From Oribacterium sp. WCC10 (lineage in GTDB: Bacteria > Bacillota > Clostridia > Lachnospirales > Lachnospiraceae): 34,275 nucleotides of DNA. How positions within the stretch are numbered: the first letter of the stretch is position 1; each line of letters starts with the position of its first letter. The notes below the pieces were generated by a model that saw only the letters and a list, made by a program, of their open reading frames with translations, ran no database searches and was not told where the DNA came from. Below, one piece after another: positions 1 through 34,275 of the stretch. The position numbers were made by a program, and so were the translations under genes. The stretch lies in assembly GCF_900113415.1 (NCBI RefSeq), contig NZ_FOPH01000026.1:1-34275 (forward strand), read 5' to 3'.

Positions 1-100
1 AAGAGTAAGACCCCTTGAAGACTACGAGGTAGATAGGGCTAAGCTGTAAGTGCTGTAAAGCATTCAGGTGATAGTTACTAATAGGTCGAGGGTTTGACCA
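1..100 (+). rRNA. 23S ribosomal RNA, 3' end (partial)
   Basis: The first ~100 bases match the conserved end of bacterial 23S rRNA. The signature GACTACGAGGTAGATAGG lies at about 21-38, and the TACTAATAGGTCGAGG block leading to GGTTTGACC lies at 77-99. The gene enters from outside the window on the plus strand. The 3' end is placed at the GACC that normally pairs with the 5' end of the molecule, and is accurate to a few bases. No 5S gene follows before the terminator at 221-250. Confidence 0.95.
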
Positions 101-220
101 ATGTGGTTTGGTTGCTGGATAACAGATGGATTACTGAGAATAAGTTATTTGTATTCGGTACGCAGTTTTCAAGGCACGATATTTGATCTATGATCATAAA
201 CTTTATATCGAAGCTTTTTA

Positions 221-250
221 AACAATCAGATTTGTATCTGGTTGTTTTTT
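221..250 (+). terminator. rRNA operon terminator
   Basis: AACAATCAGAT (221-231) pairs with ATCTGGTTGTT (236-246) around a 4-nt loop, with one G-T wobble, and is followed by a run of T. This is a standard rho-independent terminator about 120 nt after the 23S end. The span 100-220 between them has no tRNA or 5S-like sequence that I can recognise. Confidence 0.85.
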
Positions 251-491
251 TATGTTTATAGGAACTTTATAGGAAATGGCATTAACTGAACATTCAGCAC
301 AACATATGTCCGCATTAAAAACACGTAATTTTAATAAGGGCTTTATTTTATAATCCATTTCTGCATTTTTATTTTATAACTGTAATCTGTGGGGAATCTG
401 TGGGGATTTTGAAGTTCTGAGAATATACAAATAGATAAGCAAAATATGTTCTTAAAGTTGAACTTTGAAAGGTAAATCAGTATAACAATAG
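251..491. other. Gene-less AT-rich spacer
   Basis: No open frame with a ribosome site is visible on either strand between the rRNA terminator and the terminator of the next minus-strand gene. The only structure seen is a short direct repeat of ATCTGTGGGGA, two adjacent copies at about 387-408. Confidence 0.5.
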
Positions 492-537
492 GAAAAAATC
501 CCTGAAACTTCAATATTATCAATGAAGTTTAGGGATT
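492..537 (-). terminator. Terminator of the minus-strand hypothetical gene
   Basis: Bases 497-512 and 523-537 form a ~15-bp stem (AATCCCT..AAACTTCA against TGAAGTTTAGGGATT) with one bulged base and a ~10-nt loop. Read on the minus strand, the stem is followed by six T (A-run at 493-498 on the plus strand). It lies ~95 nt past the stop of the gene at 632-1057. Confidence 0.8.
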
Positions 538-631
538 ATGACAATCACCGGATTCTGTATAAAAACTGGTGATTGGATTTGTATTTTTATACCATTATTA
601 AAGCTGAACAGATTATCTAAATGAGCGTGTC

Positions 632-1057
632 TTATTTTCTGAAGAGGTTGTTAAGCTTTCCAAATAATGAGTTTCTGCTTTCTGCTTCCTTTTCAGCTTC
701 AGCAGCGAGGTCCTTGTTCAACTGTGTTTCAAGAAGCTCTGAAAATAGTGGCGTATCTGCCGTGATTCCTTTGGGAAATCTGGTGATAACCTTTGTGTAT
801 GATCTGTAAACTGTATTGGAATCATTTTCTACAACATAATCATGCAGACAGTTAACTACATTATGTTCTACACCATAGGATATTATATTAAAGGCTCTGC
901 AATAGTAATATATGTCGTTGTTGTCAAAAGGAATATCCTTGCCCAAAAAAACTATCTCATATATAAAATCAATGATTTCCTTAAGGCTTTTATCATTTAA
1001 CTTTTCATTGAGGTATTCTAAAGCCTTTTTCTTAGGAATATTATTAATACCAGCCAT
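632..1057 (-). CDS. Hypothetical protein, 141 aa
   Basis: I do not recognise this protein. The start is placed at the ATG complementary to 1055-1057 (protein begins MAGINNIPKKK) because AAGGAG lies 7-8 nt upstream on the minus strand; an upstream in-frame ATG at 1096 lacks such a site. The product is soluble and mixed alpha/beta in appearance, with no signal peptide or membrane segment. Its tail is charged and probably helical (DLAAEAEKEAESRNSLFGKL). It stands alone between the rRNA operon and a diguanylate cyclase remnant and has its own terminator at 492-537, so it is probably monocistronic. A real gene is likely; no function is proposed. Confidence 0.7.
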   Translation of the reverse strand: MAGINNIPKKKALEYLNEKLNDKSLKEIIDFIYEIVFLGKDIPFDNNDIYYYCRAFNIISYGVEHNVVNCLHDYVVENDSNTVYRSYTKVITRFPKGITADTPLFSELLETQLNKDLAAEAEKEAESRNSLFGKLNNLFRK

Positions 1058-1261
1058 AACTCTATCTCCTTTTTTATATTGAATCAGGAAGCCCATGGTA
1101 TGTGGGGTTCCTAAAAATGCTACATAAGTTCATTTGATTATAGTCATTTTCAAGATTAGTGACTTGGCTAACAGTAATATCGTAAACTGTAATATCTCAG
1201 AAATATCTGCATGTTCTGAAAATGTCAGACAAAAATATTAAAATTAAATGTTAAAATCATA

Positions 1262-1301
1262 TGTAAATCATATATAAATCATATATATATATATATATAT
1301 T
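1262..1301. repeat. AT dinucleotide tract
   Basis: A run of about ten AT units at 1281-1301 is preceded by two or three short units of AAATCATAT (1256-1280). It sits between the hypothetical gene and the broken cyclase gene, in a 270-nt gene-less spacer with no other recognisable signal. Such tracts vary in length by slippage. Confidence 0.85.
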
Positions 1302-1329
1302 AAATCGACACTCCGGTAATACTAATAAG

Positions 1330-2762
1330 CTACTTGTCTTCTTTATTCTCCTTATGATAATTAGCTTTAGACTTATACATGTTTGAATCTGCTTCATATA
1401 GCATAGAGTTAATCTGTCTTGTTTTTATCTCATCTACTGTTCGGGTTGCGCATCCGTGAGATACTGAAAGCTTAAAGGATTCGAGGCTTGAGCGATTGAA
1501 TTTTTCAATCTCTTCATTCAAGGCCTTCACTGCGATATCATATTTTGTTTTAATATTACCGGGAATAAGTGAAATAAATTCATCTCCGCCGATTCTCCCG
1601 ACAAAACCTACTGTACCAAAACTGTTTTTTAGACACTCTGCAAATGCTTTAAGGGCTCTGTCTCCACTTTGATGGCCATACGTATCATTTATTTTCTTAA
1701 AACTGTTTAAATCAAAACAGACCACCATGATATCTTCTTCAAGATCATCAAATACATTTATCATATCGTGACATTTCTTGGCATTTCCAAGGCCGGTAAG
1801 AGCATCCTGATAAGCAAGCTTTTTGGTTTTGATAGCGTTAACCTGATGCTTAAAGATCAGAAACGTCGCCACCAGCATCATCAGGAAAGATGTTCCATGA
1901 AGCAGCAAAATGTTCAATATACCACCCATAAAGTAATCATCATCAAGAATATATATTATTTTCCAATGGCAGTAATCGAGATCTGACATTGCAACAAAGT
2001 ACTCCTGATTTCTGTATCTAAGCTTTCCTGACAGTGTAGCAGTACTACTCAAACCTTTACCGATGAAATTAATAGCTTCACTGGAATCTGAAAACGTTTC
2101 GATGGCATTATCCTTCTTTACCACTGACATAGTATTCTCATAAAGAACATATTCTCCATTTTGAGTTATGGCCGCGGTAAGTCCTTCATCATACATAGAT
2201 CTTAATTCTTCGTATAGTGCAGACAAACTCAAGGTGCCGCATAAAAGTCCGACCTTTTGACCTGTGGTATCATAGATAGATGTACATATGGTTGTGATAG
2301 GAGTATCAGTTCCTTCTCTGGTAGAAGGATCAGCTATGTACTGCTCATACTGTAATGCATTTTTGTACATTTCAATATCTTCGTGTTGTGGTCTTTTTGA
2401 ACCATTAAAGAAATAGCTTTTGCAGTCTGTATCTGCAACAAACATATATTCAAAACCAACATTTTGGGTTCTTTTTTGCAAATACTCTTTTTGAACGTCC
2501 GTATTCATTCCACTGATTTCCGGTTGTTCAGCTATATAGTTCATTACCGTAATTTTCGCTTCAAGTATAGAAGCTATATGTTGTTTCAAAGCATCTGCTC
2601 TACCGGCAACAAAAGAATTGCCTTTGGCAATCATTGAGGTATATGTGCTATAGCTGTAATATAAGGAAACTTAAAAACAAATGTGATTGCTACAAATGTA
2701 ACAAACCATAACATTCGTTCCTTAAATGAGAAGCCAATTTGATTGGATTTATCAATTTTCAT
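1330..2762 (-). pseudogene. Membrane sensor diguanylate cyclase, split by a frameshift
   Basis: Seen: a 434-aa frame (2634-1330) has an extracytoplasmic sensor-like region (about residues 1-230), a membrane segment near residues 237-262 and a C-terminal GGDEF domain with intact DALTGLGN and GGDEF motifs (RIGGDEF). No RxxD inhibitory site is visible just ahead of GGDEF. The N-terminal membrane anchor is missing from that frame. It is found in the next frame just upstream: 2762-2631 encodes 43 residues, MKIDKSNQIG..., with a hydrophobic segment (LWFVTFVAITFVF), ending at a TGA that overlaps the ATG of the long frame (A-ATG-A). Known: dCache-GGDEF proteins need both membrane segments to display the sensor outside. 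Inference: one gene broken by a single frameshift, or possibly rescued by ATGA coupling or a sequencing error. Confidence 0.8.
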
Positions 2763-2804
2763 TCCTAAACCTTTATAATCATTAATACAGACACGTCAAA
2801 CAAT

Positions 2805-2918
2805 TAGGGAAACGCTGATTAAAGCGTTTCCCGGGACGGATTTTCGATGCGAAGCATCAATTTCCGTTGACAATCCGTGCCATCCGTGGAAACACTGATA
2901 TAATCAGTGTTTCCTTAG
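2805..2918. repeat. Family A intergenic repeat, full copy 1
   Basis: A ~114-bp element made of three hairpins. The left arm is GGGAAACGCTGAT..AGCGTTTCCC (2807-2832), the middle is GATGCGAAGCATC (2846-2858), and the right arm is GGAAACACTGATATAATCAG followed by TGTTTCC (2888-2914). The ends, TAGGGAAACGCTGAT and ATCAGTGTTTCCTTAG, are inverted copies of each other. A second full copy lies at 15115-15241 and single-hairpin copies at 8811-8835 and 26180-26211. It lies between the divergent cyclase and response-regulator genes. Confidence 0.85.
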
Positions 2919-2976
2919 TTATCTGAGCGCGGGATACTACACGGAGTTTTGCTTCATCAACCGGAGGGAAATTAAT

Positions 2977-3856
2977 ATGCCTAATCCTGTTATTCCTCTG
3001 TTACGAAAGGGAAAGAGGACTGTCATAGTTGCAGATGATGAATATATAAACAGGCAGATACTGTTTGAGATGTTGAAGGAGGACTACCATGTCCTTCTGG
3101 CGGAAGATGGTGCAGAGGCCTATGACATTGTCCAAAAAAACAGTAAGACTATTTCACTCATATTGCTCGATCTGATAATGCTTAATATGACCGGGCTTGA
3201 ACTCCTCGACAAGCTGAAATCTCATGAGAAACTGTCACGTATTCCGGTGATAGTTCTCACGGCGAATCAGGATTCTGAGGTTGCAAGTTTAAATGCCGGA
3301 GCGGTAGATTTCATTCCAAAACCGTATCCTCAGCCTGATGTTGTAAGGGCAAGAGTCCGCAGAGCCATCGAACTGTCAGAGGACAGGCAGATCATCAGTG
3401 ATACTCAGTATGATGTTCTGACCGGACTTTATACAGAGGAATCCTTTTATTTATACACTGAACTTTTTGACAGATACTATTACGATCTTTCGGCTGATGC
3501 GGTTGTTCTCGGGATAAACAACTTTCATATCTTTAATGAACGTTACGGTGATAAAGGAAGAAGCTCTTTCACGAATGATGGGTAACGAAAACTTTTATAT
3601 TTCGATGATCTCAAGATTATTGGATGATAGCAATTTCGAGACATTGAAGCAGAGCATAGAAGACGGAGACCTTGACAGTGCTTTCGATGCTGCGCATAAT
3701 CTGAAAGGTGTCATAGGAAATCTTTCGCTTACACCTATTCTTGAACCTGTTAAAGAGGTGACAGAGCTTTTGAGATCACGAAAGGATATGGATTACAGTT
3801 CTTATGTAAAGTTGATTTTCGAAAGAAAGGAACAGCTGAAAGCATTGTTCAAATGA
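2977..3856 (+). pseudogene. REC-GGDEF-HPt signalling protein, internally deleted
   Basis: Seen: the first frame (2977-3585, 202 aa; GGAGG site before the ATG) carries a complete receiver domain with acidic pair D20/D21, phospho-acceptor D65, T95 and K115. It then has only the first ~50 residues of a GGDEF domain (YDVLTGLYTEESF.., VVLGINNFHIFNERYG), stopping before any GGDEF motif. After a frame change near 3550-3560 a second frame (3536-3856) encodes an HPt domain with the phospho-histidine in AAHNLKG (H54 of that frame). Known: REC-GGDEF-HPt architectures occur in clostridial phosphorelays. Inference: a deletion of the GGDEF core plus following sequence joined the two ends out of frame, so the encoded protein is a receiver with a short junk tail. 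The HPt might still start internally at the ATG-ATG near 3575, which has AAGGAAG ahead of it. Confidence 0.8.
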
Positions 3857-3880
3857 CAAATACTTAATGTGAGGTGTCAG

Positions 3881-4486
3881 ATGATCCATAACAGTTTTTC
3901 AGATAATAAAGAAAAAGACTCTCTTGCCTGGGAGGAAGTCAGTTGCGAGCATATTGTAAAGGATGAATGGATAGATTTTAAAAGACTTGCATACAGGTTT
4001 CCCGATGGAAGAGTGTTTGAACCTTACTACAGCTACAGTCGCAAGAATTATGTTGTTATCGTGGCTTCTGATACAGAAGGGAAGTTTCTTTCAGTAAGGC
4101 AGTTCAGGCAAGGAATAAAGGAAGTGACAACCGAGTTCCCTGCAGGAGGCATTGAGCGAAAGGACAATAAGGAATACGGTGATTCTCATGATGAATCATC
4201 AGAAGATGCATTGATTGCGGCAAAGCGCGAGCTTCTTGAGGAGACAGGCTATGAATCCGATGAATGGAGTCATCTTATTACTGTTCCGTCCAATGCAACC
4301 ATCGCAGACAACTATGCTTACATTTACAGGGCGAAAAACTGCAGAAGAGTTGCAGGTCAGTCACTTGATGAGACTGAATTTCTAAATGTAAAAAAATACA
4401 CTTCCGATGAGATCGAAGAGATGATCTCTGCCGGCAGGTTTCAACAGGCAGTACATATCATGGCCTGGCTGTTGGCAAGAAGATGA
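3881..4486 (+). CDS. Nudix hydrolase, ADP-ribose pyrophosphatase-like
   Basis: The central segment GGIERKDNKEY...SSEDALIAAKRELLEETGY is a Nudix box. The catalytic REL(L)EETG core is intact and an E lies eight residues ahead of the R; the glycine that opens the box is displaced by an acidic insertion rich in D, E and S. The surrounding pattern (VRQFRQG.. before the box, VPSNATIADNYAYIY after it) fits the ADP-ribose/nucleoside-diphosphate-sugar branch. That branch hydrolyses NDP-X to NMP and X-phosphate with Mg. The start at 3881 is chosen because GAGGTG sits 5 nt upstream; a GTG at 3869 is in frame but has no site. It follows the broken REC/HPt gene by 24 nt. The substrate is not certain. Confidence 0.85.
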   Translation: MIHNSFSDNKEKDSLAWEEVSCEHIVKDEWIDFKRLAYRFPDGRVFEPYYSYSRKNYVVIVASDTEGKFLSVRQFRQGIKEVTTEFPAGGIERKDNKEYGDSHDESSEDALIAAKRELLEETGYESDEWSHLITVPSNATIADNYAYIYRAKNCRRVAGQSLDETEFLNVKKYTSDEIEEMISAGRFQQAVHIMAWLLARR

Positions 4487-4575
4487 GAATATATGGTTTA
4501 GCCGATTTTCCCTTTCAGTAGTAAAAAATCGGTATCTATAGTTTCTATCTATATCCAACCCTAAATTATTCCAAA

Positions 4576-4604
4576 TTGTTTTCACCAAAAAACAGGACTA
4601 ATAT
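4576..4604 (+). promoter_or_regulatory. Candidate promoter of the peptide transporter operon
   Basis: TTGTTT (4576-4581), a 17-nt spacer and TAATAT (4599-4604) resemble a sigma-A promoter, though the -35 is imperfect. It lies ~170 nt ahead of the binding-protein start in an otherwise empty 290-nt spacer. A hairpin CCGATTTT/AAAATCGG (4502-4532) just after the Nudix gene has no clear T run. Confidence 0.45.
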
Positions 4605-4676
4605 ATTTTTAAACGAGATATGAAAGAATAATTTTTCATAAATAATATTCATATCTGCTGATTTAATTAAAGGAAC

Positions 4677-4708
4677 TCACTATAAGTGAATTAAAACTTA
4701 TGAGTTTT
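4677..4708. promoter_or_regulatory. Two adjacent palindromes upstream of the binding-protein gene
   Basis: TCACTATAAGTGA (4677-4689) is a perfect palindrome with a 3-nt centre. Four bases later AAAACTTATGAGTTTT (4693-4708) has perfect 6-bp arms around TATG. Both fall between the candidate promoter and the ribosome site, where an operator would act. The cognate regulator is unknown. Confidence 0.45.
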
Positions 4709-4776
4709 CCGAAGACAATCATTCATAATGTCAGACATTTCTTTTAATAAAGCTGACGTTAAATCGGGAGGGGTTT

Positions 4777-6465
4777 ATGAGGAAACAGGTTTTAGCTATT
4801 TTATCAGCCGCTTTGGTTTCTGCCACAGCTATAAGTGCCTGCGGTGTGCCAACAACAGGCGGGGAATCAGTACCTGAGGCAACAACTGAAGCAGCAGGAA
4901 AGTATGCATTGGATACAAGTGATGATAAGAAGGAAAATTCTGATGCAAATAAGTCAGATGATGCCGGACGTAAGGTTCTTCGTTTCGGACAGGGTAATGC
5001 AGGTGACGGACTTGATATGCAGGTATCGACTTCATCAAGAGCTGCATCAATTGCAGATGAGATAACAGAATCTCTTCTCAGATTTAACGAGGACAATGTG
5101 GAGGTTCCTGTTCTTGTAACGGCCTTCCCTACCATCTCTGATGATGGCCTCACATACAGCTTCGAGCTTAAAGAAGGAGTACACTTCACAAACGGTGCAG
5201 AGCTTAAAGCATCTGATGTAAAGTTTACCTTCGAGCGTATGTTCACACCGGCTACCGGGGCTAAATCCACAGCGTACTTCAAGATGATAAAGGGTGCTCA
5301 GGATATGCTCGACGGCAAGGCTACTGAACTTGCAGGTTTTGAAATCCAGGATGATTATCATTTCACCATAACTCTGGACTATGCATTTGCACCTTTTATA
5401 AAGAATATCGCCACATCTTATGCTGACATTTTCCCTGAGGAAGCCTGCAAGGAAGCGGGAGACAAGTGGGGCTTCGGAACAGATCTCATCGGTACCGGTC
5501 CATACAAGATTGATACCAATGATGACACAACAGGTGTAACGCTGGTAAAGAACGATGACTATCATGCCGGTGACGTTAATCTCGATGAGATTGATTTCGT
5601 ATATTTTGATGACGACCAGACAAAGCTTATAGCTTATGAGAATGGTGACATCGATCTTGCTGATGTAAATCCTGCATTGCTCAGTCAGTATCAGGAGACC
5701 AATGCTTCCGAAATCACAGCTTATCATCCTCTCGGAACAGCATTTATGTCACTTAACTTAAAGGCCGACTACATTAGCGACATCAATGTAAGAAAGGCAA
5801 TCTCACTTGCCATAAATCGTGAGGAGCTTGTTGATACAATCCTGAACGGTGCCGGTATTCCTGCATCAAGTTTCCTGAATAACAACATACCGGGTCATGA
5901 CGATTCACTTTCTGTTTACGAGTACAATCCGGAAGAGGCCAAAAAGCTTCTCGAAGAGGCCGGCTACGGTGACGGTATCACCATCGATGCTGAAGTTCGT
6001 CAGGCAGACCAGACTGTATTTGCAGCACTTCAGGGTTACCTTGATGAAGTAGGTATCACCCTTAACCTGAATGTGGTCGATAATGCCACATGGACTGCTG
6101 ACAGAACAGCCGGAAAGATTCCTGTAACAGGTATGACATGGAACGCACTCTATCCTGACGGCGATTTCCAGATGTACAACTACTTCTACTCAACAAACTC
6201 TGTTGCACAGGGTGTGTTCTATGAGAATGCCGACTTTGACAAGGCAATGGATGATGCAAGAGTTTCAACTGATGAGAATAAGCGTGCAGAGCTCTATAAG
6301 AAGGCAGATAAGCTTCTTTCACAGGACGACTACGCATGTATTCCTCTTTACTATCCACAGAGTCAGTTTATCGCAAAGCCATATGTAAAGAACTACAAGG
6401 TGGGTAACCTGATCTATCACTTCTTCGACGTGGATATCGATGCAGATGCAAAGGCTAAGGCCTGA
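4777..6465 (+). CDS. dppA: Peptide/nickel-type ABC transporter substrate-binding lipoprotein
   Basis: This 562-aa protein has a lipoprotein signal: a basic start (MRKQ), a hydrophobic stretch, and a lipobox ending AISAC with the lipidated Cys at residue 22. A low-complexity T/E/D/K linker follows (about 25-62). The mature part matches the family 5 solute-binding proteins (OppA/DppA): AASIADEITESLLRF near the N-end, YSFELKEGVHFTNGAELKASDVKFTFERM, GTGPYKI, VRKAISLAINREELV. It should sit on the outer face of the membrane and hand peptides to the permeases encoded downstream. GGGAGGGG lies before the ATG. A strong hairpin after the gene (6635-6667) probably keeps the binding protein more abundant than the membrane parts. 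The gene symbol is at family level; oligopeptide, dipeptide or another ligand cannot be told apart by eye. Confidence 0.93.
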   Translation: MRKQVLAILSAALVSATAISACGVPTTGGESVPEATTEAAGKYALDTSDDKKENSDANKSDDAGRKVLRFGQGNAGDGLDMQVSTSSRAASIADEITESLLRFNEDNVEVPVLVTAFPTISDDGLTYSFELKEGVHFTNGAELKASDVKFTFERMFTPATGAKSTAYFKMIKGAQDMLDGKATELAGFEIQDDYHFTITLDYAFAPFIKNIATSYADIFPEEACKEAGDKWGFGTDLIGTGPYKIDTNDDTTGVTLVKNDDYHAGDVNLDEIDFVYFDDDQTKLIAYENGDIDLADVNPALLSQYQETNASEITAYHPLGTAFMSLNLKADYISDINVRKAISLAINREELVDTILNGAGIPASSFLNNNIPGHDDSLSVYEYNPEEAKKLLEEAGYGDGITIDAEVRQADQTVFAALQGYLDEVGITLNLNVVDNATWTADRTAGKIPVTGMTWNALYPDGDFQMYNYFYSTNSVAQGVFYENADFDKAMDDARVSTDENKRAELYKKADKLLSQDDYACIPLYYPQSQFIAKPYVKNYKVGNLIYHFFDVDIDADAKAKA

Positions 6466-6634
6466 TATACACCCGGATTCATATGACGTTAGACGTATAG
6501 AACACAAAAACAAATAAGTAAAACCATTAATGCAGGATAAATCAATATCAGTGTTCCTCCGTTACTGCCATTCTCACTGATGAAATTTATCCTTTGCAGA
6601 TGATATAGCGGATTTAAAAGCTGTATCATTTACC

Positions 6635-6670
6635 GGATGCTGCCTGGGAAATACCCGGGCGGCATCCTTT
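6635..6670 (+). terminator. Hairpin terminator/attenuator after the binding-protein gene
   Basis: GGATGCTGCCTGGG (6635-6648) pairs with CCCGGGCGGCATCC (6654-6667) through about 13 bp, then TTTCCGTTT. The T run is short, so partial read-through into the permease genes is expected. This is the usual arrangement when one binding protein serves a less abundant membrane complex. Confidence 0.75.
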
Positions 6671-6754
6671 CCGTTTAATTCATGGATTCAATCCCGACTT
6701 ATAAGGATTTGATATTCATATCCGGTTAAATTCGAATTAAATGTCGTTATCCTA

Positions 6755-6793
6755 CGATGTAAGGGTCAAATACTTTTGAACACTCACGTCATC
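6755..6793. repeat. Family B repeat, minimal copy
   Basis: GATGTAAGGGTCAAA (6756-6770) runs almost directly into TACTTTTGAACACTCACGTC (6771-6790), an inverted relative of the same end sequence. Larger copies with the same two ends lie at 31293-31349 and 32612-32819. This copy stops ~25 nt before the start of the first permease gene. Confidence 0.7.
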
Positions 6794-6816
6794 TTATACG
6801 ACAGGTAAGGACTTCT

Positions 6817-7749
6817 ATGTTTCGATATATCATTAAGCGTACACTACTTGCTCTTGGAATCATTTTTTCCATATCTCTCATCACATTCCTTATTCTCAAT
6901 GTCTTACCCGGCGACCCTGTGGCCGCCATGCTGGGAGACTTCGCTGATGCCAATAAAATAAAAGAAGTTCGCCATAATCTGGGACTGGATGTTCCGCTAT
7001 GGCAGCAATACTTTCAGTGGATAAGTAATCTCCTTAAGGGCGATTTCGGTAACAGCTATTTCCAGAAAAAATCAGTTTTGTTTCTGATACTTCAGGCTTT
7101 TCAGTACACTTCATTTCTTGCTGTACTGGCCTATGTGATAGCCCTGATAGTAGGTCTCAGCATGGGAATCATTGCTGCCGTAAATCACGGAAGCTTGATA
7201 GACCGGAGTCTCATGACACTGTCTGTTCTCGGAATTTCAGCACCATCATTCTGGGTGGCCATTCTTCTTCAGATATATATCGGATTGAATTTTAAGATAT
7301 TTCCCGTATCAGGAGTACAGACACCTATTGGTTACGTACTTCCGGCCATAGCTCTTGGCACAAGATATGCAGCCTCAATCGCAAGAGTAACAAGAGCCTC
7401 TATGATGGAAGTTATGGGGCAGGATTTCATTCGTACAGCATATGCTAAAGGTCTTGGCAGTTTCCGTATAGTCATGGTACACATCCTGCGGAATGCGTTG
7501 ATTCCGATAATCACAATCATCGGTGCGGATATCGGCTCGCTGCTTACAGGATCTATGATCACTGAAAATGTCTTCAATATTCCGGGAATCGGAAAGCTTC
7601 TCATAGATGCCATCGGAAAACGTGACATACCGCTTGTTCAGGGCGGAGTTATCTATGTTGCGACAGTTTGTGTGATTGTGTATTTCGTTGTAGATATACT
7701 TTATGCAGTTGTGAATCCTAACATCAGACTCGGTGCTTCAGTTGAATGA
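6817..7749 (+). CDS. dppB: Peptide ABC transporter permease, DppB/OppB type
   Basis: A 310-aa integral membrane protein with the classic N-terminus (MFRYIIKRTLLALGIIFSISLITFLILNVLPGDPVAAMLG). It has about six membrane segments and a cytoplasmic EAA loop (ASMMEVMGQDFIRTAYAKGLG, near residues 190-215) that contacts the ATPases. The C-terminus, with LIDAIGKRDIPLVQGGV, is also diagnostic. AGGTAAGG precedes the ATG. It pairs with the permease at 7890 to form the channel for peptides delivered by the lipoprotein encoded upstream. Length and motif order are normal for the family. Confidence 0.95.
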   Translation: MFRYIIKRTLLALGIIFSISLITFLILNVLPGDPVAAMLGDFADANKIKEVRHNLGLDVPLWQQYFQWISNLLKGDFGNSYFQKKSVLFLILQAFQYTSFLAVLAYVIALIVGLSMGIIAAVNHGSLIDRSLMTLSVLGISAPSFWVAILLQIYIGLNFKIFPVSGVQTPIGYVLPAIALGTRYAASIARVTRASMMEVMGQDFIRTAYAKGLGSFRIVMVHILRNALIPIITIIGADIGSLLTGSMITENVFNIPGIGKLLIDAIGKRDIPLVQGGVIYVATVCVIVYFVVDILYAVVNPNIRLGASVE

Positions 7750-7789
7750 TGGATGGGAATAAATAATTATTTCACAGGCGAGGATGCAT

Positions 7790-7831
7790 ATGAATAATAA
7801 AAAAGCCCCAAAAACAATGAAGGACTGTTAA
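7790..7831 (+). CDS. Possible 13-residue leader peptide
   Basis: ATG at 7790 opens MNNKKAPKTMKDC and stops at 7831, preceded by GCGAGG. It lies between the two permease genes, just before a hairpin with a T run. It could be a leader peptide, the remains of an older start of the downstream permease, or chance. No homology is recognised. Confidence 0.25.
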   Translation: MNNKKAPKTMKDC

Positions 7832-7844
7832 GGGATTCATACTC

Positions 7845-7866
7845 CTTATGAAATCATAAGTTTTTT
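7845..7866 (+). terminator. Small intra-operon hairpin with T run
   Basis: CTTATGAAATCATAAG (7845-7860) folds into a 6-7 bp stem with a 4-nt loop and is followed directly by TTTTTT. It sits 23 nt before the second permease start, so it would be a weak terminator or attenuator inside the operon. Confidence 0.5.
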
Positions 7867-7889
7867 ATAACGATAGAACGGAGCATTTA

Positions 7890-8801
7890 ATGACTAAGAC
7901 TAAACTGATACAATTAGACACTTTAGGAAGAAATATATCCGAAACTAAAATTCAACACAGTGGCTACTACTACGAAAGCTTTCGTATATTCAGGAAAAAC
8001 AAGGTCGCCATGCTTTCACTTTTTGTGATAATACTTATGATTTTTCTTGCTGTGGCAGCACCTTTGGTTACAGGCTTTGATCCCGATAAGCAGAAGCTTG
8101 CAGAACGGCTTCTGTCTCCGGGAGTGAAGGGACACATATTCGGAACCGATGAGTTCGGGAGAGACATTTTCACAAGATGTATCTATGGATGTCGTGTTTC
8201 TCTATCTGTAGGAATAATATCTCAGCTTATAGCATCTGTTATCGGATATCTCATGGGGGTTACGGCTGGATATTTCGGAAAGAAAGCAGACGATATCATC
8301 TCGTTTTTTATTCAGGTCTTCAGCAGTATTCCATTTCTGCTTTTTGCCATGGCTCTGATGTATGCACTGGGGTCGGGACTGATGAATCTCTATCTTTCTC
8401 TTGGTCTTCTCAGTTGGGCAAATACCGCAAGGCTTATAAGAGGACAGGTTCTGACACTTAAGCAGCAGGAATACATTCAGGCCTGTATCGTTAATGGCGG
8501 ATCAAGCAGACGTATCATATTTAAACATTTGCTTCCTAACTGTATTCCCATGCTGATCATCACGAATACTCTGGGAATCCCTTCAGCTATCCTGACTGAA
8601 GCAAGTCTCAGTTTCCTGGGGCTCGGAGTACCAAGTCCAACTGCAAGCTGGGGTTCAATGATCTCAGGTGCCCAGACATTCATCAGAACAAACACCTACT
8701 ACAGTCTTTTTCCGGGACTTTTCATAATCGTATCGGTAATGGCATTCAATATGCTTGGAGACGGACTGAGGGATGCTCTGGATCCGAAGCTTCATAAATG
8801 A
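7890..8801 (+). CDS. dppC: Peptide ABC transporter permease, DppC/OppC type
   Basis: A 303-aa membrane protein with the N-terminal OppC_N pattern (RIFRKNKVAMLSLFVIILMIFLA) and the conserved GTDEFGRDIFTRCIYGCRVSLSVG block. It has an EAA-type loop (EYIQACIVNGGSSRRIIFKHLLPN), SFLGLGVPSPTASWGSMI, and the C-terminal NMLGDGLRDALDPK. In the EAA loop, VNGG replaces the usual alanine-rich AxGAS, a small departure. GGAG lies 9 nt ahead of the ATG. It is the partner of the DppB-type permease, separated from it by 140 nt that hold a tiny frame and a hairpin. Confidence 0.95.
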   Translation: MTKTKLIQLDTLGRNISETKIQHSGYYYESFRIFRKNKVAMLSLFVIILMIFLAVAAPLVTGFDPDKQKLAERLLSPGVKGHIFGTDEFGRDIFTRCIYGCRVSLSVGIISQLIASVIGYLMGVTAGYFGKKADDIISFFIQVFSSIPFLLFAMALMYALGSGLMNLYLSLGLLSWANTARLIRGQVLTLKQQEYIQACIVNGGSSRRIIFKHLLPNCIPMLIITNTLGIPSAILTEASLSFLGLGVPSPTASWGSMISGAQTFIRTNTYYSLFPGLFIIVSVMAFNMLGDGLRDALDPKLHK

Positions 8802-8810
8802 TTTGGGGTT

Positions 8811-8835
8811 GGAGAAACGCTGATTAAGTGTTTCC
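8811..8835. repeat. Family A repeat, single-hairpin copy
   Basis: GGAGAAACGCTGATTAAG followed by TGTTTCC repeats the left arm of the family A element (compare 2807-2832), with the right half absent. It lies in the 98-nt spacer between permease and ATPase genes. A GATGTAAGG word like the start of family B and C elements follows at about 8866. Confidence 0.6.
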
Positions 8836-8914
8836 ACGGTCAGACTGCGATGGAACCTGCAGTCTGATGTAAGGTATGGGAAACTAAACAGAAAAGTATA
8901 TGAAGGTAAGTATA

Positions 8915-9898
8915 ATGTCTGAAAAAAGTGAATTACTGGTAATAAAAGATCTTGATGTACGGCTCTTTACAGAAAGAGGCACACTTCCGGTTCTAGACCA
9001 TATAAATCTTAGTTTAAAACCCGGAGAAATCCTTGGAATAGTAGGAGAGAGCGGATGCGGAAAAAGTATGCTTGCCTCTGCCATCATGGGGCTTATCGAT
9101 GCTCCCTTGAAGATCACCGGAGGAGAGATAGTATTTGAAGGTGTGAATCTGGTCAATGCCTCAAAGAAGACTCTTCAGAATCTCAGAGGAAGTGCCATCT
9201 CCATGATCTTTCAGGAACCCATGACAAGTTTAAATCCTATCATGACCTGCGGGCAGCAGATAGTTGAGGCTATACTTGCCCATGAAAAAGTTTCAAGAAA
9301 AGAGGCAGTGGCAAGGGCGATGGATATGATTAAGTCAGTAGGAATCCCTATGCCGGAAAAGGTTTTCCGCTCTGTTCCGTCACAGCTTTCAGGTGGTATG
9401 AGACAACGCATCATGATAGCAATGGCATTGAGCTTAAGACCAAAGCTTCTTATATGTGATGAGCCGACAACAGCACTTGATGTGACCGTACAGGCACAGA
9501 TACTGTATCTCATCCGTAAGTTAAAGAAAGAGCTCAATACTGCAGTTGTATTCATCAGCCATGATATGGGCGTTATCTCACAGATGTCTGACAGAGTGGC
9601 GGTAATGTATGCGGGACAGGTAGTAGAGCTTTCTGATAAGAAGGATATCTTTACCACACCGGCACACCCCTACGCTATAGGACTTCAGGCTGCAATTCCA
9701 AAAATGGACGGCGAGGCGGAATCTCTGGAAGCCATCCCGGGATCTGTGCCGATGCTTTATGATCTTCCGGCCGGATGTCTTTTTTCCACAAGATGTGAAA
9801 GGTGCAGCATGAAGTGTAAAACCGAGAAACCGGAGCTTGTAGATATAAATGAAGATAATCCGGGACATCTTGTTAGATGTTTCATTCCGGCAATTTAG
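8915..9898 (+). CDS. dppD: Peptide ABC transporter ATPase, DppD/OppD type
   Basis: This protein carries every ABC motif: Walker A GESGCGKS, Q-loop (IFQEPMTSLNP), signature LSGGMRQR, Walker B LLICDEPTTALD and the switch histidine in FISHDMG. The C-terminal oligopeptide-transporter extension has the cysteine pattern CLFSTRCERCSMKC, which in DppD/OppD relatives can hold an iron-sulphur cluster or a zinc ion. GAAGG lies ~10 nt before the ATG at 8915, which is why I prefer it to the in-frame ATG at 8900. It powers import together with the second ATPase gene downstream; the two normally work as a heterodimer. Confidence 0.95.
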   Translation: MSEKSELLVIKDLDVRLFTERGTLPVLDHINLSLKPGEILGIVGESGCGKSMLASAIMGLIDAPLKITGGEIVFEGVNLVNASKKTLQNLRGSAISMIFQEPMTSLNPIMTCGQQIVEAILAHEKVSRKEAVARAMDMIKSVGIPMPEKVFRSVPSQLSGGMRQRIMIAMALSLRPKLLICDEPTTALDVTVQAQILYLIRKLKKELNTAVVFISHDMGVISQMSDRVAVMYAGQVVELSDKKDIFTTPAHPYAIGLQAAIPKMDGEAESLEAIPGSVPMLYDLPAGCLFSTRCERCSMKCKTEKPELVDINEDNPGHLVRCFIPAI

Positions 9899-10065
9899 CC
9901 CAAAAGTCGATATAGGATCACTTCTCACTTTGCACTGCCATGAAGTATTTTGTGAAGGCATACGTGGGATAAGACTTATGATACTTGGGTCATATTTGAC
10001 TTTTTAACTGCATTAATAATGAGCATGTGAAAATCTTATGACGCTGATGTACTACAGGAGAAAAC

Positions 10066-11061
10066 ATGGAACATAAAACATTGGCTGAACCTGTTTTGAA
10101 GGTTCGAAATCTTAAAAAATATTACTATTCCGGCGGAGGATTTCTATCCGGAAAGAAAACATGTGTAAAGGCTGTAAATGATGTTTCCTTTGAACTGTAT
10201 AAAGGAGAAACTCTGGCTATAGTCGGAGAAAGCGGGTGCGGAAAGTCCACCACAGCTAAATCTGTCATAAGGATAACGGAACCGACTGAAGGAAGTATCA
10301 TGCTGGATGGGCGGGACTTCGGAAAACTTAAGGGTGAAGAACTTAAGAAGGCAAGACAAAATATCAAGATGATCTTTCAGGATCCGTATTCTTCCCTTAA
10401 CCCCAGAATGACAGTCAGAGACATTATTGCAGAACCTATAGACATAGCAGGTTCATGGAAAGATAAGGAAGAACGGGAACGAAAAATACTTGAAGCCTGC
10501 GATATGGTGGGGTTAAACAGAGATTTCCTTGATCGCTATCCTCATGAGTTTTCAGGAGGACAGCGTCAGAGAATAGGTATAGCAAGAGCCATCATTGAAA
10601 AGCCTGAAGTTATTCTTTGTGATGAACCGGTTTCAGCCCTGGATGTTTCTATTCAGGCAAAGGTGGTGAATCTTCTGAAAGAACTTCAGAAAAGACTTAA
10701 TATTTCCTATATCTTTATATCCCATGATATGGGTGTGGTTCGTCACATGGCTGACCGTGTCATAGTGATGTACCTCGGACATGTGGTTGAAGAGGGGAGT
10801 AAAGAAGACATCTTCGAATCCCCGAAACATCCGTATACAAAGCTTCTTCTTGAAAGTATTCCGGTTATCGGAAAAGAAGTTCCTGAAGATGATAAGGAAT
10901 TGATTTCAGGAGATATACCTTCTCCGGCAAATCCGCCTTCAGGGTGCTGTTTCCATACAAGATGTCCGTATGCAACGGAGGAATGCAGTAAAGTCATGCC
11001 GGAACTGAGGGAAGTTGATGGAAGACCGGGACATAAAGCTGCCTGCGTGACTATAGTTTAA
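10066..11061 (+). CDS. dppF: Peptide ABC transporter ATPase, DppF/OppF type
   Basis: A 331-aa ATPase with Walker A GESGCGKST, Q-loop IFQDPYSSLNPRMTV, signature FSGGQRQR (F in place of L), Walker B VILCDEPVSALD and switch His in FISHDMG. The C-terminal extension carries CCFHTRCPYATEEC, matching the cysteine-bearing tail of the DppF/OppF branch. The HxxP element (PKHPYTKLLLESIP) typical of the family is present. The gene is 167 nt after its partner ATPase, a spacer with no gene and only a weak TGCC/GGCA hairpin. GGAG precedes the ATG. Confidence 0.95.
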   Translation: MEHKTLAEPVLKVRNLKKYYYSGGGFLSGKKTCVKAVNDVSFELYKGETLAIVGESGCGKSTTAKSVIRITEPTEGSIMLDGRDFGKLKGEELKKARQNIKMIFQDPYSSLNPRMTVRDIIAEPIDIAGSWKDKEERERKILEACDMVGLNRDFLDRYPHEFSGGQRQRIGIARAIIEKPEVILCDEPVSALDVSIQAKVVNLLKELQKRLNISYIFISHDMGVVRHMADRVIVMYLGHVVEEGSKEDIFESPKHPYTKLLLESIPVIGKEVPEDDKELISGDIPSPANPPSGCCFHTRCPYATEECSKVMPELREVDGRPGHKAACVTIV

Positions 11062-11087
11062 ACAGGTACAGGAAGATTGGAGATATT

Positions 11088-11157
11088 TTGAAAGTAAACT
11101 TTCAAAGTTTGATGGTGAGTCAGATACGGGTTTGGATGAATACAACTCGTGCCTGAC
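11088..11157 (+). promoter_or_regulatory. Palindrome and leader hairpin ahead of the aminopeptidase
   Basis: TTGAAAGTAAACTTTCAA (11088-11105) has perfect 8-bp arms. Fourteen bases later GTCAG/CTGAC plus ACG-GTT/AAC-CGT arms (11119-11157) make an interrupted hairpin that ends just before the GGGGG ribosome site. They could form an operator followed by an RNA leader, or an intra-operon processing site. Confidence 0.45.
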
Positions 11158-11171
11158 CAATGGGGGTAAAA

Positions 11172-12254
11172 ATGAAACTTACAAAAGAAGAAATAGCACA
11201 GGATTTTAGAAAACTAATAAAACCACTTTCAGAAACATTCGGACCATCAGGTCAGGAGGATGAGGTATACGAACTTATCAAAAAGGAAATAGAAAGCTAC
11301 GATGTAACCATATCAACTGATGTAATGGGAAATCTCATAGCATTCAAAAAGGGAAACCGTCCCGGAAAACTGATGGTTGCGGCACACATGGACGAGATAG
11401 GTCTCATTATTCGTCATATAGATGCAAACGGATTTATCTTTATAGAAACTCTCGGAGGTATAGCCCCACAGCAGTTCTTCGGAAAGCATGTGGTGATCCG
11501 TACAGAGGATGGCAGACATATCGATGGAATAGTAAATTCACTTCATCCGGGTCGTCCTGACCGCTGCACCGAGATGCCTAAATCGATAGGCGAATTCTTT
11601 ATAGAGGTTGGTGCAGAGTCAAGAGAAGAAGTTTATGAAATGGGAATTCAGGAGGGAGATCCGGTATCTATCGATTATCCGGTTATAGAACTTGGAAAGC
11701 ATAGAGTCGGCGGAAAGGCTCTTGATGACAGAGCCCTCGTATTCATGCTTATTGAGGTTATCAAGATGCTTCAGGATGAAAAGGATACTCCTGACTTCTA
11801 TGCAGTTTTTACTACTCAGGAAGAAGTCGGAGCGAGAGGTGCTATTGTGGCGGCCAGAAGCATTGCCCCTGACATGGCTATCGCCCTCGATATGAGTCTG
11901 GCAACGGACATCCCGGGAGTTTCAGCTCAGAAGATGGTCAATTCTTTGGGAAAGGGTGCATCCATTAAGATCATGGATAAGCTCTCCACCTGTGTCAACG
12001 GACTCCTCGCAGACCGGAAGATCGTTAAGGAAATGAAGGAAATCTGCAGGGAAAATCAGATTACTTATCAGATTGAGGCCTATGCGGCAGGTGCAACAGA
12101 TGCATCATTTATGCAGACACTTAACGCCGGAATAAGAGCCGGGGGAATACAGATCCCAATGAGATATGTTCACAGCTACGAGGTGGTGGATGTAAGAGAT
12201 GTGGTTGACTGTGTGGGACTTTTGTACCACTTTGTGAAGAAAACGGAAATATAG
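11172..12254 (+). CDS. M42 family aminopeptidase (PepA/FrvX-like)
   Basis: A 360-aa cytoplasmic metallopeptidase. The visible two-metal ligands and catalytic residues of the M42 family are His72/Asp74 in AAHMDEIG, the bridging Asp in GKALDDRA, the Glu pair in TTQEEVGARGA, the Asp in IALDMS, and the late His in RYVHSYEVVD. GGGGG sits 7 nt before the ATG at 11172; an ATG four codons earlier is less well placed. M42 enzymes form dodecameric shells that trim amino acids from peptide N-termini. Lying directly after a peptide importer, its job is most likely to degrade the imported peptides. Confidence 0.93.
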   Translation: MKLTKEEIAQDFRKLIKPLSETFGPSGQEDEVYELIKKEIESYDVTISTDVMGNLIAFKKGNRPGKLMVAAHMDEIGLIIRHIDANGFIFIETLGGIAPQQFFGKHVVIRTEDGRHIDGIVNSLHPGRPDRCTEMPKSIGEFFIEVGAESREEVYEMGIQEGDPVSIDYPVIELGKHRVGGKALDDRALVFMLIEVIKMLQDEKDTPDFYAVFTTQEEVGARGAIVAARSIAPDMAIALDMSLATDIPGVSAQKMVNSLGKGASIKIMDKLSTCVNGLLADRKIVKEMKEICRENQITYQIEAYAAGATDASFMQTLNAGIRAGGIQIPMRYVHSYEVVDVRDVVDCVGLLYHFVKKTEI

Positions 12255-12271
12255 ACCGTTGCCGCCGGAGG

Positions 12272-12310
12272 CTCTAAGGAAGTATTGAATTAATTATTTT
12301 TTCCTTAGAG
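12272..12310 (+). terminator. Hairpin after the aminopeptidase gene
   Basis: CTCTAAGGAA (12272-12281) and TTCCTTAGAG (12301-12310) are perfect 10-bp inverted arms around a 19-nt AT-rich loop. There is no T run after the stem, so termination is uncertain. The arm shares CTAAGGAA with the ends of family A repeats, so it may be a worn copy of one. Confidence 0.5.
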
Positions 12311-12335
12311 ATCATTAGTTACCAGGAACAAAGAA

Positions 12336-12424
12336 TGCTCACTTTTTATACTTTATGATGTAAAATATAAGAAAAGAGTCCTGCATTTGATTCAGGCAGG
12401 GTTCACTTGTGTCGTAAAGGTATA
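12336..12424. repeat. Family C repeat, copy 1
   Basis: About 80 bases starting at TTTATGATGTAAAATATA and containing the 20-mer TTCAGGCAGGGTTCACTTGT (12391-12410) recur at 15560-15640 upstream of the YitT gene. An internal inverted pair CCTGC/GCAGG (12380-12400) could form a hairpin. Both copies end ~20-25 nt before a strong AGGAGG site, so the repeat may serve as a shared promoter/leader. Confidence 0.65.
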
Positions 12425-12446
12425 GAATTTTCAAAAAGGAGGCATC

Positions 12447-13028
12447 GTGGTAATGAAAGGCAGTATAAAAATCAACCGTAAGCTGATTATTGTGGGCATA
12501 CTGCTCATTATATGTCTGACGACCGCATTGGTAATGACTATGAAAAAGACGGGAGGCATCGTGGGAGACGAAGCAGCTTTCCGAAGCAGACCCAAAACCA
12601 CACCGGCAGGTATGGTGGATCCAAATATAATCAATAAGGGAACAAATTCGTGGCAGGGTCAGAATTATATAAATACTGCCAAAAGCGCGCTTAATCTGGT
12701 TAACCAGCAAAGAGCCAACAACGGACTGGCCGCACTGGAGTGGGACGACAGCCTTGCTGCCTGTGCGATGATAAGGGCAACGGAACTTCCGTCGGCATTT
12801 TCACACTCAAGACCTAATGGCAGCGATTGGTACACCGTCTGCCCCGATATAATGTATGGTGAGAATCTCGCTCAGGGATTCAACTCTCCGGACGCCGCGG
12901 TCAATGCGTGGATGAACTCCACAATGCATCGCGAAAACATACTAAAAGCAGGTTTTGTATCGTGTGGAATAGGCATATATGAAAACGGCGGAAAGTGGTA
13001 TTGGGTACAGGAATTTGGATACTACTAA
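12447..13028 (+). CDS. Membrane-anchored CAP/SCP-domain protein (YkwD-like)
   Basis: A 193-aa protein with an N-terminal membrane segment (about residues 12-31, LIIVGILLIICLTTALVMTM) and a short linker. Its CAP domain runs from NTAKSALNLVNQQRANNGLAALEWDDSLAACAMIRA through FSHSRPNG, GENLAQG, NAWMNSTMHRENIL to the closing WVQEFGYY. The two histidines and acidic residues that line the CAP cavity are present. It should be exported and held at the cell surface. Bacterial CAP proteins are widespread and their exact job is unknown. AAGGAGG precedes both a GTG at 12447 (spacing 4) and an ATG at 12453 (spacing 10); either may be used. The 3' end overlaps the next gene. Confidence 0.9.
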   Translation: MVMKGSIKINRKLIIVGILLIICLTTALVMTMKKTGGIVGDEAAFRSRPKTTPAGMVDPNIINKGTNSWQGQNYINTAKSALNLVNQQRANNGLAALEWDDSLAACAMIRATELPSAFSHSRPNGSDWYTVCPDIMYGENLAQGFNSPDAAVNAWMNSTMHRENILKAGFVSCGIGIYENGGKWYWVQEFGYY

Positions 13029-15117
13029 AACAAGAAAAATAATATTAACCATGATAATAACGGCAGTCGTTTCGAGTGCCGTTTTATCGTGTATATCCTG
13101 CAGTAAAAATCCGGCCTCAGGAACAAACGAAGCGGTCTCAAGCAGTAAAGGAACAGCTTCTGCAGATGCAAAAGATACTGAGGGAAGCTTTGCTTTGCTT
13201 GTTTATATGATCGGCTCCGACCTGGAAACCTTTGATGCGGCCGCAAGCAATGATATCCAGGAAATGCTCGGAGCAGCATCAGGAGACAATCTCAACATTA
13301 TAATACAGACCGGCGGATCAAAAAGCTGGCATCTCAAAGAGATTGAGAATGATGGAGTAGGCAGGTACAGGATAAGGAACGGAAAGTTAGAGACAATCGA
13401 GCTTCTTGATAATGTGAGAATGTCAGAGTCCGAAACCCTTGCTGACTTTATCTCCTGGGCCGGAAATAATCAAACCGCGGAAAGATACGGACTTGTGCTT
13501 TGGAACCACGGTGGAGGTACTTTAGTCGGTTACGGTCTTGATGAATACTATCCCGATGAAACAATGAGCATAGACCAGATTCATGAGGCACTTTCGGATG
13601 GAGGACTTCATTTTGATTTCATCGGTTTCGATGCATGTCTTATGTGTACGGTTGAAACGGCTATGGCACTCGCCGGACACGCAGATTATATGATAGCATC
13701 GGAGGAGACGGAGCCGTCGACAGGCTGGTATTACACGGAATGGATAAAGCAACTTTCCGAAAGACCGGGAGTGTCCATTCCGGAGCTTGGGAAAACCATC
13801 ATTGACAGCTTCGTTTCCGGACCTGATTACAACAAATATGACTTTTATACGCTGTCGCTTGTAGATCTAAAAAAAATTGAAGAGCTTTATCGTACATTAA
13901 GCGGGTACTTTAAAGAAGAGGAGAAAATCCTAAACGATCAATATCAGAAAACGGTAGTAGCGAGAGCAAATACAAAAAGCTTCGGAAACGATGGCTACGA
14001 GCAGATAGATCTCTTTGACTACCTGAATTCTGTTGAAGAAGAAACAGAAAGCGGAAGAGCACAGAAAGTGCTTGAAAAAGCGAAGGATGCAGTCTGTTAT
14101 TTCCAGGGAACGGTGACCGGATCAAACGGTATCGCGCTGTATTATCCGTATTTATATCCTGAGCGGTTTGATCAGGTTATGGAAATGCTTTATACACTTG
14201 ATTACGAAGAAAGTTACTTTGATTTTTACAGACATTTTCTGAACGTTTTGGTGAAAACGAGGCTCAACGCATCCGAAGAAGATGGCGGGGAGAAAAAAGC
14301 TGAATCAAATGTTAAAAAAATCCGGGACATTACCGTTGACACGGGAGTCAGCGAGGAGGATCTTTTGGCAACAAGCTGGTACGACCCACACACTGTTCTT
14401 CCCGAAAATCTACTTGTGCCGGATGTCAACGTTTTCGAGATGGTACCAAAGGACAATTTCGGTAAATACGGGCTGCATCTGCCTGAAGAGCAATGGGATC
14501 TGATATCCGATATATGGGTTGACTATTGGCTCGAAATGGAGAGCGGATGGCTGGTAGACTGCGGAACCGACAAGTATTACGAATGGGATTGGGACGGAGA
14601 CCTTACGCTTGACTACGATGGCAAGTGGTTGGCGTTGAACGGCGAGATAGTTCCGTATTATTTAACCGGAGTCGTATATGGTGAGACATTTGCGGAGGAT
14701 TACAGCTTCGGGTATGTTCCTGCAACACTGAATGACAAAGGCATAAAGATACAGATAGTGAATGATGCGGAATCTCCATACGGACGCGTTGTCGGCTATA
14801 AGTACAATTATAAAGATGCTGATTCAAGATCCGACGATGATCCAAATGTCAGCGCAAAGGGTCTGCATCAGTTTAAGGACGGTGATGAAATCCGGACTTA
14901 TTATGCAAGATACAACAATGAGGATGGCATTGGCACAAGCACCTTTGACTCGCTTGTCTACAACGGCGATCCGATCATCTACAATGGCGACCTTGAAGTA
15001 AGCTACGAGCCATTTGACAGGTATAACAACAGAGATATTCATGTACTTGTGAATTTCCGTTTTAAAGATATATACGGCAATACTTACTATACATTTGCGA
15101 TTGACTATAAACTTTAG
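12979..15117 (+). CDS. Clostripain-family (C11) cysteine protease, secreted lipoprotein
   Basis: A protein of about 700 aa. Counting from 12979, a hydrophobic signal (residues 21-38, IILTMIITAVVSSAVLSC) ends in a lipobox-like VLSC. The clostripain domain then follows: LLVYMIGSDLE, the catalytic His177 in LWNHGGG and nucleophile Cys220 in GFDACLM. A C-terminal region of about 300 aa rich in W, Y, D and G is not recognised. Clostripain relatives cleave after basic residues and often activate themselves by internal cleavage. The start is unclear: ATG 12979 overlaps the CAP gene by 50 nt and has no site, while a TTG at 13015 has a weak AGGA just ahead and gives a normal signal peptide (LDTTKTRK then hydrophobic). 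The TAG stop lies within the first bases of a family A repeat. Confidence 0.88.
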   Translation: MKTAESGIGYRNLDTTKTRKIILTMIITAVVSSAVLSCISCSKNPASGTNEAVSSSKGTASADAKDTEGSFALLVYMIGSDLETFDAAASNDIQEMLGAASGDNLNIIIQTGGSKSWHLKEIENDGVGRYRIRNGKLETIELLDNVRMSESETLADFISWAGNNQTAERYGLVLWNHGGGTLVGYGLDEYYPDETMSIDQIHEALSDGGLHFDFIGFDACLMCTVETAMALAGHADYMIASEETEPSTGWYYTEWIKQLSERPGVSIPELGKTIIDSFVSGPDYNKYDFYTLSLVDLKKIEELYRTLSGYFKEEEKILNDQYQKTVVARANTKSFGNDGYEQIDLFDYLNSVEEETESGRAQKVLEKAKDAVCYFQGTVTGSNGIALYYPYLYPERFDQVMEMLYTLDYEESYFDFYRHFLNVLVKTRLNASEEDGGEKKAESNVKKIRDITVDTGVSEEDLLATSWYDPHTVLPENLLVPDVNVFEMVPKDNFGKYGLHLPEEQWDLISDIWVDYWLEMESGWLVDCGTDKYYEWDWDGDLTLDYDGKWLALNGEIVPYYLTGVVYGETFAEDYSFGYVPATLNDKGIKIQIVNDAESPYGRVVGYKYNYKDADSRSDDDPNVSAKGLHQFKDGDEIRTYYARYNNEDGIGTSTFDSLVYNGDPIIYNGDLEVSYEPFDRYNNRDIHVLVNFRFKDIYGNTYYTFAIDYKL

Positions 15118-15241
15118 GGAAACGCTGAGTAAAGCGTTTCCCTGGCCGGTTTTTTGATGCGAAGCATCAAATTCCTTTGAAAATCCGTGTCCCGACGCCG
15201 GAGATTCTGAGGAACCACTGATATAATCAGTGGTTCCTTAG
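15115..15241. repeat. Family A intergenic repeat, full copy 2
   Basis: This has the same three-hairpin layout as 2805-2918: left arm GGGAAACGCTGAGTAAAGCG then TTTCCC, middle GATGCGAAGCATC, right arm GGAACCACTGATATAATCAG then TGGTTCCTTAG. The right arm has compensating changes (AAC..GTT against AAC..GTT), so both arms stay paired despite differing from copy 1. It starts at the stop codon of the protease gene. Confidence 0.85.
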
Positions 15242-15260
15242 ATTTTACTGACCAATAGAT

Positions 15261-15524
15261 GAAACGGGAATTAAGTAAGTTCAAACCAAAGGACATCAGT
15301 TAAAAAACGAAGCGCTTCGGCAAAAAAATCTAAAACAGCTCCCCTAAGAACCACTAAGACCTCGGCAGTTTCTGAGTTTTCCTGATGAAAACTCAGAATT
15401 GCCGAGGAGATCAAGGAAAAAGATCAAAGTGGTTCTAAGGGAAGCTGTTTTGATTTTATAAGCCTTAGCTTAACGTTTTTAAATTGATGCCCTTTGGTTA
15501 TGATCAGAAATCATTTCTCGTTTG
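15261..15524. repeat. Giant imperfect inverted repeat (~264 bp)
   Basis: Three nested layers share one centre near 15392. The outer arms are AAACGGGA..AACCAAAGGACATCAG (15262-15300) against the complement of 15481-15523. The middle arms are AAAACAGCTCCCCTAAGAAC (15332-15351) against the complement of 15432-15451. The inner stem is CCTCGGCA..TTCTGAG (15360-15376) against CTCAGAA..TGCCGAGG (15392-15407). The transcript could fold into one long hairpin. It has no coding capacity that I can see and may be a non-autonomous mobile element or a structured RNA. Confidence 0.75.
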
Positions 15525-15559
15525 AACCGTTATAATGGGTCGGCTATTCATAATTTGTT

Positions 15560-15640
15560 CTTTTTTATGATGTAAGATATAGTAATGAACCCACCCCTTT
15601 GTTCAGGCAGGGTTCACTTGTATCCAAGAGGCATAGTTTT
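15560..15640. repeat. Family C repeat, copy 2
   Basis: This begins TTTATGATGTAAGATATAG and includes the shared TTCAGGCAGGGTTCACTTGT (15602-15621). Here GAACCC (about 15587-15592) can also pair with the GGGTTC in that shared segment. It ends just before the AAGGAGG site of the YitT gene, mirroring copy 1 ahead of the CAP gene. Confidence 0.65.
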
Positions 15641-15656
15641 TGAAGCAAGGAGGAAA

Positions 15657-16490
15657 ATGAAGAAACATAAAGATACATTGTCATATTTATTTATCATACT
15701 GGGGGCCATCATGGCCAGCTTTTCGGTTGCGCTGATTTTGCTGCCGAATGATGCTATAGATTACGGAACTGCCGGAGTTGGAATCATCATAAACAAGATT
15801 ACAGGATTCCAGTTATCCCTCTGTGTAATTGCAACTTTTATACCCTTTATCATAGCGGGGTATGTTTTTATAGGGAAAAGCTTCACTTTAAAGGCTCTGG
15901 TTGGTTCCGTAGTTTACACCCTTGGATTGGAGTTTTTTGAGGAGATTCCTTTTGAACTTAATACCGAGCATTTCCTGGCTGTAGCCTTCGGTGGAGCCAT
16001 TTTGGGAGCAGGACTTTCGCTGATTATCAGAAATGGTGGGTGCATAGACGGCTCTGAGATACTTGCCAATATCATAGTAAAAAAACTTTCTGATAAAACC
16101 GGACGAAACTACAGTATGACTCCGGTTCTTCTGGTGTTTAATGTCTGTGTTTATCTGGCTGTTTTTATATTGATAGATTCAACAGCGGCGCTGATGAGTC
16201 TTTTGGTTTATGTTGTTGCCACATCCGTCATTGACCACTTTACAGATCACTTCGAATCCATCAAGCAGGTTACTATCATCACGCAGGATCCTGATGGAAT
16301 AATACAGGATATCAAAGAAAGACTTAACAAAACCTGTACCATCATGGATTCCCGCGGAGCCATCGCAGGTAATAACAATACATTGATCTGCTATGTAAGC
16401 TACTTTGAACTTCCTGTGATGAAAGAGATCATATCAAGGCATTCCGGAAGCTTCAGTACAGTATCTACAATTGATGAAATTCTGAGATAA
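15657..16490 (+). CDS. YitT family membrane protein (DUF161 + DUF2179)
   Basis: A 277-aa protein. Five or so membrane helices fill residues ~8-190, with family patterns at SFSVALILLPNDAIDYGTAGVGIIINKITG and GGAILGAGLSLIIRNGGCIDGSEILANII. A soluble C-terminal DUF2179 domain follows (VTIITQDPDGIIQDIKERLNKTCTIMDSRGAIAGNNNTLICYVSYFELPVMKEII). The start at 15657 is chosen for AAGGAGG 5-6 nt upstream. YitT proteins are common multi-pass proteins of unknown transport or signalling role. The gene stands alone after a family C repeat. A ghost of its 3' end exists at 24761-24801. Confidence 0.92.
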   Translation: MKKHKDTLSYLFIILGAIMASFSVALILLPNDAIDYGTAGVGIIINKITGFQLSLCVIATFIPFIIAGYVFIGKSFTLKALVGSVVYTLGLEFFEEIPFELNTEHFLAVAFGGAILGAGLSLIIRNGGCIDGSEILANIIVKKLSDKTGRNYSMTPVLLVFNVCVYLAVFILIDSTAALMSLLVYVVATSVIDHFTDHFESIKQVTIITQDPDGIIQDIKERLNKTCTIMDSRGAIAGNNNTLICYVSYFELPVMKEIISRHSGSFSTVSTIDEILR

Positions 16491-16545
16491 GGTATGGAGA
16501 TAAGAATGCGGATTGGGTAATAATGATATTCATCATTTATCGCAA

Positions 16546-16622
16546 GACTTAACCGTATCTATAAATGCCTGAACCTGGGGAAGCTTGATATATTCCGGCC
16601 TGTATAGAATGAGAAATATCCG
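16546..16622 (-). pseudogene. Remnant: C-terminal tail of a LysR-type regulator
   Basis: On the minus strand this segment encodes ILYRPEYIKLPQVQAFIDTV then KSCDK. It is nearly identical to the C-terminus of the intact LysR gene at 27863-28711 (LLYRPEYIKLPQVQAFIETV then KSC). DNA identity runs about 70 bp (16546-16615 with 27871-27940). The frame continues a short way to the right but soon enters the choloylglycine-hydrolase fragment encoded on the opposite strand. It is only a scar, with no start or DNA-binding domain. Confidence 0.75.
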
Positions 16623-16628
16623 GTATCG

Positions 16629-17165
16629 ATGCTGCATTGGATCATAGGCGATGCCAAACGCAGCATTGTGGTCGAGTACACAAAAAATCACATGGAAGTC
16701 TATAAAAATGATGTTGATGTACTGGCTAATCAGCCGGGGTTCGAGTGGCATCGTGAGAATCTTCGTAACTACATGAATCTTGATAGCGATATGCCGGAAA
16801 AGGTTGTCTTGAAAGATGTGAAGATGACACCTTTCGGTTCTGGCTCCATGATGCGAGGGTTACCGGGAGATTACTATTCCACATCCAGATTTGTCAGGGC
16901 AGCATATCTGAATAACAATTATCCTGTAAAATCCAATGAGGATGAGAACGTTTCCAGAATGTTCCACACTCTGTCAGGTGTTGCCATGATAGACGGTGCA
17001 GCAGAAATGCATGATGGAATGTACGAGAAAACTATTTACACCGGAGGATTTTCTTCAGCTACAGATACCTATTACTTCAATACTTATGAAGACCCGGCAA
17101 TAAAAAGTGTTCACATGAAGGACTATGATTTGAATGGAAAAGAGTTATTTGTTGTCGGTGACTAA
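16629..17165 (+). pseudogene. Choloylglycine hydrolase family (linear amide hydrolase), N-terminally truncated
   Basis: The 178-aa frame matches the second half of the Ntn-type choloylglycine/penicillin V hydrolases: LHWIIGDAKRSIVVEYTKNH, VLANQPGFEWHRENLRNYMNL, FGSGSMMRGLPGDYYSTSRFVRAAYL and SSATDTYYFNTYEDPAIKSV. Intact members are ~320-350 aa and begin Met-Cys, the Cys being the nucleophile. Here roughly the first 150 residues with that Cys are missing, and the sequence starts directly beside a LysR tail remnant. No ribosome site precedes the ATG at 16629. It is therefore a dead fragment, although the reading frame is still open. Confidence 0.82.
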
Positions 17166-17200
17166 CAGGCAGAAGCGTTTTCAGCTATGATGCATAATAA

Positions 17201-17287
17201 AAAAAGAGGCTCAAGCTAGTGATAGATACCTTCTTTACCGGACAACCGGAAGAGAGAGTACATATCACTAGTGGAGGTTTCTTTTTA
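17201..17287 (+). terminator. Large hairpin after the hydrolase fragment
   Basis: CTAGTGATA (17216-17224) pairs with TATCACTAG (17263-17271), and the outer flanks AAAGAGG and GGTTTCTTTTT extend the stem. An inner CCGG-ACAA-CCGG stem (17238-17249) sits in the loop. The right side ends in TTTCTTTTTATT. This looks like a two-storey rho-independent terminator, 36 nt past the stop. Confidence 0.65.
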
Positions 17288-17378
17288 TTGTGCAAAAATA
17301 TTTACAATGCCACTCGATTTTGTTAAAAATAGAACGAAGTGTGATTCTTAGCAAAATTAAATAAATGAAGGAACGAAT

Positions 17379-18392
17379 ATGTCTTATAAAAAAAGAAGCG
17401 CCCATGGCAGTGATTCATCAAGACGATATATACATATAATCCGTATCATAGAAGTGCTGATGGTGGTGATGAGCTTTGTGTCGATCATGGTCTATTTCAG
17501 TGTGAAACCGGATTTTTCCGCCAGCCAGAAGGAAAATGCTCATCTCATCGGAGTCACTTATATGACTATGAACAACGAGTTTTACGGGATCGTGAACGAG
17601 CAGATAAATCACAGAGTTGAAGCGCAGGGCGACAACATAGTTTTGAGAGACCCGACGCTTAGTGTGGAACGACAGATATCTCAGATAGAAGAGATGCTTG
17701 ATATGGGTATAGATGCGCTGGTGGTAACTCCGGTTGATGCGTCTGCACTTACGGAAGTGATGAAAAAGGCAAAATCCCGGGGTGTAAAGATAGTGGTCGT
17801 GGACACGGAACTTGAAGATCCGGAGCTTGCAGATGTGACTATCAAGTCTGACAATTATAATGCTGGAAAAGCTATAGGACAGTACTACTGCTCCAAACAT
17901 CCGGAGGGCTCCAGAGTGGTTGTTATGACGCACGATGAAGCTATGTCCGGGCGCCAGCGGGTACAGGGTTTTCTTGATGCTGTCAGTCAAAACGAGAAAA
18001 CAAATCTTGTAGGGGAGATACCCTGTGAGGGACAGTATGAGATAGCACTTCCCGGACTTGAGGGATTTATACAGTCGGGCAAAGAATTTGATGTGGTGTT
18101 CTGCTTAAATGACTTTGCAGCGCTTGGTGCAGCAACAGCTCTTGAGAAGTACGGTATGCTTGATCAGGTCGAGTTATATGGTGTAGATGCATCCCCTGAT
18201 GCCAAAGCTCTCATCAATGAAGGCAGGATGCAGGCATCGGCGGCCCAGTTTCCGACACGTATCGGTACGGAGGCAGCAGACTCCCTGTATGCACTTCTTA
18301 ACGGAGAAACCGTCCCGGGTGAAGTTGTGGTTCCCGTTCAGGTGGTCACTAAAGCTAATGTTGCATCATTTACCATAGACAGGTGGCAGTAG
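17379..18392 (+). CDS. Membrane-anchored periplasmic-type sugar-binding sensor protein
   Basis: A 337-aa protein with one uncleaved N-terminal membrane segment (about residues 20-46, VLMVVMSFVSIMVYFSV). A complete ribose/galactose-type binding fold (Peripla_BP_4) follows: IGVTYMTMNNEFYGIVNEQI, QISQIEEMLDMGIDALVVTPVDASALTEVMKKAKSRGVKIVVVDTE, VMTHDEAMSGRQRVQGFLDA, FCLNDFAALGAATALEKYG, YGVDASPDAKALINEGRMQASAAQFP. No transporter genes of that ABC class are nearby. The gene is one base ahead of a histidine kinase gene, as in the XylFII-LytS sensors of clostridia, where the binding protein passes the sugar signal to the kinase. GAAGGAACG precedes the ATG. I infer a sensing role rather than transport. 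Confidence 0.88.
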   Translation: MSYKKRSAHGSDSSRRYIHIIRIIEVLMVVMSFVSIMVYFSVKPDFSASQKENAHLIGVTYMTMNNEFYGIVNEQINHRVEAQGDNIVLRDPTLSVERQISQIEEMLDMGIDALVVTPVDASALTEVMKKAKSRGVKIVVVDTELEDPELADVTIKSDNYNAGKAIGQYYCSKHPEGSRVVVMTHDEAMSGRQRVQGFLDAVSQNEKTNLVGEIPCEGQYEIALPGLEGFIQSGKEFDVVFCLNDFAALGAATALEKYGMLDQVELYGVDASPDAKALINEGRMQASAAQFPTRIGTEAADSLYALLNGETVPGEVVVPVQVVTKANVASFTIDRWQ

Positions 18393-18393
18393 G

Positions 18394-19743
18394 ATGGAAG
18401 AAATATTAAATCAGAATCGGGATGGGATCAAGAGGGTATCTGCTCAGCTTTTTTCTTTGATGCAGCTGTTCAATTGTCTCATGATAATGTTTATCACTAT
18501 GGTAACGGCGCATGCCATGCACGGGTTTATACTGGAGGGCAATGCATTTGACCTTATCACAAAGTGCCATGCAACCATAGTTTACTGGAAGATTCCGGTT
18601 ATCGCCGGGATTCTGTACATAAGCCTGCTTTCACTGCTGTCCATAGAGTGTAACAATCATATAGAACTCATAGTGAAGCTGTGGCTTGAGATCGCAGTCA
18701 GTGCCGGACTGTTCTACTGTACAGGGCTGTCCTATACGGTAATGGTACTTCTGATACTGGCGGATATAGTCAGAAACAGGATAGACTGGAGTAAAAAGAT
18801 CCTTTATATCGTACTGCTTTCATGTGTGGATCTGGTACTTAACGGCAATGTTCTTTCAGGGTATGCCAATCCGGTTTCTGTAAACCAGATATGGACCTAC
18901 TACCGGCCAGATGTCGCTTCTGTTTTCTCCGGTGCCATCAACATCATGTTCCTTATAGATGTGTTTATCTTCATTCTCTACATGGTGTTCCTCATACTGG
19001 AACAGATGAGTGAGAAGGAGAGGATCGCGGCGCTTTACAGAGAGCTTTCAATCGCAAATCACAAGCTTGCGGAGGCAAACAAGCAGCTGGAGGAGTATAC
19101 TGAGGAGCTGGTAAGTGCTGCGGAGACCAGAGAGAGGAACCGTTTTGCACAGGAGATACATGATACCCTGGGGCATGCCCTCACAGGAATCGTCACAGGT
19201 ATAGAAGCCTGCATCATGCTTATGGATATTGCGCCGGATGCCACCAAGGAGCAGCTCAAGGCCATCGAGGAGGTTGCGAGACAGGGCATCACAGATGTTA
19301 GACAATCGGTGAAAGCATTGAGACCTGATGCACTGGAGAGACTAAAGCTTGAGGATGCGCTTCTCAAGATAATCGATGAAACCATGAGGTCTACAGGTAT
19401 TACCATCAATTACAACTGTACCACGTCACTCCTTAATTTAAGTCAGGATGAGGAGGATGCCATATACAGAATCGTGCAGGAGAGTGTGACCAATGCTATC
19501 CGCCATGGTAAGGCTGATGTCATAGACATTGGCATCGAAAGAGAAGACGGACTTCTGAAGATAAAGATTAAGGATAACGGAATCGGATGCGGAAAAGTGT
19601 ATAAAGGCTTCGGTCTCCACCATATGCAGGAGAGGCTCAGTCTCCTGAAAGGAACGCTTAGCTATGACGGTTCTGATGGCTTTACGATCGATGCCTCAAT
19701 TCCCATAAGATGGGGCAACAGTGCAGAAGAAAAAGAGGATTAA
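18394..19743 (+). CDS. Sensor histidine kinase (HisKA_3 family)
   Basis: A 449-aa protein. About six membrane helices span residues ~20-205, a predicted coiled coil lies at ~205-245, and a NarL-type kinase core follows. The dimerisation/phospho-acceptor motif is RFAQEIHDTLGHALTGI with His256, the N-box is IVQESVTNAIRHGKA, and the ATP-binding G motifs are DNGIGCG and GFGLHHMQERLSLLKG. The extracytoplasmic loops are short, so the kinase probably needs the anchored binding protein encoded just upstream (1-nt gap) to sense its ligand. It should phosphorylate the response regulator encoded 6 nt downstream. Confidence 0.93.
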   Translation: MEEILNQNRDGIKRVSAQLFSLMQLFNCLMIMFITMVTAHAMHGFILEGNAFDLITKCHATIVYWKIPVIAGILYISLLSLLSIECNNHIELIVKLWLEIAVSAGLFYCTGLSYTVMVLLILADIVRNRIDWSKKILYIVLLSCVDLVLNGNVLSGYANPVSVNQIWTYYRPDVASVFSGAINIMFLIDVFIFILYMVFLILEQMSEKERIAALYRELSIANHKLAEANKQLEEYTEELVSAAETRERNRFAQEIHDTLGHALTGIVTGIEACIMLMDIAPDATKEQLKAIEEVARQGITDVRQSVKALRPDALERLKLEDALLKIIDETMRSTGITINYNCTTSLLNLSQDEEDAIYRIVQESVTNAIRHGKADVIDIGIEREDGLLKIKIKDNGIGCGKVYKGFGLHHMQERLSLLKGTLSYDGSDGFTIDASIPIRWGNSAEEKED

Positions 19744-19749
19744 AGTAAA

Positions 19750-20424
19750 ATGATTAAGATTTTGATTGCTGATGATCAGGAGCTTTTGAGACAGAGTCTC
19801 ATGATCATACTGAAGAATACACCGGATTTTCAGGTTACGGATGCTGTCTCTGACGGCAGGGAAGTCATCCGTTCGGTCAGAAACGAAAAGCCGGACATCA
19901 TCCTCATGGATATCAGAATGCCGGGTATGGACGGAGTGGTGTGTACACAGATCATCAAAGAACAGTATCCTGAGATAAAAATCATCATCCTTACAACCTT
20001 TGATGATGACAAATATGTGTTTGATGCGCTTAAGTACGGGGCAAGCGGCTACCTCCTTAAAGGTATCTCGGTAACGGAGCTTTCGGATGCCATAAGAAAG
20101 GTTTACAACGGTACAGCTATAATCAACGAAGCGGTGACTTCCAAGGTGGTGAATCTTTTTTCTCAGATGGCCAAATCAAACATTGCCAATGAAGTTGACG
20201 ACGATATGGTGAAGGACCTCCGGGAGAATGAATGGAAAGTCGTAGTGCTTGTGGGCAGAGGACTCTCCAATAAGGAAATCGCGGCAAAGCTTGATCTCTC
20301 TGAGGGTACGGTTAGGAACACACTCAGTACTGTGCTCAGTAAGCTGAACCTAAGGGACAGAACCCAGCTCGCCATATGGGCGGTTCAGACCGGTACGGTC
20401 AATAAATATATAGACAACTTGTGA
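19750..20424 (+). CDS. NarL/LuxR-type response regulator
   Basis: A 224-aa protein. The receiver domain has acidic pair D8/D9, phospho-acceptor D54 (LMDIRMPGMDG), a Thr in IILTTFDDD and Lys in YLLKG. The C-terminal LuxR-type helix-turn-helix has VVVLVGRGLSNKEIAAKLDLSEGTVRNTLSTVLSKL. The glutamate often seen in the REREV motif of this domain is replaced (NEWKVVVLV). It is the output partner of the kinase upstream and overlaps or abuts the next gene at its TGA. The most likely target is the PTS operon, whose upstream region holds a 9-bp perfect inverted repeat at 21836-21866. Confidence 0.93.
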   Translation: MIKILIADDQELLRQSLMIILKNTPDFQVTDAVSDGREVIRSVRNEKPDIILMDIRMPGMDGVVCTQIIKEQYPEIKIIILTTFDDDKYVFDALKYGASGYLLKGISVTELSDAIRKVYNGTAIINEAVTSKVVNLFSQMAKSNIANEVDDDMVKDLRENEWKVVVLVGRGLSNKEIAAKLDLSEGTVRNTLSTVLSKLNLRDRTQLAIWAVQTGTVNKYIDNL

Positions 20425-20429
20425 GGACT

Positions 20430-21743
20430 ATGGTGAAAAGAAGATACAGATTACTACTAAGCGCTGTGCTGGTATTTTTGGCCGTACTTGTCGTATATGG
20501 CTTTCTTCCTCTAAGTTCCGGAAGTCAGAATGTGCTCACAGTTGGAGCCTTTGCGGGAAGTTACTGGAGTCTGCAGAATGGTAATTCCTACAAGATACTT
20601 GATGATGCCATCGATCTTTTCGAAAAGGAAAATCCGGGAGTCAGAGTTCAATATGTGAGCGGAATCACGAGAGACCAGTATCAGGAGTGGCTTTCCGGGA
20701 AGAAGGCAGAGGGGAAGATGCCGGATGTTTTTCTGGTTCCCTCAGATAGTTTCCAAAGCTTTGCGGAAATAGGTGCGATGCAGAGCCTTGATGGTTTCAT
20801 AAAGCATGACAATGATTTTTCCGAGGATGTGTTTTATGAAAAGGCTCTTCAGAGTGGACGATACAGAAATATGCTGTACGCACTTCCGTATGAATGTTCA
20901 CCCGTAATTATGGTCATGAACAGGACATTGCTTCAGGACAACGGCATTCCGGAACCTCGGAAGGACTGGACCTGGAATGAGTTTTATGAGGCCTGCAGGA
21001 TGACAGGTGTGTCTGAAGGAGAGGCTTCCGGGCAGTATGGGGTCATAGATTACAGCTGGAAGGATGCCTTTGCAGCAAACCGGGTAAAGCTTTTCAATGA
21101 CAAGGGTACAGCCTGTGACTTTACAGGAGATAACATAAATGAGGCATTGATACTTTTGGAGCAGCTGTCAAAGCTTCCGAAAGGCAAGGTGATCTCCGCC
21201 GGTGATTTCTATAAGGGAGTGGTTGCCTTCGAGCCGATGTCCTTTGCAACATACAGGGCGAGGGTCCAGAATGACCTGAGCTATCAGAACTACTCGGATT
21301 TTGAGTGGGGCTATACATCCATGCCGGCAGGTACTGCAGGTGACAATGTTTCGCGACTGGACACACTCACTGTTGCCATGTCATCTGATTCACACAGTAA
21401 AAGGGATGCCTGGAGGTTCATAAAGACCCTTACAGCGACTGAGGCCATACAAAAAGAGATATATGACTATTCAGAGGGGCTGTCACCCCTTAAGTCAGTT
21501 ACGGAAGATCCTGCGATGGAAGAGTATGTGCTGGACCGTTACGGAGTGGTTCTGGACAGAGATGTGATTACTTATGTCATGGAAAGAGCGGAAAATGAAA
21601 ACCGCTTTCCCGATTATGAGGAGCTGGAGACTGAGGTGACCACTGCGGTGGACTCGATTCTTGAGGATAAGTCCAATATCCGTATGGAACAGATCATATG
21701 GAACCGAAGGATCAACAATTACATAAAGAAATTGAGCTATTAA
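20430..21743 (+). CDS. Second membrane-anchored extracellular solute-binding protein
   Basis: A protein of about 437 aa with a basic start (MVKRRYR), a hydrophobic segment (LLLSAVLVFLAVLVVYGFLPL) and no lipobox cysteine. A family 1 (maltose-type) binding fold follows: LTVGAFAGSYWSLQNGNSYKILDDAIDLFEKENPGVRVQYVSG, MPDVFLVPSDSFQSFAEIGAMQSLDGFI, MLYALPYECSPVIMVMNRTLLQDNGIPEPRKDWTWNEFYEACR, TVAMSSDSHSKRDAWRFIKTLT. It is the last gene of the sensor cluster, starting at the response-regulator stop (a GTG at 20421 overlaps it as GTGA; the ATG at 20430 follows TGAGG). No permease or ATPase genes accompany it. It is either an accessory sensor or a sugar-capturing protein for the PTS region. Confidence 0.87.
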   Translation: MVKRRYRLLLSAVLVFLAVLVVYGFLPLSSGSQNVLTVGAFAGSYWSLQNGNSYKILDDAIDLFEKENPGVRVQYVSGITRDQYQEWLSGKKAEGKMPDVFLVPSDSFQSFAEIGAMQSLDGFIKHDNDFSEDVFYEKALQSGRYRNMLYALPYECSPVIMVMNRTLLQDNGIPEPRKDWTWNEFYEACRMTGVSEGEASGQYGVIDYSWKDAFAANRVKLFNDKGTACDFTGDNINEALILLEQLSKLPKGKVISAGDFYKGVVAFEPMSFATYRARVQNDLSYQNYSDFEWGYTSMPAGTAGDNVSRLDTLTVAMSSDSHSKRDAWRFIKTLTATEAIQKEIYDYSEGLSPLKSVTEDPAMEEYVLDRYGVVLDRDVITYVMERAENENRFPDYEELETEVTTAVDSILEDKSNIRMEQIIWNRRINNYIKKLSY

Positions 21744-21755
21744 ATATTAAGGTTA

Positions 21756-21793
21756 AAGAGTTCTCTGCACTTGCTGCGGAGAACTCTTTTTTT
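21756..21793 (+). terminator. Terminator of the sensor operon
   Basis: AGAGTTCTC (21758-21766) pairs with GGAGAACTCT (21778-21787), with GC/GC near the loop, and is followed by eight T. It cleanly separates the sensor genes from the PTS genes, so the PTS has its own promoter. Confidence 0.9.
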
Positions 21794-21835
21794 ACAAATG
21801 ACAAATGTCATGTCCTTTGGAGTACAAATTACTTG

Positions 21836-21866
21836 TTAAATCAGTGACGCATGTTACCTGATTTAA
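21836..21866. promoter_or_regulatory. Inverted-repeat operator candidate upstream of the PTS operon
   Basis: TTAAATCAG (21836-21844) and CTGATTTAA (21858-21866) are perfect 9-bp inverted arms separated by 13 bases. A possible -10, TATAGT, lies at about 21881-21886 with no good -35, as expected for an activator-dependent promoter. The first PTS start is at 22021, giving a ~135-nt leader. The response regulator encoded upstream is the natural candidate to bind here. Confidence 0.55.
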
Positions 21867-22020
21867 TGTTTTGAAATCGTTATAGTATCTGTGTGATCAG
21901 ACAGAACGTGGCTCCGGTTTACGGGCCGGGCAGCTGATGATTTGAAGTAACTGTTGTAAGTAACTTAAGCTCTTACAGAAAGTGTGTAATGGGCTGGGTT
22001 CTCAAAGGGGAGGTATATGT

Positions 22021-22449
22021 ATGAAATATGTTGTACTGGTCAGTCACGGTGAATTTGCTCCGGGGCTGAGGAGTGCGGCCTGCATGCTTGCCGGAGAAGA
22101 CAGGGAAGATCTTCTGGCAACAAGTCTTAAGGACGGCATGGGTGCAGATGAGTTTTGCGGGAACGTTAGAGAGATGCTCAAGGTAGTAAAGGAAGAAGAT
22201 GAGATCATACTTTTTGGTGATCTGATCGGCGGTTCACCACTTACCAATGCAGCCAATGTTATCTCTGAGCTGGGGCTTCTCGGAAGGACGAGAATGTTTG
22301 GAGGAATGAATCTTCCGCTGGTTATCACAACGGTGATAGGCAAAGATGATGCAGAAACTGATGAAGTTCTGGCCGATGCTTTGGAGGGTGCAAGAGATCA
22401 ATTGCACGAGTTCAGGATTGAAGCAGAGGATGAGGAAGAAGAACTTTAA
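22021..22449 (+). CDS. PTS mannose/fructose/sorbose family IIA component
   Basis: A 142-aa EIIA-Man domain. The phospho-accepting histidine is His9 in VVLVSHGEFAPGL, and the DLIGGSPLTNAANVI stretch is the conserved loop next to the active site. The tail is very acidic (EAEDEEEEL). It accepts phosphate from HPr and passes it to IIB. The start is placed at 22021 because GGGGAGG lies ~7 nt upstream; an in-frame ATG at 21982 has no site. It is the first gene of the four-gene PTS. Confidence 0.93.
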   Translation: MKYVVLVSHGEFAPGLRSAACMLAGEDREDLLATSLKDGMGADEFCGNVREMLKVVKEEDEIILFGDLIGGSPLTNAANVISELGLLGRTRMFGGMNLPLVITTVIGKDDAETDEVLADALEGARDQLHEFRIEAEDEEEEL

Positions 22450-22526
22450 ATTATATGAGCCGGTTGGATCTGCAGCTCTATGGCAGAGATAAACGGCAAA
22501 AACATGCCTTTATAGAGGAGGAAGAT

Positions 22527-23024
22527 ATGGCAGTAACATTTTTACGAATTGATGACAGAATGATCCACGGACAGACGGTGACAAGATGGGCACTTGAGTA
22601 CCCTTGTGACGGACTCATCGCAGTTAATGATGCAGCGGCAGCAAGTCCTGTTTTGAAGGCTGCTTATAAGAGTGCTTCTGACAAGAAGACATTTGTATGG
22701 GGTGTAGATGAGTTCATCGCTAAGAGCAAGAAGGTAATCGAGTCCGATACACGTTACTTCGTTATCACAAAAAATCCGATCGATATGAAGAAGATACTTG
22801 TTGATGCAGGATTTGTACCGGGGGATGTTAAAACCGTTATCGTTGGACCATGCAACGACAGACCGGGAGCCGTTAAACTGGGCAACAACCAGTCCATCAC
22901 GCAGGAAGAGGCACAGGCTCTTGAAGATATCAGAAACACAGGCTATGAAGTAGAGTTCTCACTTCTCAAAGAAACATCTATCGGTAACTGGAACAAGTTC
23001 AGAGGTCAGTTTGGCTTTAACTAA
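22527..23024 (+). CDS. PTS mannose/fructose/sorbose family IIB component
   Basis: A 165-aa IIB-Man/Sor protein with the phosphorylation site His14 in RIDDRMIHGQTVTRW and the family pattern VGPCNDRPGAVKLGNNQSITQEEAQAL. It takes phosphate from IIA and gives it to the sugar while IIC/IID carry it across. The ATG at 22527 follows GAGGAGG by 5-6 nt. It is a separate polypeptide rather than fused to IIA as in E. coli ManX. Confidence 0.93.
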   Translation: MAVTFLRIDDRMIHGQTVTRWALEYPCDGLIAVNDAAAASPVLKAAYKSASDKKTFVWGVDEFIAKSKKVIESDTRYFVITKNPIDMKKILVDAGFVPGDVKTVIVGPCNDRPGAVKLGNNQSITQEEAQALEDIRNTGYEVEFSLLKETSIGNWNKFRGQFGFN

Positions 23025-23047
23025 TTGATAAACTAAGGAGATTAATC

Positions 23048-23905
23048 ATGAACATAAGTATTATTCAGGCTATAATTCTCGGTTTGTTTGCATCTCTTTC
23101 AAGTATGCCGGGACTTGGCGGAACATCTATCGGTAACTACACACTGGGACGTCCTCTGGTTGGCGGACTTATATGCGGTATCGTTTTAGGAGATATCCCG
23201 ACCGGTATTCTGGTGGGATGCGCGATGCAGGTTGTTTATATCGCACTTGTAACACCGGGCGGAACAGTTTCCGCAGACGTTCGTGCCGTATCTTATATCG
23301 GTATTCCTCTTGCCATGCTTGCCTTAAAGAGCTACGGACTTGCTGCTGATTCGGCAGAAGGAATCGCTCTTGCAACCTCCTTCGGAACCATGGTAGGTAC
23401 TATCGGAACTGTTCTTTTCTACGGGACTGCAACTATGAACCTCATCTGGCAGCACATGGGCTGGAAGTGGGTTGACAATAGAGAGTATCATAAGCTTTAT
23501 CTTGTAGACATGGTTCTTCCATGGATCTCACATATCACATTTTCACTTATCCCTACAGTAGTTATGTGTCTCCTCGGTGAGCCTGTTGTTAATCTCATCA
23601 AGACATCACTTCCCATGGATGGAATCCCGATGAAGACACTCTTCACGGTTGGTGCACTCCTTCCCTGCGTCGGAATCGCAATCCTTTTAAAGCAGATCGT
23701 CAGATCGGTAATTGATTTCGTACCATATCTTTTCGGATTTACACTGGCAGCTTCTATGGGTCTTAATCTTGTAAGTGCAACAGTTGTTGCGGCAATGTTT
23801 GCAATTGTTATCTACAACCTTAAGATGCTTCAGCTCAAGAAGGCAGCGCCTGCAGCAGCCAATGCTTCAAACAATAACTGGGATGATGACGAGGAGGACA
23901 TTTAA
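23048..23905 (+). CDS. PTS mannose/fructose/sorbose family IIC component
   Basis: A 285-aa hydrophobic membrane channel subunit. It has MPGLGGTSIGNYTLGRPLVGGLICGIVLGD and GCAMQVVYIALVTPGGTVSADVRAVSYIGIPLAML near the N-end, typical of EIIC-Man/Sor. The C-terminal tail is cytoplasmic, first A/K-rich then acidic (NNNWDDDEEDI). AAGGAG precedes the ATG. Its 3' end contains the GAGGAGG ribosome site of the IID gene, one base from its stop, so the two are translationally linked. Confidence 0.94.
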   Translation: MNISIIQAIILGLFASLSSMPGLGGTSIGNYTLGRPLVGGLICGIVLGDIPTGILVGCAMQVVYIALVTPGGTVSADVRAVSYIGIPLAMLALKSYGLAADSAEGIALATSFGTMVGTIGTVLFYGTATMNLIWQHMGWKWVDNREYHKLYLVDMVLPWISHITFSLIPTVVMCLLGEPVVNLIKTSLPMDGIPMKTLFTVGALLPCVGIAILLKQIVRSVIDFVPYLFGFTLAASMGLNLVSATVVAAMFAIVIYNLKMLQLKKAAPAAANASNNNWDDDEEDI

Positions 23906-23906
23906 A

Positions 23907-24743
23907 ATGGCTGAGAAGAAAATATCGAAGAAGACATTATCAAAAGCTTTTCATAACTGGTATTACGGTAACCTGACATGCTTCTCTCAGGAGCACATGC
24001 AGACCTTTGGCTATCTCTGCTCCATGCTTCCTATAGTAGATGAGCTTTATGATGACGAAGACAAGAAGGCTGAGGCAATGGATACATACCGTGCTTTCTT
24101 TAATACAGAGCCTCAGCTCGGTGCAATCATAGTCGGTGTGACAGCCGGACTTGAGGAGGCAAGAGCCAATGGAAATAAAGAGGTAGACTCAGAGACTATC
24201 AACGGTCTCCGTGCAGGTCTCATGGGACCTATCGCCGGTATCGGTGATTCACTTGTAGTAGGAACTGTGATCCCGATCCTTCTCGGTATCGCCATGGGTA
24301 TGTCAGGCGGCGGCTCTCCGATGGGTGCTATATTCTACATGCTGGTTTGGAACCTGTTCGCTTACTTCGGAATGAAGTTCATCTATAACAAGGGTTATCA
24401 GATGGGTACAAAAGCTGTTGAGTTCCTTGTAGGCGATATAGGAATGGCTATCCGTGAGGCAGTCACAACACTCGGCGGTATAGTAATAGGTGCGGTAAGT
24501 GCCACATGGGTCAGTGTAAAGACCAGCTTCCATCTCGTAAATGCAAGCGGTGAGGCTTACATGGTTCTCCAGGAGAAACTCGATGGAGTATTCCCGGGAG
24601 TGCTTACAGCTATCGTAGTAATCTTCTGCTGGTGGCTCATGGCCAAGAAGCAGTTCAGCCCTATCAAGGTTATGCTTCTCCTTGTGGTTATCGCCTTCGC
24701 AGGTGTAGTACTTGGATTCTTCAATCCGGGTCTTTCATATTAA
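23907..24743 (+). CDS. PTS mannose/fructose/sorbose family IID component
   Basis: A 278-aa partner of IIC. Diagnostic segments are FHNWYYGNLTCFSQEHMQTFGYLCSMLPIVDELY, FFNTEPQLGAIIVGVTAGLEE, INGLRAGLMGPIAGIGDSLVVGTVIPILLGIAMGM and the C-terminal membrane helices. IID occurs only in the mannose family of PTS. The start at 23907 follows GAGGAGG with a 7-nt gap. Together with IIA, IIB and IIC it makes a full permease for a hexose or amino sugar; the exact sugar cannot be read from the sequence. Confidence 0.94.
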   Translation: MAEKKISKKTLSKAFHNWYYGNLTCFSQEHMQTFGYLCSMLPIVDELYDDEDKKAEAMDTYRAFFNTEPQLGAIIVGVTAGLEEARANGNKEVDSETINGLRAGLMGPIAGIGDSLVVGTVIPILLGIAMGMSGGGSPMGAIFYMLVWNLFAYFGMKFIYNKGYQMGTKAVEFLVGDIGMAIREAVTTLGGIVIGAVSATWVSVKTSFHLVNASGEAYMVLQEKLDGVFPGVLTAIVVIFCWWLMAKKQFSPIKVMLLLVVIAFAGVVLGFFNPGLSY

Positions 24744-24760
24744 GACTGAATGGTGAGTTA

Positions 24761-24801
24761 CCAAGAGGCAGTTTCTACAATTGATGAAATACTGAGATAA
24801 G
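24761..24801 (+). pseudogene. Ghost of a YitT gene (3' end only)
   Basis: About 33 bases ending TCTACAATTGATGAAATACT then GAGATAAG repeat the last 10 codons and stop of the YitT gene (compare 16465-16497) with one or two changes. The word CCAAGAGGCA immediately before (24761-24770) also occurs ahead of the YitT start (15623-15632). This suggests a second YitT locus that lost its whole interior. Confidence 0.6.
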
Positions 24802-24914
24802 TTAAAATATAGTTACATTACTTCACCATTAGTAATTGAAAAACCACAGCTTTGGCACTGGAAAAGTCAAAAAAACCTCTCGCTTTCAAATAAATAGTTG
24901 AATAGTATACGAAA

Positions 24915-24956
24915 GAATCCGGGACTTCATTATATTGAAGTACCGGGTTCTTTTTT
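24915..24956 (+). terminator. Terminator downstream of the PTS operon
   Basis: GAATCCGGGACTTCA (24915-24929) pairs with TGAAGTACCGGGTTC (24936-24950) around a ~6-nt loop, and is followed by six T. One or two mismatches lie in the stem. It is the first terminator after the IID gene, ~170 nt past its stop. Confidence 0.85.
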
Positions 24957-25091
24957 CATACAAAAAAATGAGATTGGTTAAAGTAGATATTGGATCAATT
25001 CATGCAATGTGCCCATTGTGAACATCAGACCACTTAAGCGCGCTTCGCGAGGGCTAACGCTTATTTTTTATATGAATAATTAACCAAAAGA

Positions 25092-25171
25092 ATAATTGCA
25101 ACATTGTCGCAAAAAGCATTGACAGAGTAAACATGCACGATTATTATAAACTGCGACTGTGTTGCAATTAT
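25092..25171 (+). promoter_or_regulatory. Metal-cluster promoter flanked by two palindromic operators
   Basis: The -35 TTGACA (25119-25124), 17-nt spacer and -10 TATTAT (25142-25147) form a near-consensus sigma-A promoter. A palindrome TTGCAACATTGTCGCAA (25096-25112) lies just upstream and CTGCGACTGTGTTGCAA (25151-25167) covers the expected start point. Each has the form TGCRACA-N-TGTYGCA, allowing one mismatch. The two sites are also inverted copies of each other (ATAATTGCAACA against TGTTGCAATTAT). Inference: the Fur-family regulator encoded at 27456 represses here. Confidence 0.7.
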
Positions 25172-25181
25172 CAGAAGAGAG

Positions 25182-26120
25182 GTGATACATATCGAAACCG
25201 AAGTTTTTATATTTTCAGGTTTTCTGGGCAGTGGAAAAACCACAGCGCTTCAGGAAAGCATTATCAAAAACAGCAATGTTAATTCCGGTAAAACCATCAT
25301 CATATGTACTGAAGAGGGTGAAGAAGAATACAGAACAGATGAATTAATTAAGCTGAATATTGATCAGATTTTCTTAGAGAACGAATCGGATCTTACAGTG
25401 GAGTTTCTTTCCGGGATTTCAGATAAGTACAAGCCCGAGAGAGTTTTCGTGGAGTTCAATGGTATGTGGAGTCTAAAGACCTTTCTCGAGATGGATTTAC
25501 CTGAAAACTGGTATGTTGCCAATGTTTTCAGCTTCGTTGATGCAGGTACATATGAGCTTTACCTGAAAAATATGCGACAGACAATAATGGAACCCTTGAA
25601 AGAATCGGATGTGATTCTGTTTAACAGATGTGGAGAAGATTTCAAAAAGGGAAATGTGAGAAGATCCATAATGCTTCTAAACAGCAGAGCTGCGATTTAC
25701 TTTTCCGGACTTGATGGAAAAATTGCTGACGGGAAAGATGAACTGCTTATAGATGATACAGATAACAGTATCAACATTACTGATGATTTATTCTGTTCAT
25801 GGTTTGTGGATTGCCTGGAAAATCCAGATAAGTACTATGGGAAAAAGGTTCATTTAAGTGGCGTAGTAACGAAAGGAAAGGATCTCGATGATAATCAGTT
25901 TTATGTGGGAAGGTATGCCGCCATCTGCTGTGCTGCAGATGCGCAGTTTGTCGGTTTCATTGCTGAATATGAAGGTGAAGTTCCAACTGAAGGTGACTGG
26001 ATAGAAGTGGACGCGCAGATTGAAAAGGGGCTTATAGATGGAAGGTATCAGATTATTCTTTTGAAAATAGCCGAGCTTAAAACTGTCAAAGCACCTGAAG
26101 ATATATTTTTGTATTACTGA
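25182..26120 (+). CDS. CobW-type GTPase fused to a YcgQ-like (TIGR03943/DUF1980) domain
   Basis: A 312-aa protein. The N-terminal P-loop GTPase of the CobW/COG0523 class has Walker A GFLGSGKTT at about residues 13-21, but the CxCC metal motif that follows it in true metallochaperones is absent. A short loop with NRCGED replaces the usual NKxD. Residues ~205-312 (CLENPDKYYGKKVHLSGVV, YVGRYAAICCAADAQFVGFIAEYEG, DWIEVDAQIEKG) resemble the C-terminal domain of YcgQ, including the CCxAD signature. Known: in Bacillus ycgQ and the CobW gene yciC belong to the zinc (Zur) regulon. Inference: a zinc-stress protein combining both parts. The only in-frame start is GTG at 25182 with a weak AGAAGAG site. 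It lies immediately after the double operator. Confidence 0.82.
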   Translation: MIHIETEVFIFSGFLGSGKTTALQESIIKNSNVNSGKTIIICTEEGEEEYRTDELIKLNIDQIFLENESDLTVEFLSGISDKYKPERVFVEFNGMWSLKTFLEMDLPENWYVANVFSFVDAGTYELYLKNMRQTIMEPLKESDVILFNRCGEDFKKGNVRRSIMLLNSRAAIYFSGLDGKIADGKDELLIDDTDNSINITDDLFCSWFVDCLENPDKYYGKKVHLSGVVTKGKDLDDNQFYVGRYAAICCAADAQFVGFIAEYEGEVPTEGDWIEVDAQIEKGLIDGRYQIILLKIAELKTVKAPEDIFLYY

Positions 26121-26179
26121 TTGAGTCAGTCTTCCCTAAAACTGACATTTAAAGCCGGTTCTTGTCAGGAAGATTTAAA

Positions 26180-26211
26180 CTAAGGAAACACTGATTAAAT
26201 CAGCGTTTCCC
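26180..26211. repeat. Family A repeat, single-hairpin copy
   Basis: CTAAGGAAACACTGATTAAA then TCAGCGTTTCCC is a compact hairpin joining a right-end arm (CTAAGGAAACACTGAT) to a left-end arm (GCGTTTCCC) of family A. It sits in the 127-nt gap between the two CobW genes. Confidence 0.7.
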
Positions 26212-26247
26212 AAAGCCGATGTTTTTATTGAAAAAAGGAGAATCATA

Positions 26248-27351
26248 ATGTCAAAGAAAGAATTACCTGTAGTTATCATTACCGGGTATCTCGGATCGGG
26301 AAAGACAACCCTTATGCAGAATATACTCAAACAGGAGAAACGTAAGATAGCCCTCATAGTTAATGATATGGGCAGTATAAACATAGATGCATCCATTCTG
26401 AATAAAACAGGAAATCAGGTTTCCCAGATTGAAATGGTGGAGATGCAGAACGGTTGTATATGCTGTACGCTTCGGGATGAATTTATGGCTGAAATTGAAA
26501 GACTGTCTGCTGACAGAAGTATCGAAGCTATATTTGTTGAAGCATCAGGAATAAGCGAACCTTCATCCATAGCCGGTGCTTTTGTGAACTATGAGGAAAC
26601 AACAGAAGATACGAGAGTTTACCTGAAATCAGTGGTTTCTGTTGTTGATGTTGACAGAATATATCGTGAATTTTTGCACAGCCTTGATCCTTCTGAGGAT
26701 ACAGAGGATGGAGACATCATCAATCTTATAATGGATCAGATAGAGTTCTGTAATCTGATGATACTAAACAAAACAGATCTGCTAAGCGAAGATCAGCTTG
26801 ATGAAGTAACGTCCGGTCTTCGTAATATTCAGCGGGAAGCTGAAATGCTCACTTGTACTCATGGAGAAGTTGACCTTGATATCTTGCTTGACCGTCCGGA
26901 TTTTGACTATGATGAAGTAGAGTCGTACAGTACGGTGCAGAAAACTTTAAATGCCCACGATGAAGATAAAGCATGTGTGGATGAATATGGCATAACATCT
27001 TTTGTGTTTGAAGAAAAAAGGCCTTTTAACAGAGAAAAATTCAACAGACTGGTTGAAGAGTACCCGGAAAAACTGATACGATCAAAGGGATATATATGGT
27101 TTTCCGATGATTGGGAGCATGTGCAGCTTTTTGAGCAGGCCGGAAGAAATGCGTCCATAACTGAGCTCACACCATGGGTATCTGCATGGCCGGAGGAAGA
27201 GCTTGCTCCTGTAATAGAGGACTTTCCGGATATAAAGGAAGATTGGGATGAGACATATGGCGACAGATGTAATCAGGTGGTTTTCATCGGAAAAGGATAT
27301 GAGAAATGTGAAATTGAGCGGTTACTGTACGAGTGTATAGAAAGTGCTTGA
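26248..27351 (+). CDS. CobW/COG0523 GTPase, zinc metallochaperone-like (YciC type)
   Basis: A 367-aa protein with Walker A GYLGSGKTT (residues 13-21), the metal-binding GCICC motif (Cys70, Cys72, Cys73 in MQNGCICCTLRDE), a switch region IFVEASGISEPSSI and the guanine-specificity NKTD. The C-terminal CobW_C domain runs from ITSFVFEEKRPFNREKFNRLVEEYPEKLIRSKGYIWFSDDWEHVQLF. Members of this class use GTP to deliver zinc (YciC, ZigA) or cobalt/nickel to target proteins. AAGGAG precedes the ATG. It lies between another CobW-type gene and a Fur-family regulator, so zinc limitation is the most likely setting. Confidence 0.93.
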   Translation: MSKKELPVVIITGYLGSGKTTLMQNILKQEKRKIALIVNDMGSINIDASILNKTGNQVSQIEMVEMQNGCICCTLRDEFMAEIERLSADRSIEAIFVEASGISEPSSIAGAFVNYEETTEDTRVYLKSVVSVVDVDRIYREFLHSLDPSEDTEDGDIINLIMDQIEFCNLMILNKTDLLSEDQLDEVTSGLRNIQREAEMLTCTHGEVDLDILLDRPDFDYDEVESYSTVQKTLNAHDEDKACVDEYGITSFVFEEKRPFNREKFNRLVEEYPEKLIRSKGYIWFSDDWEHVQLFEQAGRNASITELTPWVSAWPEEELAPVIEDFPDIKEDWDETYGDRCNQVVFIGKGYEKCEIERLLYECIESA

Positions 27352-27398
27352 ATTCAAAGTAAACTATCATAATAAATGAATTTTTAATCTTGGCAGGT

Positions 27399-27450
27399 GG
27401 CGGGATGCGGCTTAGGATAATACCTGACCCGTTCCGCCTCCTTTCGGAGG
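27399..27450 (+). promoter_or_regulatory. Structured leader with sequestered ribosome site, Fur-family gene
   Basis: A long hairpin pairs GGCGGGA (27399-27405) with TTCCGCC (27432-27438), CGG (27408-27410) with CCG (27429-27431) and TTAGG (27412-27416) with CCTGA (27423-27427), loop ATAATA. Directly after it CCTCC (27437-27441) can pair with GGAGG (27446-27450), the ribosome site of the regulator gene. The two stems share two bases (27437-27438), so they may stack or compete. Confidence 0.5.
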
Positions 27451-27455
27451 AACGA

Positions 27456-27902
27456 ATGAAAATCGGTTACAAAACAAAACCAAGAACTGAAATCATGGAA
27501 TATCTCAAAGAAAATGCAGACAGGCGTTTCACTGCAAGAGATATACTGAATGCGCTGAAATCAGATGGTGACGGCCTTGACAGATCCACAGTTTACCGTA
27601 ATCTTGAGCGTCTGTGCAAAGACGGTAAGCTTGTAAAATACAAGGAAAGTGATGTAAATGCAACATGTTACCAGTATTCTGAAAATCATGGTTCCTGTCG
27701 CGAGCATGTACATGCGGAGTGTACAGGCTGCGGAAAGATATTCCATCTTGACAACATTATTTTTTCGGATGCTGCTAGTAAGATGAAGAAAAACTACGGT
27801 ATAGAAATTGATTACGGAAAGACCGTAATCATGTGCCTGTGCAATGAGTGCAGAGTGAACCCTCAGCAAGACTTAACCGTTTCAATAAATGCCTGCACCT
27901 GA
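27456..27902 (+). CDS. Fur-family metal-responsive repressor (Zur-like)
   Basis: A 148-aa protein. The winged helix (RTEIMEYLKENADRRFTARDILNALK...LDRSTVYRNLERLCKDGKLVKYK) is followed by the metal/dimer domain, with HVHAECTGCGKIFHLDN (His84, His86, Cys89, Cys92) and a second CxxC, CNEC (Cys129, Cys132), making the structural zinc site of Fur proteins. The start at 27456 is chosen for GGAGG 5 nt upstream; the frame is open further up without a site. Placement behind two CobW genes argues for Zur rather than Fur or PerR. The last ~13 residues (PQQDLTVSINACT) are read from the antisense strand of the LysR gene end, with which it overlaps by 40 nt tail to tail. Confidence 0.9.
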   Translation: MKIGYKTKPRTEIMEYLKENADRRFTARDILNALKSDGDGLDRSTVYRNLERLCKDGKLVKYKESDVNATCYQYSENHGSCREHVHAECTGCGKIFHLDNIIFSDAASKMKKNYGIEIDYGKTVIMCLCNECRVNPQQDLTVSINACT

Positions 27903-28711
27903 GGGAGTTTGATATATTCCGGCCGGTATAGAAGATGAGTTTTACGTAGAAAAGGTTCACCTGAGCGAAACGCCAAAGGCGTTGTAATCCCCTTTAATTC
28001 CGAAAGACATATTGCCGGCAGTATGGACCAGCCGATATTGCGTTCTATCATCTGCATGATGGTTTCAACGTCGTTGATCTGAAGTCCTGTATGCCGGCGT
28101 ATTTTATTTTCATTCATCCATCTACTCAAATCAGCTTCAAAGCTGACATCTGAAGTTCTATCCAGAAAAGGTATTTCATTCAGGTCTTTGCCTTTCATTT
28201 TTTCATTCATTGCAAGGCAGACATTTTCTTCAAAAAGTACCACGTCGCCTTCCGCCCAGGGATAGTCTCCCCTGATGATAGCTGCATTAATTTCTCCGGA
28301 TATCAGTTCCTTGTATAAATCCGGACTTCTTTTGGCACTTAGCTGTATATCAACCTTCGGATATTTTTCTATATAGTGTTCCAATATCTCCGCAAGCCTG
28401 TAACGGGCATAGTTCACTGCCACACCAACTTTCAGTGTGCCGCTCAGTTCCCCGTCAGGATTTCCTGCGAGATTTCGTATACGCTCCATATCACTTTGTA
28501 TTTTCTTTATATACGGAAGGATAGATTCCGAAACCGGAGTGGGAACAAGACCTTTTTTTGATCTGATATACAGCTGACATCCCAGCTCCTGTTCGATACT
28601 TTGGACACGCTTTGTAAGAGCTGACTGGGTGGTGTACAGCCGTTCTGCAGTCTTTGTGATGTTGTGGGTTTCGGAAAGGTCCTTAAGTATCTCTATATCT
28701 TTGTCTGTCAT
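27863..28711 (-). CDS. LysR-type transcriptional regulator
   Basis: A 282-aa protein with the N-terminal helix-turn-helix (DIEILKDLSETHNITKTAERLYTTQSALTKRVQSIEQELGCQLYIRSKKGLVPT). A LysR substrate-binding domain follows (LSGTLKVGVAVNYARYRLAEILEHYIEKYPKVDIQL and NAAIIRGDY). Length is normal. On the minus strand GGAGGCGCCAGAGCTATG gives a good ribosome site. It probably acts on the genes to its right (VOC protein, PrpF-like enzyme) and on itself; a 27-bp interrupted palindrome at 28858-28884 lies in the divergent spacer. It converges with the Fur-family gene, overlapping by 40 nt. Confidence 0.92.
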   Translation of the reverse strand: MTDKDIEILKDLSETHNITKTAERLYTTQSALTKRVQSIEQELGCQLYIRSKKGLVPTPVSESILPYIKKIQSDMERIRNLAGNPDGELSGTLKVGVAVNYARYRLAEILEHYIEKYPKVDIQLSAKRSPDLYKELISGEINAAIIRGDYPWAEGDVVLFEENVCLAMNEKMKGKDLNEIPFLDRTSDVSFEADLSRWMNENKIRRHTGLQINDVETIMQMIERNIGWSILPAICLSELKGITTPLAFRSGEPFLRKTHLLYRPEYIKLPQVQAFIETVKSC

Positions 28712-29024
28712 AGCTCTGGCGCCTCCTTTGAGAAAAGCCGTTTCTTCTCTTTATATCCTTCATACAGATATTTATTTATATTCTCTAACGTAAATTAGTT
28801 ACAGGTACATACGGAGTATATGTGGCTATAACTAGAAATAGCCTGGTAACAATATAATTATACATGCCCATATGGAATGTATAAACAGGAAATATGTGAA
28901 TTTTACGCATGAATGTATCAGTGTTATCATCTGAAGTGTCAAGAGAAAGAAAAAATAAAAAATATAAACAGAAAAAAATCTCAGTACAAATGAATTTTTA
29001 GATAACCACAAGGAGGTATACACT
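28712..29024. other. Spacer between LysR gene and small membrane protein gene
   Basis: This 313-nt AT-rich stretch holds the palindrome at 28858-28884. A 73-codon frame runs on the minus strand through here, but it has no ribosome site and overlaps the small gene on the other strand, so it is not called. Confidence 0.5.
28858..28884. promoter_or_regulatory. Interrupted palindrome, candidate operator
   Basis: TTATACAT (28858-28865) and ATGTATAA (28877-28884) are perfect arms, and between them CCATATGG (28868-28875) is itself a perfect palindrome, almost on the same centre. It lies ~150 nt upstream of both the LysR start and the small membrane protein start. Confidence 0.45.
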
Positions 29025-29168
29025 ATGTCAACTATCATCACATTAGCAATCATCGCAGTTATAATCGGAGCTTATGAGAAATCAGATTTACGTAAGACCT
29101 CACATATCTCACATGAAATGGTGACAGGTAGCAACAAACAGGTAACTGTACTTTCACAACCGAGATAA
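29025..29168 (+). CDS. Small membrane protein, 47 aa
   Basis: An AAGGAGG site lies 8 nt ahead of an ATG that opens MSTIITLAIIAVIIGAYEKS and runs 47 codons to a TAA. Residues ~3-16 are a single hydrophobic helix; the remainder is polar with a positive balance near the membrane (EKSDLRKTSH). The strength of the ribosome site is the main reason to believe in it. I do not recognise a family. An imperfect hairpin (29215-29243, ATC.GG.TCTG against CAGATCCGGAT) lies downstream without a T run. Confidence 0.6.
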   Translation: MSTIITLAIIAVIIGAYEKSDLRKTSHISHEMVTGSNKQVTVLSQPR

Positions 29169-29326
29169 TCGTTTATCAAATCCCCCAAAATAAACATTAT
29201 CATATAGAAAGAATATCGGGTCTGCCATCACGACAGATCCGGATTCGTGTTATCTTTAAAAATTAAGTATTTATCAGATAAATAGAGTAGATAAAAATCA
29301 CTTTTGTTGATGATAATGCTTCATCA

Positions 29327-29340
29327 TTATATGGTATACT
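29327..29340 (+). promoter_or_regulatory. Candidate promoter of the VOC gene
   Basis: TGGTATACT (29332-29340) is an extended -10 (TGn then TATACT), 108 nt before the VOC start. Overlapping it, TTGTTG (29304-29309) with a 17-nt spacer reaches TTATAT (29327-29332). Either could serve; the signal is moderate. Confidence 0.35.
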
Positions 29341-29447
29341 TAATTTAATTGAGAACAATGTTTCGTAACGGATCTTCCGTAATGGGGATTTCCAAAGTAA
29401 TCTACAGTGATGTTATTTTAACTAAAAATTGATCAAGGAGGAAGGCT

Positions 29448-29864
29448 ATGGATTTCAATGATCTGAAATTTGAATTCGGACATGTAGGCATTAACGCACA
29501 GAGCCCTGAAGAAGGCGAAAAGATGAAAGCATTTTTTACGGATGTGTTTGGATATAAGAATTATCGTGAGATACCTGCTTCATATTTCACTGAAGACAAT
29601 AAGATGGAACTCATGAAAAAGATGGGAAAGGGCACCATGGGACATCTTGGTTTCTTTGTTAATGATATGCCTCTTGCCATTAAGTATCTTGAGTCAAAAG
29701 GTTATACCATGGACTATGATACTGCACGTTATGATGCAGACGGAAAGACCATAAAGCTGATTTTCCTTGTGGAGGAGATCAATGGGTTCAGGATTCATAT
29801 AACTGTTAAAAAGGCGCCGTTCTATAAGGAGAATGAACTGGAAGCGATTCCGGTTGCTGGATAA
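29448..29864 (+). CDS. VOC superfamily (glyoxalase/dioxygenase fold) protein
   Basis: A 138-aa single VOC unit made of two beta-alpha-beta-beta-beta halves. The metal-type positions are His12 in FGHVGINA, a His in MGHLGFFVND and a His/Thr near the end in FRIHITV. The pattern PLAIKYLESKGYTMDYDTARYDADGKTIKLIFLVEEINGFRIHI is typical of small clostridial VOC proteins annotated next to sugar-acid or organic-acid genes. AAGGAGG precedes the ATG. The substrate is unknown. It precedes the PrpF-like gene by ~180 nt. Confidence 0.82.
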   Translation: MDFNDLKFEFGHVGINAQSPEEGEKMKAFFTDVFGYKNYREIPASYFTEDNKMELMKKMGKGTMGHLGFFVNDMPLAIKYLESKGYTMDYDTARYDADGKTIKLIFLVEEINGFRIHITVKKAPFYKENELEAIPVAG

Positions 29865-30008
29865 CAGATTTATATAGATCAACACATATGATGATGTAAT
29901 TATAAAAGTGAGGGGTTCACCGGTGTTGAGTAGAACCCATACGAAAGGGTGTAATAAGCTTGTATTTTAATTTAAGCATCAGTTGACATCTGTATATGAG
30001 ATATTTCG

Positions 30009-30021
30009 GCTGTAATACAGC
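30009..30021. promoter_or_regulatory. 13-bp perfect palindrome upstream of the PrpF-like gene
   Basis: GCTGTAATACAGC is a perfect palindrome with a one-base centre, 26 nt ahead of the start at 30048. It could be an operator or a short leader hairpin. A TTGACA lies ~25 nt upstream without a matching -10 at normal spacing. Confidence 0.4.
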
Positions 30022-30047
30022 GATAATAGATGAGGAGGTATCTGAAA

Positions 30048-31181
30048 ATGTCAGCATCAGATCAGAAGCAGCGCAGATTTCCATGTGTATATATGCGGGG
30101 AGGCACCAGTAAAGCAGTGTTCTTCCATCAGGAGGACCTTCCGGAAAATGAGGAAGAGTGGCCTGAGATTTTTATGAAGGTCATGGGCACGCCGGATGTG
30201 AAGCAGATTGATGGAATGGGCGGCACCGTTTCGTCAACCTCAAAGATAGCTGTAATAAAGAAATCAGACCGTCCGGGAATTGATGTTGATTATACCTTCA
30301 GACAGGTAGACATCAAGATTCCGAGAGTTGACGGGTCTGCAAACTGCGGAAACATTTCTTCTGCAGTAGGACCATACGCTATAGATGAAGGACTGGTAGA
30401 AGCAGTGGAGCCTGTCACTATAGTCCGTGTATATAACACCAACACTGACAAGGTAATAGAGGAACATGTAAGAGTCAAGGACGGGCATGCCTGCATGTAC
30501 GGAGACGAGGAGATTCAGGGTGTTCCGGGAACAGGTTCCCGTATAGACATGTACTTTGAAGATCCTTCAGGTTCCCGCAGCGGAATGCTTTTCCCGACAG
30601 GAGCAAAGCAGGAAGTATTTGATGTTCCGGGATACGGTCCCGCAACAGTTACAGTCATTGACTGTTCAAATCCTGTGGTATTTATCAAGGCATCCGACCT
30701 TGGGATTAAAGGAACCGAACTCACTGAGCTGAACAGCAACAAAGATGTCATGGAGCATATCGAGAGAATAAGAGGTATGGCAGCTGTGAAATTCGGTTTT
30801 GTTGAAGACTTCATGGAAGCCCGCACAAAGGCTACTTCTGCTCCGAAGGTATCCATCATAAGCGAAGCTCAGGATTATGTGAACATGGACGGCGCTGATG
30901 TTTCCGGTGAAAAAATGGATATCTGTGTACGTGCCATTTCCGTCGGACAGCTTCACAAGGCATATCCAATGACGGTTGCCGTTGCAACAGGAGCTGCAGC
31001 CAAGATACCGGGAACCATCGTAAATGAAATCGTGAAAGATGTACCCGGAGATATCATTCGTCTCGGACACTCTTCAGGAGTAACCGAAGTTGATATGAAG
31101 ATGGACGGCGAGAAAGTGCTGAAGGGCGGAGTCACCCGCACAGCCAGACGAATAATGGACGGGTATGTATACATAAGGTAA
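30048..31181 (+). CDS. PrpF family isomerase (2-methylaconitate isomerase-like)
   Basis: A 377-aa protein with the double diaminopimelate-epimerase-like fold of the PrpF/DUF453 family. It has YMRGGTSKAVFFHQEDLP at the start, GMGGTVSSTSKIAVI, the conserved NCGNISSAVGPYAIDEG, and GMLFPTGAKQEVFDVPGYG in the middle. KAYPMTVAVATGAAAKIPGTIVNEI and the closing GGVTRTARRIMDGYVYI end it. Known members shift a double bond in 2-methylaconitate or related unsaturated di/tricarboxylates (such as aconitate or dimethylmalate-pathway compounds). The start at 30048 has AGGAGG 9-10 nt upstream. Nearby LysR, DUF1445 hydro-lyase and AEC carrier genes support organic-acid metabolism. Confidence 0.9.
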   Translation: MSASDQKQRRFPCVYMRGGTSKAVFFHQEDLPENEEEWPEIFMKVMGTPDVKQIDGMGGTVSSTSKIAVIKKSDRPGIDVDYTFRQVDIKIPRVDGSANCGNISSAVGPYAIDEGLVEAVEPVTIVRVYNTNTDKVIEEHVRVKDGHACMYGDEEIQGVPGTGSRIDMYFEDPSGSRSGMLFPTGAKQEVFDVPGYGPATVTVIDCSNPVVFIKASDLGIKGTELTELNSNKDVMEHIERIRGMAAVKFGFVEDFMEARTKATSAPKVSIISEAQDYVNMDGADVSGEKMDICVRAISVGQLHKAYPMTVAVATGAAAKIPGTIVNEIVKDVPGDIIRLGHSSGVTEVDMKMDGEKVLKGGVTRTARRIMDGYVYIR

Positions 31182-31222
31182 AAGGTAAGCTTTTTTAATC
31201 CTTACATCATACTATAACTTAA

Positions 31223-31264
31223 GCGGCTAAAATCCGATGTATTCGGGTTTTGGCCGCATTTTTT
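31223..31264 (+). terminator. Terminator after the PrpF-like gene
   Basis: GCGGCTAAAATCCG (31223-31236) pairs with CGGGTTTTGGCCGC (31244-31257), with small mismatches, and is followed by ATTTTTT. It lies 41 nt past the stop. Confidence 0.9.
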
Positions 31265-31292
31265 ATTTTGCCGGTCAGAACCGATGTTATGA

Positions 31293-31349
31293 TATGATGT
31301 AAGGGTCATACGTGAGCGGCAAATACTTTTGACACACACGTCATGATAT
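31293..31349. repeat. Family B repeat, medium copy
   Basis: The left end TATGATGTAAGGGTCA (31294-31309), a few bases of GTGAGCGGC, and the right end AAATACTTTTGACACACACG then TCATGATATG (31321-31350). The interior GTGAGYGGCAAATACTTTTG is shared with the large copy at 32612-32819. The right end overlaps the ATG of the next small frame. Confidence 0.75.
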
Positions 31350-31656
31350 GTTTTTCTTTTTATATCACGGGATTCCGTCTGCATGGTATGAGTATTACTC
31401 TCTTTACCCCGGGGTATTGATAGTGCCCATAGTAGCAGGAGTTCCGCTGGGATTGCATATTCACAATAATACGGGAATAGAATCTGATAAGCAGATTATA
31501 AAAAATGCGTTGCCCCTCTTTTTCATTTCTCTAGGAGTGGCCATGCTCCAGTTCGTTATAGGTTTTATTGTTCATGTACTGTTTACAGGTACATATGACC
31601 TGTATGATCAGTTCGGCATTGAAATAGATAAAACATCCGGTGAAGTGTGGAACTGA
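31348..31656 (+). CDS. Small two-helix membrane protein, possibly a fragment
   Basis: A 102-aa frame with two membrane helices (about residues 18-38, SLYPGVLIVPIVAGVPLGLHI, and 55-80, ALPLFFISLGVAMLQFVIGFIVHVLF) and a polar tail. I do not recognise it. The ATG at 31348 lies in the last bases of a family B repeat and no ribosome site precedes it. That suggests the true 5' end was lost when the repeat arrived, or that the frame is not translated. A strong terminator covers its last codons. Confidence 0.4.
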   Translation: MFFFLYHGIPSAWYEYYSLYPGVLIVPIVAGVPLGLHIHNNTGIESDKQIIKNALPLFFISLGVAMLQFVIGFIVHVLFTGTYDLYDQFGIEIDKTSGEVWN

Positions 31657-31680
31657 GTCCATACATCACCGGATGTTTTT
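31633..31680. terminator. Bidirectional terminator between convergent genes
   Basis: ACATCCGGTGA (31633-31643) and TCACCGGATGT (31666-31676) are perfect 11-bp arms. The stem continues inward (GTGTGGA against TCCATAC) to a small loop. T tracts follow on the plus strand (31676-31680), with a shorter one on the minus strand. It serves the small membrane frame and the DUF1445 gene. Confidence 0.88.
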
Positions 31681-31685
31681 ACTTT

Positions 31686-32504
31686 TCAGGATTTAGTTTT
31701 TTTTGTTTCCAAATAATCGTTTAAATCTTTATTGAGAACATTGGTTATAAACATATGCCCCGGTGCATGTGTAATTACCAGAGGAAGTTTTGCATTTTCA
31801 ATTGCTGCCTGAGGAGTAACACCGCATGCCCAGAATACAGGAATCTCGCCTTCTTTGAAGGGAACCGCATCACCATATTCGGGATGCATGATGTCCTTGA
31901 TTCCGATTGCCTCCGGATCACCAATCTGTATAGGTCCTCCATGAACATTTGGATATGCATCAGTAATACGTTTCGCAATCTCAGCATCATCCGGAGTCAT
32001 GGGACGCATGCTGACAACCATCGGGCCATTGAAAACTCCGGCTGGTTCACACTGGATATTTGTTTTATACATCGGAACATTGCAGCCGAGTGATATATGA
32101 CGAACATCAACACCGTTCTTTATTAGGGCTTCCTCGAAAGAAAAACTACATCCTATCAAAAATGCCACGGAATCTTCTTTCCAGTATGAAGTAACATCCT
32201 TTACGGTATCTATCAGTTCGCCGTTTTTCCAGATACGATACTTCGGTACATCACTGGTGATGATGGCACCTTCGCCCATATCATGGACATCAGGAGTTCC
32301 TTCCACGACCTCAAGGATAGGACATGGCTTTGGGTTTTTAGATGCAAATATCTTAAAATCATCTGCATATTGTTTGGGAAGAATCACGAGATTGGCCTGG
32401 GCATAGCCTGCGCACATACCCGCAGTTGGAAAGTCTATGGTTCCTTCACGGATCAGTTTCCAGGCATCTTCAGGCCTTGTGTTGGTAAAATCATTTGCAT
32501 TCAT
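31686..32504 (-). CDS. DUF1445 putative hydro-lyase (D-glutamate cyclase-like)
   Basis: A 272-aa soluble protein of the YcsI/DUF1445 family. It has RPEDAWKLIREGTIDFPTAGMCAGYAQANLVILPKQYADDF, VAFLIGCSFSFEEALIKNGV, NVPMYKTNIQCEPAGVFNGPMVVSMRPM, PVFWACGVTPQAAIENAKLPLVITHAPGHMFITNV. The conserved Cys in GCSF and CGVTP and the HAPGHM motif are intact. Known: one mammalian relative is a D-glutamate cyclase; bacterial members sit with lactamase or organic-acid genes. The start at 32504 follows AGGAGG on the minus strand; an ATG at 32528 does not. It may act with the PrpF-like isomerase in breakdown of an unsaturated or hydroxy acid. Confidence 0.88.
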   Translation of the reverse strand: MNANDFTNTRPEDAWKLIREGTIDFPTAGMCAGYAQANLVILPKQYADDFKIFASKNPKPCPILEVVEGTPDVHDMGEGAIITSDVPKYRIWKNGELIDTVKDVTSYWKEDSVAFLIGCSFSFEEALIKNGVDVRHISLGCNVPMYKTNIQCEPAGVFNGPMVVSMRPMTPDDAEIAKRITDAYPNVHGGPIQIGDPEAIGIKDIMHPEYGDAVPFKEGEIPVFWACGVTPQAAIENAKLPLVITHAPGHMFITNVLNKDLNDYLETKKTKS

Positions 32505-32542
32505 AGAACTACCTCCTATCTTTGTCATGGTCTTATAATTTC

Positions 32543-32570
32543 ATTATATGAAGAGACCTTTAAAACACAA
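32543..32570 (-). promoter_or_regulatory. Promoter of the DUF1445 gene
   Basis: On the minus strand TTGTGT (32570-32565), a 16-nt spacer and a perfect TATAAT (32548-32543) lie ~40 nt ahead of the start at 32504. Confidence 0.65.
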
Positions 32571-32611
32571 TGTATTTGCTTCATTTTTAATATACATTAT
32601 TGTTATGTGAT

Positions 32612-32819
32612 CATATGATGTAAGGGTCAAAAGTACCAAATCACGTGCTTGCACGATGATTTGAGACTTTATGACCCGCCCGAACACGAATAACGTAGTC
32701 GTTTTGCATAGCAAAAGGACGTGAGTTATGAGTGTTCAGTAGCACATTGCACACGAATGTGTGCGTGCTGCGCATCATCAGTGAGTGGCAAATACTTTTG
32801 ACACTCACGTCATCATATA
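32612..32819. repeat. Family B repeat, large copy (~208 bp)
   Basis: The left end ATATGATGTAAGGGTCAAAA (32614-32633) and the right end ATACTTTTGACACTCACGTC then ATCATATAA (32792-32820) form terminal inverted repeats of ~20 bp. The interior is full of short hairpins: CACGTGCTTGCACG, TTTTGCATAGCAAAA and GCACACGAATGTGTGC. It has no coding frame. With the DUF1445 promoter it accounts for the 336-nt gene-less stretch 32505-32840. Confidence 0.8.
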
Positions 32820-32840
32820 ACTTTGGATATGGTTGGTGGA

Positions 32841-33227
32841 TCAGTGAACGAATGCAGTAATTAAATATGTGGCTATCACCATTCCGGTGACTATCATTCC
32901 TATAGGTGTGTTCATACCGCCTATAAGACTTATGGGCTGTTTAATGACTTCAGGAACATGACAACCGGTAAGGTAGATGAAAAGACCTATAGGCACTGCG
33001 ATGATGGCCGGAGTTGTACAGAGAGTCCGGATGATGTCTTTGACTTTAGTTTTTCCTGAAACCATGGTGTATCCGTAGGTCCACATGATAATGTTGAAAA
33101 CCGTATTGTAAGAGCTCGCGTAAAGTAACCCCTCAGTACCGTAGAGTGCCGCTATAAGAGGAAAACCCATAAAGGCGGCGTTTGAGAAAGTCAGGGCAAA
33201 GAAAAATTCAACAAAGTATAAATCAGT
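32841..33227 (-). pseudogene. AEC (auxin efflux carrier) family transporter, internal fragment
   Basis: The open frame encodes 128 residues including VEFFFALTFSNAAFMGFPLI, YNTVFNIIMWTYGYTMVSG, TTPAIIAVPIGLFIYLTG and GGMNTPIGMIVTGMVIATYLI. This is the middle of an AEC-family carrier, which is normally ~300 aa with ten helices. The first ~95 and last ~90 residues are missing. There is no start codon upstream of the conserved FALTFSNA block, the 5' edge abuts the phosphatase stop, and the 3' edge is ~20 nt from the large family B repeat. It is a dead remnant; intact relatives carry malate or other organic acids. Confidence 0.8.
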
Positions 33228-33957
33228 CTAAGCGGTCTCCGTTACCATATACTTCAGCAAATCGTGCAGCAAAGCTGGAAGACCTGCCACCTGCATAAAG
33301 ATGTGAGATGTCTCCAAATGAAGATACTCTGAACTGAGCTATCCCCTTACGTCTTTCTTCTGTGTATATCACGGTGACAGAAGAGGGCGCTGCACAAAAT
33401 CCATGCCAAAGCTGCATGGGAGAGATGTGAAGAAGGTGTGCCAGAAGAACGCATTCTACGCCAAAGTGACAGAATAAAGCTATAGTATCCGTAGTGGCAT
33501 TTTCAACCTGAAACAAATTTTTGTCATGACGATAGCCATGATTTAAAAGAAGTTCATCCAAACCGGAAGTGACTTTTTGAAATGCTTCAGGGACAGAGCT
33601 CTCTTTGAAAACATTGGCATCCAACCAATGATCAGCATCGTAAAAAAGAGGTTCCTGTGTCCAGTCCTGAGGCAGCCAGTCCCATGAGATCTTCTTTTGG
33701 TCTTTTACGTCCGGCCTGTTGATCAAAGCTTCATTAAATTCTCGCAACCAGGGAAGTGTAACTGCAGCTTTTCCAAATTTTTTCAAAGTAAGTGAAGCAG
33801 TAGCCCGGGCACGCCCCATTGGTGATACATAAAATTCCCTGATGTCTTCTGTTTTATAAAGACGTTCCGCAAGAAGTGCTGCTTCTGTCCAACCGGTTTC
33901 CGTAAGTGAATCATGTTCGTAGTCCGGGTCTCCATGTCGAATGATCAGTAATTTCAT
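33223..33957 (-). CDS. Histidine phosphatase family protein (phosphoglycerate-mutase-like)
   Basis: A 244-aa protein starting MKLLIIRHGDPDYEHDSLTETGW. His9 in RHG is the phospho-accepting residue, with Arg8 beside it. SPMGRARATASLTLKKFG supplies the second arginine, and the late catalytic His is in ALFCHFGVECVLLAHLL. Such enzymes remove phosphate from sugars, nucleotides or cofactors; the substrate is not readable here. The ATG at 33957 is used. An in-frame TTG at 33975 is possible, and neither has a clear ribosome site. A 10-bp perfect inverted repeat lies just upstream. Confidence 0.88.
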   Translation of the reverse strand: MKLLIIRHGDPDYEHDSLTETGWTEAALLAERLYKTEDIREFYVSPMGRARATASLTLKKFGKAAVTLPWLREFNEALINRPDVKDQKKISWDWLPQDWTQEPLFYDADHWLDANVFKESSVPEAFQKVTSGLDELLLNHGYRHDKNLFQVENATTDTIALFCHFGVECVLLAHLLHISPMQLWHGFCAAPSSVTVIYTEERRKGIAQFRVSSFGDISHLYAGGRSSSFAARFAEVYGNGDRLD

Positions 33958-33968
33958 ATAGTACGTAT

Positions 33969-33999
33969 AATCCAATCATGTTAGAAAAGTGATTGGATT
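33969..33999. promoter_or_regulatory. 10-bp perfect inverted repeat upstream of the phosphatase gene
   Basis: AATCCAATCA (33969-33978) and TGATTGGATT (33990-33999) are exact inverted copies with an 11-nt loop, ending ~11 nt before the phosphatase ATG on the minus strand. It could be an operator, a leader hairpin, or a border feature of the IS110 element to the right. Confidence 0.45.
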
Positions 34000-34057
34000 C
34001 TTCCTTTCTCCCAGGTTCTCTGGGCTATTTCTAATCCTTTTCTGATATATTTATCTA

Positions 34058-34215
34058 GGCACTGTGGATTTGTTTTTCATTAATTACAGCTTTGACTGGT
34101 AGGAGGTGACTCAGACCACAGCTTGTCGTCTAATACTGGTAATTAGTTTGTTAACGCTTGACGTTTAGATTTACGTGATTACACAGTCGATCTCTCTGTG
34201 GTAGACAACAGTGCC
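34058..34215 (+). ncRNA. Candidate IS110 bridge RNA region
   Basis: GGCACTGTGG (34058-34067) and CAACAGTGCC (34206-34215) are complementary at nine of ten positions and enclose ~138 nt of non-coding sequence. Smaller hairpins inside are ACACAG/CTGTG (34181-34200) and AACG/CGTT (34154-34165). The size and position, directly ahead of the transposase, fit the bridge RNA known for IS110-family elements such as IS621. Boundaries and loops are inferred, not demonstrated. Confidence 0.4.
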
Positions 34216-34243
34216 AACTATAATAGTCAGGAGGTTTTATCTA

Positions 34244-34275
34244 ATGTCTATGTTCTTTGCTGGAATTGATATTTC
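34244..34275 (+). CDS. IS110-family transposase (recombinase), N-terminal end only
   Basis: AGGAGG at 34230-34235 is followed by an ATG at 34244 that opens MSMFFAGIDIS and runs off the end. The FxGIDIS start is the first acidic-residue strand of the RuvC-like DEDD domain found in IS110 recombinases, with the first catalytic Asp in GIDIS. Only ten complete codons are visible, so the family call rests on this motif plus the long structured non-coding leader. Confidence 0.72.
   Translation, partial: MSMFFAGIDI

Follow-up and report, generated by a model that had tools for sequence, protein, structure and literature searches.

Many gut and rumen bacteria encode, side by side, two binding proteins of different fold, a histidine kinase and a NarL-type regulator, and we propose that these form a portable four-component sugar sensor that would act through a shared operator on a nearby importer (probability roughly 0.7). 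We analyzed it in a window of 34,275 nt from Oribacterium sp. WCC10. The ribose-type SBP4 and the maltose-type SBP1, both anchored in the membrane and lying outside it, would contact and signal to a single kinase, which itself lacks a sensing domain on that side. The kinase would phosphorylate the regulator, which would bind ATGACA-N2-TGTCAT (in some loci at tandem sites) and activate, rather than repress, the importer. In the window this is a mannose-family PTS, and in other loci it is an RbsABC-type ABC importer or a fructose PTS. SBP1 would be a second input, perhaps for an oligosaccharide or a second sugar. At the sequence level, the genes keep their order, the kinase and SBP1 occur together, the phospho-residues are conserved, the binding proteins have hydrophobic N-termini and the operator is shared, all of which supports this scheme.

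Open reading frames and Pfam matches place eight genes on the plus strand in the order SBP4-kinase-regulator-SBP1-IIA-IIB-IIC-IID (Table 1), and the first four of these constitute the cassette. The original prediction had given these genes and coordinates, a tightly packed cassette (gaps of 1, 6 and under 10 nt), binding proteins without transporter genes and a full PTS behind them, and we recover all of this. Gaps within the cassette are 1 nt and 6 nt, followed by a 4-nt overlap with SBP1 read from GTG 20421, or a 5-nt gap with the alternative start at ATG 20430. No ABC permease or ATPase was found among ORFs scanned between 15585 and 27902, and the ABC genes farther away among the scanned window ORFs (4777–9898) are of the oligopeptide type. 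The PTS subunits stand side by side and match the Man/Sor/Aga families, all above Pfam cut-offs; their family does not name the substrate, because all matched NCBIfam models (mannose, sorbose, galactosamine) score below cut-off. Folding evidence indicates that cassette and PTS are separate transcripts with a terminator between them, whose stem (21755–21789; −21.9 kcal/mol, z −5.4) is followed by UUUU; this terminator is absent from the consensus-scan list. A promoter consensus scan of the PTS leader (21744–22017) gave no promoter-like match, and across the scanned region such matches were as numerous as in shuffles.

Table 1. Features of the sensor cassette and the adjoining PTS operon in window coordinates
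Feature	Position	Strand	Basis
SBP4, ribose-type binding protein (RbsB-fold, Peripla_BP_4), 337 aa, N-terminal membrane segment	17379..18392	+	Pfam
SBP4 strongest hydrophobic N-terminal segment (aa 26-42), without lipobox	17454..17504	+	
Histidine kinase, HisKA_3 + HATPase_c, 449 aa, predicted phospho-acceptor H256	18394..19743	+	Pfam, model
NarL-type response regulator, Response_reg + GerE helix-turn-helix, 224 aa, predicted phospho-acceptor D54	19750..20424	+	Pfam
SBP1, maltose-type binding protein (MalE-fold, SBP_bac_1), 440 aa from GTG 20421, N-terminal membrane segment	20421..21743	+	Pfam
Intrinsic terminator, end of cassette transcript	21755..21793	+	folding
Predicted response-regulator operator ATGACAAATGTCAT	21798..21811	+	locus comparison
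PTS EIIA, mannose family, EIIA-man, 142 aa, ATG 22021	22021..22449	+	Pfam
PTS EIIB, sorbose/mannose family, PTSIIB_sorb, 165 aa, ATG 22527	22527..23024	+	Pfam
PTS EIIC, mannose family, EII-Sor, 285 aa	23048..23905	+	Pfam
PTS EIID, mannose family, EIID-AGA, 278 aa, ATG 23907	23907..24743	+	Pfam

The cassette is conserved, as judged from gene order, while the transporter beside it varies. Among 111 loci gathered by SBP1 alone, which are related to one another and whose counts are thus not from independent samples, 96 have the four cassette genes in identical order, and 11 of the 15 incomplete loci are broken by a contig end. Since loci chosen by SBP1 show the same four-gene order, the arrangement is not due to chance, and the conservation that had been looked for across all eight genes holds for the cassette. 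A mannose-family PTS adjoins it in 54/111 loci, an RbsABC-type ABC importer in 39/111, a fructose PTS alone in 2/111 and both PTS types in 2/111; 14/111 have no recognized transporter beside the cassette. This variation means that the sensor system is not PTS-specific, and the cassette appears to control whichever sugar importer adjoins it. The original prediction of a sensor operon controlling a PTS rather than an ABC importer stands in its first half, given a predicted operator before the window's PTS, from which we infer control by the cassette; its second half is qualified by the 39 ABC-linked loci.

Comparison of loci identified ATGACA-N2-TGTCAT as the likely operator of the regulator. 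Its copy in the window, ATGACAAATGTCAT, is the only perfect one in the 3.64 Mb genome and lies 209 bp before IIA, so that a predicted regulator site is present upstream of the PTS, where one had been anticipated. In the discovery loci, a site of at least 11/12 precedes 28/35 adjacent transporter operons vs. 4/211 other genes, and in 72 further loci (80 named minus 8 duplicates) it precedes 44/63 vs. 4/302; a previous count, made over different windows, was 27/38 vs. 5/224. In the operon count each gene is taken to start at the first start codon that follows a stop, and three transporter-containing loci (L040, L094, L198) fall outside it because the called gene is too near its neighbor; the genome of L040 (G021) has a strict-pattern site at the true start region. 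Most RbsABC-type importers beside a cassette carry the site, and tandem sites, where present, are about 21–23 bp apart. Examples of transporter operons with no good site are those of L090 and L102, whose best match is 7/12, and those of L157, L169 and L130 and the second ABC operon of L189, at 7–9/12. Autoregulation was rejected as a rule, since few cassette promoters reach 11/12 (2/30 in the discovery loci, 2/41 in the further loci); the cassette of the window likewise lacks an operator (best match 7/12). A bolder version of our proposal, which we hold tentatively and at slightly worse than even odds, is that the sensor is transporter-agnostic: a kinase without an outside domain would integrate two anchored binding proteins of unrelated fold in a two-ligand logic (e.g., a ketohexose plus a second sugar), and the sensor, simply by bringing one operator with it, would have switched between PTS and ABC importers on six or more occasions.

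The ligand of SBP4 is most likely a ketohexose, with fructose as our best guess. fruK-fruA adjoins the cassette in L099, L134, L141 and L142, a linkage that suggests a ketohexose such as fructose, and a site of at least 11/12 precedes fruK in all four. The chances are about equal, however, that the architecture is as proposed and the ligand is instead D-mannose, D-lyxose, D-tagatose or D-psicose: these four loci are just 4/111, and D-lyxose isomerase is encoded in 12/39 ABC loci, some of which also have a PfkB kinase and a class II aldolase, so that D-lyxose or D-mannose would fit equally. This alternative concerns the ligand only and is compatible with the main explanation.

SBP4 and SBP1 belong to different Pfam families, giving each cassette two binding-protein genes. 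Both proteins of the window have a hydrophobic N-terminal segment and no lipobox, as do 106/111 SBP1 and 81/96 cassette SBP4 proteins; 15/96 cassette SBP4 proteins and 23/27 transport paralogues have a lipobox. These features are compatible with uncleaved membrane anchors on SBP4 and SBP1. SBP4 is a paralogue of a transport binding protein, and ABC loci such as L038–L040 have a separate transport paralogue (SBP4t); the sensing binding protein, kinase and regulator are encoded together and apart from the transport binding protein in 96/111 loci, with L090 as an exception in which SBP4 sits in the transporter operon. Six positions at which E. coli RBP contacts its sugar are kept in 75/75 aligned cassette SBP4 proteins. 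The idea of a second, differently folded binding protein in a sensor operon is borne out by the 96/111 loci that have both, and we infer that both would signal. One possibility, which we consider rather unlikely, is that SBP4 is the sole sensor and that SBP1 is structural or accessory (e.g., a clamp or kinase inhibitor) and no longer binds a signaling ligand. The paralogy and retained contact positions of SBP4 would fit this, as would the conservation of SBP1 between the window and L036 (82%), the lowest of the four cassette proteins (the others are at 87, 89 and 96%). However, SBP1 keeps an intact MalE-type fold, many of its aromatic residues are nearly invariant in the 96 sequences compared, and it shares its genomes with the kinase, whereas SBP4 has moved to the transporter operon in L090.

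The distribution of SBP1 also supports the proposed four-component sensor. In a 397-genome sample, SBP1 has 26 places (at least 493 bits) in 25 genomes and the kinase 26 places (at least 466 bits) in the same 25, although at most four first-look candidates were scored per genome and second copies may be missed. No kinase without SBP1 was found in this sample apart from a weak match in G064 (161 bits, C-terminal half only), the sole one beyond those 25 genomes. Furthermore, SBP1 immediately follows the called regulator in 108/111 loci; in the other three the regulator is not called (L144), a small ORF intervenes (L157) or the contig begins at SBP1 (L177). Both patterns argue against a standard three-component sensor of the XylFII-LytS or CuaDSR kind with an unrelated binding-protein gene at its end by chance, as does the kinase model, which unlike CuaS has no outside domain. 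We judge this reading quite improbable, even though the published plan (PMC10384115) is one binding protein with a kinase and a regulator. A plasmid search with SBP1 gave no match, and G733 (156 bits) was dropped as a cassette genome: its locus, L109, has no kinase or regulator match and encodes an SBP1-like protein beside MalF/MalG-like permeases.

Kinase and regulator are, by Pfam matches above cut-offs (HisKA_3, HATPase_c, Response_reg, GerE) and by H256 and D54 kept in 96/96 cassettes, a HisKA_3/NarL-type two-component pair. The predicted kinase structure (pLDDT 89.9) has six apparent membrane helices, and its longest outside loops are ~18 and ~21 residues; the model thus has no outside domain to which a binding protein could dock. 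In a fold search the kinase core matched DesK best, and no relative of the membrane half was seen among the best 50 fold matches, which cover the catalytic half.

Strict-pattern sites also occur away from the cassette. Both such sites in G464 precede mannose-family PTS operons; one of them lies ~19 kb away from the cassette and the other on a separate contig. In G703, one site is found in the cassette locus before a PTS, and the other precedes a PTS on a different contig. In G122 and G210 they precede other genes, and G176, with a cassette fragment, has none. Among genus mates without the cassette, 7/14 have the looser pattern, and one of these seven, G006, has a perfect ATGACAAATGTCAT. Five of the looser-pattern sites were read: each falls within a called reading frame, and two are close to the called start. 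One-mismatch copies occupy 17 places in the window's genome besides the perfect one, vs. 13 for a reversed control pattern, and we claim no wider regulon there because both copies read (L123, L125) lie within called reading frames. Alternatively, the operator could serve a different regulator, and the cassette could be a mere neighbor of a PTS it does not control. This would suit the perfect site within a reading frame of a cassette-less genus mate, the separate transcripts and a regulator–site contact that is predicted, but it is very improbable given the same site before PTS, ABC and fructose-PTS operons adjoining cassettes, its recurrence before distant PTS operons in G464 and G703, and its one perfect copy in the window's genome.

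If the proposed sensor is real, binding-protein sensing would not be confined to ABC importers, one sensor type could serve a PTS, and the operator would provide a handle for target searches in many Bacillota of the gut and rumen. A further question is how a kinase that has only membrane helices and two short loops on the outside could read two differently folded, anchored binding proteins; natural swaps between PTS and ABC importers, together with the cassette and its operator, make this question testable. The open-access literature surveyed, mostly titles and abstract openings, holds no recognized account of this cassette.

Several known systems share parts of this design. DesK-DesR combines a multi-helix membrane sensor with a NarL-type partner, and the cassette kinase has a HisKA_3 core like that of DesK, which reads membrane state and is not known to use binding proteins. 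In XylFII-LytS of Clostridium beijerinckii, one xylose-type (CUT2) binding protein and a LytS-type kinase with a periplasmic domain switch on an ABC sugar importer, with an AraC-type regulator, whereas the cassette has a HisKA_3 kinase, a NarL regulator, a second, MalE-type binding protein and a PTS. AraPST of Geobacillus stearothermophilus has one separate sensing binding protein, a two-component pair and an ABC importer; the cassette differs in its two binding proteins and, here, its PTS. CuaDSR of Ruminiclostridium cellulolyticum, as described in PMC10384115 (which also mentions a system of G. stearothermophilus), has one sensing-dedicated binding protein, a kinase with an extracellular domain and a regulator, and drives a nearby ABC sugar importer with its own transport binding protein. 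Like CuaDSR, the cassette encodes binding protein, kinase and regulator together and apart from the transport binding protein; unlike CuaDSR, it has two binding proteins of different folds, PTS or ABC outputs and a kinase modeled without an ectodomain. The cassette thus shares the co-encoded trio of the XylFII-LytS/CuaDSR/AraPST class and departs from it in a kinase modeled without a docking domain and in two binding proteins, both of which would sense.

All eight genes foreseen in the original prediction are present in the window, in the claimed order, on the same strand and with a complete mannose-family PTS (table). The four cassette genes, which encode an RbsB-type binding protein (SBP4), a HisKA_3 kinase, a NarL-type regulator and a MalE-type binding protein (SBP1), are separated by 1, 6 and −4 nt. 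The cassette ends in a hairpin (−21.9 kcal/mol, z −5.4) with U residues after it, so the most natural reading is that cassette and PTS are transcribed separately. The IIA–IIB gap holds an element of ~60 bp (22464–22522) with five further genomic copies at 79–84%, some partial; it is absent from the related locus L036, where the gap is 16 nt. On one side of these genes, a choloylglycine-hydrolase-family gene of 178 aa (16629–17165) matches only the second half of its family and looks like a broken copy (329 aa in the related locus L035). On the other, two CobW-type GTPase genes, one with a fused DUF1980 C-terminal domain, and then a Fur-family regulator (25182–27902) look like a metal-supply cluster.

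Sensor cassette and PTS genes in the window
Feature	Coordinates	Strand
SBP4, RbsB-type binding protein	17379-18392	+
HisKA_3 kinase	18394-19743	+
NarL-type regulator	19750-20424	+
SBP1, MalE-type binding protein	20421-21743	+
PTS IIA, mannose-family	22021-22449	+
PTS IIB, mannose-family	22527-23024	+
PTS IIC, mannose-family	23048-23905	+
PTS IID, mannose-family	23907-24743	+

The cassette is a conserved unit whose transporter varies. An SBP1 profile was positive in 25/397 genomes of the family, 3/17 of the genus and 11/398 phylum-wide, the window's own genome included; one of these 11 (G733, 156 bits) was set aside as a different protein. Scanning named genomes gave 260 candidates, of which we added the best 80 as named loci; among the names in their record titles are Lachnospiraceae, Butyrivibrio, Enterococcus pseudoavium, Selenomonas, Thermoclostridium, Herbinix and Longibaculum. 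Excluding the G733 locus (L109) and eight duplicates left 111 loci. Since all were picked via SBP1, the remaining three genes serve as the test, and all four genes occur in order in 96/111. Of the remaining 15 loci, 11 are interrupted by a contig end; the others are L090, L138, L144 and L179. Searching these 397 family genomes with a kinase profile recovered the identical 25 genomes, with 26 places for each protein (up to four candidates were scored per genome, so extra copies may be missed), plus one weak C-terminal match in G064 (161 bits). Thus, at the thresholds used, we found neither kinase without SBP1 nor SBP1 without kinase in this sample.

The conservation of gene order asked for in the original prediction therefore holds for the four-gene cassette, which is not tied to a PTS: a mannose-family PTS adjoins 54/111 loci, an RbsABC-type ABC importer 39/111, a fructose PTS (fruK-fruA) 2/111 and both PTS kinds 2/111, with no recognized transporter beside the cassette in 14/111. 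At least six switches between mannose PTS and ABC importer are needed on a quick tree of the 96 complete cassettes (with three long rows, two joining each other), and in one Oribacterium relative (G014), which carries a pair of cassettes, a PTS accompanies one (L036) and an ABC importer the other (L037). At L089, the ABC importer is followed by another regulator-like gene, which shares 69% identity with a cassette regulator.

A shared predicted operator accompanies these different transporters. In a palindrome search of 64 upstream regions from the first loci, TGACA-N2-TGTCA was the clear winner (found in 15). Its 14-base form, ATGACA-N2-TGTCAT, occurs across those loci at 34 places at ≥11/12 (3.8 expected from shuffles) and at 14 places at 12/12 (0.0 expected). 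At ≥11/12 it precedes 28/35 adjacent transporter operons vs. 4/211 other genes in the discovery loci, and 44/63 vs. 4/302 in 72 further loci (58/63 vs. 15/302 at ≥10/12). The cassette's own promoter seldom carries it (2/30 and 2/41, respectively). Among 67 secondary sites, 45 are 20–25 bp and 16 are 41–48 bp away from the main one, the spacing expected if regulator dimers line a single face of the DNA. The single perfect copy in the 3.64-Mb window genome (21798–21811) is 209 bp upstream of the IIA start, placing a predicted regulator site before the PTS as anticipated; possible partner sites at 21821 and 21844 both score poorly.

Strict-pattern sites also occur away from the cassette. In G464, where no transporter is seen at the cassette locus (L104), the genome has two, both preceding mannose-family PTS operons: the first is ~19 kb off on the cassette contig, the second on a different contig. 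G703, a relative of G464, also has two, the first before a PTS operon within the cassette locus and the second before a PTS operon on a separate contig. Other genomes speak against this pattern: the sole site in G122 (L245) precedes a different kinase–regulator pair rather than its cassettes' transporters, that in G210 precedes another gene, and a genome search of G176 with the strict pattern returned no site. Likewise, 7/14 genus mates lacking the cassette contain one or more matches to a looser pattern (perfect in one genome); the five such sites we read all fall within called reading frames, two close to a called start.

The binding proteins appear to be membrane-anchored, and the kinase model has little outside the membrane. 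Simple criteria for hydrophobicity and for a lipobox predict an N-terminal hydrophobic segment that lacks a lipobox in 106/111 SBP1 and 81/96 cassette SBP4 proteins (lipobox in 15/96). The lipobox found in 23/27 transport paralogues, SBP4-like proteins of ABC importers, provides an internal control for the earlier impression that these anchors are unlike those of transport proteins. The SBP1 model (pLDDT 88.5) shows an N-terminal helix (2–28) and then a MalE-type fold, nearest by E-value to Lmo0181 and, among the 50 matches listed, nearest by TM-score (0.74) to an unliganded glucan-binding protein. An SBP1 loop strongly conserved elsewhere (consensus YK-YP---KK), a possible contact surface, is replaced in the window's protein (aa 281–290; 21261–21290). 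In the kinase model (pLDDT 89.9), six helices read as membrane-spanning, one of just 14 residues; the last continues into the catalytic coiled coil, the only outside loops of any length are 48–65 and 151–171, and the catalytic half structurally matches DesK.

Several features point to a ketohexose as the sensed sugar, with fructose the best single guess. N13, D89, R141, N190, D215 and Q235 (E. coli RBP numbering), ribose-contacting positions of that protein, are kept in 75/75 aligned cassette SBP4 proteins. By contrast, F164 is replaced by Gly in 66 of them and R90 by Thr in 52, suggesting a different and probably wider pocket. At four loci (L099, 9757–12651; L134; L141; L142) the cassette directly adjoins the classical fructose PTS genes fruK-fruA, and a ≥11/12 operator lies upstream of fruK. 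Neighboring enzymes also contribute to this reading: a D-lyxose isomerase lies nearby in 12/39 ABC loci, a HAD-family phosphatase resembling that of locus L091 in 32/54 mannose-PTS loci and 0/39 ABC loci, and a PfkB kinase with class II aldolase also in some ABC loci. SBP1 too could bind a monosaccharide, since its matches include 5CI5, a MalE-fold protein listed with D-tagatose as ligand (PMC7676653).

The most likely mechanism is that SBP4 and SBP1, once loaded with sugar, would act on the kinase dimer at its membrane portion, and that the kinase would phosphorylate the regulator at D54; the regulator would then activate the importer through sites that mostly lie ~50–220 bp upstream of its first gene. 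In this scheme, the conserved residues and the operator are observed features. Sugar sensing by two-component systems that depend on a binding protein is already established; in CuaDSR, the sensing protein CuaD partners a kinase that has an extracellular domain (PMC10384115). The discussion in that paper names four such transporter-controlling systems (chitin, citrate, and carbohydrate import in C. beijerinckii and G. stearothermophilus) and, in treating them, mentions no PTS (PMC10384115). Relative to these known sensors, the cassette differs in having a second, differently folded binding protein, a kinase without an outside domain in the model, a HisKA_3/NarL pair and a PTS among its putative outputs.
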